Both the position numbers and the translations under genes were made by a program. DNA of 64,000 nt from Candidatus Puniceispirillum sp. (GTDB lineage Bacteria; Pseudomonadota; Alphaproteobacteria; Caedimonadales; UBA1908). This document shows positions 1 to 64,000 of this stretch, one piece after another. The stretch is from contig PNJU01000011.1 of the NCBI GenBank assembly GCA_013822015.1, positions 33,765 through 97,764 of the forward strand, given 5' to 3'. The notes below the pieces were generated by a model. It did no database searches and was not told the origin of the DNA. It saw only the letters and a program-made list of their open reading frames with translations. The stretch's first letter is position 1. Each line of letters starts with the position of its first letter.

Positions 1-559
1 CTGTGGCAAACGCGCCTGCTGGAATTGTGTTCTCAACGGTTTTGTGATTTGTACCGCCGGTTCCCTTTTGGTTCTTTAGGTTGAGCTTGATGACGCGCGG
101 TGTGCGCGTATTCGAGAAAGACAAATTATAAGAGCTGTTTGATTGACCTTGATCAGCACCTATTTCATCTTTAGTTCCATTTTCTTGTGTTTTATCCAGT
201 TGGATCTGGAGTTCATTAATTTGCCCTTGGAGTGCATCGATCACCTGTTTTGTTTCAGAATCAGCCTCCGAAAACTTTGTTTGTGCAAGCGTGGAGTAAG
301 CTTGCTCAAGCTCACGAAGGCGCTTGTTAGTCTCTTTTGCTTCACTTTCCATACGATCAATCCAAACGTCCCGCGGATCAATGCGCTTTGAGGCTGTCAA
401 AATCGTTTCTTTTTCCTCTGATTTTGCGGAGGAAGCCTTTGAGGGAGAAAACAGAATCCAACAAATGGCACAGATCACAAGCATGACAGCACCCCAAACA
501 AATCCGAAAACAATCCATTGAGCTTTCTTTGGGTCTAAGGATGTAGAAAAAAGACTCAT
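1..559 (-). CDS. traB: F-type conjugation protein TraB, N-terminal part (cut by window edge)
   Basis: TraB is the VirB10/TrbI-like protein that spans the periplasm in F-type conjugative type IV secretion and links the inner-membrane complex to the outer-membrane core. The frame is open from an ATG at 559 to the window edge, about 186 residues. Seen: a single N-terminal membrane segment (about residues 15-35), a Glu/Gln-rich stretch typical of the TraB coiled coil (about 65-125), then a basic linker and the sequence TVENTIPAGAFAT, which matches the conserved start of the TraB beta-barrel domain. Its start overlaps the traK stop by 4 bp (ATGA), as expected in a translationally coupled tra operon. 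The C-terminus lies outside the window. Confidence 0.88.
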   Translation of the reverse strand, partial: MSLFSTSLDPKKAQWIVFGFVWGAVMLVICAICWILFSPSKASSAKSEEKETILTASKRIDPRDVWIDRMESEAKETNKRLRELEQAYSTLAQTKFSEADSETKQVIDALQGQINELQIQLDKTQENGTKDEIGADQGQSNSSYNLSFSNTRTPRVIKLNLKNQKGTGGTNHKTVENTIPAGAFAT

Positions 560-1275
560 AGGGATTCTCCTTTTGCAGAAACTGCGTATAAGAAGGTGAA
601 ACCACCCGCTTTGAGAGTTTGTGTTGTGAGACCCAGGGCAACATGACCTATGTTCGCAAAGTGTGCATGACGCAGATCGGTGTCTTCTTCACTTCTGTTC
701 TCGACGCGAAAGAGAGTCGCCTGGTATTGAGCTCCTATTAAGGATGCAAGGGGAGTCATGCAAAGACCTGGACTTAGGTCACATTTCGTTGAAGCGTAGA
801 GATAGGAAAATTCATAGCCCTGTGGAGCCTTTCCTCCTCCTAGGCTCTCCATTAACGCCGTCAGCTCTTCTTCGTAAGAAGTGAGTCCGGGATTGTCTAC
901 CTCCTCTTTGGCATTGACTGGACCAACAGGTTCAAGAATGACCGCATCTGTGCCTTGGGAGGAAACAACAAGCTGCACATCCTGGGTAAGCCCTTTTTCT
1001 GTAATAAAGGTGATGCGCACACCGCTCTTATCTAGCTCCCCTTGCGGTGTAAGAAAAACTTGTCCAAGGACCTCATCTAGTTCGACTTGAAGTCTCTCAT
1101 CTGATCCAAAAATCTGTGCAATCCTATCTCCCTTCACCGCAATACGCGTGTGCTCACGAGACGATAGTGTGACAGTTACGTTTCCTTGGTCTTCAATTTT
1201 GATTTTGGTGGCTGCCATGAGCGACGACGCACAAGTAAGAAATGCCAGCATGAAAACGTAGGAGGGTTTAGGCAT
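556..1275 (-). CDS. traK: F-type conjugation outer-membrane complex protein TraK
   Basis: TraK is the secretin/VirB9-like outer-membrane-complex component of F-type transfer systems and works with TraB and TraV. The predicted protein is about 239 aa, with a signal peptide (hydrophobic segment, then LMA-ATK) and a beta-rich N-terminal domain beginning with KIEDQGNVTVTLSSREHTRI, typical of the family. I prefer the ATG at 1275 to the one 15 bp upstream, because a GAGGAG ribosome site precedes it and the upstream ATG has none. It overlaps the traE stop by 8 bp and the traB start by 4 bp. The order traL-traE-traK-traB is the conserved F order, which strengthens the call. Confidence 0.9.
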   Translation of the reverse strand: MPKPSYVFMLAFLTCASSLMAATKIKIEDQGNVTVTLSSREHTRIAVKGDRIAQIFGSDERLQVELDEVLGQVFLTPQGELDKSGVRITFITEKGLTQDVQLVVSSQGTDAVILEPVGPVNAKEEVDNPGLTSYEEELTALMESLGGGKAPQGYEFSYLYASTKCDLSPGLCMTPLASLIGAQYQATLFRVENRSEEDTDLRHAHFANIGHVALGLTTQTLKAGGFTFLYAVSAKGESL

Positions 1276-1831
1276 TTTTCTTCTCCTCAAGGGTTATGAA
1301 CTCTAAAATCATCAAACGTCCTTTCTCATACCCAAGCCGGATGCTGTATTTTTCCTCTTTTTGAAAAACAACTTTTGTGCCCACAAAACCCATCAACTCA
1401 CCTGTGATTTCGGCACTCATTTTTTCTGGATTTGCATTAATGTGTTTTGGGTGGAATGCCGTTGAAAGACCATCTTTTGTGATTTTGCGTGCTTCTTGAG
1501 CAAGCGTTGCCTTCATGGTCCCGTAAGAACCAGGCGCAGTGTAACGCAGCAACAAATCATGGTTATAGGGGAGGCTTTTGGGCGTTGCATTGAGAAGCAT
1601 CTGAGCAAAAAAAACGGCAATCTCCTCAAGGTAAGTTTTTGAGACACGACCCTTTTCCACCCAAAGAGGACCATGAATTTCTGGCGGAACAAGAACGATT
1701 CGCTCGTTTTTTGAAAAGACACCCACACTCAAAATCAGGTTCGTGCAAAGAAGAGCCCCAACGGTAATCAAAAGGATCTTTCGCTGATACAACACGTGAG
1801 AAAGGCGTGCGTTAAAAAGGGTGCTTTTCAT
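1268..1831 (-). CDS. traE: F-type conjugation protein TraE
   Basis: TraE is a VirB8-like, single-pass inner-membrane protein of F-type mating-pair formation. The protein is about 187 aa with one N-terminal membrane helix (about residues 18-38) and a periplasmic domain containing the family-like ERIVLVPPEI segment after the helix. The chosen start is the ATG at 1831, which overlaps the traL stop (ATGA) and follows a GGGAG-like site. A GTG 9 bp upstream is also in frame but less likely. Together with traL, traK and traB this forms a compact operon transcribed leftward. Confidence 0.9.
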   Translation of the reverse strand: MKSTLFNARLSHVLYQRKILLITVGALLCTNLILSVGVFSKNERIVLVPPEIHGPLWVEKGRVSKTYLEEIAVFFAQMLLNATPKSLPYNHDLLLRYTAPGSYGTMKATLAQEARKITKDGLSTAFHPKHINANPEKMSAEITGELMGFVGTKVVFQKEEKYSIRLGYEKGRLMILEFITLEEKKNA

Positions 1832-2121
1832 GATACCCACTCCCGGACGAAGGAAGGAGGCGTGGACTTAAGGCGTGTTTTATTATGAGGAAGGTACCAA
1901 TAAGCAAGGCAACTTAAAGCGCCACCCCCCGTAAGCTTTTGTAACTTACGTACGCCGTAACACAAAACACCTCCCAAGATGAAGCCTGTTGAGCCCATGT
2001 CCAGAAGAACTCCTGCAAAAATAGGAACCAAAAGGAAGGCCGCTTCTGTTTTCGTGAAAAACAAGAACCGGGCTGGACTGTCCAGTCGATGAAGCAAAAG
2101 GTGGCGGCCGCGTTCACTCAT
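1828..2121 (-). CDS. traL: F-type conjugation protein TraL
   Basis: TraL is a small VirB3-like inner-membrane protein needed for F-type pilus assembly. The protein is 97 aa, the usual length. It has the typical pattern of a short polar N-terminus (RLDSPARFLFFTKTEA), two closely spaced hydrophobic helices (about 25-60) and a basic tail. The ribosome site is GAGG about 8 bp before the ATG. It lies between the SSB-pilin frame and traE, exactly where F-type operons place traL after the pilin gene. Confidence 0.9.
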   Translation of the reverse strand: MSERGRHLLLHRLDSPARFLFFTKTEAAFLLVPIFAGVLLDMGSTGFILGGVLCYGVRKLQKLTGGGALSCLAYWYLPHNKTRLKSTPPSFVREWVS

Positions 2122-2131
2122 GGCTCATGCC

Positions 2132-2794
2132 TCACATGCACAGGGTGAATTTTGTATTGATCCAGTCTTGGCCAAGAATACCAGCAGCAAGCATGCCCCC
2201 TGAAATTCCTGCCTGCGGATAGTTTCCCTTGGCAGCTCCTATGAAACACGTGCTGCCTAACGCCACAATTGCTGCGAGCTTGAGAAACCCGCCCGTCAGT
2301 GTATTCTCAAGCTGTGTCCACACATCTCCAAAAAGCATGTTTTCTTGTGCAGCGTAAAGATCAATGCTAAGAAACGCGCTCACGGCTAAGAAAAGAGCAG
2401 CATATCCAACGACGGATGTGGCCTTCTTGCTCCAGCATGAGCTCGTCACGTCAGTTTTATCCATCAAATAAAGAGCGCCTTTTTTGGGCAAAATTACCAC
2501 TTCAGAAATCACGATGTCGTTGGCGTCTTCTTGTTTGGCACGTGCATACTGAAGGCTTCCTTCTACAAGCACACGCGATCCCTTCTTGAGGTGTTCTTTC
2601 ACAGTTTTGAGAATATCATCATTGAGTACACGGACCCTGTGCCACGCAGTTACCATGTTCTTTCTACCAACTTGATCTGTCCATGACTCACTTGTGCCTA
2701 ATGACAGGAGACCATATGGCACACCATCCGCGTCACTACGTAGTTGTGGGTCATCGTTTAGCTCTCCAACGAGCGTAACCTTATTGAGTTGCAT
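2132..2794 (-). CDS. Fused frame: single-stranded DNA-binding protein plus F-type pilin-like protein
   Basis: One uninterrupted 220-codon frame joins two unrelated parts. Residues 1-102 are an SSB OB-fold (MQLNKVTLVGELNDDPQLR, then FMTAW-like and GSRVLVEGSL motifs). Residues 111-220 look like a conjugative prepilin: a basic start, a long hydrophobic leader ending LYA-A (cleavage after about 148), then a mature part of about 70 aa with two membrane helices (about 168-188 and 194-208). The position just upstream of traL is where F-type operons carry the pilin gene traA. An internal ATG at 2464 (residue 111), with a weak AAGGCG site about 11 bp upstream, could give a separate pilin. Whether the product is a true fusion, a lost stop codon, or two overlapping translation products cannot be decided here. 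SSB identity is firm; pilin identity is inferred from topology and position. Confidence 0.75.
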   Translation of the reverse strand: MQLNKVTLVGELNDDPQLRSDADGVPYGLLSLGTSESWTDQVGRKNMVTAWHRVRVLNDDILKTVKEHLKKGSRVLVEGSLQYARAKQEDANDIVISEVVILPKKGALYLMDKTDVTSSCWSKKATSVVGYAALFLAVSAFLSIDLYAAQENMLFGDVWTQLENTLTGGFLKLAAIVALGSTCFIGAAKGNYPQAGISGGMLAAGILGQDWINTKFTLCM

Positions 2795-4274
2795 GGGAAT
2801 TATTCCTTTCGCATTGCGTGGTGTTTTGTGTGTGCAAGAGAGGAGACGTGTTCTCGTTTGTTCCCAAACAAGTACACGCCTCTCTTTTTGAGCAAAGTGT
2901 GCATCCTATCGATGCGGGTTTGGTAAATGGAGTAAATCCAAACCCCTTCCGAGTATTAGACCCGGAAGCTTGTAAAAGCACAGAATTCCTCTGTGCCTCA
3001 TCCGCTGTGATAACCTTGATTTTGTAAATATTGATGAAGTCTGGATACCCTTCCCGCAGAGACCAGAGCATATGCCTACTTTTTGAGAATCGTCTTACTT
3101 GGTCTTCCGTGGGGCATACCAAGAAATCCTCATTTTCTACTTTGCGGTAAAAGGCATCTCTAAGATTTGCGCGGTATTCTTCGATCCCATGTTTGTTAAT
3201 AAAATGTTCACACACGGCAGCCCATTGTGGGTCCTCGATTAAAGAGAGGGTCTCTTTAATTTCAAGATCTCGTGCACGCTGTTTATTAGCCAGTTGCGAG
3301 GCCTTTGTTTCACATTGAAGTGCTTTCGAGCGCGCATCGTCATATCCCGTACGTGCCCCTATTGCGTAAGCACTCCCTTCCATGATGCGAATAAGGTTTT
3401 TTTCTGAAATGACCCAGTCAAGGCCCGCTCGGAACTTGGTGTTCTTTTCTTCCCCCATCAAAAAGTAAGAGCGGGTTACGTTGTTGCATACACTGCTCCA
3501 AGCTTCCATGTCCTGATTGAGTGGCCCGTAAAACGCTTCCTTAAGTGCCTGAGCTCTTGAAGGGTGAAGGGAAAGATGTCTTTTATCCAAAACAAATTCA
3601 GAAAAAATCACACACATTCTGCGCGCAAAATCCCATGAGGAATCTGTCAGATTTTCCGAAAGAGAGGGAAAGGGTGTGTTTTTATTAATATTCTCAGGAG
3701 TTGTATTCTTAGTTAGAGAAGTATCCAATTTGGCCACATCGATCTGGTCATATTGACCGCATGGGCGATTGATTTGGAAGTCGTGCGTATTGTTTGTCTT
3801 TTTTGAGTTAACATCATGTTTTTCATCAATTTCCATAATGGCCTTGTGGGTTTCTGCCAAAATCCTTTGCCCATGCGTCTGGTCATATTGACCGCACGGA
3901 TATGGTCGGTTCTGGGTTTTTTGAGAAGAGCGAGATAATCCATGAAGCTCCGACAGAACCTCGTAATCGATGGTGTAAAAGATGACCTTTTGAAAACCCT
4001 TTTTTGTGTGAGTCAGAATGAGGCCTCGTTCTTTGAGGGTCTTAATAGTCCGTCTAACGGTTTTTTCTGCCCAGAATGGAAACTGAGCCATCCATTGTGC
4101 AATGGTATTGTGCGTCCAGTATCGACCATTGAAGTGTTTTTCAGGAGCCTGAAATTTGGGTGAAAGCCAATAGTGAATCTGCTGCAAAACGATCGCCTCG
4201 TTGAGTCCAATTTTTAACGCAAGAGAGGGTAGGACTTGCAAGGGAGATTCATTAATGAGCAGTGGGCTCGTCAT
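2781..4274 (-). CDS. Winged-helix replication-like protein (phage/plasmid RepO/DnaD-style N-terminus)
   Basis: The N-terminus (INESPLQVLPSLALKIGLNE, then QQIHYWL and a WTHNTIAQWMAQFPFW...TVRRTIKTLKERGL helix-turn-helix) resembles the winged-helix domain found at the start of many phage and plasmid replication proteins. The rest of the roughly 497 aa is mostly helical and charged. Near the C-terminus is a four-Cys stretch (CTLCSKREACTC) that could bind a metal. I chose the ATG at 4274, with AGGA 8 bp upstream; a GTG at 4298 overlapping the preceding stop is possible. The end overlaps the SSB start by 14 bp. It probably acts in element replication or maintenance. The exact function is not established. 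Confidence 0.6.
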   Translation of the reverse strand: MTSPLLINESPLQVLPSLALKIGLNEAIVLQQIHYWLSPKFQAPEKHFNGRYWTHNTIAQWMAQFPFWAEKTVRRTIKTLKERGLILTHTKKGFQKVIFYTIDYEVLSELHGLSRSSQKTQNRPYPCGQYDQTHGQRILAETHKAIMEIDEKHDVNSKKTNNTHDFQINRPCGQYDQIDVAKLDTSLTKNTTPENINKNTPFPSLSENLTDSSWDFARRMCVIFSEFVLDKRHLSLHPSRAQALKEAFYGPLNQDMEAWSSVCNNVTRSYFLMGEEKNTKFRAGLDWVISEKNLIRIMEGSAYAIGARTGYDDARSKALQCETKASQLANKQRARDLEIKETLSLIEDPQWAAVCEHFINKHGIEEYRANLRDAFYRKVENEDFLVCPTEDQVRRFSKSRHMLWSLREGYPDFINIYKIKVITADEAQRNSVLLQASGSNTRKGFGFTPFTKPASIGCTLCSKREACTCLGTNENTSPLLHTQNTTQCERNNSHATQ

Positions 4275-4294
4275 GACTTTGTTCCTAATCCCTG

Positions 4295-4528
4295 TCACCT
4301 GACATAGATTGTGTTTTGGGCAGTATTTTCATCTTCAAACTGCTCAACATCAGAGAGACGATAAACAACCCGTCCACCTAACTTGATGAACTTTGGCCCG
4401 CGTCCCAAGTGCCTCCACCTGTTCAGGGTTGTTGGTTTGATATTCCACCGTTCAGCAAGTCCGCTCACATTAAACATGACGCCTGGGCTTTGCTTGGCCG
4501 GCTGGGCAGTAATTAACTTTTTTGGCAT
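4295..4528 (-). CDS. Small AlpA/excisionase-type helix-turn-helix protein
   Basis: This is a 77-aa DNA-binding protein of the HTH_17/AlpA class. The core FNVSGLAERWNIKPTTLNRW followed by RHLGRGPKFIKLGGRVVYR and a DVEQF end is the classic winged MerR-like fold of small excisionases and element regulators. The ATG at 4528 is preceded by an ideal AAGGAG site 7 bp away, so the longer frame extending to 4615 is not used. It is the first gene of the leftward tra operon and probably controls excision or activates the operon. Confidence 0.85.
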   Translation of the reverse strand: MPKKLITAQPAKQSPGVMFNVSGLAERWNIKPTTLNRWRHLGRGPKFIKLGGRVVYRLSDVEQFEDENTAQNTIYVR

Positions 4529-4798
4529 CGATGGCTCCTTGAACTCAGCAATATGATTAATTTTGCACGACACATTTTTAAATGTCAATTCTATTTTAGA
4601 AATATGGCGCCACACTAATATGTTGTTTTTTAATAGTTTTTTGAGAGCATCCTCTGTGAAAGTAAATTTTTAACAATTTTGTGCAATCTATATAAAAATG
4701 TGCACTCTAATTTATAGAAAGTGTTTTGCCATCTTTGATAAAATAAGTATATATTAAATTAGAAATTTTTTGACCATGACATTATATATGAAGAAAAG
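4529..4798. promoter_or_regulatory. Divergent control region between the tra operon and the XRE regulators
   Basis: This 270-bp, very AT-rich gap separates the leftward tra operon from the rightward regulator pair, so it must hold both promoters. Seen: two TGTGCA-containing repeats about 20 bp apart (near 4679 and 4703), and a related TTTGCACGACAC sequence near 4560 close to the tra start. These could be operator half-sites for the adjacent XRE proteins. I cannot assign -35/-10 boxes with confidence. Confidence 0.45.
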
Positions 4799-5734
4799 AT
4801 GAGTATTCTGACTGATAAAATTAATGATTTTCTTAGATCTAACAACCTAACGGTTGCTGAGGCAGAGAGAAAAGCTGGAGTCAAACCAAACTCTATTCAT
4901 AATATTTTAAAAGGGCGCATCAAAACACCACATCGAAAGAACCTCCTTTTGTTGGCGGAAATGCTCTCGTGCAATCCACAGGATCTGATATCTATAAGTA
5001 AAAGTTCAAGGAAGAGAATATTATCCAGGCAGGAAAAAGAAAATCTTTGCACAAGTGTCGCGTATCTTCTCAGTAAACTGAACATTTCTGCTCCTCGCCT
5101 TGCTTTTCTTTGTGGCTTTTCTCCTAGTTCACTTTCAAAGATCCTATCTCCGAAAATTGTAGAGACAAATCCAAGTCGGAAAGTTTTGTCAGGGCTTGCA
5201 GCACTTGTATCATGTGCTGAAGAGGATCTACTCATGGCGCGCACTGATAAATTTAAGCTCCCCAGGATAGAGGATGATGAGGCAGACGACATATCCCCCT
5301 TACGTATGGCCATTTCAACTTATTTGGAACAAAACAAAATATCCATACCAACACTAGAACGCAAAGCTCGCATCGAAACAAACGCGCTGCGAGCTATTCT
5401 TCAAGGGACGTCAAAAAGGCCCATGGCTGATACCGTTGCAGCAATTGCTAATACGCTCGGTGTTACTGTTGAAAATTTGTTGGAAGGAAAATTAGAGCAG
5501 AAACAAAATACAACTAAAGCCTCATCGATCATATTGCTAACCCATCCTGAATTGTTTCGGGAGACACTTGCTGTGATTTTAGAAATAGCAAAAGAAAAGA
5601 AGGTCACTTTTACGCTTCATCAGATCTGTGGGATGCTTACTGAGGCTTATTTATACGCAGTCAAAACAGATCCCATAGCAGTGCAAAAACCATTCTTAGA
5701 ATGGGTAGTTGAAAAGGTCAGGACTAAGACATGA
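4799..5734 (+). CDS. Regulator with three tandem XRE-type HTH repeats
   Basis: The protein is 311 aa. Three related 65-residue HTH units are visible at about 5-68, 84-147 and 168-230. Units 1 and 3 share the pattern ...LE/AERKAxxxxNxxxxILxGxxKxP..., while unit 2 is more divergent (LAFLCGFSPSSLSKIL). A C-terminal helical domain (about 245-308, with FTLHQICGMLTEAYLYAVK and FLEWVVEKV) also occurs in the next gene and, more weakly, in the regulator at 25818. Single HTH units are normal for XRE proteins; three in one chain are unusual. It is coupled to the next gene by a 4-bp ATGA overlap and probably binds the divergent region upstream. Its target and ligand are unknown. Confidence 0.8.
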   Translation: MSILTDKINDFLRSNNLTVAEAERKAGVKPNSIHNILKGRIKTPHRKNLLLLAEMLSCNPQDLISISKSSRKRILSRQEKENLCTSVAYLLSKLNISAPRLAFLCGFSPSSLSKILSPKIVETNPSRKVLSGLAALVSCAEEDLLMARTDKFKLPRIEDDEADDISPLRMAISTYLEQNKISIPTLERKARIETNALRAILQGTSKRPMADTVAAIANTLGVTVENLLEGKLEQKQNTTKASSIILLTHPELFRETLAVILEIAKEKKVTFTLHQICGMLTEAYLYAVKTDPIAVQKPFLEWVVEKVRTKT

Positions 5735-6210
5735 AGCAGCAACCGCCATCGCTTGATTTTTTACGATCCAAGATTCAGGCTTACCTCGCAGGCCACGCAA
5801 TAAACCTCAAAGCTTTTGAGCGCATGACTGGTTTGAAGTATAGATCTCTCAGCAATATTATGTATGGGCAAGCCAATCGAGTCAGTATTTTTACGTACGC
5901 AAAAATTGCCAAGGTCATGGGTTGCACAGTGGAGGAGCTTATGGGCAAGCAAGATAGGGTGCCCCCAAAGGATCCCTTAAAAGTCAGTGTAAAAGACTCT
6001 CCTCCCATCAGGGATGGAAAGTTGCTTCTGGGACATCTTGACCTCATTCTAAGGATATGCAAAGACCACGGAGTGCTTTTGAGCCCTAGTCAAGTTTGCC
6101 GCATGCTTGAGCAAAGCTATCTTTTTACCGTCAAAAATGAGGACAAGAGTCCAGATCGTACATTCATTCTTTGGCTTCTCGAGCGAGTAAAGGTTTATGG
6201 TGATATTTAA
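5731..6210 (+). CDS. XRE-family regulator with shared C-terminal domain
   Basis: The protein is 159 aa with one HTH unit (about 8-72: INLKAFERMTGLKYRSLSNI, then KIAKVMGCTVEELMG). Its C-terminal domain (about 95-155: SQVCRMLEQSYLFTVKNE, then FILWLLERVK) is clearly related to that of the preceding three-HTH protein. The start overlaps the upstream stop (ATGA), so the two are co-translated and may form heteromers. The stop codon overlaps that of the facing gene at 6207, so the two transcription units converge with no spacer. Confidence 0.82.
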   Translation: MKQQPPSLDFLRSKIQAYLAGHAINLKAFERMTGLKYRSLSNIMYGQANRVSIFTYAKIAKVMGCTVEELMGKQDRVPPKDPLKVSVKDSPPIRDGKLLLGHLDLILRICKDHGVLLSPSQVCRMLEQSYLFTVKNEDKSPDRTFILWLLERVKVYGDI

Positions 6211-6875
6211 GCAAGCGTAATCTCAACATGATTCCAATTCGGCTCTGAATTTCCAAAATATATAGACCAACCAAGAGTGTCGGCAAATTTGCGCAGGTAT
6301 TCTCTTGAAGGCAGGGCGCCATAGCGTTTTTTTTGATGGCTTCTTAGTCCGATCAAAGAATCACTTACGTCTAGACCATTATCTAAAATGCGGACCACAC
6401 ATTGATTCGTAATTTGACACGTTATTGGCTCGATAATGATCGTGCCCCCAGGACTTACACGCTCTTTAATAAGTTCGATCAAAACACAGAAAAACACTTG
6501 AAAAACAAGAGGGTCTATGTATGGTGCAAGTTTGTTCTCTGGGGAGAGAATAACGAGATTTACACCGTTTTCCAGAAAGAAATTGTGGTAAGATTTCGTT
6601 ATTTTTTTGATTACATGAAATAAATTGACTTGTGTCACTGCATCAGACAGAGGTATGCCACAGGAGAGTCTTTTAAGAATCAGAAAGACTTCCTCAAAAC
6701 ACACATCATTGCCCTGTGATGATAATTTTTCCGTGCCCCGTGTCTCAGATAACTTTATCAAGATACAGCAAAGGTGTGCCATTTTCTGGTAACGTTCGAT
6801 GAGAGTTGTAAGAAATATCGGATCAAGCATATGCGATTGTATATGCTGAGACGCTGTATGTGTAATAAAAGCCAT
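6207..6875 (-). CDS. Degenerate histidine-kinase-like ATPase (soluble)
   Basis: The protein is 222 aa with no membrane segment. The second half resembles a GHKL/HATPase domain: a region in the N-box position (VFQVFFCVLIELIKERV) lacks the usual conserved Asn residues, a G1-like VRILDNGLDVSDS keeps D-N-G, and the C-terminal ...LRKFADTLGWSIYF ends like a kinase core. No clear phospho-accepting His box is visible in the N-terminal half. The same pattern occurs in the longer membrane protein at 26271-27806, which aligns over about 150 residues. It lies 2 bp downstream of the LuxI-like gene and so is in its operon. It may be an ATP- or ligand-binding signalling partner rather than an active kinase. 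Confidence 0.6.
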   Translation of the reverse strand: MAFITHTASQHIQSHMLDPIFLTTLIERYQKMAHLCCILIKLSETRGTEKLSSQGNDVCFEEVFLILKRLSCGIPLSDAVTQVNLFHVIKKITKSYHNFFLENGVNLVILSPENKLAPYIDPLVFQVFFCVLIELIKERVSPGGTIIIEPITCQITNQCVVRILDNGLDVSDSLIGLRSHQKKRYGALPSREYLRKFADTLGWSIYFGNSEPNWNHVEITLA

Positions 6876-6877
6876 TT

Positions 6878-7402
6878 CTAATGCCTGTGGGGATTTTGGA
6901 ACAGCGCGATGCAGAGATTATCTTCGAGTGCGAGCTTGGGCTTGAAGCGCATTTCACCGAAAAGTTGAAGTTTTTCGATCTCTTCAGGGGGGGCAAGAAA
7001 AAGAAGTGTCCCAATTTGAAAGCGTACGCAGGCTGTGATAACGGCCTCACGAAATCCCTCGTAGCATTTGAAATGAAGTCTGTGAACTGCCTCTTGCCCA
7101 TCCTGAATTGTGTGTGAATCCTTAAGATGGAAAACCATCAGGCTACATTCCCATATACCTTGCGCCTCAAACCCTCTCACATAGCTACCAAGGGTGTCAC
7201 TTGTGAGATTCTTCGTGGTCATGGGGTTAAGGCGAGCGCCCATTCTAAGGCCCGTATGCGGGTCTTGGTAAGTAATGTAAATTGAATGATCGTGATCATA
7301 AACTGAGTTGTTTGTAGGAAGTGGGTGGGCCTTTTCTGCAAAAATGTGATTAATGTCGCATTCGAAAATAGCGCGATTTTTTTGGTCGATAATTTTAAAC
7401 AT
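6878..7402 (-). CDS. LuxI-like autoinducer-synthase-family protein (GNAT fold)
   Basis: The protein is 174 aa. The pattern follows acyl-homoserine-lactone synthases: an acidic YDHDHS turn, a strand IYITYQD, the conserved GARLNPM (equivalent to GxxRLLPT), and GIWECSLMVF where LuxI proteins have WE(I/L)SRF. The invariant Arg of the SRF motif is missing (Leu here), so the substrate may differ from classical AHL synthesis. The ATG at 7402 has AGGGA 8 bp upstream; the frame further upstream is not likely used. It forms an operon with the kinase-like gene. A second relative lies at 24926-25480, also with an XRE regulator and a kinase-like protein nearby. Enzyme activity is not proven. Confidence 0.65.
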   Translation of the reverse strand: MFKIIDQKNRAIFECDINHIFAEKAHPLPTNNSVYDHDHSIYITYQDPHTGLRMGARLNPMTTKNLTSDTLGSYVRGFEAQGIWECSLMVFHLKDSHTIQDGQEAVHRLHFKCYEGFREAVITACVRFQIGTLLFLAPPEEIEKLQLFGEMRFKPKLALEDNLCIALFQNPHRH

Positions 7403-7542
7403 TGTGTTTTCCCTGTTTTTTAATGTCGCTTTTTTGACCACTTTTGTCTTAAAAAACAAGAAAAAAGATATTTGGGGGGGGTAGCTTCTAATTTAAGCTT
7501 TATTATATCTATATGATTTGAAATTCTTTTTTGCTTTAGAGT

Positions 7543-7950
7543 CTACAATCTCATTGCATCTAAAGTGTCGCTCAGACCGTCTAGGGTATCACTCGCTGAA
7601 ATAACGTTATGTATGCCTGCTTCTTTTAAACGTGCTGAAATTTCATCTGTCTCAGATTGACTGACGCGACTGGAAAGCAAACAGGTTACCGTAGCATGTT
7701 TGCACAAAGGCTTTAATATATCTTCTATCATTGTAATGGATTGATCATTTGTGCGGTAAATTAATGGACTCATTGCATATAAGAAAGTTGAGGCCCCCTT
7801 ATTGATACACTTGAGGACATCTTCTGAATTCGACACGATACCCAGATTTTGTACAGTTCTATTTTTTTCGCTGAGAATTAAATCTAAGAGAAATAGCTGC
7901 ATGGCTGTTTCAGGGGAATTAATAGAAAAAATTACATATTTAGCGGGCAT
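7543..7950 (-). CDS. Unknown small alpha/beta protein, receiver-like
   Basis: The protein is 135 aa with alternating strands and helices (YVIFSINS, TVQNLGIVSN, HATVTCLLSSR, then a helix and NVISAS). The layout resembles a response-regulator receiver fold, but I see no acidic phosphorylation pocket, so it would be a pseudo-receiver if related. It lies between the LysR regulator (45 bp upstream) and the LuxI-like gene (140 bp downstream), all leftward. A role in the same signalling module is a guess from position only. Confidence 0.5.
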   Translation of the reverse strand: MPAKYVIFSINSPETAMQLFLLDLILSEKNRTVQNLGIVSNSEDVLKCINKGASTFLYAMSPLIYRTNDQSITMIEDILKPLCKHATVTCLLSSRVSQSETDEISARLKEAGIHNVISASDTLDGLSDTLDAMRL

Positions 7951-7994
7951 TTATTTGCCTTTTTGATCTAAATAGAGAATAATTATTTTGTGCT

Positions 7995-8885
7995 TCACAA
8001 TGCTGAAAAAGCGTCTTTATAAAAAGAAATAAGTTTTTTATTTTTTTCATAGCCTGCAATGTTTTCTTCACAAATGATGAAATAGGTGTTAGTTGGCCCT
8101 GCTAGCTCAGGTAAAACAGGCACAAGATCATATTTTTTTAGATCTGGATGTTGTGGCGGTACGGATATAATACCTACGTCTTTTGAGCAAATGTAACACC
8201 TTTTAAGATGAGCATCTATGTCCATATATGCCTTCCTCGGGTTATTTTTTGGCCTACCAATATGTAGGTGCCAATTTAAATCATCGGGCCTATTGCCGTA
8301 AATTGAATATGCAACAAGCTGGTGTTTATCTAGATCTTCTGGAGACTCCGGTTTTCCATGTTTTTCTAAATAACCCTTGGACGCGTATAGGCGCAAAGTA
8401 AGCGATATAAGAGGTTCTTGGACATATCCAGTAAGGTTTTCTATATAAGGGCTTATGAGGATGTCAGTGTTTAATTTTTCAGCAAGTGATAGACCATCGG
8501 AAGAGAGAAGAGTCATGCGCGTATGTGGGTTAGCGATGATGAATTTGTCGATAAATGTTTCAATATATCTTGTTAAGATGCTTGAGGGAGCCAGTGTTTT
8601 GATGTGATCCATGTTATGCCCTCTACGGTTATTTTGCCACTCGGTTTCAGACCGAAGCATATTATAAACCTTTTCCGCTGTCAATAAAAGATGTTCCCCT
8701 TCTATTGTTAAGGACAAACCGGATTCAAGCCTATTAAACAATTTGATACCAAGTTCTTTTTCTAGAGAACGAATTGAGGCGCTGACGGCAGGGGAGGTTT
8801 TATTTTGCAGTTCAGCTGCCCTGTTGATTGAGCCCGCACAAGCGGTTAAATAGAAAATTCGTAATTTATCCCAACTAAAACGCAT
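7995..8885 (-). CDS. LysR-family transcriptional regulator
   Basis: The protein is 296 aa, the usual length. The N-terminal winged HTH (FYLTACAGSINRAAELQ...SPAVSASIRSLEKELGIKLF) is typical of the family, followed by a linker helix and a periplasmic-binding-protein-like effector domain. The effector domain is shorter on obvious motifs, so no ligand can be suggested. The gene is AT-rich like its neighbours in the element. A target could be the downstream unknown gene or the LuxI-like operon. No divergent partner lies upstream: the next gene is the PLD protein, also leftward, about 150 bp away. Confidence 0.9.
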   Translation of the reverse strand: MRFSWDKLRIFYLTACAGSINRAAELQNKTSPAVSASIRSLEKELGIKLFNRLESGLSLTIEGEHLLLTAEKVYNMLRSETEWQNNRRGHNMDHIKTLAPSSILTRYIETFIDKFIIANPHTRMTLLSSDGLSLAEKLNTDILISPYIENLTGYVQEPLISLTLRLYASKGYLEKHGKPESPEDLDKHQLVAYSIYGNRPDDLNWHLHIGRPKNNPRKAYMDIDAHLKRCYICSKDVGIISVPPQHPDLKKYDLVPVLPELAGPTNTYFIICEENIAGYEKNKKLISFYKDAFSAL

Positions 8886-9036
8886 CTCACGATCTTGTTA
8901 CTTGTGCTATTTATATATATTGTCTCATAAATTCATTCTTATTTTGTTGACTTTTTGTTAACAAAAAGCAAATTGTCTGTAGGGTTATTTTGCAAAGAAA
9001 CTATAAGTATGATCCCCTATTGCTGCCCTGGCTAAA

Positions 9037-9615
9037 TTATTTTGAGCCTTGTGTTGCTCTCATGCGCTCCTCCCAGTTTTTTTTGTACTGTTTAGCAAGC
9101 TCAGGGCTCTCAATGAAGAGGATGTTCTCGGCATTACGAAACTGAGCGGCGTTGGTCCAGTTGTAAGATCCTGTCACAACGGTTTTGCCATCGATGATCA
9201 TGACCTTGTTGTGGGAAATGGCAACGGTCTTATCAAAGGTGATGGACACACCTTGGGTTGCAAGGAGGGAAAGTTGTGTTCTTTCCCTCTCGCGTTGTCC
9301 ATCATCGGCAATGACGTGAACCTTGATGCCACGCCTTTGTGCATTGATGAGAGCCTCGGCTATAGGCCTAGCGGTGAACGAGTAGGACATGACCAAGATC
9401 TCGCTTTTAGCGGCATCAATGGCACGCACAATTTTATTTTGGCATTGACCCCCTGGCGTAAAGCAGGCCTCCATGCGCACGCCACTTTTCTCGTCAACGA
9501 TGATAGGAAAAGCAAGCTGGCGGATCGCTTCATAGACGAGCAGTGTAATGACCGCCGCAAGAATGGAGGAAATCGTCCATTTTGGGGACAAAAGAGAAAC
9601 GCGGCGCCTGCTCAT
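9037..9615 (-). CDS. Phospholipase D-superfamily nuclease-like protein
   Basis: The protein is 192 aa with a single HKD motif (HNKVMIIDG, H135/K137/D142, followed by GSYNWTNAAQFRNAEN), matching the small PLD-family endonucleases related to plasmid-borne Nuc and the PLD proteins of intracellular alphaproteobacteria. A hydrophobic helix at about 15-36 indicates a membrane anchor or uncleaved signal, so the catalytic part probably lies outside the cytoplasm. It is translationally coupled to the Fic gene (ATGA overlap). The N-terminal 19 residues are nearly repeated in the gene at 10998-11291, evidence of local duplication. Confidence 0.88.
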   Translation of the reverse strand: MSRRRVSLLSPKWTISSILAAVITLLVYEAIRQLAFPIIVDEKSGVRMEACFTPGGQCQNKIVRAIDAAKSEILVMSYSFTARPIAEALINAQRRGIKVHVIADDGQRERERTQLSLLATQGVSITFDKTVAISHNKVMIIDGKTVVTGSYNWTNAAQFRNAENILFIESPELAKQYKKNWEERMRATQGSK

Positions 9616-10703
9616 GGGTTTGTCTTCCTTGCGAGTCTATATCTTGTGGCTTTGCCTTCCCCAAGGCGTTCTAAACGTTTCATATGGACAAGTTTTTTGA
9701 TGATTTCCTCAACAGTGCGCTGCGGAAAACCGAGTGCTTGGGTTGCATCTTTGCGCGCAAACTCTGTGCCTCTCTCATTCGCCCATTCCCATAGTGCAAG
9801 CTGCTTTTGGGACAACAAGTACTCTATGGTATCTTGTTGCATAAGCCTCATGAAGCGAGCGCTTTGTTCTTTCATAGCGCGTAGGAAGAAAAGGAGCCAA
9901 GCTGAGATGTCTTCGTTTTCTGTTTTCCAAGTTTGTTGAGTTTTATTAAGAGCAAGGTAGTAGTCGATCTTTCTTTCTTCAATGATTTGCTCATGGGAGG
10001 TTACTTTTGTAAAAAGATACCCCTGTTGCAGCAACATCAGATTGGTTATAAGGCGGCTTGTTCTGCCATTTCCATCTTGAAAAGGATGTATGGCAAGATA
10101 TTCAAAAATGAAATTCCCAATGAGTATGAGAGGATGTTTTGCGTGTTGTGCACTTGCCCAGTGGTACCAATCAACGAGCTCTTGCATCTCTTTTGTAACA
10201 AGATACGGCGGCGTTGGTTCAAATATAACGCCTACAACATTGCCGGAAGGATCTTTGGCTTCTACGCGATTTGAGCCACACTTGTATTTTCCGCGATGCC
10301 CAGCATCCTTCTCGCTCACGCGTAACATCTCTTGATGAAGGTGCAAAATGGAGGATTGAGAAAGGGGTATGCCTTCATAACTTTTGAAAATGAATTCGAG
10401 GCACTCGAGATAACCTACAATTTCCTGTTCGTCTCGTGTCTTAAACTTTTTTACCCGCAGGCCCTTGTATAAGTCTTCAACCTCATCGTCCGTTAATCTG
10501 TTTCCCTCAATACGGTTCGAGGCCCCAGTGGATGTGACAATGACTGATTTTGTGATGCGCTCCAGTGTTTGCGGCAACAAATGTGTTGTCACGATCCAAC
10601 TGTTTTTAACGGCATCAATTTCCGCGATAAGGCTGTAGAACTCTTCTATGATATTTGATGAGAGACTGAGCCTTGTTTGCAGGCGAAATGTATCCCATGC
10701 CAT
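9612..10703 (-). CDS. Class II Fic-domain protein (probable AMP transferase)
   Basis: The protein is 363 aa. The catalytic motif HPFQDGNGR (206-214) is complete, giving an AMP-transferase or related NMP-transferase. An inhibitory helix motif S-N-R-I-E-G (62-67) lies in the N-terminal part of the same chain, so it is a self-inhibited class II Fic and needs no separate antitoxin. The C-terminal part looks like a winged helix (RKDATQALGFPQRTVEEIIK), common in this subfamily. The ATG at 10703 is chosen over a TTG 18 bp upstream. Just upstream are inverted and direct repeats that may bind the protein for autoregulation. Targets are unknown. Confidence 0.92.
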   Translation of the reverse strand: MAWDTFRLQTRLSLSSNIIEEFYSLIAEIDAVKNSWIVTTHLLPQTLERITKSVIVTSTGASNRIEGNRLTDDEVEDLYKGLRVKKFKTRDEQEIVGYLECLEFIFKSYEGIPLSQSSILHLHQEMLRVSEKDAGHRGKYKCGSNRVEAKDPSGNVVGVIFEPTPPYLVTKEMQELVDWYHWASAQHAKHPLILIGNFIFEYLAIHPFQDGNGRTSRLITNLMLLQQGYLFTKVTSHEQIIEERKIDYYLALNKTQQTWKTENEDISAWLLFFLRAMKEQSARFMRLMQQDTIEYLLSQKQLALWEWANERGTEFARKDATQALGFPQRTVEEIIKKLVHMKRLERLGEGKATRYRLARKTNP

Positions 10704-10726
10704 GTTCTTTTTACCTTGCAAGCTCT

Positions 10727-10806
10727 ATGTGAGATCATGTGAGATCATGTGACAAAAGTCAAGTCACATATCTGATATGTGAGATCATGTGATATTATGT
10801 GAGAAA
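10727..10806. repeat. ATGTGA(GATC) repeat cluster upstream of fic
   Basis: The unit ATGTGAGATC occurs at least three times (near 10737, 10748 and 10788), with further ATGTGA copies beside them. A near-perfect palindrome TCACATATCTGATATGTGA lies at about 10764-10782. The cluster covers the expected promoter of the Fic-PLD operon and is best read as an operator. A diverged copy occurs at about 11690-11755 next to the Fic remnant. Confidence 0.7.
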
Positions 10807-10837
10807 TGCTTTCAGTTCTTTTGTAAGCCCTGGTCCA

Positions 10838-10928
10838 GCTCATTCAAATGACGCGTCGGCATCTTTTTTTGAACAGGGCGTTGATTGCCCAAAACTGCTG
10901 CGAAACATGCGATGGAGGAGTGGCTCAT
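10838..10928 (-). pseudogene. Internally deleted remnant of the exported-protein gene seen at 16386-16880
   Basis: The 3' end of the gene at 16386 (around ACGCGTCGGC...GAACAGGGCGTTGATTGCC) is repeated here almost exactly, followed directly by sequence matching its 5' end and ribosome-site region (TGGAGTAGCTGTTCATGA-like, then CTTTCTGGTT). The middle of the gene is missing and the frame is shifted. This is a decayed duplicate with a large internal deletion. Confidence 0.75.
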
Positions 10929-10997
10929 GATTGATCTCCCTTTCTGGTTTTCTCAATTTTTGTTGGATATGAGCCCCTCTTTTTCAAAGATAATCTC

Positions 10998-11291
10998 TTA
11001 GATATTCTTATGACTTCTCTCAAGGTGGATGAGGTGTTCCAGTTCTTCTTCAAGTTCTTCTTTCATCTTTGTCAGCGCGTGGGGAGGCATCTCGCCCAAA
11101 TCATTATCGTCATGTGTGGTGGCCTTCATGAGTTCTTCCTCCTTTGACAAATGAGTCATGGCTTTTCTTATGGCGTCGGCAATTTTCCAAAGAGCAATAG
11201 CACACTTTTTTGCTGCTCTGCCAAAGTAGAGCACAAAAACGGAGGAAATCGTCCGTTTTGGGGGCAAAAGAGAAACACGACGCCTTGTCAT
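10998..11291 (-). CDS. Small protein with PLD-derived N-terminus (chimeric)
   Basis: The protein is 97 aa. The first 17 residues (MTRRRVSLLPPKRTISS) almost match the start of the PLD protein at 9037-9615, and the DNA around the start is similar too. The rest is unrelated: a helical segment and an acidic, Glu-rich tail (MKEELEEELEHLIHLE). It appears to arise from recombination between a duplicated PLD 5' end and another sequence. No function can be assigned; it may not be expressed. Confidence 0.45.
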   Translation of the reverse strand: MTRRRVSLLPPKRTISSVFVLYFGRAAKKCAIALWKIADAIRKAMTHLSKEEELMKATTHDDNDLGEMPPHALTKMKEELEEELEHLIHLERSHKNI

Positions 11292-11293
11292 GA

Positions 11294-11560
11294 TTACTTT
11301 TGCGATAAAAATCTCATGGCTGAAATGACACTAAAGACAAGATGGTGAATCGCACTATTGTACTCTTGCGCCTTGTGTTCAAACTCGAATGCTTCATCCA
11401 GAGAAGCACCATTTATAAGTGCGTAACTTATCCATTGCCCAAATTCCTCGACAGTTTCCTCTTATAAACTTGGATTTTCTATTCGTCGAACTATGTAAAA
11501 CAAAAAGCCATTTGTTCGGTATGGGTCAAAATCACTGACATGTCTGCAATATGTCATGTA
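11294..11560 (-). pseudogene. Broken unknown reading frame with one in-frame stop
   Basis: A leftward frame of about 88 codons runs from the Fic-remnant junction to a TAA at 11294-11296. It is interrupted by a single TAA at 11462-11464. The downstream part (EETVEEFGQWISYALINGAS... ending AMRFLSQK) looks like coding sequence. No start codon is convincing, and no family is recognised. Its stop lies 2 bp before the ATG of the gene at 10998-11291. Confidence 0.45.
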
Positions 11561-11561
11561 G

Positions 11562-11669
11562 TCAGATGTTTTTAACGGCATCAATTTCCGCGATACGGCT
11601 GTAGACCTCTTCTATGATATTTGATGAGATATTGGGTCTTGTGTGCAGGCGAAATGTATCCCAGGCTAT
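11562..11669 (-). pseudogene. Remnant of a duplicated fic 5' end
   Basis: Reading leftward, this segment repeats the first 34 codons of the Fic gene at 9612-10703 (AWDTFRL...IIEEVYSRIAEIDAVKN) with scattered substitutions. The start codon is ATA instead of ATG, and after DAVKN the match breaks into a stop. It cannot make a protein and marks an old duplication of the Fic locus. Confidence 0.85.
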
Positions 11670-11689
11670 GTTCTTTTTACCCCATGAGC

Positions 11690-11755
11690 TATACGTGAGA
11701 TTATGTGATAAATATCAAGCCACGTGCATCATATGTGAGATTATATGAGACAAGA
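11690..11755. repeat. Second copy of the fic-promoter repeat cluster
   Basis: Sequence upstream of the Fic remnant repeats the operator-like region of the intact gene: GTGAGATTATGTGA, a CACGTGCATCATATGTGA arm and ATGTGAGATTATATGAGA. It has drifted but keeps the spacing of the copy at 10727-10806. The interval 11756-11826 up to the efflux gene shows nothing further. Confidence 0.7.
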
Positions 11756-11826
11756 AAAACGCCCCGCTGTTAACCCACTTTAGGATCAAGGACCACATCC
11801 TTATGAAGGCAGTGCGCAGTGAGCCA

Positions 11827-14800
11827 CTATGTCTGTTTTCTTCTTGAAAACAACTTGTAAAGAACAGGTATAATAATCATGGTGAGCAACGTGGATGTTA
11901 TTAAACCGCCTATCACGACAGTTGCCAAAGGTTTTTGAACTTCAGCTCCTGTGCCTGTGGAAAGGGCCATGGGCACAAATCCAAGAGATGCCACAAGTGC
12001 TGTCATCAAAACGGGGCGCAGGCGCGTGAGAGCGCCACTTTTAATGGCATTGTCTAATGTGTCATTTTTAAGATTTTCATTAATTGTTGTGACCATCACA
12101 AGTCCATTGAGTACAGAAATTCCTGAAAGAGCAATAAATCCAACAGCAGCAGAAATAGAAAAAGGAATGCCACGAAGCCATAAGCTTAAAATGCCACCCG
12201 TCAGCGCAAGAGGGACGGCTGTAAAGATAAATAAAGCACCTTGTACAGAGTTGAGAGCTGCGAATAAAAGCATAAAAATCATGAAAAAACACCCAGGAAC
12301 AACCCAGTATAATCTTTCTTTTGCTTCAATGAGGTTTTTGAACTGCCCACCCCATTCTATCCAAGATCCTGTTGATATATTAAGGGACTGATCCATTGAT
12401 TTTTTTGCGCTGTCTACAAATGTTGCGATATCACTCCCTCTTACATTGGCTTGAACCACAACACGTCTTTTGCCGTTTTCACGACTGATTTGATTCGGTC
12501 CATCCGTTATAACAAGATCAACGACTTCTTTGAGGGGGATGGAAACAATTTTTTCTTTTTCTGCATTTGATATTTGATCTTTTGTTTTTACTGGGCTTTT
12601 AAGAAAAAGAGGTAAATTTCCAAGCACTGTAAAATCCCCTCGAAGGTGCTCTTGAAGTTTGATAATAATATCAAAGCGTTTGTCGCCCTCAAACACAACC
12701 CCCGCTTCCTTGCCGCCTATAGCGATGGAAATAACATTTAAAATGTCGCTCACATTCAGACCAAGACGCGCCATTTTATCATGATTGATTTTAAAATCTA
12801 AGATGGGTAATCCTGTTGTTTGCTCTACTTTGACGTCTGCTGCCCCTTTGATGTTGCGTAGGATGCCCGCAATTTGGTTAGCGGTATCATTGATAGTTTT
12901 AAAATCATCACCATAAACCTTTACAGCGACATCACTTCGTACACCTGCGATAAGTTCATTGAATCGCATTTGTATAGGTTGCGTAAACTCATAATTATTA
13001 CCAGGAATATATGACACGGATTGTTGAATTTTTTCAATAAGTTCCGATTTTCTAAGGCCAGGATGAGGCCATTCTTCCCTTGGTTTAAAAATAATAAAGG
13101 TATCCGACACATTTGGTGGCATGGGATCGGCTGCCATTTCCGCTGTTCCTGTTTTTGAAAAAACAAAAGAAACTTCTGGGAAAGAAGCAATCGTTTTCTC
13201 AATCTCAAACTGAAGAGATTGAGAACTTGTGAGGGATGTACTAGGGATACGCATGGCGTGCATTGCCAAGTCTTTTTCATCCAGAGTAGGGACAAATTCT
13301 TGTCCTAGTTGAAAAAAAAGAACAATAGAAAAACCAAAGGCTGCTACGGCTGATAAAAGGATCTTTTTTGGTTTTTGCAAAACATAATCGAGAGCTTTTT
13401 CATAAAAACAAGTCACTTTAGAGATAAACTGATCCGCATGTTCTTCTTGATTCCCTTTGATAAAAACACTGCACATGGCGGGGATAAACGTGATTGAAAG
13501 AATAAAAGCACTGATCAACGCAACAATCACCGTAATGGCCATTGGATGAAACATTTTTCCTTCAACACCACTAAATGTTAGAAGAGGAATATAAACCAAA
13601 ATTAGAATCGCCTGCCCATAAAGTGTGGGGCGGCTCATTTCTTTTGTTGCGGCAACAACTTCATGAAGTCGCTCAGAAAGATGAAGTGACCTTTTTAACT
13701 GAGTTGATTTTTCATTGATGCGACGCAATAAATTTTCAACAATAATGACCGAGCCATCCACCAAAAGACCAAAGTCCAAAGCTCCTAGGCTCATTAAATT
13801 TGCACTTGTGCGTGTTCCAATCATGCCCATGGATGTCATAAGCATGGTGATCGGAATGACGGACGCTGTGATAAGCGCCGCCCTGAAATTTTTAAGCATT
13901 AAAAAAAGAATCACAATGACTAAAAGTGCACCTTCGGTAAGATTCTTTCCAACCGTTTTAATGGTCGCATCAACTAATTTTGTACGATTAAGAACCGTTT
14001 GCGCATGAATACCGGGCGGTAGATTTTTGATAACCTCACGAAATTTTTGATCAACAGCATCGGCCACAATACGGCTGTTGGAACCAATGAGCATCAATGC
14101 TGTCCCTACAACCGCATCCGCCCCATTTTCACTCCCACTTCCTGTGCGAAGCTCTTTTCCTATTTCGACATGTGCCACATCTTTAAGGTAAACAGGCGTT
14201 CCATTTTTAGACGTCACGACGATATTTTGAATATGTTCAATTGTTTCCGTTCGTCCATCAGATCTAACCGTTAAGGATTCACCATTTTTTTCAATATACC
14301 CTGCGCCTACACTTAGGTTATTGTTTTCAACAATGTTTTGGATGTCAGAGAAGCTTAAGCCTAAAGCGATAAGTTTATAAGGATCAGGTTGAACGTGGTA
14401 CTGTTTGACATAACCGCCAATAGAATCAATGCCTGCGACACCTGGAGTAATCCGAAGCTGTGGTTTAATAACCCAATCTTGTATTGTGCGAAGATAGCCC
14501 GCTTTTTCATGAGCCCTTGTCAGTCGTTGTCCTTCTGGTGTTAAATAGCTTCCATCTGATTGAAATCCAGGCTTACCATTCTCAATTTTAGTCTTTTGGG
14601 GATCTTCAAACTGTAAGGTCCACATATAGATTTCACCAAGACCTGTGGAGATGGCGCCCATTTTGGGGTCTGTATTGGGAGGTAAATTTTCCTTAGCTTC
14701 TGTCAATTTTTCGCTGACTTGTTGTCGTGCGAAATAAATATTCACGCTGTCATCAAAAATTGCCGTGACTTGAGAAAACCCATTACGGGAAAGAGAGCGT

Positions 14801-15045
14801 GTCGATTGCAGTCCTGGGATTCCTGAAAGGGCCGTTTCAATGGGAAATGTAACTTGCTTTTCCATTTCAAAAGGTGAAAACCCGGGCACACTTGTATTAA
14901 TTTGAACTTGATTATTCGTAATATCGGGTACCGCATCAATGGGTAAAAATTTAAGACTTATGGCCCCAAACAATGTAATCAATGCAACTAAAAAAATGAC
15001 AAGATATCGCTTTTGTGTCACCCATTGAACGATTTTTTCAAGCAT
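11827..15045 (-). CDS. czcA: CzcA-type heavy-metal RND efflux pump
   Basis: The 1072-aa inner-membrane proton/metal antiporter is of full family length. The transmembrane helix 4 signature DFGLLVDGSVIIVEN (about residue 420) is of the Czc/Cnr type for divalent ions (Zn, Co, Cd, Ni), not the copper/silver CusA type, which has an AIGAMVDA-like sequence there. It starts at an ATG preceded by GGAGG and lies 15 bp downstream of the partner adaptor gene, forming an operon. No outer-membrane CzcC gene is present in the window, so it must share a channel or be incomplete. The pair is more AT-rich than the flanking tra genes, which suggests acquired cargo. Confidence 0.92.
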   Translation of the reverse strand: MLEKIVQWVTQKRYLVIFLVALITLFGAISLKFLPIDAVPDITNNQVQINTSVPGFSPFEMEKQVTFPIETALSGIPGLQSTRSLSRNGFSQVTAIFDDSVNIYFARQQVSEKLTEAKENLPPNTDPKMGAISTGLGEIYMWTLQFEDPQKTKIENGKPGFQSDGSYLTPEGQRLTRAHEKAGYLRTIQDWVIKPQLRITPGVAGIDSIGGYVKQYHVQPDPYKLIALGLSFSDIQNIVENNNLSVGAGYIEKNGESLTVRSDGRTETIEHIQNIVVTSKNGTPVYLKDVAHVEIGKELRTGSGSENGADAVVGTALMLIGSNSRIVADAVDQKFREVIKNLPPGIHAQTVLNRTKLVDATIKTVGKNLTEGALLVIVILFLMLKNFRAALITASVIPITMLMTSMGMIGTRTSANLMSLGALDFGLLVDGSVIIVENLLRRINEKSTQLKRSLHLSERLHEVVAATKEMSRPTLYGQAILILVYIPLLTFSGVEGKMFHPMAITVIVALISAFILSITFIPAMCSVFIKGNQEEHADQFISKVTCFYEKALDYVLQKPKKILLSAVAAFGFSIVLFFQLGQEFVPTLDEKDLAMHAMRIPSTSLTSSQSLQFEIEKTIASFPEVSFVFSKTGTAEMAADPMPPNVSDTFIIFKPREEWPHPGLRKSELIEKIQQSVSYIPGNNYEFTQPIQMRFNELIAGVRSDVAVKVYGDDFKTINDTANQIAGILRNIKGAADVKVEQTTGLPILDFKINHDKMARLGLNVSDILNVISIAIGGKEAGVVFEGDKRFDIIIKLQEHLRGDFTVLGNLPLFLKSPVKTKDQISNAEKEKIVSIPLKEVVDLVITDGPNQISRENGKRRVVVQANVRGSDIATFVDSAKKSMDQSLNISTGSWIEWGGQFKNLIEAKERLYWVVPGCFFMIFMLLFAALNSVQGALFIFTAVPLALTGGILSLWLRGIPFSISAAVGFIALSGISVLNGLVMVTTINENLKNDTLDNAIKSGALTRLRPVLMTALVASLGFVPMALSTGTGAEVQKPLATVVIGGLITSTLLTMIIIPVLYKLFSRRKQT

Positions 15046-15060
15046 TATAAAGCCTCCCGC

Positions 15061-16281
15061 TCAATGAGAATGTTCAGCTTCGCTTTTTTCAAGCTCTGCT
15101 TTTAAAAGAAAAGAATTTTTGATGACAATCTCATCTCCTTCGCTGAGGCCATTGACGATTTCGACAAAGTCACCTGTGTTTTCTTCTTTGATGCTGACTC
15201 TTTGAGGCTCAAATTTATCGGTTGCTGTCTTCTTAAAAACAATAAGCCCTTGTTCATCCCTTTGAAGCGCTGAGCTTGGAAGGCTTACAAGATCTGCAGT
15301 CTCATCCACAACAATTTGTGCTTTAATAAAATCACCGGGATGCAGTTTACGTTCTGTATTCGAAAGCTCAATGATCGCGCGACCTGTTCGACTCTCTTCA
15401 CTCATCACAGGGCTTACATACATGATCGTTCCAGAACAAATAAGTTGCCCGCCATGGGCAAAGATATCAACTTTTTGATCTTTCTTAATCATAGGGAGTT
15501 CTTCAGAAGATATAGCAAGATTGACCCAAACCGTATCAAGATTTGCAATCACAAAAACTTGGCCGTCGTTTGAAATAACTTCACCAAGAGTGAGGTGACG
15601 CTCAATAATTTTGCCGTCAATCGGGGCATCAATGGTATAAAGATTTAAAGGTGTATTTTGATCAGCGAGTTTATTAATTTGCTCCTCTGTCATGCTCAGT
15701 GCTAAAAGTTTTTGTTTGGCTTGCTCAAGATTGATTTTGGCATTTTCATAAAGATTGCGTGTTTGAATAAATTGAACCTCAGCTTTTACTTTTTGTTTCA
15801 AAAGTTTTTCATCACGCTCATAAAGGTCTTTTTGCAAACTAAGATTTTTATGAGCTGAAAGATAAGCTGACTTTGCTTCTGCCATCTCTCGACTTTGAAT
15901 TGTGGCAAGAGATTCACCTAATTTTACTGTATCACCTAGCCCTTTAAAAATATCTTTAACGGTTCCAGGAACAGTCGGGACAACGTGGGTCACCTTGTTT
16001 TCATTAAGGGTAATTTGGCCTGGAAAAGTGAGCCTTTTTTGGAAATGACTCTTACTTAACGTCATCGTCTGAATGTCAAATCGTTTGATTTGATCCGGGG
16101 AGAGGGTAATGCTTTTTTCTTCAGGTTTTTCCTCGCTATGCTTTTCGTCTTGCACATGAGACTCATGTGGATGATTGAGTGATTCACCAGGTTCGGCTAA
16201 AAAGACTTTAAAAAGTGTAAATGCAGTAGAGAACGTAATCAGCATTATAATGCTGACGATAATTATTTTTTTCTTTTTCAC
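15061..16281 (-). CDS. czcB: CzcB-type periplasmic adaptor (membrane fusion protein)
   Basis: The 406-aa adaptor links the RND pump to an outer-membrane channel. Seen: an N-terminal anchor helix, a His-rich stretch (HPHESHVQDEKHSEE) and a His-containing C-terminus (EAEHSH) that can bind metal, a lipoyl-like region (VPGTVKDIFKGLGDTVKLG), a coiled-coil hairpin (about 165-225), and a second lipoyl half with IDAPIDGKIIERHLTLGE. It starts at GTG with AAGGT upstream. It is co-transcribed with the pump. Confidence 0.9.
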   Translation of the reverse strand: MKKKKIIIVSIIMLITFSTAFTLFKVFLAEPGESLNHPHESHVQDEKHSEEKPEEKSITLSPDQIKRFDIQTMTLSKSHFQKRLTFPGQITLNENKVTHVVPTVPGTVKDIFKGLGDTVKLGESLATIQSREMAEAKSAYLSAHKNLSLQKDLYERDEKLLKQKVKAEVQFIQTRNLYENAKINLEQAKQKLLALSMTEEQINKLADQNTPLNLYTIDAPIDGKIIERHLTLGEVISNDGQVFVIANLDTVWVNLAISSEELPMIKKDQKVDIFAHGGQLICSGTIMYVSPVMSEESRTGRAIIELSNTERKLHPGDFIKAQIVVDETADLVSLPSSALQRDEQGLIVFKKTATDKFEPQRVSIKEENTGDFVEIVNGLSEGDEIVIKNSFLLKAELEKSEAEHSH

Positions 16282-16385
16282 GGTTCAGGTTACCTTACAT
16301 ATAAAATCATCTTTCTTCAACAATTCACATTTGATCATAGCATGTCTATCGTTCATTTAAAATCATCTGCATAATTTTTTAAGGG

Positions 16386-16880
16386 TTAGTTCAGCTCTTC
16401 AAATGACGCGTCGGCTTCTGTTTTTGAACAGGGCGTTGATTGCCCAAAAAACTGCTGCATGAATGAAACGCCAGCCATGGCACTTTGCTGATGCATGGGA
16501 GAGAGGCCTAGAAATGCGGCATCAGGTTTTGAACAAGGGGAATGCATTTGTTGAAGGGCAAAGTTTTGGATTGCACTGGCATCTGCAACCGTTTTTTTCA
16601 ACCAATCGATGTCACACTTTTTCAAATGAACAGCAATGTGAGGGGGCAAAGTGGGTTTCTGGCGTAAGGGCGTTGTTTGAGGCGTTTGTGGTGTAGATTC
16701 CACTAGCTTCGTTGTTGGCTTGGCGCCAAACATTTCATCAAGGGCGCTCTCGAGGATAAGGTCTGGGTTGTGCGAGCCTTGGCCCTGACCCCTCGCAAAA
16801 CCCAATTCATCTTGTGAGCTGGCATACCCAGCGCATGCACAAAAAAGTGTCGCAAAAAATGTGATGGAGTAGCTGTTCAT
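16386..16880 (-). CDS. Small exported protein of unknown function
   Basis: The protein is 164 aa with a clear signal peptide (MNSYSITFFATLFCACAGYA), then a Pro/Thr/Gln-rich middle and four Cys residues after the leader (KKCDIDWL, SPCSKPDA, TPCSKTEA). The ATG at 16880 follows AGAAAGA, so the longer frame to 17018 is not used. A deleted copy lies at 10838-10928. It may be a periplasmic or surface protein of the element, possibly related to transfer because it sits beside traC/traD, but nothing identifies its role. The 210 bp between it and traD show no further gene. Confidence 0.6.
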   Translation of the reverse strand: MNSYSITFFATLFCACAGYASSQDELGFARGQGQGSHNPDLILESALDEMFGAKPTTKLVESTPQTPQTTPLRQKPTLPPHIAVHLKKCDIDWLKKTVADASAIQNFALQQMHSPCSKPDAAFLGLSPMHQQSAMAGVSFMQQFFGQSTPCSKTEADASFEELN

Positions 16881-25660: not shown

Positions 25661-25783
25661 GGTACTGACTTGCGGCGCGCAACGTGGCCATGCTCGCAAT
25701 CTTTTTTATTATCTGATATTATAAAAATGTACCGTATGGACATGTATCGATCATTTCTGTAAGATATCATAAAAATTGGTACA
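25661..25783. promoter_or_regulatory. Possible operator sites (GGTAC motifs) before the XRE gene
   Basis: Three GGTAC-centred sites occur: ACGGTACTGACT (25659-25670), the inverted GTACCGT (25729-25735) and TTGGTACAGTCA (25776-25787). The last two form a TGTACC/GGTACA inverted pair about 44 bp apart in AT-rich promoter-like DNA. They may be binding sites for the adjacent regulator. This is a pattern observation only. Confidence 0.35.
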
Positions 25784-25817
25784 GTCAACGGTTTTTGGAT
25801 AATTTTTTAGGAATAAC

Positions 25818-26249
25818 ATGTCTGCAAATTTAGCCTCTAATATCAAGCGCTTACTCGATGAAAGTCGACTTTCTGTTATGGGCCTTGAGAAAAAAGCGGG
25901 ATTAAAAACAAATGCCGTAAGGAATATCCTGAGTGGTCACACAAAAAAGCCTAGTGCTGAAACGGTGCTTGCCATCTCCAGGGCATTGGGATGCAGCCTA
26001 AGCCAAATCATCGAGGATGACCGAGAGCACCAAAGCGCCCTCGAGGAAATGGGATTTGAGAACGTTCCGCTTTTTAAAAGCACCGTTTTGTATTTTCTAG
26101 ATTTTTATGAAAAAAACGCGCTCATTGCGACAAATACCGTTTTCATCGAGTCTATTCATCACATTTACAAGTATCTGTCGGATAACAACAAAGGCCAGTT
26201 CGACGAACGCTTCGCAGACTGGTTCCTCAGCCGTCAGCTCCCTCTCTAG
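25818..26249 (+). CDS. XRE-family regulator of the second signalling module
   Basis: The protein is 143 aa. The HTH unit (about 5-68: LSVMGLEKKAGLKTNAVRNILSGHTKKPSAETV) is closely similar to repeats 1 and 3 of the three-HTH regulator at 4799 and to the protein at 5731. A short helical C-terminal domain ends FADWFLSRQLPL, corresponding to FLEWVVEKV / FILWLLERV in the relatives. It is divergent from the LuxI-like gene and convergent with the kinase-like gene. Confidence 0.82.
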   Translation: MSANLASNIKRLLDESRLSVMGLEKKAGLKTNAVRNILSGHTKKPSAETVLAISRALGCSLSQIIEDDREHQSALEEMGFENVPLFKSTVLYFLDFYEKNALIATNTVFIESIHHIYKYLSDNNKGQFDERFADWFLSRQLPL

Positions 26250-26270
26250 GACTTTTGGGCGCCCAAAGCG

Positions 26271-27806
26271 CTACGCGAAAAGGGGCACAACATTTCCTTG
26301 GTGGGAAGCCGCCTCTTGCTGGCCTGCGCCCCCATCATGAAACGTCAGGATATGCTGCACGTCCCGCCTCTCCCATGAAATGCCAAGCTTCTCTCTGAGC
26401 GTATCGACGCTTCTTTGGGACAAGCGTGAGGCACCAACCACGATGCCTTTCTCTAAAAAGACCACATGGCCACTGACATGCTCACCCTGCACCTCAACAG
26501 ATAAGGACGCATCTTTTCCTAGTGTACGCGCCACGTGAACACTGGCACCCTTGAAACAGCTCCCAAGAACATCCTTGAAAAAACAGAGCATGAAAATCTG
26601 CATTGCTTTTTCATCTCCGGAAATCGAAAAGTCACAAAGAGATGCATCCAGAGAAAGTGACGCCTTGGCCCGCAACAAATCTGGCTCAAGGACCTCTTTG
26701 ATTTGGGCAAGCAGTGACCCCATATTGATGGGGGCAACCTGGTTTGGCTCTACCTCACCAGCCTGGAGCTGTTTTGCTGTGTACATGAGCGCCTCAAGGA
26801 GCTCCCCATGATCAAGCACGCCCGTCCCGTGCTGGTCGCTGCTCAGCAGTGTGGCAAGGGCAAGCAGCTTATCAATGTGTTGCGCTTTGCGCTCCTCAAT
26901 AAAGGCGGAAAGCCCCTTTTCAAAGGCAGCCTTGCGTCTTTGCATGTTTTTTTGGGCTTGGCCGTCACCCAGCTCTTGCGTAAGGCGTGCACATTTTTCC
27001 TGTACATGGGAAAGTTCCTGGGTCACGGACTCAAGCTGATCTTGTTTAAAGCGCCTTGCACGCAGCAAAGCACTCCCATAAGCAATAGAAAACAAGGTAA
27101 ACAAGCCTAAGATACATGAAAAGAAAACCGCACTTTGGGGGAGGCATTTTCTCAAAAACGCATGCCAAAAGGTCGCACCTGTTCTTGAATAGTCATAGTC
27201 TTGGGTAGGCCCGTGCAAGGGCCCACCCTTTCGCGGGTAAAGCTCGCCCACCCCCAAAAAGTGAGCCAGATTCTCAAGGGGCACATCTATAACAAATGAC
27301 GCGTCTTTGAGACGCAAAGGAGCCGTCATCCTCAAGGCGTCTTTTTGATGAGCCAGCTCCCCATCCTTCGGTGCAATGTGCTCAGAAAAAGAAAAATCTC
27401 TTGGCAGAAAGGGCGATGATTGACTTAAGGAAAAGAGATTTGGATGGGCGTCATGGGCCTCAATCCCCTTGGCCATAAATTCAACATGGTGACCAAGCTG
27501 TTGAAGGCGAGTGCTCCACAAGCGCTCTACACGCCCCTCTTCTGCTACCCGCGCCTTATGTGCACTTTGCGCATGCATCACAAGGCTTGCCCCCATGCAA
27601 ATGACAAAAGCAGCAGTGACAACGCCCAAAAGCGTTTTGAAACGGAAAGGTATAACGTACTGAAAAAGAACCCGTAACCCTCGCAGTTGCGCGCGCCCAT
27701 GATGAAGCCATGTCGCGCTCGAGGTCGTTTTTGAAAATTGAGGGCGATTGCAGTTCTTCTCATAAGAGATGATTTCCTCAGCACTCCCCTTTACTACCGG
27801 CTTCAT
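26271..27806 (-). CDS. Membrane histidine-kinase-like protein with degenerate ATPase domain
   Basis: The protein is about 511 aa. Topology: a membrane helix at about 58-78, a periplasmic region of about 145 aa, a second helix at about 224-248, a coiled coil (about 250-310), then a cytoplasmic part resembling a kinase core. No clear H-box is seen, and the ATP-binding part lacks the conserved Asn pair (GDEKAMQIFMLCFFKDVLG in that position) and the DxGxG box. This cytoplasmic half aligns with the soluble protein at 6207-6875. It may be a receptor that signals without phosphorylation, with the periplasmic region sensing a small molecule. Its start is uncertain: 27839 is also in frame, while the ATG at 27806 has GGGA upstream. 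It faces the XRE gene with a 21-bp gap. Confidence 0.62.
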   Translation of the reverse strand: MKPVVKGSAEEIISYEKNCNRPQFSKTTSSATWLHHGRAQLRGLRVLFQYVIPFRFKTLLGVVTAAFVICMGASLVMHAQSAHKARVAEEGRVERLWSTRLQQLGHHVEFMAKGIEAHDAHPNLFSLSQSSPFLPRDFSFSEHIAPKDGELAHQKDALRMTAPLRLKDASFVIDVPLENLAHFLGVGELYPRKGGPLHGPTQDYDYSRTGATFWHAFLRKCLPQSAVFFSCILGLFTLFSIAYGSALLRARRFKQDQLESVTQELSHVQEKCARLTQELGDGQAQKNMQRRKAAFEKGLSAFIEERKAQHIDKLLALATLLSSDQHGTGVLDHGELLEALMYTAKQLQAGEVEPNQVAPINMGSLLAQIKEVLEPDLLRAKASLSLDASLCDFSISGDEKAMQIFMLCFFKDVLGSCFKGASVHVARTLGKDASLSVEVQGEHVSGHVVFLEKGIVVGASRLSQRSVDTLREKLGISWERRDVQHILTFHDGGAGQQEAASHQGNVVPLFA

Positions 27807-28088
27807 TATGAATTCCCAAAGGCCTGTTCGTATTTTCATCTGTATACCAAGTATGAGACCCCCAAGTCAATAAAAGGGACAAAAATTGGCACCACCTAAT
27901 ATTTGCCAAAAAATTTAGTAAATTAGGCTACTTGCTATCTTGGAGGGAATAACGTCAGGCGCGGTGAACGTCTGACGTGGTCAGGGAAAACGTATACCCC
28001 AAGAATGCCCCCCTGAGTTTTATGTGTTATTATAGAGAAATAATAACGTTTAAAAAATACACATGTACATTTTACAGGGGAAAGGCAC

Positions 28089-28523
28089 ATGACAAAAGAA
28101 AGAGCACCTCACGCCAGTCTGTACGCCCGACTTGGCGCGCTTTGTTATATAGCTTGGGGCGTTTTTCATGTGAAGGTGGCATGGGACATCGCCAAACTTG
28201 GCCTAGCGCAATCGGGCATTACCCAGGGAAGACTTTACCAACTGTCGGCGTATATGCTGACCATCTCGTTGTTTGTGATTGTGGTCGCGCTGTGGCGTAA
28301 CTGGAAAAACGACAAGATGGGCTTTTGGCTTAACATGTGTGTTGCAGGTTGGGCCGACGCAATTTGGGTATGCGTTGTGGTTATCCCCGGCTATGTTGAC
28401 GCCGTGCACGGCCTTGTGCCACCCGCAGTTTTTGTGCTCGGCCTCATATTCACCACATGCGCAATCAGAAAAAAAACGCGCCTGGAGGGGCCACATCAAC
28501 CGATCCTCCCAAAGGAGGATTGA
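28089..28523 (+). CDS. Small integral membrane protein, unknown
   Basis: The protein is 144 aa with four predicted membrane helices (about 13-30, 52-70, 80-100 and 108-128) and a basic C-terminus. AGGGGAAAGGCAC precedes the ATG. It resembles conserved hypothetical four-helix proteins of proteobacteria, but no function is known to me. The 250 bp upstream contain a short inverted repeat CGTCAG/CTGACG near 27,950 and probably its promoter. Confidence 0.65.
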   Translation: MTKERAPHASLYARLGALCYIAWGVFHVKVAWDIAKLGLAQSGITQGRLYQLSAYMLTISLFVIVVALWRNWKNDKMGFWLNMCVAGWADAIWVCVVVIPGYVDAVHGLVPPAVFVLGLIFTTCAIRKKTRLEGPHQPILPKED

Positions 28524-28592
28524 ATAATTGAATAACAGTCAGGCGTCCAGCGGCGTCACGTCAGCGTTGCTCACGCCTCACGCTGTGGGCGA

Positions 28593-29348
28593 TTACCCAA
28601 AATCCCGCTCAAGCGCTGTCAAAAAATGGCCGATTCTGTCACTTGCTGGGTGCGTAAAAAACTCCCCGGGAGGTGCGCACGCGAGTATTTGCCCCTGATC
28701 CATGAAGATCATTTTATCTGCAAAGGCCCGCGCGAAGGTCATCTCGTGGGTCACACACACCATGGTCATCCCTTCCCCCGCCATGGCAAGCATGACCGAT
28801 AAAACTTCATGGATCATTTCCGGGTCCAGGGCGGACGTTGGCTCATCCAGGATCATAACCTGGGGCTGCATGCACAAGGAGCGCGCAATGGCCACACGCT
28901 GTTGCTGCCCACCCGACAGCTGTGCTGGGTACTTATCCTCAAACCCAGGCATATGGACACGGGCGAGGAAGTGGCGCGCCGTGTCTTGGGCTTCTTTGCG
29001 CGCCTTCTTTTGAACCAGGACAGGGGACAAGCAAAGATTGTCCATCACCGTCATGTGAGGGTACAAATTGAATTGCTGAAACACAATGCCGACATTTGTT
29101 GGCACAACCCCTTCTATAAAGGACCCAGGCTCCAGCAAAGTACCCGCAATATAAACGCGCCCTTCCTGAAATGGCTCCAGCCCCACCAGAGAGCGCACCA
29201 GCGTTGATTTGCCGGATCCCGATGGACCACATAGGATGATTTTTTCGCCCTGAGCGATGTCTAGGTTGATATGAGCCAAGACCTGCGCCGCGCCAAATCT
29301 CTTGCTTAGATTTTGTACTGATACAATTGGGTGTGAGGTCTGTTGCAT
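28593..29348 (-). CDS. aapP: Amino-acid ABC transporter ATP-binding protein AapP
   Basis: This is the 251-aa ATPase of a polar amino-acid importer. Walker A GPSGSGKST, Q-loop FQQFNLYPHMTV, signature LSGGQQQRVAIARSL, Walker B VMILDEPTSALDPE and the switch His (VCVTHEM) are all present. It is the last gene of the aapJQMP operon, 15 bp after aapM. It couples ATP hydrolysis to uptake at the inner membrane. Confidence 0.95.
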   Translation of the reverse strand: MQQTSHPIVSVQNLSKRFGAAQVLAHINLDIAQGEKIILCGPSGSGKSTLVRSLVGLEPFQEGRVYIAGTLLEPGSFIEGVVPTNVGIVFQQFNLYPHMTVMDNLCLSPVLVQKKARKEAQDTARHFLARVHMPGFEDKYPAQLSGGQQQRVAIARSLCMQPQVMILDEPTSALDPEMIHEVLSVMLAMAGEGMTMVCVTHEMTFARAFADKMIFMDQGQILACAPPGEFFTHPASDRIGHFLTALERDFG

Positions 29349-29363
29349 TTATTCTTCTCTCCC

Positions 29364-30425
29364 TCAGTGGCGCCCCGGCTGCAACTCAAACCTTTGCGCA
29401 TACCGTGACGCACAAAAGCAAAAGAGCCAATAGATGAACCCTATAAACACATAGCCTTCCACGGTGGATCCGATCCAAAGGGGATTGTTGCTGGCGCTGT
29501 GCACCGCCCCTAAAAGATCAAAGAGCCCCACGACCAAAACAAGGGTCGTATCCTTAAAAAGGGCAATCCAAATGTTCATAAGCCCTGGGATGACGATGCC
29601 AAAGGCCTGGGGCAAAATAATATATATGTGTGCTCGCCAGTACCCTAAACCTAAGGTTTTGGCCGCCTCGTATTGCTCCTTGGGAATGCCTTGAAGACCG
29701 CCCCCTATGACTTCTGCAAGGTAAGCCGCTTCAAAAAGCACAACCCCAATAATGACGCGAATCAGTTTATCAATGGGTGCGTCACTGGACAAAAAGAAAG
29801 GCAGCATGACGGAGGCTACAAAGAGCACCAGGAGCAATGGAATACCGCGCCAGAACTCCACAAACACGTGGCAAAACCACCTCACGCTCACCATGTGTGA
29901 TCGACGCCCCAAGGCCAGGAGAACCGCCAAGGGTGTCGCGAGCACAATGCCCATGACGGCCACGACGAGGGTAAGGAGAAGGCCGCCCCATTGCCGGGTA
30001 TCAACGGGCAAAAGCCCAAAAAGCCCCCCACGCAGCAAGATCCCCACCATGATGGGGTAAAGCGTTAAAATGATGAGAAACAGTTTCCCTTTGTGCTTGA
30101 AGTCTTTGAAGAAGAACGGGCTTACAAATAATAAAAGGAGCAGGACACACGTCCAAATACGCCACATTTCTGCACGAGGGTAAAACCCCACCATGGCATA
30201 GGTGCAGTTCTCTTTGATAAAGACCCAACACGCCCCGCCAGCACGGCAACTGGCGCGTGTCGTCCCCACAAATGTTGCCTTCTCAAACGCCCACTCAAAA
30301 AATGGGGGCACTGTCTGTATTAAGATCCACAGACAAAGGAGTGTGAGCACGCCATTCAAGGGCGTTGAAAAGAGGTTCCTGCGCACCCAAAAAAAGATCT
30401 GCGTGGGGCGTCCTGCCTGCCGCAT
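29364..30425 (-). CDS. aapM: Amino-acid ABC transporter permease AapM
   Basis: The 353-aa permease is of the HisM/AapM type, with the long N-terminal extension typical of Aap systems and the EAA loop (EAAKTLGLGYWRAHIYIILPQA). About eight hydrophobic segments are visible. The start overlaps the stop of aapQ by 1 bp. It forms the membrane channel with AapQ. Confidence 0.93.
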   Translation of the reverse strand: MRQAGRPTQIFFWVRRNLFSTPLNGVLTLLCLWILIQTVPPFFEWAFEKATFVGTTRASCRAGGACWVFIKENCTYAMVGFYPRAEMWRIWTCVLLLLLFVSPFFFKDFKHKGKLFLIILTLYPIMVGILLRGGLFGLLPVDTRQWGGLLLTLVVAVMGIVLATPLAVLLALGRRSHMVSVRWFCHVFVEFWRGIPLLLVLFVASVMLPFFLSSDAPIDKLIRVIIGVVLFEAAYLAEVIGGGLQGIPKEQYEAAKTLGLGYWRAHIYIILPQAFGIVIPGLMNIWIALFKDTTLVLVVGLFDLLGAVHSASNNPLWIGSTVEGYVFIGFIYWLFCFCASRYAQRFELQPGRH

Positions 30426-31534
30426 TACACGATCCTCCTATTGTACCACCCCATGAAGGCTGAGATCATCAGGCTAATGGTGAGATAAACGGCAATGGTC
30501 ATGGCAACGACTTCAATGGCTTGCCCCGTCTGATTCAAAACCGTGCCCGCAAACACGTTCATCAGATCAGGATAGGCAATGGCCGTCCCAAGGGATGAGT
30601 TTTTGAACACATTTAAGTACTGCACGGACAGTTGCGGCACCATAACCTTCATCCCCTGGGGAATGACAATGTAGCGCTGGATTTGCCAGGGGGAGAGACC
30701 AAGGGCTCGCGCCGCCTCCCTTTGTCCTTGGGGGACACTCATGAGGCCAGATCTGACAACCTCCGCCACAAAGGACGCCGTGTAAAGACTTAAGGCAACA
30801 ACAAGGGCCACACATTCGGGGATAATGTCGATCCCCCCTTCAAAATTAAATCCCTGCAGGAGAGGGCGCTCCCACTGAACAAAGAAAATACTATAGACCG
30901 TGAGAAGCGCCGTGATCCCTGCCCCCAAAGCAATCCGTTTCACTGCAGCAATTTTTCGGGTGATGCACAGGAAAGATAGGATTGCCACGCCCCCAAAGAC
31001 AACAAGCCAATGTACGGCGTCCATATGGGGACTTGGCACAAACAGACCTCTGTTGTTTAAAAAAAACGTATCCCCAATGGCAAAACTCTGCCTCACAGGC
31101 GGCAAGTTCCTTAACACCCCAAAATACCAAAAGAAAATCTGCAGGAGGAGAGGTATATTGCGCACAACTTCAACGTAGGTTGTCGCCAGTGTGGCCACAA
31201 GCCAGTTACGAGAAAGCCGTGCGATGCCCACTAAGAACCCGACAATGGTACAAAGGACAAGGCTGAGACACGACACAATAAATGTGTTGCACAGCCCCAC
31301 CAGAAAGGCCCGAAAATAGGTGGAAGACTCCGAATATGCGATGGGCGTGCTGATGATGGCAAACCCAGCGCTCTCGTTGAGGAATTGAAAGCCGGACAGA
31401 ATATGGTGACGCCTCAAATTGTCAGCGACATTGTCAAAAATGTGCACAAGGCCATACACCACAAGACCAAGAAAAGCCACCTGTACAGCAATTGACTTTA
31501 TGCGTGCGAAGTGGCCTCCCCTGGCGTGTTGCAT
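30425..31534 (-). CDS. aapQ: Amino-acid ABC transporter permease AapQ
   Basis: The 369-aa permease has the EAA loop (EAARALGLSPWQIQRYIVIP) and the large loop between the first helices seen in AapQ. It follows aapJ by 9 bp and overlaps aapM. It pairs with AapM in the general L-amino-acid transporter. Confidence 0.93.
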   Translation of the reverse strand: MQHARGGHFARIKSIAVQVAFLGLVVYGLVHIFDNVADNLRRHHILSGFQFLNESAGFAIISTPIAYSESSTYFRAFLVGLCNTFIVSCLSLVLCTIVGFLVGIARLSRNWLVATLATTYVEVVRNIPLLLQIFFWYFGVLRNLPPVRQSFAIGDTFFLNNRGLFVPSPHMDAVHWLVVFGGVAILSFLCITRKIAAVKRIALGAGITALLTVYSIFFVQWERPLLQGFNFEGGIDIIPECVALVVALSLYTASFVAEVVRSGLMSVPQGQREAARALGLSPWQIQRYIVIPQGMKVMVPQLSVQYLNVFKNSSLGTAIAYPDLMNVFAGTVLNQTGQAIEVVAMTIAVYLTISLMISAFMGWYNRRIV

Positions 31535-31543
31535 AGTGATCTT

Positions 31544-32560
31544 TTACCGGAATGGCGGCGCGTACATGAGCCCGCCCTGCTTCCATCCGGCATTCATCCC
31601 CCTTGGCAGATTAATGGGTGATCCTGTCCCCACATTGCGCTCAAAGCTCTCTGCGTAGTTGCCCACCTGTTTCAAAATACGGTATGCCCATCCATTTTCG
31701 ATGGTCAACTGCGTGGCAAAATCAGCCTCTCCCAGAAGCCTTTTGATCTCCGGATTGGTCGAGGTTTTTTTGAGTTCATCAATGTTTTTGCTACTCACAC
31801 CTAGTTCTTCACCCAGCAGCATCACGTTAAACGCCCATTGCACAATTTCAAACCACTGATCATCCCCCTGGCGCACGGCTGGAGACAAGGGCTCCTTGGA
31901 GATGGTGTCGGGCAACAGCACATGATCAAAGGGATTTTTAAGGATGAAGCGCTGACCTGCTAAAGCGGATCTATCCGCCGATAACACATCGCAGCGTCCT
32001 GCGTCATAGGCCGCCATGGTCTCCTTGATGTCTGAAAAGGTCAGGATTTTATAAGTCATTTTGTTTGTGCGAAAGAAATCCGCCACGTTGAGCTCGGTTG
32101 TTGTGCCTGCGTTCACACAAAGGGTGGCGCCGTTCAGGTCTTTGACCGAGTGTATACTTTGAGATTTTCGCACCATGAAGCCTTGACCATCGTAGTAAAC
32201 CACCGCCGTAAAGCGAAGCCCCATGGTCAGGGCGCGGTCAGCCGTCCATGTGGTGTTACGCGCCAAAAGGTCAATTTCACCGGACTGAAGTGCTGTAAAT
32301 CTCTCCTTGGCTGAAAGGGGACGGAACTTTGTTTTATTTGCATCTCCCAGGACCGCCGCAGCTACCGCACGGCACGCATCCACATCAAGACCTCGCCATT
32401 GGCCGCTCCCATCGGGCGCAGAAAAACCAGGAACGCCTTGGCTGACCCCGCACTCCACATAACCTTGCTTCTTGACTTTGTCCAAGACGTCTCCCGCTGA
32501 CACGGGTGCGCCCCAGCACAGCGTCCAAGCAAAAAACAGTATGGCATTGATTGTTTTCAT
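31544..32560 (-). CDS. aapJ: Amino-acid ABC transporter substrate-binding protein AapJ
   Basis: The 338-aa periplasmic binding protein has a signal peptide (MKTINAILFFAWTLCWGAPVSAG) and the family fold: GYVECGVSQGVPGFSAPDGS, GLDVDACRAVAAAVLGD and LLARNTTWTADRAL. The ATG at 32560 is best placed after AGGGGA; a TTG at 32575 is in frame but unlikely. First gene of the aapJQMP operon. Broad L-amino-acid uptake fits a nutrient-scavenging life. Confidence 0.94.
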   Translation of the reverse strand: MKTINAILFFAWTLCWGAPVSAGDVLDKVKKQGYVECGVSQGVPGFSAPDGSGQWRGLDVDACRAVAAAVLGDANKTKFRPLSAKERFTALQSGEIDLLARNTTWTADRALTMGLRFTAVVYYDGQGFMVRKSQSIHSVKDLNGATLCVNAGTTTELNVADFFRTNKMTYKILTFSDIKETMAAYDAGRCDVLSADRSALAGQRFILKNPFDHVLLPDTISKEPLSPAVRQGDDQWFEIVQWAFNVMLLGEELGVSSKNIDELKKTSTNPEIKRLLGEADFATQLTIENGWAYRILKQVGNYAESFERNVGTGSPINLPRGMNAGWKQGGLMYAPPFR

Positions 32561-32652
32561 CATATTCCCCTGCAAATCCCCACAAAAAAACCAACCCCTT
32601 TATACCCTGGGCCTATTAATAAAATATTAACGTTCTCTCAAGAGGCGCAGAG

Positions 32653-33819
32653 TTAAGTCGCCGCGCGCAGGGTGATGTGGGTAATTTCGGCACGCGTCCC
32701 AAGGCGCATGGGCGGACCCCAGTAGCCTGTACCGGGGCTTACATAAAGCTGAAAATCACCGTCCAGATACGTGAAGAACCCTTCCACCACGGGCTGTTGA
32801 AGGCGCACGAGATAACTAAAGGGCCAAATCTGACCGCCGTGGGTATGCCCTGAGAGCTGTAGATCAACACCCTTCTCCATGGCCTCATGCATGGCCAGGG
32901 GTTGGTGGGCCAATAGGATAAGGGGCTTTTCGTTGTCACGTCCCTCAAGGGCCGCACCCAAGTCATGCCCCTTGCCTGGAAAATGGGCGCTTGACCAATC
33001 ATCAACACCTGCAATGTCCAGGGCGTGGCCATCCACACTCAGGGTGACCCGCTCATTGCGCAGCACCCGCACGTCCAAGCTTTGGATGTGGTCGCACCAC
33101 GCGTCAACCCCGGAGTAATATTCGTGGTTGCCCGTGACAAAGTAGGCACCGTGCGTGGCTTTTAAATCGCCCAAGGGTGCCACATGGGTGGAAAGCTCCG
33201 ACACCGCACCGTCTACCAAATCACCCGTCACAGCAATAATATCTGCCTCCAAAGCATTCACCTGATCCACCACACGGCGCAGCCACGCCCCCCCAAGCAT
33301 GGGCCCCACATGTAAATCGGTGATTTGGACAAGACGCAGGCCATCCAGGGAGGGGGGGAGCTTCTTTAAAGTCACGTCAAAGGAGCGCACATAAGCGGGT
33401 CGCATCCCGTTCCATAGGGCGTAAAGGCTAAGCGCCCCCACCAAACTCAGTGCCGCAAGGCCAAAATCATTTTGTAGGCCGGAGGACGGTGCAGAGCCCG
33501 TCACTGCCCCCACGATATTCAGGGTAAGCCACATAAGATCTGCCGCCAAAAAACCCGTCAAAAGCAAAAGACTGAGCCCCATCCAAGGATAGGTCATCCA
33601 AGAAATGAGGGACGCAGGGCGCCGGGGCAAGAGATGACTTAAGGGGAGTGCGACCACGACCAAAAGGGTCACACCCACAAAGCCCCAGGCCAGTGCTGCA
33701 CTTTGGAAAGGATCAGGCTGAAGATAATACGCAATGCGTGCATAGAGATAAAAATGGGTCACCCCTAAAATCAGAGCGAAGATTGCCACAAAGATAATCA
33801 AAGACCTCAAGCTTGCCAT
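32653..33819 (-). CDS. Membrane metallophosphoesterase
   Basis: The protein is about 388 aa. Four N-terminal membrane helices (to about 145) are followed by a calcineurin-like phosphoesterase domain with ITDLHVGPML, AVTGDLVDGA, GNHEYYSG, LLAHQPL and SGHTHGGQIWPF, a full dimetal site. It resembles the YkuE/YaeI-type membrane phosphoesterases, some of which act on lipids such as UDP-diacylglucosamine; the substrate here is unknown. The ATG at 33819 has AAGGGAAG upstream, preferred over 33855. Confidence 0.9.
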   Translation of the reverse strand: MASLRSLIIFVAIFALILGVTHFYLYARIAYYLQPDPFQSAALAWGFVGVTLLVVVALPLSHLLPRRPASLISWMTYPWMGLSLLLLTGFLAADLMWLTLNIVGAVTGSAPSSGLQNDFGLAALSLVGALSLYALWNGMRPAYVRSFDVTLKKLPPSLDGLRLVQITDLHVGPMLGGAWLRRVVDQVNALEADIIAVTGDLVDGAVSELSTHVAPLGDLKATHGAYFVTGNHEYYSGVDAWCDHIQSLDVRVLRNERVTLSVDGHALDIAGVDDWSSAHFPGKGHDLGAALEGRDNEKPLILLAHQPLAMHEAMEKGVDLQLSGHTHGGQIWPFSYLVRLQQPVVEGFFTYLDGDFQLYVSPGTGYWGPPMRLGTRAEITHITLRAAT

Positions 33820-33974
33820 GGACGCTTCCCTTTCATGCACACCTTGACTATTCATTTTTTTGGATCACACCGCAAGAGATAACGCTTGGCACTTTGCATT
33901 TGATTGCGCGGCGCTGATTTTGGGTATAAACACATAAAAAATGCGCACAAAACCTCGTAAAGGATCAGGGATCC

Positions 33975-34424
33975 ATGGCAGAAAAAATATACCACTTGGG
34001 CGCGAAAGCGCTTCTAGGCAACGGGCGCGGCCAATTCTTGGTTTTGAAAGTCAACCAAGCACACTTTAAGGGTCCCAAAGGCCATGACTACTGGGACATT
34101 CCTGGAGGAAGGGTTTTAGACGGCGATACCATTGAAGAGACGCTCCTGCGCGAAGTTGCAGAAGAAACGGGCCTCTCGTCCCTCGTGTCTTGCACCCCCT
34201 TGGATACAGTTGTCTCGCCCATTGAGATTCCTTTAGGTGACGGACGCACGGCAGGGCTTGTTTTGACCATTTATACTTGTGAGACGCCGCAGCACCACGC
34301 AGACATTCGCCTGAGCGCGGAACACACAGCCTTTGCGTGGGTCTCAAAGGATGAAGCTGCAGAGCTTTTGGCGCATAAGTACCCGGCCTCTTTCACCGAG
34401 AAAGTGCGCGCCCTTCGCCCGTAA
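33975..34424 (+). CDS. NUDIX hydrolase
   Basis: The protein is 149 aa with a complete NUDIX box (GGRVLDGDTIEETLLREVAEETGL region at about 45-68; REVAEE residues present). It hydrolyses nucleoside diphosphate derivatives; the substrate cannot be predicted. It is monocistronic, convergent with the gene at 34483. Confidence 0.92.
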   Translation: MAEKIYHLGAKALLGNGRGQFLVLKVNQAHFKGPKGHDYWDIPGGRVLDGDTIEETLLREVAEETGLSSLVSCTPLDTVVSPIEIPLGDGRTAGLVLTIYTCETPQHHADIRLSAEHTAFAWVSKDEAAELLAHKYPASFTEKVRALRP

Positions 34425-34482
34425 TGCGGGAAGGGCCCGTGATCGCCTTGGTGACTTCGCATCTCACCCTGTGTGAAAGACA

Positions 34483-35619
34483 CTATTGCGTTAATCTGGG
34501 AATCGCTGGCGAAAGATATGATGATAATTTAAGGCGCTTGGCCAACTCAACAAAGGGATGTTCTGCCCCCAACCCAAGTGTCTGATAGTTTGCGCAACGA
34601 TTTGACATGTCATGACCCAAAAGAAATCTGGAGGCCCGTTCAGCAGATGACTGACTTGCCAATGCGTTCTCAAAGCGCATGCGTACGGTTTCCTCATTGC
34701 TGCCCAAGCGCAAGACGAGCGCCGGCAAAATCACGTTTGTATCAACGTGCTCGTCCTTACCAAGGGTTGCAAACAGCCAATCATCTTCAGGGAGATATTT
34801 GCGCAGGTAAGGCAATCGCTCCCCACCTGAAAGCTGGGCTGCCTTTCTCAAAACATCGGGGCTTTTTCCCACACAGGCCTCCAATATCTTGTCTTCACTA
34901 AACCATTTTACGTCTTTGAGAATATCCCCCACAAGTGGAAGAGTGCCTTCGTCCATAAGGGCCGCCAGTGTAAAATCGTAACCCCTCAGGGAGGGACCAC
35001 AGAACCCACCTTGTAAAAAGCTCTTGAGGGCATCGACATTGCCACCCGTCAGCACGTGGGCACCCTCCAGTGCCCAGACGCGGTGCTGGGGATCAAATGA
35101 CGCCTGGGCCACAAGGCGCACCTTTTCATAGGGCTGGCCGATACTGCGCAGTGCGATCACGTTAACAAGTGGAGGCTTTGTGACACCTTTCACAAGCGCT
35201 TTTATGCAGAACATGTGCTCCCTGGTGAGCGACACATGCTTCATTTCCACAAGCGCCTTCAATACAGGAAGAAGGTGCGTACCTTCAAAGCCCGCTTGCG
35301 CAAAAAAGTCCAGTTTCTCACAAGAGACCAATACCCCAGTGCCGATGATCTGCTGCCTGTAACGCTCAGAAGTATCCTCACGAAGAAGAGACTCCAGAAG
35401 CGCCTGCTTTTCTTGTGCCATCTGCGCAGGGCCCTTTTTTGCTATACTTTTGAGCGTGTCTCCACACCTTGGGAGGTCAAAGGCATTTATACCGCCGCTT
35501 TGTCTGGTGGTCGCCTGTGACGTGAAGAGGGAGTCATGGAGATCATCATCGTTGGCACAGGAAGCGTTTACAAAAGCCATAACCGCCACAGTTGATAAAA
35601 AAATGTATGCTCTTTTCAT
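34483..35619 (-). CDS. Exported protein of unknown function
   Basis: The protein is 378 aa with a signal peptide (MKRAYIFLSTVAVMAFVNAS, cleavage near SCA-N). The rest is rich in Leu and helical (repeating LLxxLxxxDxxxxY-like stretches), suggesting an alpha-solenoid, but I recognise no family. The ATG at 35619 follows an excellent GGAGGTGGGG site, so the longer frame to 35685 is not used. Periplasmic or secreted. Confidence 0.65.
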   Translation of the reverse strand: MKRAYIFLSTVAVMAFVNASCANDDDLHDSLFTSQATTRQSGGINAFDLPRCGDTLKSIAKKGPAQMAQEKQALLESLLREDTSERYRQQIIGTGVLVSCEKLDFFAQAGFEGTHLLPVLKALVEMKHVSLTREHMFCIKALVKGVTKPPLVNVIALRSIGQPYEKVRLVAQASFDPQHRVWALEGAHVLTGGNVDALKSFLQGGFCGPSLRGYDFTLAALMDEGTLPLVGDILKDVKWFSEDKILEACVGKSPDVLRKAAQLSGGERLPYLRKYLPEDDWLFATLGKDEHVDTNVILPALVLRLGSNEETVRMRFENALASQSSAERASRFLLGHDMSNRCANYQTLGLGAEHPFVELAKRLKLSSYLSPAIPRLTQ

Positions 35620-35808
35620 CCCCACCTCCAAGCCGTTCAAAATGAGTGCCTCAGTAGTATGGCGCAAACTTGCCGCCTTGGGCAATTTTAAAAAGCACTC
35701 CCTTTTACGTCAGTTTAAAAAGACATACAAGCCTCAACTTTCACAGAGTTTCAAAGTGTTACACCCTTTAGGTGAGCACACGAAAACCGCTCATAAAAGG
35801 AGAAAAAA

Positions 35809-36261
35809 ATGGTGACCTTTGTTGGAATGAAAGATGATTTTGGAGCAGACCTTGTTGATCTGGTGGAGTTGGAATTCGACGCGCTAGAGGCTTACGACGC
35901 AGCCATCGCACGATTAGAAAACGAAGAATACAAGGATAATCTGATGTCCTTTAGGGACGATCATGAGCGCCATATCAAGGATCTCTCAGATCTTTTGAGA
36001 AAGAACAATATCGACGCCCCCACGCAAACAAGTGGCGCAAAACACTGGATGACGAAGGGCAAAGTCGTCCTTGGTAACCTTGTGGGCGATCGCACGATCT
36101 TACGAGCCATGCGCAGCAATGAGATAGACACCAATACGGCTTATGAAAGAATTTGCAACCACGAAAATATGTGGGCAGAGGCGCGGTTCATCCTCCAGGA
36201 AGCCTTCAAGGATGAAAAGCGCCACAAGGAATGGCTCAATTCTGTCATAGAAACTGAATAA
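35809..36261 (+). CDS. Ferritin-like PA2169/DUF2383-type protein
   Basis: The protein is 150 aa and all-helical. The first helices (LVELEFDALEAYDAAIARLE, then FRDDHERHIKDL) and the later NHENMWAEARFILQEAFKDE follow the four-helix ferritin-like DUF2383 pattern with Glu and His ligands. The AAAAGGAG ribosome site is strong. It may be involved in metal or oxidative stress; no specific role is known. It is followed at 40 bp by a membrane-protein gene. Confidence 0.75.
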   Translation: MVTFVGMKDDFGADLVDLVELEFDALEAYDAAIARLENEEYKDNLMSFRDDHERHIKDLSDLLRKNNIDAPTQTSGAKHWMTKGKVVLGNLVGDRTILRAMRSNEIDTNTAYERICNHENMWAEARFILQEAFKDEKRHKEWLNSVIETE

Positions 36262-36301
36262 AGCTGAGCTGAGTCCAGTTCACACAACACAGGAGAGTAA
36301 C

Positions 36302-36808
36302 ATGTCACAAGTCTTCAAAGCGGAAGCCTTTTCCCACGATACCCCAGAAGCACGCACGCTACCATTTGATCAGTATCGTTTGCTAGCTGAGACGGTCAGC
36401 AAGAACAACGACATGCGCGAGCAAGCCAACAACTTTTGGACAACCGTCAATGTGGTTCTTATTTCTGGTCTTGCCTATATTAAAGATGCAAGCAACATCG
36501 ATCTTTCACACAAACCAGCGTTTATGTGGGTCGTCATTGGTCTAGGTTACGTCCTGAGTCTGACATGGCTTTCGTATCTAGGACGGGTGAAACGCGTGGA
36601 AGAAACAGGCACCGCAATCCTTGCGGAAATGGAGAGCTCCATGCCTCACAAAATTTTCACAAAACTCAACGGAAGTAAGCCTAAAGAAGGAAAGTCTGTG
36701 CTCACGCTCACAGAGATTATGGTGCCCACAGTCTTCCTGCTGGGATATTTTTTCTTTACAGTGGGGCTTATATTTTTCAAGCAAGAAGCGATCCGACCCG
36801 CCTTGTAA
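36302..36808 (+). CDS. RipA-family-like membrane protein
   Basis: The protein is 168 aa. A soluble N-terminus (YRLLAETVSKNNDMREQANNF) is followed by membrane segments at about 42-60, 72-90 and 135-158. It resembles the small RipA-type octameric membrane proteins. AGGAGAG lies before the ATG. Function unknown to me; co-transcription with the ferritin-like gene is plausible. Confidence 0.6.
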   Translation: MSQVFKAEAFSHDTPEARTLPFDQYRLLAETVSKNNDMREQANNFWTTVNVVLISGLAYIKDASNIDLSHKPAFMWVVIGLGYVLSLTWLSYLGRVKRVEETGTAILAEMESSMPHKIFTKLNGSKPKEGKSVLTLTEIMVPTVFLLGYFFFTVGLIFFKQEAIRPAL

Positions 36809-36818
36809 ACTGCCTCAA

Positions 36819-36840
36819 GGGGGGGCTGGGCTCCCCCCCC
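36819..36840. terminator. GC-rich hairpin between convergent genes
   Basis: GGGGGGG and CCCCCCC pair around a CTGGGCT loop between the rightward gene ending at 36808 and the leftward gene ending at 36847. There is no T run, so it is only a possible terminator. Confidence 0.35.
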
Positions 36841-36846
36841 TCCCCC

Positions 36847-37515
36847 CTACTCGTCCTTAAGGACAACGACGTCTTGCCAGAAATCAATCATCTTCCGCGT
36901 AGACTCCACAAGCTCTCTCATCTCATAGGACTTGCACATATAGGCGCATGCGCCGCTGGCGTACGCTTTTTTGAGATCTGCGTAGTTTAAGCTGCCTGTC
37001 CAAATGATGACGGGAATATGGAAAAAGTTCTTGCTGCTTTTAAGGTAACGCAGGAACTGAAAACCGTTTTGGTTCGGCAGATTTATGTCGAGAAGTATCA
37101 AGTCAGGCAAGCGCCCTGGCGGATTTCTCAAGTACTTTTCGGCCAGGTCTGGCGCGTTCAAAACATGGACATCCACCTTGTCATTCACATCCTTGATGCA
37201 CCCCACCAGGATCTCAGCGTCCGTGACATCGTCCTCGACCAACATAATACTCAAGGGCCTTTTAAGGTCCTGTGCCGTAATGTGTTGGATACGGACCGTT
37301 TCCTCATCGACTTGGTCAAAGAAATGCTCGATGGGAACGCTATAAATTTTGGACAGCTTGTACAGGGTTTCCGAGCTGATCTTTGTATCACCTTGCTCAT
37401 ACTTGAAGAGTGTCTGATGGGACACGTCCATCTGCTTAGAAGCCTCCTCAAGGGTCATGTTTCTCTTCTTACGAAAATGCTTCAGCCTTTTGCCGATTTG
37501 CTCGTTGATGTTCAT
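36847..37515 (-). CDS. Hybrid regulator: N-terminal XRE HTH plus C-terminal receiver
   Basis: The protein is 222 aa. Residues 5-67 are an XRE HTH (MTLEEASKQMDVSHQTLFKY). Residues 88-210 are a response-regulator receiver with all key residues: E94/D95/D96, phospho-acceptor D143 (LLDINLP), T173 (WTGS) and K195 (MCKSYE). Usual regulators put the receiver first and use OmpR or LuxR outputs; this order and DNA-binding type are uncommon. It lies 9 bp after the histidine kinase gene, forming a two-component pair. Confidence 0.9.
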   Translation of the reverse strand: MNINEQIGKRLKHFRKKRNMTLEEASKQMDVSHQTLFKYEQGDTKISSETLYKLSKIYSVPIEHFFDQVDEETVRIQHITAQDLKRPLSIMLVEDDVTDAEILVGCIKDVNDKVDVHVLNAPDLAEKYLRNPPGRLPDLILLDINLPNQNGFQFLRYLKSSKNFFHIPVIIWTGSLNYADLKKAYASGACAYMCKSYEMRELVESTRKMIDFWQDVVVLKDE

Positions 37516-37524
37516 GGGACACTC

Positions 37525-39018
37525 CTATTTCTCTTTGATTGTGAATTTGATGGAAAGACCCTGGCCGTTTTTGTTGGGCTCTGCCCAAATGCTGCCATTG
37601 TGCTTTTCCACAATTTTTTTACAGATCGCAAGGCCAAGACCCTTCCCTGGCACATGGTGATGTCCCCTGCGGAAGGGTTTAAAGATGTGTTTGGCCGAGG
37701 TGCCCTCAAGGCCGTGTCCGTTATCACTAATGACCACCACCGACGTTTCCTTTTCCAACTTTGTTTCAATCGTCAACAGAAGGGGCCTGTCTGGGTGCCT
37801 ATATTTGACAGCGTTAGAAATGAGGTTGCTAAACACCTGGATCATGAGGACTCGGTCAACTTTCAGTGTAGGTAAATGTGAAATCTTGATGGTGTGGGCA
37901 ACATTCTCAAAATAGATATCATTCATCTTCAGCGCTTCGTACACACACTCCTGCAGGGGGGTCGCTTTAAGCTTCAAGGCATGGGATGAGAGCTGGGAAA
38001 AGGTCAGGATATCCTCGATCAGGGTCTTGGCAAAAACAACAAGCTCTTTGACTTGCTCCAGCATATCTCTGCGGGGGCCCTCAACATCATCATGTTGATA
38101 CTGAAACCTTGACACGAGAAGCTGAATCTTGCGCAGTGGCGTTTGAAGATCGTGGGACATCACAAAGGCAAAGTCCAGCAATTCAGCGTTTTGCTTCGTG
38201 AGACGCTTATTAAGGGACACAATCTGCTTAAAGCGCAAATCCAGCTCTTTTTGAAGCTGGTCAATGTTCTCAATCAACAGGGTGATATTGTTGACCTCCG
38301 TATTGCTCGCCTCAACGCCTGGGATTTTCTTACGTCCGGCCAGGCGCTTAAGGGATCTTGTAATATTATCAAGGGGGATGATAATCGACTGGGTGATACC
38401 AAAAAGCAAAAAAATGACCGCGTATATTAGCGGAAACAAAAACGTGAGTTTTTTAAACGCTAGGGCCTCAAAATGCTCCTCCAGATCAGAGACCCAATCT
38501 CCCGTCCCAACGAGCCAACCCCACGGTGCAAAATAGCTGGCGTAGAAAATTTTACGCTCATATTTTCCCTCACGGTCTATATATCCTTGCACCGGTCTGT
38601 CCTTTTTTTGGGACTCCTTTAAAAGGGCAGCAACTTTGGGAATATCTTCTTTTTTGAGCGCGTTGTTGGTGCGTCCGATAAGCTCAAACTGGCGCCCACC
38701 CTTTGGCGTGAGATCAAGAATAAAGTACCCATTGGCGGGGCAGTGATAGATACTATCAAGGATTCTTTTGGCTTTGGATTGCGCCTCTTCAAGGCCAATT
38801 TCGCCGTCCAAAACACGCTGATGATAAAAATCCAAGATTGTAACGGCTTGGGCCGAGAGGGAGATCAGATTCTTATGTCTTGCGTTGTAAAGTGTTGTTC
38901 TATCCAGATACAAATCGAGGCACAAAATACCCGCATACAAGATCATAGAGCTATAGCCCAGAAATTTGAGCTTCTTCTCAATGGAAAAGCGGCTGAGAAA
39001 TTTTACAATTCTATGCAA
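37525..39018 (-). CDS. Sensor histidine kinase with single Cache domain
   Basis: The protein is 497 aa: membrane helix 1 (about 17-37), a periplasmic single-Cache domain (GYFILDLTPKGG...YASYFAPWGWLVGTGDWV), membrane helix 2 (about 190-210), a HAMP-like linker, a coiled coil, HisKA with SHDLQTPLRKIQ, and HATPase with NLISNAVKY and DNGHGLEG. It senses a small extracellular ligand and should phosphorylate the XRE-receiver regulator encoded just downstream. Confidence 0.93.
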   Translation of the reverse strand: MHRIVKFLSRFSIEKKLKFLGYSSMILYAGILCLDLYLDRTTLYNARHKNLISLSAQAVTILDFYHQRVLDGEIGLEEAQSKAKRILDSIYHCPANGYFILDLTPKGGRQFELIGRTNNALKKEDIPKVAALLKESQKKDRPVQGYIDREGKYERKIFYASYFAPWGWLVGTGDWVSDLEEHFEALAFKKLTFLFPLIYAVIFLLFGITQSIIIPLDNITRSLKRLAGRKKIPGVEASNTEVNNITLLIENIDQLQKELDLRFKQIVSLNKRLTKQNAELLDFAFVMSHDLQTPLRKIQLLVSRFQYQHDDVEGPRRDMLEQVKELVVFAKTLIEDILTFSQLSSHALKLKATPLQECVYEALKMNDIYFENVAHTIKISHLPTLKVDRVLMIQVFSNLISNAVKYRHPDRPLLLTIETKLEKETSVVVISDNGHGLEGTSAKHIFKPFRRGHHHVPGKGLGLAICKKIVEKHNGSIWAEPNKNGQGLSIKFTIKEK

Positions 39019-39069
39019 AATAAAAACTTTCTTCTTTTTTCACCCTTGTATAGGGCCCTTTTCATCACG

Positions 39070-39822
39070 TCAACACTTTGGGCCAATCTTAGCGCTTTTT
39101 CCACCAAGCACCCCGCTTAGCAGGGCCCTCTCCTGGACCCCGCGCATCTCCATGATCCGGCGCTTGTTAAAGTCACGCACGCACTGGTCCAAGGCCTCAC
39201 AAAACGTTTTTTGAACCCAGTACCCTGGCAATTTTCCCTCAATCCAACGACGCAGGAATAGAGAAAACGTCTCCCCAGGCAGAACATCGTCCGTGATATG
39301 ATGCTCAATGCCCAAATCCCAACACGCCCTCATAAAGGTGACGGACGCAGGCTGGGACTTCTTATCTGTCACAAGACACACCGTTTTTTCACCTGGCTCG
39401 TGGTTTTCGAGGGCCTGATTCAAAGCCAAAAGCCAGTGCCAGGCACGGCAGGACGCCGCGAAGGTAAAACCCTTTACAAGTCCGGTGGCAGCCTCCATCG
39501 CATAGATGATTTTAAGATCAGCCCATCCATCGGCCTTATATGTAAACATATCCATTTGCCAAAGTGGGGGCTGGGGCTGCTTCGCGCGCTGGCGAGCCTT
39601 GTAAGACGATACCTTTGTTTGCGCTTGTTGTCTTTGTTTAAGCAGAGCAACCATGCGCGCAACGCTTCCTCTTGTGACATTCAGGTCCCTTGAATAGCGC
39701 ATATAAGACCAAATGCGTGTGCTGCCCCATGTAGGGTTCATGTTTTGAATATTAGCCAGATGCGCCATAAGAGTGTCTTCATCCGTGTCGTGCTTTCTTT
39801 CATTTTCCAAGCCCACTAACAT
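39070..39822 (-). CDS. IS3-like transposase (rve/DDE integrase core)
   Basis: The protein is 250 aa. The N-terminal part (WGSTRIWSYMRYSRDLNVTRGSVARMVALLKQR) corresponds to the HTH_21 region of IS3 OrfB proteins. An RNase H-like core follows: D in WQMDMFTY, D in LVTDKKSQ and E in PGETFSLFLRRW, giving a plausible DDE triad. AAAGGTG precedes the ATG. I see no OrfA and no terminal inverted repeats, and it ends 52 bp before the histidine kinase gene, so it is probably immobile or domesticated. Upstream (39,823-40,088) there are a GC-rich inverted repeat near 39,895-39,921 and three GTTTAAAC sites, but no gene. Confidence 0.75.
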   Translation of the reverse strand: MLVGLENERKHDTDEDTLMAHLANIQNMNPTWGSTRIWSYMRYSRDLNVTRGSVARMVALLKQRQQAQTKVSSYKARQRAKQPQPPLWQMDMFTYKADGWADLKIIYAMEAATGLVKGFTFAASCRAWHWLLALNQALENHEPGEKTVCLVTDKKSQPASVTFMRACWDLGIEHHITDDVLPGETFSLFLRRWIEGKLPGYWVQKTFCEALDQCVRDFNKRRIMEMRGVQERALLSGVLGGKSAKIGPKC

Positions 39823-40088
39823 TTTTTCACCTTTGTTGATCGCTTTTCAATCTGTGCGCATCTTAAGGCGTCTTCCCCAGAAGGTTTAATTGAAAACCCC
39901 GCCAGATTTCGCCGGGGGGTTTAAACACCCGCAAGTATCGTAGTTTAAACGCTAGCAAATGGACCTTTTTCGCCATCAGGTCCACGCTCTTACCAAAAGT
40001 TTAAACCAGCCGATCTTGTTCAACTGGCACCCCTGCGTGTTTTTGGCAATCATGAACATGTGGCGGACAAAAACCAAAGGAGAAAGAG

Positions 40089-40367
40089 ATGAGTACTTAC
40101 AACACGTACGATAAATATGGACACACTACAGCCCAACCCTCTCCTTTGGATTTTGACGACCTTGTCCCCTTTATTGAGGACGTTGCATATCCAGCCCTGA
40201 GGGAGGACATCATCCAAGAGGCGCAGCGGAACCACGCGCCTTCTCGGCTAGCCCTCTTTCTCAACTGGATTGATGGGCGCCTCTACGGGTCCCTGAGCGA
40301 TGTAGAGGCAGCCTTCCGTCACATTACACACGGCCTTAAAGGACAAACCATCACACAGTTATGGTAA
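40089..40367 (+). CDS. DUF2795-like small protein
   Basis: The protein is 92 aa. The pattern PFIEDVAYPALREDIIQEAQRNHAPSR...LNWIDGRLYGSLSDVEAAF resembles the DUF2795 fold (core x-FPATKxEL...A...NW...YxSxxDV), also seen in the gene at 40498. AAGGAGAAAGAG precedes the ATG. Function unknown; often stress-related. Confidence 0.6.
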   Translation: MSTYNTYDKYGHTTAQPSPLDFDDLVPFIEDVAYPALREDIIQEAQRNHAPSRLALFLNWIDGRLYGSLSDVEAAFRHITHGLKGQTITQLW

Positions 40368-40419
40368 TTGCAGGGTCGCACAATCGCCGGCCTTAAGCAT
40401 TGGGAAGAAGGAGAAACAG

Positions 40420-40428
40420 ATGAAGTAA
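40420..40428 (+). other. Minimal start-stop frame (ATG AAG TAA) with strong ribosome site
   Basis: A GAAGGAG site is followed 6 bp later by ATG AAG TAA. The frame beyond the stop continues for about 20 sense codons. It could be a broken small gene or a leader that affects the gene at 40498. Only the sequence pattern supports it. Confidence 0.3.
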
Positions 40429-40497
40429 CCATTGACCAGAGCATTCAGCGAAGAAGTAGGCCAAAACGGTCGTAATAATGTTTTATAGGAGTATGAA

Positions 40498-40749
40498 ATG
40501 TCTAATAGTTCAAATCGCATTGAGGAAGCCTTCGAAGACGGAGAAGAAGCTCTTATGGAACGTTGGGAAGAGACGAAGGGCTATTTGCATGCCATAGAGT
40601 TCCCAGCCACCAAAGATGAGTTGCTGGAAAAAGCCCAGTCTGTTGAAGCATCGGACACTGCTGTTGGCTTTATAAAGCGCCTTGCACAGCGCACATATGA
40701 AAGTTTCGACGATATGTTAGAAGCCGCCAAAAAAGTTATTGGTCAATAA
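40498..40749 (+). CDS. DUF2795-family protein
   Basis: The protein is 83 aa with a good match to DUF2795: IEFPATKDELLEKAQSVEAS, then FIKRLAQRTYESFDDMLEAA. TAGGAG lies upstream. It probably shares transcription with the exported protein 15 bp downstream. Role not known. Confidence 0.78.
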   Translation: MSNSSNRIEEAFEDGEEALMERWEETKGYLHAIEFPATKDELLEKAQSVEASDTAVGFIKRLAQRTYESFDDMLEAAKKVIGQ

Positions 40750-40764
40750 TTAAGGAGAATCTCT

Positions 40765-41127
40765 ATGAAAAAAATCATCTGTTTTGCTGCAGCACTTGCA
40801 ACACTTGCACCCCTGGCCGCTAAGGCTGAGCGCCTGCACATTGTGAACGAAAATAAGAAAGCACTTGCAGTGAAAGTTCGCGCCAGCGGCGATCCCCTCA
40901 CGGAGGAGCTAGCTGAAAAGCGTGTGACAATTCCCCAAGAGCATTTCTTTGATTTTACGGTTTCACCGGCAGACTTAAACGGTAAAAGCCTTTACGACAT
41001 CGTGGGGGACACAAATCCCGTGGCCATGGGCGGCACGTGTAAGAATCTGCGCGTCGAGCAGAAATACAAGATTGTATTCACAAACGACACCGTTGGCACG
41101 AGCTGCATCGCAACACCCATGGACTAA
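40765..41127 (+). CDS. Small exported protein, paralogue A
   Basis: The protein is 120 aa with a signal peptide (MKKIICFAAALATLAPLAAKA). The mature part begins with ERLHIVNENKKALAVKV and ends with GTCKNLRVEQ...TNDTVGTSCIA, including two Cys likely to form a disulfide. It is clearly paralogous to the protein at 41443. Beta-rich, periplasmic or secreted. Function unknown. Confidence 0.75.
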   Translation: MKKIICFAAALATLAPLAAKAERLHIVNENKKALAVKVRASGDPLTEELAEKRVTIPQEHFFDFTVSPADLNGKSLYDIVGDTNPVAMGGTCKNLRVEQKYKIVFTNDTVGTSCIATPMD

Positions 41128-41159
41128 TACCTTTACGTTCATGGGTGCCTCCCAAACTC

Positions 41160-41192
41160 AGGGGCCGCTTCGCACGCGGCCCCTCTTTTTTT
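41160..41192 (+). terminator. Rho-independent terminator
   Basis: GGGGCCGC and GCGGCCCC pair around a short TTCGCAC loop, followed by a run of seven T. It ends the unit of the 40765 gene. Confidence 0.92.
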
Positions 41193-41326
41193 GTCAATAA
41201 AAACCTCTCCGACACAATTGCGCACAAAAAAATCAAATTATTAAAAAGACGCACATCTTTAAAACGTTTAAATAAGATGGTCTATTCAACTACCCCTTTG
41301 CTTTTAGGCATGTGACAATGAGTAAT

Positions 41327-41414
41327 GTCATCTACCGGATCCGGAAATGACGTCTGGCCATAAAGCTATAAAGGGGTCCTATCTATGGGCCACGGGTTGG
41401 CAACCACCCTGTGG
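41327..41414 (+). promoter_or_regulatory. Palindrome and leader hairpins before paralogue B
   Basis: GTCAT...CCGGATCCGG...ATGAC (41327-41351) is a nested palindrome suitable for a dimeric regulator. A further structure CCAC-GGGTTGGCAACC-ACCCTGTGG (41390-41414) lies in the expected leader just before the gene at 41443. Together they suggest specific control of this exported protein. The rest of the 41,193-41,442 gap shows nothing. Confidence 0.5.
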
Positions 41415-41442
41415 ATTGTCGTTTTAAAGAAGGAGTAAGCGA

Positions 41443-41805
41443 ATGAAAAAGAATATTCTTATGGCTGTGGTATGTTGTTTTGGCATTGTATCGTCATCAC
41501 ATGCAGGCACAATCAAGGTTGTCAATGAGAACACAAAAGACCTCACAGTCCGCCTTTTCGTGGAAGGATCACCAAGCCAGCAAGCAATGACGGAGCGTTG
41601 TTGTCAAATGCGTGGCAAGGGAAGTTGTCACCTCAAGACAACACCTGGGCAAGTGCTGGGGGCCACGCACTACGCCATCGAAGGCGAGACAAACCCTTTC
41701 ACGTCCACCGGGTCCTGCAGGAACCTGCGCGTTGATAAAGACTATCAGGTTACCTTCACAGACGACGCCATTGGCACAAGCTGCATCGCAAGACGCCTTA
41801 ATTAA
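41443..41805 (+). CDS. Small exported protein, paralogue B
   Basis: The protein is 120 aa with a signal peptide (MKKNILMAVVCCFGIVSSSHA). It shares IKVVNENTKDLTVRL, the TNPF(T/A) region and the C-terminal GSCRNLRVDKDYQVTFTDD with paralogue A, plus extra Cys residues in the middle (ERCCQMRGKGSC). AAGGAG precedes the ATG. It has its own promoter region and terminator, so it is regulated separately from A. Confidence 0.75.
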   Translation: MKKNILMAVVCCFGIVSSSHAGTIKVVNENTKDLTVRLFVEGSPSQQAMTERCCQMRGKGSCHLKTTPGQVLGATHYAIEGETNPFTSTGSCRNLRVDKDYQVTFTDDAIGTSCIARRLN

Positions 41806-41834
41806 CCAAGGCTAAACCCTGACACACAAAAAAA

Positions 41835-41862
41835 ACCGCGCGCCCTGCGCGGCTTTTTTTTA
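41835..41862 (+). terminator. Rho-independent terminator
   Basis: CCGCGC and GCGCGG pair around GCCCT, followed by nine T. It ends the transcript of the 41443 gene. Confidence 0.92.
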
Positions 41863-41928
41863 ATACCTCCGGCAAAGCCGTGCCTATGGTAGGAGGTACT
41901 TTTCGTGCGCCTGAATAAATGCAAACAG

Positions 41929-42288
41929 TTATTGCGTTTCGTTATAGCGATCTCCGGCTGGTTTTGTCTCTTGCAGCCACCAAAAAAGCAAAGGGATCAT
42001 GCCAAACATGATAGGGATGAGTAAAAGCCACTAACCGCTCCTTCCTGTGTCGTGGAGACGCCGACAGCCCGCGGCAAGCACTGGCGTAAGGAAGACGATG
42101 CCAACACAGAGTTGAATGGTACTATATTTGGAACCAGCGTTCCCAACAATCGCATCACCCAAGATATTTGAGAATACCTGAATAAGAAAATAGAAAAAGT
42201 AGAAATATAGAAATTCGTTTTTAGAGGCGCGACCTGAGAATGTCGCGAACTTCATCATGCACGTTGAAATCGCCTGTTCAAAATTCAT
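41929..42288 (-). pseudogene. DUF805 membrane protein broken by an in-frame TAG
   Basis: The leftward frame begins as a DUF805 protein (FSGRASKNEFLYFYFFYFLIQ and CRRLHDTGRSG) but meets TAG where the family has Trp (GRSGW). The frame then continues as WLLLIPIMFGMIPLLFWW... to a TAA at 41929-41931, which completes the family. A single TGG-to-TAG change explains this. It is a recent pseudogene unless the stop is read through. Confidence 0.85.
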
Positions 42289-42470
42289 TTTTTATCAACT
42301 TTAAAATGATTCTGCAAGGAGTCACAAATGGTCTTGCGTATACCTTCGAGAGTATTTGCCTTGGAGCGCTCTGGAAAGCAAAAAAACTTGCCTGATGAAA
42401 CGTTACAGTGGGAAGAGGATGCCCTTGAGTCATTCGCAATGACATCAGGGGCATCGTCTTTTACAAACAT
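42285..42470 (-). CDS. Small unknown protein coupled to the DUF805 gene
   Basis: The protein is 61 aa. Its stop overlaps the DUF805 start (ATGA), and GAAGAG precedes its ATG, which supports real translation. No domain is recognised; one HCNVSSGKFFCFP stretch has two Cys. It may be a decayed 3' part of a larger gene. Confidence 0.4.
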   Translation of the reverse strand: MFVKDDAPDVIANDSRASSSHCNVSSGKFFCFPERSKANTLEGIRKTICDSLQNHFKVDKK

Positions 42471-42510
42471 ACGCTCTTCACGCGTAGAGACGCGCTACTA
42501 GCTCTCGATA

Positions 42511-43674
42511 TTAAAAGAAACTTCTCACAGCCTCGATGATTTCATTCTGCTGCGCCTCATCCATGTAGGGATGCATTGGTAAACTCAGCACAGAATCTGC
42601 AAGGGCCTCGGTCACAGGAAGAGATCCACCAGGAGTGGGGTACTGTGCATATATTTTTTGCATATGAAGTGGCTTAATATAATATACGACACTTGGCACA
42701 CCTCTTTCTTTAAGGTGGTCCATAAGATCCTGACGCTGCGTCGCATCTTTCACTCTAATGGTGTACTGAGCCCACGATGATGTTACCCCATCTGCTAACG
42801 CGGGCACGCGCACAACATCGCTTAATGCACTTGAATAGCGGTCAGCCACACGTTGCCTGGCTTTTAACTCTTCTGGAAAAATCGAAAGTTTTTCAATTAA
42901 AACAGCCGCTTGCAACGTATCTAACCGACTGTTTACACCAATGCGAACATTATCATACTTGTCGGCGCCTTTTCCGTGAACGCGAAGAGACCCCATGACC
43001 TCGCACAACTGTGTATTGTTCGTGAAGACAGCGCCACCATCACCATAGCACCCGAGTGGTTTTGCAGGGAAAAAGCTCGTTGTTGTAATATCACCGATGC
43101 TGCCAACAGGTCGACCTTTATAGGTTGCGCCAAAGCTCTGCGCTGCGTCACAGATGAGCCAAAGGTCGTTTTCCTTTGCCAAAGTCTCAATGGCATCATA
43201 ATTTGCTGGCTGCCCAAAAATATCAACGGCTATAATGCCTTTTGCCCTCAATCCCGCACTATGTGCATAGTCAATGGCCGCTTTTAGGCTGTTTGCGCAC
43301 ATGTTGTACGTCCCCTCTTCGACATCAACGAAGACGGGAGTGGCCTCAAACCAACAGACAGATTCTGCTGTTGCTGCAAATGTGAAAGATGGCACAAAAA
43401 CGGCGTCGCCAGCTTGAATATCAAGTGCACGCATCGCAAGTCCTAGCGCATCGGTTCCATTTGCGCATCCCAGGGAATGCTTTGCTCCACAAAAAGCCGA
43501 TAGCTGAGACTCTAAGATCTGCACCTCAGGCCCCATAATATAATGACCGTGCTCTAAAACATGCAGTATGGCCGCATCAACTTTACCTTTGATGCTCTCA
43601 TACTGGGCTTTAAGGTCAATAAACTCTATCTTCTTTTTTGACACAACGTCATTTGAAAGGGGGGCTAAAGTCAT
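42511..43674 (-). CDS. wbpE: Sugar 3-aminotransferase, WbpE/WlbC-like (DegT/DnrJ/EryC1)
   Basis: The 387-aa PLP enzyme transfers an amino group to C3 of a 3-keto nucleotide sugar. The N-terminus (IEFIDLKAQYESIKGKVDAA) and the PLP Lys region (TSFFPAKPLGCYGDGGAVFT) are typical. It starts in a TAATG overlap with the preceding gene, with AGGAG upstream. With WbpA and the WbpB-WbpD fusion it gives UDP-2,3-diacetamido-2,3-dideoxy-glucuronate. Last gene of the polysaccharide locus. Confidence 0.92.
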   Translation of the reverse strand: MTLAPLSNDVVSKKKIEFIDLKAQYESIKGKVDAAILHVLEHGHYIMGPEVQILESQLSAFCGAKHSLGCANGTDALGLAMRALDIQAGDAVFVPSFTFAATAESVCWFEATPVFVDVEEGTYNMCANSLKAAIDYAHSAGLRAKGIIAVDIFGQPANYDAIETLAKENDLWLICDAAQSFGATYKGRPVGSIGDITTTSFFPAKPLGCYGDGGAVFTNNTQLCEVMGSLRVHGKGADKYDNVRIGVNSRLDTLQAAVLIEKLSIFPEELKARQRVADRYSSALSDVVRVPALADGVTSSWAQYTIRVKDATQRQDLMDHLKERGVPSVVYYIKPLHMQKIYAQYPTPGGSLPVTEALADSVLSLPMHPYMDEAQQNEIIEAVRSFF

Positions 43675-45215
43675 TATAGGATCTCCTGTAGCGTGTCATT
43701 TACCAATTTATAGCGTCGCCCTTCCCGGGGACAAACAAGGTCTGTTCCTAATTTCTCGCCAGCATGACTAACCCATCCGATTTGCCGCGCAGGGACGCCT
43801 GCAACCATTGCATGGGGCTTTGTGCTTTTTGTAACAACGGCACCTGCAGCGATAAAACTATGTGCGCCAAGCCTATTCCCGCACACAATCGTTGCATTAG
43901 CACCTATTGTCACACCATCTTCAACATAAGTTGGCAAGAAGGCATCTTTCCTTTCAATTTCTGCGCGCGGTGTATTCACATTTGTGAACACGCAAGAGGG
44001 TCCACAAAAAACACCGCGGCCCAGTTCAGTGCCCTTGTAAAGACTTACATTATTTTGGATTTTACAGTTGTCACCAATTTTGACATCAGGGCCGATCATC
44101 ACGTTTTGGGAAATCACAACATTCTGACCAATATCTACATTTCCTAAAATATGGCTAAAGTGCCAAATCTTTGTTCCTTTACCGATACGTACACCAGCAT
44201 CCACGTATGATGATTCATGTAGAAAGTACTCTTGAACGTCACAATTTAGTTCAACCGGCTGCCCCTTTGCCAATGAGCATGAACCAGCCTCCAAAATTTC
44301 GAGAACAGCAAGTCCTTCGCATCCATCTGTAATCGGACTAACTCTTGTCTCAATGGCTTCTATAAACTTGAGGCATTCTTCGCGCAGAGGTTCTTTTTCT
44401 TGCGCTTGGAGAAACTCCGGCTGTTGCTTCTCTGCTTCAGGGTGTTGCCCCTTCCAAGACACAGTAGATCTGTAAAGGGCTATTTTTTGATCCCACGGCT
44501 TTGTATCATCAAAAACAATTGTGCCTTTACTGCCGACAACAACTAAAGATTGTGTCTTTTGGTGATGCCACCAAGACGTGTGGATATGCGCCTGACAACC
44601 ATTGGCGAAAGTCATCATTGATCGCACGCAGTCATACTTCCCCACAGGAGTAAGATATTCCCCAGTGTTGAAGATCTTCTGGGGCTTTTGCCCGGCCAGG
44701 GCAAGAATCATGGAGATATCATGGGGCGCAAAACTCCACCACACATCTTCTTCTGTACGCAGTTTTCCCAAACTTAAGCGAGAGGACGTAAGAGAGAGGA
44801 CTTTGCCAATCTCTCCATCCTGAACAGTTTTCTTGAGGACCTCAAAAGCGGGATGATAGTTCAGCACATGACCAACCATCAGAATTCGCTGTCCTTTTGC
44901 CGCGATATCAATAAGCTCCTTGGCTTCTTGTTGATCAAGGGTAAGGGGTTTCTCCACAAAGATATCCTTACCCGCAAGCAAAAAGGTTTTTGCCAGCTGA
45001 TAGTGCAAGGGCGCAGGCGCCGCGATTACGACAGCTTCAATATGAGGGTCCTTAGCGATAGCTTCCAAGCTCAGCGCTGGGACTTTGTACTCTTGTGAAA
45101 AAACACGGCTTGTTTCTTCATTCGCATCAAATATGGCCCCCAAAACCCCAAGTTCGTAAAAATTACGAACAAGATTTTTGCCCCAATAACCACAACCAAT
45201 AACAGCAACTTTCAT
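43674..45215 (-). CDS. Fused UDP-sugar 3-dehydrogenase and N-acetyltransferase (WbpB-WbpD type)
   Basis: The protein is 513 aa. Residues 1 to about 330 are a Gfo/Idh/MocA oxidoreductase (VIGCGYWGKNLVRNFYELG, EKPLTLDQQEA), which would oxidise C3 of UDP-GlcNAcA. Residues about 335-513 form a left-handed beta-helix acetyltransferase with hexapeptide repeats (VRIGKGTKIWHFSHI, VVISQNVMIGPDVKIGDN), corresponding to WbpD/WlbB. In Pseudomonas and Bordetella the two are separate genes; here one chain does oxidation and acetylation, with the aminotransferase acting between them. It lies 4 bp after wbpA. Confidence 0.92.
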   Translation of the reverse strand: MKVAVIGCGYWGKNLVRNFYELGVLGAIFDANEETSRVFSQEYKVPALSLEAIAKDPHIEAVVIAAPAPLHYQLAKTFLLAGKDIFVEKPLTLDQQEAKELIDIAAKGQRILMVGHVLNYHPAFEVLKKTVQDGEIGKVLSLTSSRLSLGKLRTEEDVWWSFAPHDISMILALAGQKPQKIFNTGEYLTPVGKYDCVRSMMTFANGCQAHIHTSWWHHQKTQSLVVVGSKGTIVFDDTKPWDQKIALYRSTVSWKGQHPEAEKQQPEFLQAQEKEPLREECLKFIEAIETRVSPITDGCEGLAVLEILEAGSCSLAKGQPVELNCDVQEYFLHESSYVDAGVRIGKGTKIWHFSHILGNVDIGQNVVISQNVMIGPDVKIGDNCKIQNNVSLYKGTELGRGVFCGPSCVFTNVNTPRAEIERKDAFLPTYVEDGVTIGANATIVCGNRLGAHSFIAAGAVVTKSTKPHAMVAGVPARQIGWVSHAGEKLGTDLVCPREGRRYKLVNDTLQEIL

Positions 45216-45219
45216 GAAA

Positions 45220-46581
45220 CTAAGCTTTCACAATTTTGGCTTCGTGTGCCGTGATTGCTTTCATCGCATTTCGTGTGTCGACAATAATGGGCGCATATTT
45301 TGCGTAAGCGCTATAGTCAACTTGGTCATGATCTGTGCAAATTAAAATTGCATCGAATGTTTTAAGCCTTTCGGGAGTAATATCAACAGACTTCATGCCA
45401 TCAAGTGTTGGGAACTCATGGAGTTTCGGAATCACGGGGACAAACGGGTCATGGAATGAAACATCCGCACCACGCGTTTTTAAAATCTCCAAAATTTCTA
45501 AAGAAGGACTTTCTCTTACGTCATCAACATTCTTTTTGTAAGCAAGGCCAGACAGGAGGATCTTAGACCCGCGCAGCCCTTTTGAGAATTTCTGATCAAG
45601 GGCTTCCGCCAATTTTTGAATCACATACACAGGCATGTGATGATTAATCTCACCTGCAAGCTCAATAAAACGCGTAGACAAACCGAACTCTCTTGCCTTC
45701 CATGTCAGATAAAAGGGATCAATGGGAATGCAGTGACCGCCAATGCCGGGGCCTGGATAAAAAGGCATATAACCAAAGGGCTTCGTCTTTGCAGCCTCAA
45801 CAACTTCCCATATATCAATATTCATACGATCGTATATTGTTTTCAATTCATTAATTAAAGCAATATTAACACACCTAAAAATGTTTTCGGTCAATTTTGT
45901 CGCTTCTGCGGTAGCGCATGATGACACGGGGACAACTTTTTCAACAATTTGCTCATAGATCGCGACAATGATTTCTAAGCCTATTGGGTCATCTGCACCA
46001 ACAATTTTTGGCGTTGATGTCACCTTGAAGTGCGCGTTACCTGGGTCCTCCCTTTCAGGTGAATAGCCCAAAAAGAAATCTCTGCCTTCAACGTAGCCTG
46101 TGGTTTCAAGAATGTCTTTGATGAGACCTGCAGTTGTACCTGGATACGTCGTGGACTCTAAGACAATAACATGTCCCGGCCTCAACTGTTTTGAAATTTC
46201 CTCAGCCGTTTTCACAACATAACTCATGTCCGGCTCTCGGTTTTTTGTCAAAGGTGTTGGAACACACATCAGTATGACATCAACATCCTTAAAGCCAGAA
46301 AAGTCCCCTGTGCTTGAAAACAGCTTCGTCTCATTCAAATTCGCAATGGCCTGATCTGGAATGTAATCGATATAAGACTTTGATTCATTAAGCATCTTAA
46401 CTTTTATAGCGTCATTATCAAATCCGCAAACAGGAAGTCCCGCCTGGACAAAGGCCATTGTCAAGGGTAATCCGACGTATCCCATTCCTGCAACGCCAAT
46501 TTTAAGTTGCTTGGATTTTATTTTGTTCAATATTTCGTTTTTAACATTTTGCACAGAATCATTCTTAGGATTAGATTGCAT
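45220..46581 (-). CDS. wbpA: UDP-N-acetylglucosamine 6-dehydrogenase, WbpA-like
   Basis: The protein is 453 aa. Nucleotide-binding GVAGMGYVGLPLTMAFVQAG and the catalytic Cys in GPGIGGHCIPIDPFYL are present, as is the UDP-binding C-terminal domain. It converts UDP-GlcNAc to UDP-GlcNAcA and so opens the pathway continued by the next two genes. The ATG at 46581 with GGGA upstream is used; the longer frame to 46770 has no support. An unsubstituted UDP-Glc dehydrogenase is the alternative, but gene context favours WbpA. Confidence 0.9.
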   Translation of the reverse strand: MQSNPKNDSVQNVKNEILNKIKSKQLKIGVAGMGYVGLPLTMAFVQAGLPVCGFDNDAIKVKMLNESKSYIDYIPDQAIANLNETKLFSSTGDFSGFKDVDVILMCVPTPLTKNREPDMSYVVKTAEEISKQLRPGHVIVLESTTYPGTTAGLIKDILETTGYVEGRDFFLGYSPEREDPGNAHFKVTSTPKIVGADDPIGLEIIVAIYEQIVEKVVPVSSCATAEATKLTENIFRCVNIALINELKTIYDRMNIDIWEVVEAAKTKPFGYMPFYPGPGIGGHCIPIDPFYLTWKAREFGLSTRFIELAGEINHHMPVYVIQKLAEALDQKFSKGLRGSKILLSGLAYKKNVDDVRESPSLEILEILKTRGADVSFHDPFVPVIPKLHEFPTLDGMKSVDITPERLKTFDAILICTDHDQVDYSAYAKYAPIIVDTRNAMKAITAHEAKIVKA

Positions 46582-47408
46582 AAAAATTTCCCGCTTTGTC
46601 TTGTAGAATTCAAGATAGTGTATACATCCCCAGTCAAAAGAATGCAAGGGTGCACTGATCGGGTTTAGGTGGCTTAGGCTACGTTTTCCTCGTTTAGGTG
46701 TTGATATGCAAGAGCACATGGCGTTTGTCCATTTCGGCTGTGTGATGCCTGAAAGAGGCGTCACAATCAAGAGATCTTTGGCGTTTTAAGTGTACCTCTT
46801 TGATTTTTCCTGAAGTAAAGCTGCTTGTGTTTTATGCCCCCTCATAAAATGTACTGATTGCGCATTTGACTCGGCCATTCCATGGAAATGTTCTACATTT
46901 TTTTAACGTTGTTCGCCGATTGCAAGCGCGCTGTCTATCAGGTGTAGGAACTTCTGCCGCAAGCCTTTTGTCCACCCTTGATCATGCTGTGTGGCAAAGT
47001 CTTGGCACATTCACACTAGCTTTGGCAAAATCTAAGAACTGAGCGTAGCGGTTTGACCCGCGCGCGAATCTCCCTTAGAGGCGATCTTCCAGCGTATTGA
47101 TAGCCTGCACACCGCGCTCTATGACCTCTATCTGGACACCTGATACGGCTCTCTACAGGGCATCCGAACCTACAAAGGCGCAATGGTAGATGAGCCGGAT
47201 AAGAGATCAAGCAACCGACAGCCTGAGAAGAAACGAGATCAGCGGTCCACGGCCCAACCTGCCGACAAAAGCACCAAAAGATCGCACAGCACCATGGGAA
47301 TGTGCGCTGGGCCACCAGTCGAGCCCTGCCTCCCCACAAAGGCAAGAGTGAACCTAAACGATCGCGGCATGGGAATTAAAGGAAAATGGCGCGCGCCTTA
47401 GGGGCTGT
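46582..47408. other. Long gap with possible decayed coding sequence
   Basis: These 827 bp hold no convincing gene. The part next to wbpA should contain its promoter. From about 46,910 to 47,160 the minus strand shows short coding-like pieces (EVIERGVQAINTLEDRL; then MCQDFATQHDQGWTKGL, about 36 codons to a stop near 46,910) broken by stops and frame changes. It may be a dead gene or insertion remnant; I recognise no family. GC is higher than in the neighbouring flippase gene. Confidence 0.4.
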
Positions 47409-48659
47409 TTATACTTTTTGAGGTGAGGTATTGGTCAATTTACGCAGGTAAATAAATGACACAAAAATCAAAAAAATATAAAAAAGTCCCATACACAAAT
47501 TTATCGTTTGTATCATTTGGATAAAAGAATCAAATTCTGTCACAGTGAGCAAAACTGCAAGGAAGGATATCAAGAGTATTTTTATTGTTACAAGAGTAGA
47601 TTGTTTGTGCAAGATGAGAAAGATCCCAATAAATGGGTATGAAAAAAACTCGATCGCATATCTTATCAAGCTGACATTTATGATCTCATGGATATTTTTC
47701 CAGCCACTGCCTAATAAATAGGAAAATAGAGACATGTCATTAAGAAAATATATCAAACCATAAATTGATAGTGATAAGATCAGTGACACATACACAAAAA
47801 ACATGATGTTTTTTGAGGACTTATCGTCATTTGCCATTTCTACTAAAAAGTACCTTGAAAGGGAGACGCCAATAATGGTTATGGGAAAAGTGAAGATTTT
47901 AGTGCACAAAAAATAGGTTCCGACATCCTCTAAGCTAAAGCTTTTCTTTACAAAGTAAACAGGAATAAAGAGCAGGAAACTATCTGCTGATGTAAGGAGT
48001 AAATAATGCAATATGTATCTATAGTTCTTCAAGAAAAAATTTTTGTATTTTTTTAGTGAGATACAAAAAACAATGCCACCATCCTCTGGCTTAAGGGCAT
48101 AATAGGCAAGTGGCAGCAAATAACTTATCAAACCTGCTAAGATGATATAAAAAACGTCTCTTTCAAATAAAAGAAAGAAAACAGCCTGAAGGAATAGTGT
48201 GAATACTGAAAAAAATAGGCTTATCTGTATATTTCGTATAAAGTGTTTTTTTACAATTAAATTGCTAATAAGAACATCAAATAGGGTCATGAGTGCTAGG
48301 TTAAAAGGTATTAACAACAGAATCCAGTTAAATGAACCTGACTGTGCTGCGTAATACACCAGTAGTATGGCACCGATAAATATACAGTGATTGAAGATGA
48401 AGGAATTCACAGTATCGGTGCGCGTTTTTTCAATAAGAAGAAAATTTTCCATACCAAGAATAGCAAACGGATATAGGGCCGCTAAAATGGACTGATAATA
48501 AGCATACTCACCAAATACCTCGGAGCCGAAATATTTGGCAATGAGAAACAAAGCAATGGAAATAATTGCTTTGTTCGCAAATACGCCTATGGATATATAA
48601 TTGAGCTCCTTTACCTTTTTAATAGTATCATGATCTGACTTAATGGGCTTGAAGGGCAT
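47409..48659 (-). CDS. Wzx-like polysaccharide flippase
   Basis: The protein is 416 aa with about 12 hydrophobic helices and no large soluble part. The N-terminal pattern (YISIGVFANKAIISIALFLIA, GSEVFGEYAYYQSILA) fits the MATE/Wzx oligosaccharide flippase family, which turns lipid-linked repeat units to the periplasm. The gene is AT-rich, as is common for surface-polysaccharide transporters. Overlaps the upstream gene by 20 bp. One of two flippases in this locus. Confidence 0.82.
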   Translation of the reverse strand: MPFKPIKSDHDTIKKVKELNYISIGVFANKAIISIALFLIAKYFGSEVFGEYAYYQSILAALYPFAILGMENFLLIEKTRTDTVNSFIFNHCIFIGAILLVYYAAQSGSFNWILLLIPFNLALMTLFDVLISNLIVKKHFIRNIQISLFFSVFTLFLQAVFFLLFERDVFYIILAGLISYLLPLAYYALKPEDGGIVFCISLKKYKNFFLKNYRYILHYLLLTSADSFLLFIPVYFVKKSFSLEDVGTYFLCTKIFTFPITIIGVSLSRYFLVEMANDDKSSKNIMFFVYVSLILSLSIYGLIYFLNDMSLFSYLLGSGWKNIHEIINVSLIRYAIEFFSYPFIGIFLILHKQSTLVTIKILLISFLAVLLTVTEFDSFIQMIQTINLCMGLFYIFLIFVSFIYLRKLTNTSPQKV

Positions 48660-50694
48660 GTGGTACGTTTCTTGATTCGTAATTCGTTAAAAGAGTGTCT
48701 TTATATGTGATCACAGAAATCTGCCCTGATGTGGCTTGATTACCCAACTGCAGCAAAAAGATTCTACTCTTATTGATACTTACGCGTCCATAGCAGATAT
48801 TATTTACATATATTTCAGCGAAGCCATCTCCTTCTAAATGGAAGGTCATTTGAATGCCTCTCCCCTCATTTGCATTTTTAATTTTGTCCAGTATATATAA
48901 TTTATTACGTTGATAGAGCAATTTCTGAAGGTACGACACCTCACCAAGGACAAATGCTGTTTTTTCACTAGATGAATGTTTCGAGGACTCCTCCTTCTCT
49001 CTTATTTTAAAGAGCCTATATCCATTCTCATCAATTAGTAGTTCTGTGTAAGCTGGATTTCCCGCGATGCTAGATATTTGTGAGTTGTAGAATGTTGCGG
49101 GCATAAATGGAGGAACAAAAATGTGCAATATTTTGTTCTCTCTCATATAATCGAGGGCTTCTTTTGTCGTCCTTTTGTTGTATAACGCGACCATTTTTGG
49201 GTCTAAGTCACTTATAATTCTCTCGTTGCTATTAAAAATGATTTGCTCTTGTTCGAAGGAAAGTATCCGTCCTTGGATAGGCAAAGCTCTCAGTTTTCTA
49301 AAAAATGGAGAGCTTGCATTGTCAAATAAGCCTTGATCTTTAGGGGTAAGGGACCAATTGGTGAAATACTGAACACTCAATGCAACAAAGAGCATAAACA
49401 CAGCATGTATATGCTTTAAAGATGAAAAAACATATGGGCCGTATATGAAGTATAAGAGTGGAACAATGGTCAAAAAATAACGTGGATTTTTAGCACCAAG
49501 CGGTCCAGAAAAACAGACCAGAAGAAAAAAGAGCACAGATGTCATTAAAGAGAGGGCAGCCAAATGGTCCCTGAAAGAAATACCCCTACGTAAAAGGGCA
49601 TAAGCGGCAAGGTAAAAATGTAATCCAAAGAAATGTATCTTAGTAAAGCCTTGAAAAAGGCCGAAGAAAAGCCATGAAAATGTTGTATCGATGTGCCTAC
49701 GGAATAACAAATCCGCATTTTCGTTTATTGCCTTTATACTCCAGATGATGTTGCTATCTGTTACAAATTTACCAAATTCAGCATAATTCCTAATATACAT
49801 TTCGCCAGCGATGAGAAAAGACAAGGAGAAAAAAAGTATATGCTTCCACCATTCTTTCACAGGTATATAGATAAGGCCTATTGCCAAGACAGGCAGCAGT
49901 AAAAGTGAAAGAGAGTGAGATAGAAGTGCAGCAATCAGACACAAGGATGTGATTGCAAGATGCTCTCTTCCTTTTAGGTGGACAGAGTACATACAAATCG
50001 TAAGAGTAAAGAGCTGAATTCTGTATATGTCTATCTGACATGTGGAAAAGACATATAGAAAAAGGGGTGTGGAAAGAACACACAAGACCCCAGATTTACC
50101 GACAAATTCCCTCACCAAACTAAGTAAGAGCACCATATAGTAGGCATTGACTATTTTTATTCCAATGGAAACATCTACACCTTGAAGAAGCTGAAATACT
50201 AAAACCGTTGTAAAGCCCAGCGGATGGCGAATGGGTGTATAGTAGCCGGTTTGAGGGTCAGCAGCTGCAAAGGGATAGATAGAAAAACTCCTATCTCTGA
50301 AGAATATATTGGCTAAATTAGAATACTCAAGCGCATCCTTCTCATAAAGTGGGAGCCCATACAGTAAGCAAAAAAACAAAAGAAAGAGAAATAAGAAAAG
50401 AAAGGGATTTCTTGTTTCTTCCGATGCTTTAAATAGCTCCTTTGAGCGTTTTACAATGACCAGTGCAATAAAAACAAGCGAAGGGGCCATAAGCGTAACC
50501 TGATAAAAGTCTGGGCTTTTTCCTGGAAACACGCAAAATATGCAATAAGTAGCTAGACCATAGAGTGGTGGCGTTAAGCTAAAGGCAAGCAATAGGGAGT
50601 GTTGAGTGATCCTTCTTGCTAGGGTGGAGACCGCAAATGGCACTGCGAAAAAATAAAAGAATATGCAAATTAATGCCTGAATATTGTTCATCAT
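48640..50694 (-). CDS. Large membrane protein, GT-C-like glycosyltransferase
   Basis: The protein is 684 aa with about 12 membrane helices over the first 440 residues, then a soluble C-terminal part of about 240. The early loop YEKDALEYSNLANIFF and the following RHPLGF... are shared in pattern with the protein at 57910 (GNDSLQYIYLSKL, SHPLGYPG), which fits GT-C enzymes that use lipid-phosphate sugars and have acidic residues in the first loop. It could also be a Wzy-like polymerase. Its C-terminal domain (SFEQEQIIFNSNERIISDL...) has no recognised match. Confidence 0.55.
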   Translation of the reverse strand: MMNNIQALICIFFYFFAVPFAVSTLARRITQHSLLLAFSLTPPLYGLATYCIFCVFPGKSPDFYQVTLMAPSLVFIALVIVKRSKELFKASEETRNPFLFLFLFLLFFCLLYGLPLYEKDALEYSNLANIFFRDRSFSIYPFAAADPQTGYYTPIRHPLGFTTVLVFQLLQGVDVSIGIKIVNAYYMVLLLSLVREFVGKSGVLCVLSTPLFLYVFSTCQIDIYRIQLFTLTICMYSVHLKGREHLAITSLCLIAALLSHSLSLLLLPVLAIGLIYIPVKEWWKHILFFSLSFLIAGEMYIRNYAEFGKFVTDSNIIWSIKAINENADLLFRRHIDTTFSWLFFGLFQGFTKIHFFGLHFYLAAYALLRRGISFRDHLAALSLMTSVLFFLLVCFSGPLGAKNPRYFLTIVPLLYFIYGPYVFSSLKHIHAVFMLFVALSVQYFTNWSLTPKDQGLFDNASSPFFRKLRALPIQGRILSFEQEQIIFNSNERIISDLDPKMVALYNKRTTKEALDYMRENKILHIFVPPFMPATFYNSQISSIAGNPAYTELLIDENGYRLFKIREKEESSKHSSSEKTAFVLGEVSYLQKLLYQRNKLYILDKIKNANEGRGIQMTFHLEGDGFAEIYVNNICYGRVSINKSRIFLLQLGNQATSGQISVITYKDTLLTNYESRNVPHALQAH

Positions 50695-50843
50695 GAGTTG
50701 TTTTTCACTAAAAATTGATAGTGCTTATAAAAGGTTATCGACTTCATTTCATCCCCTTCATTCTGGGGAGTGAGCCGTTACCAATACCTCTAAAATGTAA
50801 ATGCTGAAGGCATATAATATTGTCCTCTACACAACACACTATC

Positions 50844-52079
50844 TTAACTTATGCCTTTCAGGATATTGCTAGACTCTAATTTTATTACAAAAGCAGCAAC
50901 AAAGAAACTCAAAGAAGTTCCTAGGGCAGCTCCGTACAAACCAAGCTGAGAAATGCATATCAGGTTAAGAGCAATGTTCGATATCAGTATCAAAAAGTTT
51001 AACCTTGTTTGCCTTGTTGGATTACCGGTTTGATTAGCAAGAAACTGCATCGGCAGAAAATACGACGAAAAAAGAACGCCAACCATAATATATAAGAAAA
51101 CAATAACAGACCCGCTCAGGTTCACAGCTTCCGTCTTATTTATGTATACAGTCATGAATATGGGACACATGATCATAACAGCAATTGTGATGAAGAGAGA
51201 TTGCATGCCAAATTTACGTATAACTTTTTTCAAATATGCGACATCCTTTTTATAGTATAAATCAGTAATGAGCGGGTTAAGGACATTGCGCAGTGCTGCT
51301 ATAATTTGCAGAGTGCCTTCTACAAAGAAGAGGGCAAAACTGTAAATGCCAACACTTTCTTCCGTCTGGTAATACAACAGAATCAGTAGATCTATACGAC
51401 TGTTCAGCTCAATTGAAGCGCCTGCAAGAAAGCTCTTCCACGAAAATTCAAGGTGCCTCTTGACCCAGGGCATACATATATACTTTGTGGATAGGTATGT
51501 ATGCGCATGATATAAAAGAATGCAAAGAAGTAAAGCTTCAGAAATAAGAAAAATAAGAGAGATATACTTGATGCCCAGCTTCAAGGCCACCAAAACAAAA
51601 AAGAAACAGAGCATTAAAGAATACCGCAGCGAAACATAGGCGGCATACTTTGTCATTTTCATTTCTCCATTCACAAAAGAAAGGAGGATTTTGTTTAGGC
51701 TGAAGAATAGAATAGCCGGCATCACTAAAAACCAGGAAAATGCTGCGCCTTCAAATTTAAATATTTGCGGAACAACTTTTGGCAGAAATAGAAACGGTAA
51801 GATAAATAGAGCGACAAATATGACACAAAGACAAAGAGACGACGAGAGAATGAGAGACTTAGCTGTCTTACAATGATGTTGCTCTGCAGTGTGTTTCAAA
51901 GTTGAGTAATGAAGACCGAAGGTCGTAAACTGCGAAAAAAACATAAAAAGCGACATGACAAAATTAAAGTGCCCAAGCGCTTCCACAGAGTAAAATATGG
52001 GTATTAGGGTGTTAAGCAATAGCCCCACAAGGCCAATAACACCTACGCTGCCGATGTTATATATAATATCTCTATTCAT
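50844..52079 (-). CDS. Second Wzx-like flippase
   Basis: The protein is 411 aa with about 12 helices and the start NIGSVGVIGLVGLLLNTLIP, then EALGHFNFVMSLFMFFSQF, typical of the Wzx/MATE family. The ATG at 52079 lies inside the 3' end of the preceding gene (8-bp overlap), so it is coupled; the long N-terminal extension to 52163 has no support. Having two flippases suggests two repeat units or one glycan and one lipid-linked sugar. The 148 bp downstream to 50695 hold no gene. Confidence 0.82.
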   Translation of the reverse strand: MNRDIIYNIGSVGVIGLVGLLLNTLIPIFYSVEALGHFNFVMSLFMFFSQFTTFGLHYSTLKHTAEQHHCKTAKSLILSSSLCLCVIFVALFILPFLFLPKVVPQIFKFEGAAFSWFLVMPAILFFSLNKILLSFVNGEMKMTKYAAYVSLRYSLMLCFFFVLVALKLGIKYISLIFLISEALLLCILLYHAHTYLSTKYICMPWVKRHLEFSWKSFLAGASIELNSRIDLLILLYYQTEESVGIYSFALFFVEGTLQIIAALRNVLNPLITDLYYKKDVAYLKKVIRKFGMQSLFITIAVMIMCPIFMTVYINKTEAVNLSGSVIVFLYIMVGVLFSSYFLPMQFLANQTGNPTRQTRLNFLILISNIALNLICISQLGLYGAALGTSLSFFVAAFVIKLESSNILKGIS

Positions 52080-53892
52080 TTTTATTGAACAAGTGGAGCC
52101 ATGCAATAGAAGCGCTCTCGAGCTCCCAAGGGGCCAGTGGTATTGCATAGTATTGAGCAACACTTGGGTTCAACTCGCACTTGTAATCTTCAAGCTCCTC
52201 ATAGACAAATGGGTAAACACCCCCATTTTTCATGGCGTCCCTCGCATATTCCACAAAACCCTTCGGAAAGACTTCGGGGTACGCGCGCTGTACGGTGAGC
52301 AATCCTATGAGGTCGATCGTGCGGTACGATATATGGGCCATTGAGTTATCAGGCGGGTACGCTGGCTGATTAACGCATATTTTTTCCTCTGCCCTGCGGC
52401 CCTCTCTTAGCTTTCCCCAAGAATAATGCCACTGATAGTCTTTGGGATACTGGTTGTAAAATCCCTCACTTCTCAGGAAGATCACCGCGGAATCTTTAAT
52501 GAACCTCTTATACGGATCTTCATCATTGAAGCGCATGAAGGTAAATTCACCGTTTAATGCATTCATATAGTTATATGGTGCATTGAGTCCGTCATGGGGG
52601 AAGGGTGTTCCCCGTTTATAAGCCTGATAACACTCGCCTTTCAATAGACCAGAACCATCTGTGTCTGCTCTTGTGATTGAGTCAAAGTAACGCTCTCGCT
52701 CCTTTGCACTAAAGCTTCTTTCAATAAGCTCTATAGATTTCACCTCGAAAGGTGGCTCGCTATACTTTTTGTACCTTCTTAGAACACGGTAAATTCGGAT
52801 CGCATGGAGTGAACACAATAATGGATTTCTTTCAACTGAGTACCTGAATGAATGTATGCCATATTTCAAAACCATCTGGTCCAGCAGATATATTTCGAAA
52901 GCAAGCCTCTCATGAATATCCAGCAACAAAGATTTTTTTGACAATGGGTGTAGATGGGGCCACTTTTTAACAAGGTTGATATATGCATTCAAATAATATG
53001 TTTGAGACCAAGGAACGAGTCCTTCTTCGTTATTGAGACCAGCATTTAAGAGACCAGAAGGTTCAAAACTGCCCAGCATATGCTCAATTGAATCTAGGTT
53101 AAATGAATATCCAGCAGTGGATTCAAGGCCAGTCTCCAGATCAACTGCTTTTATCTGATCATTTATTTTTCCTGGTATGTTTTCATTAAAGTCAGCTTTT
53201 TTAAAGAAACCAACTTGTTTTCCTTCCTTGTTTTCACAAGCAAAGTATTCATATCCGTTTTCAAGCTCCAGCCTATCAATGCTTGGCGCTATAATATTTC
53301 GGTATGTGTAAATAACATTTCCACATACAAATTTGGCGTTTTTCTTAGCACCATATTCTGGATCAGTCGCAGTATATGCGTATACACTGACAGAATGATT
53401 AGATATGTGTTTCTCTCCCCAATTAGCCTCTCTGACCCAGTGTTTGTCAAACAAACCCTCTTCGAGTTTGATTCTATAGAAAAAATGTCTCATAGAAACA
53501 GGGTTGTAGAACACAAGAGCAATGTCTTTGTCCGCCTTTTCAGCATTCATAAAAATAAATTTGCTGATGTGTGCAGGGATGGCTATATCACGAATGTATT
53601 TTTTCTTTTCGTATATAGAGATTTTGTTTGCTCCATCAAAGAGCTTTCTTTGAAATATAAATGAGCGTCCATTGTGTTGGATAACTTTTAGAGGGATATA
53701 GCCATCGTTTAGGGTTACCGTATAATCTTTTGCTTTTAGCCTAAAGGATAGCGCTTTCGGTTTGTATTCAAGCCTTGTCTCATTTGCCCTATCAAGGTTT
53801 GCAAATGGCACAGTATGCCAGTCTTCGGTGTACGACTTTGACATTAAAAGTGTTGAAGAGCAAAACAGGACAAGCGCCAAGAAGACTCTCAT
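52072..53892 (-). CDS. Exported protein of unknown function in polysaccharide locus
   Basis: The protein is 606 aa with a signal peptide (MRVFLALVLFCSSTLLMSKS). The N-terminal half is beta-rich; the C-terminal half is helical with many Trp and Tyr (EGLVPWSQTYYLNAYINLVKKWP, APWELESASIAWLHLF), as in (alpha/alpha) toroid glycan-modifying enzymes such as epimerases or lyases. I cannot confirm a family. The start is a TGATG overlap with the GT2 gene. It probably modifies or anchors the polymer outside the inner membrane. Confidence 0.5.
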   Translation of the reverse strand: MRVFLALVLFCSSTLLMSKSYTEDWHTVPFANLDRANETRLEYKPKALSFRLKAKDYTVTLNDGYIPLKVIQHNGRSFIFQRKLFDGANKISIYEKKKYIRDIAIPAHISKFIFMNAEKADKDIALVFYNPVSMRHFFYRIKLEEGLFDKHWVREANWGEKHISNHSVSVYAYTATDPEYGAKKNAKFVCGNVIYTYRNIIAPSIDRLELENGYEYFACENKEGKQVGFFKKADFNENIPGKINDQIKAVDLETGLESTAGYSFNLDSIEHMLGSFEPSGLLNAGLNNEEGLVPWSQTYYLNAYINLVKKWPHLHPLSKKSLLLDIHERLAFEIYLLDQMVLKYGIHSFRYSVERNPLLCSLHAIRIYRVLRRYKKYSEPPFEVKSIELIERSFSAKERERYFDSITRADTDGSGLLKGECYQAYKRGTPFPHDGLNAPYNYMNALNGEFTFMRFNDEDPYKRFIKDSAVIFLRSEGFYNQYPKDYQWHYSWGKLREGRRAEEKICVNQPAYPPDNSMAHISYRTIDLIGLLTVQRAYPEVFPKGFVEYARDAMKNGGVYPFVYEELEDYKCELNPSVAQYYAIPLAPWELESASIAWLHLFNKNE

Positions 53893-54839
53893 CACCGAGC
53901 GTCCTTATTGTAGTCTTGATCCATCCACATTGCCAAAAAGATAGACTGGACACCACTTGCAAACGTAAAGAGAAGCAGAATAAGGGTTACCTCTGGTACT
54001 AACCCATTTACAATCCACAGCCTCATAAAGCGCGCCAGAAAGAAAATGGACATAAAAAGTGACATGAAACCATACGAAAGAAAGAAGACAAGGGGATGAA
54101 AATCTCTTATAACGTACTTTTCTTTTATTCTCCAAAAGAATTTCTTCAAAAGAAGGTAGGATATTGTAAAAACAACTTTCTTAATTTTTAATTTTGAAGT
54201 TTCACCCACATTATAAACAGGCTTTTGTGGGACATCTCTTACTTTGAAATTATGCACATTAAGACGAACAAGCAAGTCATTGGGCTGACCATATCTCTTA
54301 TACATCAAGTCCCAATCAATGACTTTTAATGCCTTAAGGTTGATGACCGTATAGCCTGTCTGCGAGTCTGATATATGCCAATATCCTGATGCTATTTTCG
54401 TTAGAAGGGAGAGTATAGCATTTCCCCAGAATCTTACTTTCGGGACAATATCGTACGCTTGCGCATAGATAAGACGGTTCGCTTTTGAGTAGTCTACCTC
54501 TCCCGCAACAACGGGGTCGAGCAACTCGGGAAGATCGCTCGGGTCCATTTGCCCGTCACCTGCCATGACGGCAGTAGCGTCACAATTATTGTCCCTTGCC
54601 CACTTGTAGCCAGTTGCGATAGCCCCACCTACTCCCTGATTAACAGAATGTCGAATAAGGACAACGCGCTTGTCTGTCTTAGCGTAGCCTTCGACAACCT
54701 GTGCCATATTGTCAGTGCTCATGTCATCTACAATGATAACATGGTCCACATATTCAGGCATTGTTTCGATGACTTTGCTTATTTGCTTCTCTTCGTTATA
54801 TGCAGGAACAACAACTGCGATTTTCTTGCCCTTATACAC
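53892..54839 (-). CDS. GT2 glycosyltransferase with C-terminal membrane helices
   Basis: The protein is 315 aa. GT-A fold: AVVVPAYNEEKQISKVIETM, IVDDMSTDN, VMAGDGQMDPSDLPEL (DxD-like) and SQTGY; two C-terminal helices (about 238-305). It resembles dolichyl/polyprenyl-phosphate sugar synthases (DPM1/GtrB type), which would make lipid-phosphate sugar for the GT-C proteins in this locus. It starts at GTG with GGGGAATAG upstream. Confidence 0.9.
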   Translation of the reverse strand: MYKGKKIAVVVPAYNEEKQISKVIETMPEYVDHVIIVDDMSTDNMAQVVEGYAKTDKRVVLIRHSVNQGVGGAIATGYKWARDNNCDATAVMAGDGQMDPSDLPELLDPVVAGEVDYSKANRLIYAQAYDIVPKVRFWGNAILSLLTKIASGYWHISDSQTGYTVINLKALKVIDWDLMYKRYGQPNDLLVRLNVHNFKVRDVPQKPVYNVGETSKLKIKKVVFTISYLLLKKFFWRIKEKYVIRDFHPLVFFLSYGFMSLFMSIFFLARFMRLWIVNGLVPEVTLILLLFTFASGVQSIFLAMWMDQDYNKDAR

Positions 54840-54851
54840 GGCTATTCCCCT

Positions 54852-56675
54852 TTAGTATAATTTTGGTGCTTCATCAATGATTGATATGGCGCGGTTAGCA
54901 TCAAAACCTATCATGTCTGCATACTCTCGTATACCCTCATATCTCGGCTGATTGTCTCGCATGACCATTTTAAGCGCTTCTTCACGCGAGAGAATCCCCT
55001 CTCGAATTTGGGTGCTCCTAAAGGTATCATGTTCCGTAAAACCAGCCATTGTTGCGTAGATATAGTTGTAAAATGCAGCGGTACCATCCCCAATACGCCA
55101 AGTTGTATCTGTTGCTACGGCCGTTTCCCAATTGTAATGCTCTTTGAGTGTGTTGTTGATCACATCCTCGTTCCAAGGAATATAATCGTAAAATACCGTC
55201 ATATCGTGCTTCATGAGATATGAGCAGTAAAAGGAGTATGCCGTATCTAAAAGAGATCTATTGAGATACGAGGGGGTTTTGAGAAAGTTCTTCAAAAAGA
55301 AGGTAATCATTCTTATTTTCTGAAACACGTTTACATCAAAGTACCAGGAGTTACGCTCATGAACGCCACAAAAGCCTGATTTGAAGTTTGTTTGCTCCAT
55401 CCTGTGGGAGGCCAAAAACAAAAGCCCGATGTCTAACTCTTTGCGGACCTTCTGTGGATAGTAGAAGAATTGCTTATCACCAGCCATTAACAGTCCAACC
55501 ATCCCGAGGTTTGGGCTTTTGAACCATGCATCAAGATTTATCCGTACATTTCGTCTTTTCTGATCGATATCAGCGGACACAAGAATATTTTCGACGCCCA
55601 GTTTACCACACATACGTGCAATATTACGCCGCGCCAAGTCCGTGACCACACCCCAGTCATATGTGACCGTGATAGGATTCATCCCTAGCTCCTTTTTGAG
55701 ATAGTGAAGAGCGTAAGAACTATCGCGGCCTCCACTAAACGCAAGGACACAGTCAGGTGAGCCGTCAGTCTTTCTGTGCTGGTCGCAGAGTTTCTTCAAA
55801 GCGTCCGCACCATGTGCTTTAAAGGACTTATACTCAAGGCAGATATTACACACACCTTCCGCGTTGAAGACAATTCCAGGAAACGTGTGGGGCAGGATGC
55901 ACCTTGTGCACCTTTTTAACTCTCGCGTGTCTCTTTTGCTTATATTCAGATCGACACAAGAGTGTTTCGCGTTTTGCTCCAAAGGAACCACTTTAGCGGC
56001 ACACAACTTTAGATGCTGGACCTTGGTATCAGAAAAATACTTCTTCGAAACATGAGAAATAAAAGTTGACTGCGACGCAAACACAATTTCCTTACTATCG
56101 TTTTCTGCAAAATAAAGAGACCCAGTGTTTGTTGAAAGAACGAGTATATTCTGCTTATCAAAGAGGCAAGCCAAAGATGCATCACCCTCAATAACATTAT
56201 AAAATGACTCAAACGCTTCATTAACTGACATAGAGCTCATTTTCAACTTAAGATAAGCCGGAATTACGGCACTGTCTAATTCAGACTGGGGATCTTCTTT
56301 AAGATGATTTTTCCATATATCCTCAAAGTTGCAAATAATGCCATTATGAACAACAACAGTATCATCAAGTAGAACAGGCTGATTGTTAAATACGTTGCTT
56401 CTGTCGCCATTCGTGCAAAGGCGTGCATGACCTATGACAAGCAAAGAATCCTTAGACAAGTCAACGGAATCCAAAAGGTCTTTTATTTTATTGTCTTGCA
56501 TGAGCGCCAGGATCGACTCCCTGTGCCGAAAGACTGAAACCTGCCCTTGATGTCGAATTGAGATGCCACTCGCCTCTTTGCCACGTGAATGGGACAGTGT
56601 CGCCAGATCCGCTAACAGCCCTCTCCAGGGCGTTTTGGAGTTTTTCTGAAGATGAAACCCAAATATTCCACACAT
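54852..56675 (-). CDS. Fused class II glutaminase and WbpG-like sugar amidotransferase
   Basis: The protein is 607 aa. Residues 1 to about 240 are an Ntn glutaminase (MCGIFGFHL with catalytic Cys2, GHARLCTNGD, HNGIICNFEDIW). Residues about 255-607 match N-acetyl sugar amidotransferases: CTRCILPHTFPG...CNIC, a likely zinc site, and PP-loop LAFSGGRDSSYALHYLKKELG. In Pseudomonas, WbpG works with a separate HisH-type glutaminase to make acetamidino sugars; here the ammonia source is built in and of a different class. It would act on the 3-acetamido sugar made by the WbpA-B-D-E set. GAGGG lies upstream of the ATG. Confidence 0.85.
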   Translation of the reverse strand: MCGIFGFHLQKNSKTPWRGLLADLATLSHSRGKEASGISIRHQGQVSVFRHRESILALMQDNKIKDLLDSVDLSKDSLLVIGHARLCTNGDRSNVFNNQPVLLDDTVVVHNGIICNFEDIWKNHLKEDPQSELDSAVIPAYLKLKMSSMSVNEAFESFYNVIEGDASLACLFDKQNILVLSTNTGSLYFAENDSKEIVFASQSTFISHVSKKYFSDTKVQHLKLCAAKVVPLEQNAKHSCVDLNISKRDTRELKRCTRCILPHTFPGIVFNAEGVCNICLEYKSFKAHGADALKKLCDQHRKTDGSPDCVLAFSGGRDSSYALHYLKKELGMNPITVTYDWGVVTDLARRNIARMCGKLGVENILVSADIDQKRRNVRINLDAWFKSPNLGMVGLLMAGDKQFFYYPQKVRKELDIGLLFLASHRMEQTNFKSGFCGVHERNSWYFDVNVFQKIRMITFFLKNFLKTPSYLNRSLLDTAYSFYCSYLMKHDMTVFYDYIPWNEDVINNTLKEHYNWETAVATDTTWRIGDGTAAFYNYIYATMAGFTEHDTFRSTQIREGILSREEALKMVMRDNQPRYEGIREYADMIGFDANRAISIIDEAPKLY

Positions 56676-56689
56676 TTCTGTTTTTCCCT

Positions 56690-57910
56690 CTATGATATTT
56701 TCAGACTTGATATTTTAAATTGCGCCCCCGGATGGGCTGGATTCAGTGTAAATGAAAGAATAAGTTTTGAGTGAGGTGCCACTTGTACACTTACTTCGCT
56801 CTCTTCTTCGTCTACTATATGGTATGAAGGACTGTTCTCTAGGCGCTTCATCAAAGCATTTCCTAGTAATTTAGACAAACGGACTGCCATACTTTCCACT
56901 ATCCCATCGCCTATAAGGCTTGTTGCGAGCACGCCGTCACCAGAAACTTTGAGGGTTACTTGTTTGGCTGTATTTTCTTTGTTCTCTAAAAGAAAAGATG
57001 AGGACACAGTGATTGTGTTTCCTACAAGATAGCCTGTGTACGTTTTTGGATACAATTGAAACAACTTACTAAAACTGTTTTGAATTTTGCAGAATTTTAC
57101 AGTTATGTTCGACAGTTCAACATTATCCTTGGAAAGGAATAATCCTCTGAATGGAATGTTTGAATGAACAAACCGAGTTGATATTTTATTTTTTCCTTTT
57201 TCAAGGTAAAATGTATCCTTTTTTATGGAGCTTAGATTGTGTAACACACCATCTGTGAGTACGGCAAAGTCGATCTTTTGCGGTTTGGTAGCATCACAAT
57301 CTGCCGTGAGAAGCACATCGTACAGGCCTTCATCTAATTTTGGAAAGGTCACACCGTTGGCTGCGGGAAGTGTAGTCAAATATGGAAATTCCTTTACATG
57401 GGTGGCATAAATATTGAATTTATCTTGCACATCGGATAAGGACGCATTAAAAGCGAATTTCGTGCATTGAGCACCCTGAAAACTTTTTTTTACGTCAAAC
57501 ACTTGATAGCCCAAATCATCATATACCAAGCAACTTCTTTCTTGATTGTACAAAACATCCTTAAGCCATGTTTTATAGAAAAAAGGATCGTTATAGGAAT
57601 TATTTATAACTATATCTACGTTTTCAAGGCTTTTCTGATTTTTGATTAAGCTAACAGACTCATCAGACAGAACAAATTTTATATTCAGTTTTGTATAGTT
57701 TAGGTACTCTCCATCACGCAGTGTGAGCGCGGTTTTATACCTTTCACCATTTAAAAAGCACAGAATGCCGGCTAAATCACTTGCGTTGATCCTGCTGAGG
57801 TCGCTGGTGAAGCGAGTAGGGAAAGTTTTAGGGATAACATTTACAACCTTTGGAAAAATGCCCGTAAACACAAAAGCAACGATAAGGATGCGTTTCAGAA
57901 TTCTGAGCAT
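56690..57910 (-). CDS. Exported protein of unknown function
   Basis: The protein is 406 aa with an N-terminal signal or anchor (MLRILKRILIVAFVFTGIFP) and an otherwise beta-rich sequence (KFAFNASLSDV, LEKGKNKISTRFV, SSFLLENKENTAKQVTLKVSG). No family is recognised. It starts in a TAATG overlap with the GT-C gene, preceded by GAGGA, and lies 14 bp before the amidotransferase gene. Perhaps a periplasmic carbohydrate-binding partner. Confidence 0.5.
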   Translation of the reverse strand: MLRILKRILIVAFVFTGIFPKVVNVIPKTFPTRFTSDLSRINASDLAGILCFLNGERYKTALTLRDGEYLNYTKLNIKFVLSDESVSLIKNQKSLENVDIVINNSYNDPFFYKTWLKDVLYNQERSCLVYDDLGYQVFDVKKSFQGAQCTKFAFNASLSDVQDKFNIYATHVKEFPYLTTLPAANGVTFPKLDEGLYDVLLTADCDATKPQKIDFAVLTDGVLHNLSSIKKDTFYLEKGKNKISTRFVHSNIPFRGLFLSKDNVELSNITVKFCKIQNSFSKLFQLYPKTYTGYLVGNTITVSSSFLLENKENTAKQVTLKVSGDGVLATSLIGDGIVESMAVRLSKLLGNALMKRLENSPSYHIVDEEESEVSVQVAPHSKLILSFTLNPAHPGAQFKISSLKIS

Positions 57911-59346
57911 TACCAAATCCTCTTGAGTTGGCAAGCAACAGCCAAGCACACAATTGGCTGAATTTGCAAAAGGTACCTTGGGTTAAAGACAAAGGTGTTA
58001 ATCCCTATGAACGTACATGTGAGTGCAAGAGAAAAGAACAATAAAACATTCAAATGACTCATTGTCTCTATAGAAAGTTCTTTTTTTGCCAACATATTCT
58101 TTACTGCAAAGGGAAGAATAAGGAGATATAGAATATACCCTGCCCCGAATAAATCAATGTCGGTAAAAATTCTTCCTAACCCACTCACAATCTTTGTTGA
58201 AAGGTCATCCAGTCCTCTAGACAGCTGCAAATACGATGCGTAATCACTTTTTAAATAACTATATATCTTTATATTTTCTAGGTCAGAGAGAATTCTGCCA
58301 TGCACTTTAATTGTTTTATATAGATCTATGGATATAATAAGCAGCATGACGCATGTGGACAAGCTAATAAGAATAACCTGTCTTCTTAAAAAGGAAACAT
58401 CAAAAAACGCCGCGCGATGTCGAAAAAGGAATACGAACAGATAGCTTCCTATGCACATGACATATGTGAGAATGCCTGATGAGTGCATGAAACATCCATA
58501 ACCATTCAAAATCCCAAGAATCAAAAAGGCTTTCACGTCATATTGTATGCTGTCTGAGCCAGATGCATTCTTCATGTAATCATAAAGAAACAGGAACGAA
58601 GCAAAAAACATCAGTATGCGTGTCGTGTCAACATGCACTTCAAGTTGACCACCAAAGACAAGTGGGGTGGCAACCAGAAGAGTCGCGCCAAAAAAGTCTG
58701 CACGTCTATCTTTTGGGAATAGGCATGTCGCCATGCCAAAGGCTGTCATTAATAGAGCGCTCAAAGAAAACAACTTCAGCACTGCATCATGTTGATCTGT
58801 TAAGCCAAGTTGGGCGTATGCCAGCAACCCAGGATAGCCCAAGGGGTGACTCCACGGCGCGATGAACCCCCTCAGATCCACCGGAGATGTTGATGGATAG
58901 AATGAGACATCATGGAGCGAGTTAATGAGCTTAGATAGATAAATGTACTGAAGAGAATCATTCCCGAGCACAGGCATATTGAAGTAATTCAAAACGATCA
59001 AAACCACAACAAGAAAAAACAAGTATGCAAATATCTTATTTTGAATATCCATATATTTTAGGGAACAGTATAAACGCGCACAGAAACCATATGCCTCTTT
59101 GTAATGATAGATAAAGAATAATACAAAAGGGAGAGCTGTGGAAACGATGTAAAATGCGTGTGACTGATAAGGAATAACCCTTAATAGCAAGACATACAGC
59201 CACGATATTAAGCATATTGACAGCGCGTAAGAATAAAAAATTGTAAAGTCTAACTTGACGGCTGCTTTATCAAATAGCTTCTTCACAAAAAAAGGCATAA
59301 ATAGAAATACATTAAATACCTTTAAAAGTATATAGATGTTTTGCAT
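57910..59346 (-). CDS. Membrane protein, GT-C-like glycosyltransferase (second)
   Basis: The protein is 478 aa with about 11-12 membrane helices. The loop after the fourth hydrophobic segment (NMPVLGNDSLQYIYLSKL...FIAPWSHPLGYPGLLAYAQL) is similar in pattern to that of the 48640 protein. Acidic residues in such a loop are typical of lipid-phosphate-sugar-dependent GT-C enzymes. It overlaps asnB by 1 bp (TAATG). Confidence 0.55.
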   Translation of the reverse strand: MQNIYILLKVFNVFLFMPFFVKKLFDKAAVKLDFTIFYSYALSICLISWLYVLLLRVIPYQSHAFYIVSTALPFVLFFIYHYKEAYGFCARLYCSLKYMDIQNKIFAYLFFLVVVLIVLNYFNMPVLGNDSLQYIYLSKLINSLHDVSFYPSTSPVDLRGFIAPWSHPLGYPGLLAYAQLGLTDQHDAVLKLFSLSALLMTAFGMATCLFPKDRRADFFGATLLVATPLVFGGQLEVHVDTTRILMFFASFLFLYDYMKNASGSDSIQYDVKAFLILGILNGYGCFMHSSGILTYVMCIGSYLFVFLFRHRAAFFDVSFLRRQVILISLSTCVMLLIISIDLYKTIKVHGRILSDLENIKIYSYLKSDYASYLQLSRGLDDLSTKIVSGLGRIFTDIDLFGAGYILYLLILPFAVKNMLAKKELSIETMSHLNVLLFFSLALTCTFIGINTFVFNPRYLLQIQPIVCLAVACQLKRIW

Positions 59347-61199
59347 TATGTATTAACCTTAAAGATATCTGACCATTCACCAAAGCTTGCTATTCTCCAG
59401 AGGGTAAAATCGAAATGTTTTGATCCACCCATGCTGGAATCTAGGTACTTCAACAGGGCGCTTTTGTCAAAGCATTCCGGGTGCTCATCCATAACTTTTG
59501 AAATTCGCGTTGAAACATACGGACGAAGCCCATTCTTCATCCAGCTTGTCTCAGGAACAGAAAAGCCTAGCTTGCTCCTCCTTTTATATATTGCTTTTGG
59601 CAGAATATCTTGCATAGCTTCCCGCAAGAGTGTCTTGGTGTAGCCATTTTGATATTTGTATAAATGCCCTAGTGAAATTGATAGCTCCACGAGCTTTCTA
59701 TCGAGAAAAGGAACACGAGCCTCTATGGAGTGGGCCATGGAATTTCTATCCTCATAGTGAAGGAGCATAGGAAGATGATGGGATTCAATGTAAGACGCGC
59801 ATAATGCTCCAATGTCATTGCTCGCTTGTGCTGTCTTGAGAGCCTCCTGCTTTTCCTGTTGCGCCAAGAGCTCACAATCATTTTTTGCGAAAAACTCTTT
59901 GCGAAAGAGCGCATCCTTGTCACATGGGTTTTTGTTAAAAATTCTTCCAGCGGACTGAAGAACAAACTGCGGATCACCCGCAATAAACCCAAAAAGTATT
60001 TGAAAGAATTCAATATATTTTCTCTTGCGCAAGAGCCATTTGATGTGATGCGGGATCATAAAGAGATAGCCTGCTAACTGCTCGTCTGCTCCTTGGCCAT
60101 CAAGCATGACTTTAAGACCAAGCGCTTTTGCTTCTTGGAAGACCGTCCATTGTGCAAAAATACTCATGCTCCCAAAGGGCTCATCTTGATGCCATGTGAT
60201 CTTGCGTATCTCTTTTAAGAGCTGCTCTTGAGACGGGTACACAAAATTGGCCGCGCACTTTGTGCTTTGAGAAACCTGCTCTATGTACTTGCTTTCATCG
60301 TAGTATGCATCATCATAACAAGCACTTACTGTTTTTAAATTGTGTGATGAAGACATACTATTTGCTGCACAAACAATAGAAGAGCTGTCCAGCCCCCCTG
60401 ACAGGCAAAAACCAACTGGAACATCGGATATAAGATGCTTTTTTACAGAATCATAAAAGAGATCTCTGAACTCATGGACTGCTTTTTCAAAGGGAATATC
60501 AAGTGTGTTAGAAGCAGGCAGGGAATACCATTTCGAGATATGAAAGTCGCCTTGCTTTTTAAAGTCATGCAATCTAAGGAAACAGTATTCTCCCCCCCTG
60601 ATCTGTCTGACATCTTGAAACAGTGTATCTTGCGAGTGATCGAAGAGGCCGTGCCTGAGAAAGTCATAAGCTCTTTGCCTATGCAGGGCAGACGAAAATT
60701 CTTGCAACTGTTTAAATTGCTTAATCTCAGAAGCGAAACATAAAAAACCACCCTTATGATACAGGTACAGCGGCTTTATCCCAAAGGGATCCCTGGCCGC
60801 AAAAACTTCTTCTTTCTCTTGATCATAGATGACAAAAGAAAACATGCCTTCAAAATGAGTTAGACACTCTCTTCCCCAGTGTATATAAGATTTTAAAATA
60901 ACTTCAGTGTCTGTTTTTGTCTTGAATGCATGCCCAACGGACTCTAAGTATCTTCTTAATTCTAGGTAGTTGTATATTTCGCCATTATACGTTATCCACA
61001 AAGAGTGTTGAGTGTCTCTCATGGGCTGATGGCCGTCATGGCTTATATCTATAATCGACAAACGTCTGTGCCCAATACAAATAGGACCATGAGCACTTTG
61101 CACTTTGACAAGCTCACCATCGTCGGGTCCACGATGATAAATGACATCCAATACCGCTGAGGAAACGTCTTTAAAAACCGAAAACCAAATGCCACACAT
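59346..61199 (-). CDS. asnB: Asparagine synthase-like amidotransferase (AsnB family)
   Basis: The protein is 617 aa with an N-terminal glutaminase (MCGIWFSVF, RGPDDGE, GHRRLSIID, NGEIYNYLELRRYL) and an ATP-pyrophosphatase domain with GFCLSGGLDSSSIVCA, ARVPFLDRKLVEL and YKRRSKLGFSVP. In polysaccharide loci this family amidates uronic acids rather than making free asparagine, which fits the diacetamido uronic acid pathway here. It lies 2 bp after the GT4 gene. Confidence 0.9.
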   Translation of the reverse strand: MCGIWFSVFKDVSSAVLDVIYHRGPDDGELVKVQSAHGPICIGHRRLSIIDISHDGHQPMRDTQHSLWITYNGEIYNYLELRRYLESVGHAFKTKTDTEVILKSYIHWGRECLTHFEGMFSFVIYDQEKEEVFAARDPFGIKPLYLYHKGGFLCFASEIKQFKQLQEFSSALHRQRAYDFLRHGLFDHSQDTLFQDVRQIRGGEYCFLRLHDFKKQGDFHISKWYSLPASNTLDIPFEKAVHEFRDLFYDSVKKHLISDVPVGFCLSGGLDSSSIVCAANSMSSSHNLKTVSACYDDAYYDESKYIEQVSQSTKCAANFVYPSQEQLLKEIRKITWHQDEPFGSMSIFAQWTVFQEAKALGLKVMLDGQGADEQLAGYLFMIPHHIKWLLRKRKYIEFFQILFGFIAGDPQFVLQSAGRIFNKNPCDKDALFRKEFFAKNDCELLAQQEKQEALKTAQASNDIGALCASYIESHHLPMLLHYEDRNSMAHSIEARVPFLDRKLVELSISLGHLYKYQNGYTKTLLREAMQDILPKAIYKRRSKLGFSVPETSWMKNGLRPYVSTRISKVMDEHPECFDKSALLKYLDSSMGGSKHFDFTLWRIASFGEWSDIFKVNT

Positions 61200-61201
61200 A
61201 T

Positions 61202-62365
61202 CTAATTCTTACCGATTTGATTTTTTCTTTTTTCGCTAAGCTCATCTATAAATGAGGACAATATCTTATCGTGATCAAAGTTCTTTTCGGCAAACGAACG
61301 CGCTTTATTTTGGAAGGCAGTACGCAATTCAGGCTTTTTGTAGAGATGAATAATTGCGTCAGCCAACTCTTGCGGCTCATCTGGTTTTACTTTCATAAGC
61401 CAGTCATAATTTGAAATCCCTTTGATATCAGAAGATATGATAGCAAGGCCCGCGGCAGCATAATCTCTAATTTTAATGGGGCTTAGTCCGATGTTGCTAT
61501 TTCTTTCAGAAACAAACGGTGCGAGCGCTAAATCTAGTGTGGATAATGCATGTGGCACAGTATTGCTTTCTATTTCACCAACAAACTCAACTGTATCAAG
61601 CAGGCCTAAGGACTTAGACAGATCGCAAAGACGCTTCAGTTCTGGACCACTTCCAAATATTTTCATCTTGAAAGGAATGCCCATTTCTTTTACCAGCGCA
61701 CCTGCTTGAATTGCGATATGGACTCCTTGCCATGGAACTAGGTTGCCTAGGAACCCTATAACAAATACCCCCGTCCCATCGTTCACCCTTTTATCTTGAA
61801 GAGAGAAATCTGAAATACTTGTGCCGTTTTGCAAGACAATGATCTTATTTTTTTCCACGCCGTGCTCGACACATTTCTCTTTCAGTCCGGAAATAACAAC
61901 TCGAGAAAAGTGAGCAGCTTTTATATCCCATAATTGTAACTTTCGAAACAAGCTTGCAAGGATGCGTGGACAGCGCATTGAAATAAGCTCGTCGTAAATC
62001 CATCCATGGTGCTCTGACACTATGAGCGCATTGGTAAACAAACGTAAAAGAACGACAGAAAAAACACTCAATAGGCTGAAACGCACATAAATAATATCAA
62101 AATTATTTTTTAAAGCATGATAAATAATAAGCGGCGTATTAAAGAAATAATTAAGTGAGTTTGGAATTTTACTAAGATGAAAGCCCCGCAGATTATTTAC
62201 CGTCCCCTCTAAGGCAATAGGGTACCGCGCAGAACCTGAATCTGGAACAAAGGAGGTAACACTCCCTCTGTACTTCAAAGAGAATGCGTTAACAGTGCGT
62301 ATAAAATTTATAGAACACGCGTTGTTCTTTTTTATGTCAATTCCTGCAACTATTAAGGATTTCAT
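61202..62365 (-). CDS. GT4 glycosyltransferase
   Basis: The protein is 387 aa. The C-terminal GT-B half has GFLGNLVPWQGV, KIFGSGPELKRL, and the E-x7-E like region SPIKIRDYAAAGLAIISSDIKG typical of GT4. It is cytoplasmic and acts on a lipid-linked acceptor. First gene of the leftward polysaccharide operon; its promoter should lie in 62,366-62,621, shared with the divergent immunity-like gene. No clear promoter boxes were identified. Confidence 0.9.
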   Translation of the reverse strand: MKSLIVAGIDIKKNNACSINFIRTVNAFSLKYRGSVTSFVPDSGSARYPIALEGTVNNLRGFHLSKIPNSLNYFFNTPLIIYHALKNNFDIIYVRFSLLSVFSVVLLRLFTNALIVSEHHGWIYDELISMRCPRILASLFRKLQLWDIKAAHFSRVVISGLKEKCVEHGVEKNKIIVLQNGTSISDFSLQDKRVNDGTGVFVIGFLGNLVPWQGVHIAIQAGALVKEMGIPFKMKIFGSGPELKRLCDLSKSLGLLDTVEFVGEIESNTVPHALSTLDLALAPFVSERNSNIGLSPIKIRDYAAAGLAIISSDIKGISNYDWLMKVKPDEPQELADAIIHLYKKPELRTAFQNKARSFAEKNFDHDKILSSFIDELSEKRKNQIGKN

Positions 62366-62621
62366 ATGGTGCTTCTTTTAAAAATTCATGGGATTATGTC
62401 TTATTTTGGAAAATTAATCAAGTTAGATTTGGCTGGCATGCAGGCTCATGAGATGTGAGGCTAGTCTTCTTTGTTAAAGACACAGCTATCATAAATGGGT
62501 AGCGTTTGTCCATTTATGACCGTGTAAAAACCTAAAAAAGACCTGAAATTCGCAATAGATTTCTAGAGCTTATACGGCCACACAAAGAAAAATATCCACA
62601 TCTTTTTAAAGGAGAGAAAAA

Positions 62622-63065
62622 GTGAAAACTTTGATGGAACTAAGAGAAAAACTCAAAAAATATGAGGATTTTTCAAAAAATGATAATGCTAATCATTTTC
62701 TTGATGTTTTTGAAGAGATTATTGTCCTCAAAGAGCCGGACTCAATCTCATGGATTCTCGATTACTTCGACGATGACACAGAATATTCATGGGTTTTTGA
62801 ATCAATGAGAAAAAATCTGGAGATTTTTGATGCGGAGACTTACGTGAGATCAATCCTAATTTTCCTAGACAAAACAAAGAAAAATAACAAAGGGTGGATG
62901 AGGTGTTTTTTTTATGTAATTTTAAATTCAGAGCAATGCGTTGAAACCCTTAAGAAAAACGCGCGCCTATGCTCCAAGGAAAAACTACTAGACATTTTGG
63001 AGTCTATTGCTGAAAACTCTTTCAGACACGTGCCTATCATTGAAGACCTGAAAAAATATGTTTAG
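62622..63065 (+). CDS. Immunity-like protein (Imm30-like)
   Basis: The protein is 147 aa, acidic and all-helical (LREKLKKYEDFSKNDNANHF, PDSISWILDYFDDDTEYSW), in the style of Imm30-type immunity proteins of polymorphic toxins. It has a strong AAAGGAGAG site and is AT-rich. A toxin-tip fragment follows immediately. The toxin it neutralises is not identified. Confidence 0.5.
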   Translation: MKTLMELREKLKKYEDFSKNDNANHFLDVFEEIIVLKEPDSISWILDYFDDDTEYSWVFESMRKNLEIFDAETYVRSILIFLDKTKKNNKGWMRCFFYVILNSEQCVETLKKNARLCSKEKLLDILESIAENSFRHVPIIEDLKKYV

Positions 63066-63315
63066 AAGTAAGGAGCTTTCTTCCTGTTCATGGGAAAGAG
63101 CGTACGCGGGGTCATGCCAGGACCAAGGAGAGCATTCCCAAGAGATGCTCCAACAACAGATCTCACGTGGCGCCATGATGCCTATGATGTTGGAGATCCT
63201 GACGCTGGCTTCAAGAGTGCACCATGAATCACCAGGGATTGTTCAGCTCAATTTTCATCCCCATCCTAACGGCGGTGGCGGGTACTATCTAATTAACAGA
63301 ATGGGAGAAGACTAA
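63066..63315 (+). pseudogene. Toxin C-terminal fragment, two frames
   Basis: The sequence reads as a toxin tip only across a frame change: one frame gives GVMPGPRRAFPRDAPTTDLT then WRHDAYDVGDPDAGFKSAP and stops at 63225-63227; the other continues IVQLNFHPHPNGGGGYYLIN to a TAA at 63313-63315. A longer frame from an ATG at 63058 covers the second part but has low-complexity, unlikely protein in its first half. It has no proper start, as expected for an orphan toxin tip between two immunity genes. Confidence 0.45.
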
Positions 63316-63645
63316 ATGTTCAAAGGCACAATCAAAGAAATGCTCGATCATTTCGACTCGTTTGAATGGAACTTCTGTGTATTTACTGAGTCTTGCGATG
63401 TAACACTTAATACAATCTGCGTTTGTCTAGACATTGACGATGAAATGGCTGTTGATACAGGAGAGCATCTCGAAGTTGTTTTTGAGGGGAAAAGTTATAT
63501 TGACCTTCTCAGTATATCTGACATCGGGGGTGTTATTAATTATCTCACAAGACAGATACCCAACCCCAGCGATGACCTCAAACTCAAGGCTATTCTTTAT
63601 TATGAAAAAACTGATCGCTTTTTAGAGGTGACGCCCGAAATCTAA
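63316..63645 (+). CDS. Immunity-like protein (DUF7716-like)
   Basis: The protein is 109 aa. The pattern (a tryptophan in FEWNFCVF, then CVCLDIDDEM, a central SYIDLLSISDIGGVINYL and C-terminal LKAILYYEKTDRFLEV) resembles a family of small immunity proteins. It directly follows the toxin fragment. A hairpin TGCCTCGT/ACGAGGCA (63653-63670) lies just after the stop, without a T run. Confidence 0.5.
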   Translation: MFKGTIKEMLDHFDSFEWNFCVFTESCDVTLNTICVCLDIDDEMAVDTGEHLEVVFEGKSYIDLLSISDIGGVINYLTRQIPNPSDDLKLKAILYYEKTDRFLEVTPEI

Positions 63646-63735
63646 GGCACAATGCCTCGTAAACGAGGCAACTAACCCCCCTTGATGAGGCCATTAGTGC
63701 CCGGCGGTTGCGCCGGGTGGCGTTGGCCATTGTGA

Positions 63736-64000
63736 CGGCGGGCGACGGGGGAGTACGGTCGGTCACTGCGTCTGATTAACCACCTCGTTCAATCCGCCAT
63801 GACGGCGTCCCTCCTTGACCTTGACGCCCAGACTGCCGCCAATGCTGCCCAAAACGCTGTGGAGCGTAATGTATTCTTCTTAACGGCTGTGCCGCCCCTC
63901 ATAAAAGGTGCGGTTATCGCCCTAAACGCAGCTGGTTTGACCTTCATGGTTTATGACTTTGTAGAGGCGTACCACCGCGGGGGGCTTGAGGCCGCGCACC
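63736..64000 (+). pseudogene. Orphan polymorphic-toxin segment with VENN-like pretoxin region (cut by window edge)
   Basis: The frame opens after a TGA at 63733-63735 and runs off the window: SLRLINHLVQSAMTASLL, then AQTAANAAQNAVERNVFFL, then GLTFMVYDFVEAYHRGG. NAVERN resembles the VENN-type boundary before the toxin tip of CdiA/hemagglutinin-like proteins. No start with a ribosome site is seen; just upstream another frame (RRLRRVALAIVTAGDG) would continue the same kind of sequence after a frameshift near 63,750. GC rises sharply from about 63,675. It is best read as an orphan tip module copied from a full toxin gene. Confidence 0.55.

Follow-up and report, generated by a model that had tools for sequence, protein, structure and literature searches.

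Transfer of the Ti plasmid and of rhizobial elements is controlled by TraI/TraR, in which the receptor is of the LuxR type. The locus described here resembles that system in that a LuxI-superfamily gene is positioned to control conjugation genes, but where TraI/TraR has its LuxR-type receptor we find XRE regulators, a predicted pseudo-kinase and (in relatives) STAND proteins, together with a non-canonical LuxI. A second point of comparison is provided by pseudo-histidine kinases and ChpT-like phosphotransferases, in which a degenerate ATPase domain lies behind a helical part. The LuxI-type acyl-homoserine lactone (AHL) synthases are described as sharing a conserved set of residues: Arg25, Phe29, Trp35, Asp46, Asp49, Arg70, Glu101 and Arg104 (PMC5539150). 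Among conjugative elements, the closest described is the Rickettsiales amplified genetic element (RAGE), for which F-type transfer genes are reported together with a cargo of histidine kinases and TPR proteins, some of the latter with Sec signals; the main text of that account contains neither of the terms XRE and quorum (PMC10732058). A search of titles and abstracts in the open-licence literature found no system with the arrangement set out below.

The window (the whole analysed stretch of 64,000 nucleotides from Candidatus Puniceispirillum sp.) holds at 4799-7402 two XRE regulators convergent with a LuxI-like and kinase-like gene pair, and the genes lie where the initial annotation had placed two XRE regulators facing such an operon. 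XRE-A (4799..5734, + strand, 311 aa) has three HTH stretches (HTH_26, E 4.8e-22) and a C-terminal domain common to the XRE family; XRE-B (5731..6210, +, 159 aa) has a single HTH_26 (E 8.9e-9) and the same C-terminal domain. Tail to tail with XRE-B, overlapping it by 4 bases, lies the gene for the kinase-like protein (6207..6875, −, 222 aa), a short, soluble member of an XRE-linked pseudo-histidine-kinase family, and 2 bases beyond it on the same strand is the LuxI-like gene (6878..7402, −), which encodes 174 aa with a predicted LuxI/GNAT fold. The open reading frame listing begins at a TTG at 7459; the ATG at 7402 was used as the start because the alignment with relatives begins there. Upstream on the same strand, a 135-aa protein (7543..7950, −) resembles methylaspartate mutase S weakly (TIGR01501, E 3.7e-4; score 20 bits, cut-off 136) and perhaps has a receiver-like fold. 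It is followed by a LysR-type regulator (7995..8885, −; HTH_1, E 2.9e-15). LysR genes adjoin six other LuxI-like genes too, where they are divergent.

On its other side, XRE-A is divergent from a xis-rep-ssb-tra operon on the − strand. The first gene encodes an HTH_17/excisionase-like protein (4295..4615; HTH_17, E 1.7e-7; phrog_66 excisionase, E 7.2e-9) and is followed by genes for an element replication-initiation or DnaD-like protein (2781..4298; phrog_6493, E 3.9e-31), an SSB-like protein (2132..2794; PF00436, E 1.1e-18), TraL (1828..2121; PF07178, E 2.1e-20), TraE (1268..1840; PF05309, E 2.4e-49) and TraK (556..1290; PF06586, E 3.9e-12, and PF23536, E 2.1e-9). TrbI, TraC, TraU and TrbC are encoded just left of the window, and a relaxase/helicase with MobA/MobL, AAA and Toprim domains lies at 17947..22767 on the + strand. 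Both the F-type transfer genes and the relaxase of a RAGE-like F-type element are thus present, and kinase and TPR cargo is a further likeness to RAGE (PMC10732058). The divergent region between XRE-A and the operon (4616..4798, 183 bp) is AT-rich and has imperfect inverted repeats of doubtful weight; no outstanding palindrome was found there, the best perfect arm being no better than in shuffled sequences.

Taken alone, the LuxI-like and kinase-like proteins are almost silent in Pfam and NCBIfam (the former has no match there to an AHL synthase), and relatives and purpose-built profiles were therefore needed. The sole match of either protein is a weak one, to DUF3929. Searched against the PDB, the LuxI-like family profile (A1) gave five matches at E<=10, all of them AHL synthases (best 3p2f, E 1.8e-5), and one relative (L193) scores 25.8 bits against PF00765, above the cut-off of 24. 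The predicted structure of the window protein (pLDDT 76, pTM 0.79) has BjaI, LasI and FeeM as its top matches at a TM of about 0.5, which is agreement at the fold level. Profile and model together identify the protein as a member of the LuxI superfamily with the LuxI/GNAT fold, as had been suggested from the initial reading. With TofI, BjaI, LasI and EsaI (PF00765) it shares the fold, the family profile and the equivalents of Asp49, Arg70, Trp100, Glu101 and Ser103, and Pro73 is kept as well. It differs from them in that the N-terminal Trp loop is deleted, the Arg of the SRF motif is Leu (a loss the initial annotation had noted), a Cys follows the Glu, and no LuxR receptor was found: PF03472, the LuxR autoinducer-binding domain, has no match at E<=1 in the whole genome, in agreement with the absence claimed earlier. 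Set against the conserved AHL-synthase residues, the window copy has Asp49, Arg70 and Glu101 and lacks Trp35, Asp46 and Arg104, while Arg25 and Phe29 map to a part of the protein that is deleted or uncertain. The earlier motif calls held for the WE-S core (WECS) and for RLxP (MGARLNP), but the first Gly of GxxRLxP is Met here. FeeM, an N-acyl amino acid synthase (PDB 2g0b), is a LuxI-fold acyltransferase that acts on an amino acid; its fold score is comparable (best E 1.1e-4), and at 9-11% identity the likeness is one of fold only.

Across 30 aligned LuxI-like proteins, Trp35 is found in none, the SRF Arg in one, Arg70 in 13 (lost in 17) and Glu101 in 17 (lost in 13), counts that take in three f3 proteins (L068-L070) although most LuxI residues are absent from them, since their group aligns to f1 (below). 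Glu101 and Arg70 are both gone from the four aligned copies that head transfer operons (see below), while the equivalents of Asp49, Arg70, Glu101 and Ser103 persist in the window copy and in its relatives at genus level. Losses on this scale argue against one shared chemistry and make a non-catalytic role a serious rival, on a par with an altered product. All the same, three congener pairs of LuxI-like relatives give pN/pS values of about 0.10-0.16, which shows purifying selection. In hhalign comparisons the f3 group aligns to the f1 group (96.7%), as does the f9 group (98.8%), which does not align directly to f3 (1.4%) or to the LuxI of G008 (3.1%). That genome, from the same order, has a LuxI with all tabled residues beside a LuxR-type domain; the departure thus took place in the window family.

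The kinase-like protein is more distant from known families. It has no Pfam match, a genome-wide search with PF02518 at E<=1 misses it, a canonical-kinase profile alone does not detect it, and phmmer against the PDB gave no meaningful match; its relation to the kinase ATPase domain was thus seen with our own profiles and not with Pfam. The XRE-linked family profile finds it by hmmsearch among 249 sequences at E 2.4e-6 (best of 200 shuffles, 0.41) and by hhalign at 89.6% (E 1.9e-6); with a wider profile it scores 2.2e-5, and 30 shuffles of it reach 0.042 at best. A structural model from the single sequence was of insufficient quality (pLDDT 42.5). On these profile matches, the protein is a member of the XRE-linked pseudo-kinase family. 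Its G1 box (DNG) is kept, the N-box Asn and the G2 lid are absent, and a His in the H-box column is unreliable, the alignment around it being full of gaps, so that the copy lacks the full set of histidine-kinase features (phospho-acceptor His, N-box Asn, and the G1 and G2 boxes). Across the family the G2 (ATP) lid is present in 0/19 and the N-box (Mg-site) Asn in 1/19, which bears out the earlier description of a degenerate kinase. Like pseudo-histidine kinases and ChpT-like proteins, the family has a degenerate ATPase domain preceded by a helical part, but its alignment shows no conserved phospho-acceptor His and its genes pair with XRE genes.

The three families also occur together in other genomes, so the absence that would have told against the initial proposal was not found. 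Among 386 sampled Alphaproteobacteria, 16 have the XRE family and 6 the LuxI-like family (both at E<=1e-12), with 5 having both. A kinase and/or STAND-TPR gene lies within 6 kb at 21 of 30 other alphaproteobacterial XRE-family loci (at one, L153, the kinases are canonical, and at another, L147, the match is weak, E 6e-4). Transfer or replication genes are present at 15 of the 30 (four of these were counted for an HTH_17 gene and one for SSB alone) and are divergent from the XRE gene in 12, as here; a LuxI-like gene is present at six, and four have no partner. Twelve control stretches (about 157 kb) contained one SSB and no other match. In five loci from two related genomes (L129, L131, L198, L201 and L202) the LuxI-like gene itself heads a transfer operon; a single genome, G250, accounts for four of the five, and at two of the five the operon is recognised by an HTH_17 gene only. 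Together with the divergent arrangement, these loci favour the link to element transfer that the initial annotation had put forward. In relatives a STAND/TPR NTPase gene stands beside the kinase-like gene; none adjoins that of the 4799-7402 cassette. In the stretches read, a hand count finds 11 of 32 LuxI-like genes without any of the regulator or transfer genes as neighbours, and in the congeners G001 and G002 LuxI-like genes are present and the XRE matches are weak and to the HTH part.

The best reading of these data, which we hold tentatively and at somewhat less than an even chance, is that the cassette is an element-borne excision and transfer switch with non-canonical LuxI-derived signalling. 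It would form the regulatory head of a predicted F-type integrative conjugative element, in which, to judge from gene order, the XRE proteins may repress the excisionase-rep-ssb-tra operon from the divergent promoter, to which they would bind. The LuxI-like protein could be an acyltransferase of LuxI descent that has exchanged S-adenosylmethionine for another amine acceptor, and its product an acylated metabolite that carries information about the cell or about nearby copies of the element. The kinase-like protein (with the STAND NTPase in relatives) would sense or relay this metabolite without phosphotransfer, and repression would be relieved when it contacts a partner or the C-terminal domain of the XRE proteins. 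If this is true, conjugation is controlled in small-genome bacteria by a LuxI derivative without LuxR and probably without AHLs, in a group for which quorum sensing has hardly been considered; how RAGE-like elements time their movement would become testable, and a new outcome would be added to the evolution of the LuxI fold.

Several other explanations bear on the same observations. An ordinary AHL synthase with an unrecognised receptor would account for the homology to TofI, BjaI and LasI and for the Asp49, Arg70 and Glu101 of the window copy, but it is very improbable given the missing Trp35 loop and SRF Arg, the genome without a PF03472 receptor, and the full LuxI beside a LuxR-type domain in G008, which points to the window family as the divergent one. 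That the genes are mobile-element cargo lying together by accident is less probable still and was already disfavoured: elements do shuffle their cargo, and four XRE loci have no partner, yet order and orientation recur in several families and hardly any matches turned up in the control stretches. STAND NTPases and XRE proteins are known from defence systems, and a defence or addiction cassette, in which antitoxin-like XRE regulators and a STAND NTPase have nothing to do with transfer control, is an unlikely but coherent alternative. XRE-A matches capH (E 2.1e-9), through an HTH. Against this, PADLOC has no match at E<=0.01 for the window kinase-like and LuxI-like proteins, the L031 STAND protein or the L129 kinase-like protein, and the XRE gene is divergent from transfer or replication genes at 12 of 30 loci. 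The L129 STAND protein has a weak PADLOC match only (E 0.006), and an L198 protein matches at the TPR level.

The strongest competitor is that the LuxI-like protein is itself a pseudoenzyme, binding an acyl carrier, a metabolite or a partner and acting as an adaptor or anti-activator of the XRE/kinase-like pair, so that with the pseudo-kinase it would make a transfer switch of dead enzymes. We regard this as possible, if rather doubtful. The residue losses among the 30 LuxI-like proteins fit it, as do the kinase-like partners, which also lack catalytic parts, and the three relative pairs that stay under purifying selection all the same; the Asp49, Arg70, Glu101 and Ser103 equivalents kept by the window protein and its relatives at genus level speak against it, as does the presence among the best fold matches of FeeM, a LuxI-fold acyltransferase with another acceptor. 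A broader formulation takes in both this possibility and the signalling switch: a conjugation switch of pseudoenzymes, with LuxI-fold proteins no longer engaged in AHL chemistry, histidine-kinase-like proteins that have given up phosphotransfer, and XRE repressors and STAND NTPases as the readout, spread on elements of small-genome (probably intracellular) Alphaproteobacteria, the LuxI fold yielding either an acyl signal of a new kind or a non-catalytic sensor or adaptor. This, too, is a reasonable possibility that falls short of being probable.

XRE, kinase-like and LuxI-like families meet three times in this genome, and in the third meeting the kinase-like gene is frameshifted. The second module, also in the window, comprises a second LuxI-like protein (24926..25480, −), XRE-C (25818..26249, +), whose gene is divergent from it, and a longer kinase-like protein (26271..27839, −) with a hydrophobic N-terminal half and a C-terminal tail motif, NVVPLFA, that the kinase-like protein of the first module lacks; BLASTP between the two kinase-like proteins finds nothing (E 1.2). 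Between XRE-C and the second LuxI-like gene lies a conserved, hairpin-rich stretch (25530..25650) that is also present in the third module, for which Rfam returned only whalefall-1 (15.4 bits against a cut-off of 37). A short reading frame common to the copies of this stretch was set aside because the hairpins may explain the conservation. A palindrome, TTTGGTA-N7-TACCAAA, is found between the XRE and LuxI-like genes in three loci that look orthologous.

The XRE-A (4799-5734, +) and XRE-B (5731-6210, +) genes lie tail to tail with a two-gene unit on the opposite strand, in which a LuxI-like gene (6878-7402, -) is followed by a kinase-like gene (6207-6875, -). An operon divergent from XRE-A, starting 183 bp from it, encodes an excisionase-like HTH_17 protein, a replication-initiation protein, SSB, TraL, TraE and TraK, and past the window edge come TrbI, TraC, a signal peptidase, TraU and TrbC. 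The element is conjugative and of the F type; XRE-A occupies the position expected of a transfer repressor. The window belongs to contig 11 of a 1.98 Mb genome in which the three families occur together at three sites: this one (module 1), window 24.9-27.8 kb (module 2) and contig 14 (module 3, region L031), where a STAND/TPR gene separates the XRE and kinase-like genes. The module 3 kinase-like gene is split by a frameshift (L031:4010-5421), and the adjacent XRE, LuxI-like and STAND genes are open. A kinase-like and STAND pair on contig 8 had no XRE match beside it.

In a class-wide search of 386 genomes, the XRE family reached E<=1e-12 in 16, which are all 1.2-2.6 Mb in size; the match in genome G143 is limited to the HTH half. 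Thirty regions fetched around XRE matches outside the source genome, G004 and G005 were surveyed with profiles whose members came from the source genome, family f3 and elsewhere in the order, but not from the 30 loci. Within 6 kb of the XRE gene there was a kinase match at 15 loci, a STAND gene at 16, one or the other at 21, transfer, replication or relaxase genes at 15 and a LuxI-like gene at 6; the kinase match of L147 is weak (E 6e-4) and the kinases of L153 are canonical ones. Four loci (L128, L151, L152, L154) had no partner within this distance, and absences mean little in several regions because these stop at contig ends. Among the 15 transfer or replication loci, four (L131, L133, L135, L136) are counted by an HTH_17 gene alone and L127 by SSB alone. 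Such genes lie 5′ of XRE and divergent from it at 12 of the 30 loci (L126, L129, L130, L131, L133, L135, L136, L138, L141, L143, L145, L150), and in 12 control stretches of related genomes, together about 157 kb, a single SSB gene was the only match. In the f3 genomes G004 and G009, kinase-like and STAND genes are convergent with XRE, and TenA-like and 390-aa genes are divergent from it (L064, L065, L067); f3 locus L063 is interrupted by a contig end, and in G005, also f3, XRE is accompanied by a kinase-like gene only.

When the search started from the LuxI-like proteins, a combined profile matched at E<=1e-12 in 6 of the 386 genomes, and five of these also carry the XRE family, an overlap that does not represent independent events because the genomes are related. 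In the survey of the 30 XRE loci, a second LuxI profile was built from the six LuxI-like matches there, and the same six were also found without it. Weaker matches in four further genomes (E 1.5e-9 to 3.6e-6) may be ordinary LuxI. An order-level profile search gave matches in 8 of 11 genomes, counting weak ones in three f3 genomes: four members in the source genome (window 6881-7402 and 24926-25480, contig 1, contig 14), three each in two congeners (the named congener genomes are Alphaproteobacteria MAGs), two in G003 and one in G008. The contexts of 32 LuxI-like genes were counted by hand. Five head an operon, six are divergent from XRE, six from LysR and one (L197) from the gene of a GerE-NB-ARC-TPR protein; besides module 1 of the window, two follow a TenA-like gene and have LysR close by, and 11 had none of these contexts, some viewed to 1.5 kb only; of these 11, L006 has a divergent LysR gene 1.1 kb away. 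The LuxI-like gene precedes rep in L198 (genome G330) and in L129 and L202 (G250), followed by SSB, TraL and TraE in L198 and L202, by TraK too in L198, and by SSB in L129, where the rep start overlaps the LuxI-like stop by one base; the L202 copy is truncated at its start. In L131 and L201, also of G250, an HTH_17 gene precedes the LuxI-like gene and no rep was scored. Regulators and transfer genes often, but not always, accompany LuxI-like genes.

All five PDB matches of an 11-member LuxI-like profile at E<=10 are AHL synthases. A distant member, L012, falls just below the PF00765 cut-off (E 6e-5, 23.1 bits vs 24), and the L193 protein lies above it. An AlphaFold model from six sequences (pLDDT 76.4, pTM 0.79, loops of low confidence) has BjaI, LasI, FeeM, EsaI and TofI as its top solved-structure matches (TM about 0.5), a predicted resemblance to AHL synthases and FeeM at the level of fold. 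Excerpts of two papers give conserved LuxI positions (PMC5539150) and tabulate LasI pocket residues, including Phe27, Trp33, Glu101, Ser103 and Arg104 (PMC9654057). Across 30 aligned LuxI-like proteins, three of them highly diverged (L068-L070), Trp35 is kept in none, Arg104 in 1, Arg70 in 13, Glu101 in 17, Asp49 in 18 and Trp100 in 25; a deletion of the N-terminal loop in 27 of them makes the positions of Arg25 and Phe29 uncertain. In three congener pairs pN is well under pS (0.095 and 0.633; 0.126 and 0.808; 0.044 and 0.452), and these genes are therefore maintained.

The window kinase-like protein alone had no Pfam match. Longer ones are encoded in module 2 and beside same-family XRE genes elsewhere, that of L066 with dCache_1 and HATPase_c matches slightly under cut-off. 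Searched with a six-member kinase-like profile, a set of 249 sequences yielded the window protein at E 2.4e-6 (best E for 200 shuffles of it, 0.41); it was missed by a profile of five canonical kinases. The His, both Asn, DxG and GxGxG are kept in each of five canonical kinases of the source genome; the 19 XRE-linked proteins (two sharing 91% identity) keep the Mg-site Asn in 1, the G1 Asp in 17 and the GxGxG lid in none, with a His in the H-box column, where the alignment is gappy, in 2. By their residues they look like pseudo-kinases, some perhaps still nucleotide-binding. A C-terminal tail like NVVPLF is present in 17 of the 19 and absent from the module 1 protein; this end (type N-V/I-V/I-x-L/F, e.g., window 26271-26295, -) is possibly a docking peptide.

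Transfer of elements under LuxI/LuxR control is known in rhizobia and Agrobacterium. What is shown here is how the genes are arranged, which families they belong to, that LuxI-like relatives are under selection and which residues are lost; the regulatory steps of the following switch are inferred. XRE proteins would keep the divergent excision-replication-transfer operon repressed, and at other loci would act on the LuxI-like gene in this way. The pseudo-kinase, plus the STAND NTPase where present, would relieve this repression through protein contact, and the LuxI-like protein might be the source of an acyl-based cue or itself the sensor. That the module controls the element, an idea put forward tentatively in the initial annotation, is quite probable; the complete model, in which the LuxI-like protein is a working acyltransferase, is tentative, and a non-catalytic LuxI-like protein is a serious, somewhat less likely rival. 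Kinases and TPR proteins are known cargo of RAGE elements in excerpts of PMC10732058, in whose main text XRE and quorum do not occur, and an excerpt of PMC10470506 describes AHL synthesis with a linked third gene. The titles and abstracts searched gave no pointer to LuxI-like genes in such elements.

Candidate XRE operators were seen in family f9, where the XRE/LuxI-like gaps of L142, L146 and L149 contain TTTGGTA-N7-TACCAAA (an equal arm length was reached by 0, 17 and 1 of 60 mononucleotide shuffles), and in the related loci L064 and L067, with a similar site, ATTTGGCA...TGCCAAAT (4 and 2 of 60). The three f9 loci are probably one orthologous locus because downstream gene sizes are similar, and perhaps chromosomal, since L149 lies near yidC. 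Upstream of XRE-A no inverted repeat exceeded shuffles (60 of 60 match). The divergent XRE/LuxI-like gaps of modules 2 and 3 hold a hairpin-rich stretch (window 25530-25650; L031:8380-8500); the two copies share 87% identity over 52 bases, and nothing else in 11 genomes matched at better than E 0.118. Its predicted folding is stronger than that of shuffled sequence for either strand (z about -5.1 and -3.0), the window copy had nothing above cut-off in Rfam, and it could be a structured RNA leader or a set of nested operators.

Large GerE (LuxR-type HTH)-NB-ARC-TPR proteins, possible receptors, are encoded beside LuxI-like or XRE genes (L198:980-4636, L197:7086-10814, L144:1715-4975), the L198 gene divergent from HTH_17. 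In two families the LuxI-like gene (L037:7595-8179, L193:6009-6629) adjoins an apparent yajC-secD-secF, named by eye, which may mark an old site of the family on the chromosome. TenA-like genes that neighbour XRE or precede diverged LuxI-like genes (L064:7321-9208, L068:49-4593, L070:597-5065), joined in L068 by a gene for a SagB-like dehydrogenase, have the look of a small biosynthetic cluster. In the same order, genome G008 encodes a LuxI with all checked residues (L038:6418-7714; TraI-like at E 3e-34, which is under the curated cut-off) next to a LuxR-type protein of 212 aa. Contig 5 of the source genome has tandem acyltransferase genes (L011:522-2079) related both to the PEP-CTERM/exosortase type (TIGR03694 E 1.5e-30) and to LuxI (PF00765 E 7.7e-5), both matches below cut-off. 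In the window, ORFs 9037-9615 and 10998-11291 have similar N-termini of type RRRVSLL-PK-TISS, which suggests a repeated piece of DNA; 9612-10721 encodes a Fic-domain protein, and 23066-24745 an RNase III/dsRBD protein whose start is signal-like and whose tail is rich in Ala. A response-regulator receiver fused to an XRE HTH (36847-37515) adjoins a canonical histidine kinase (37525-39018).
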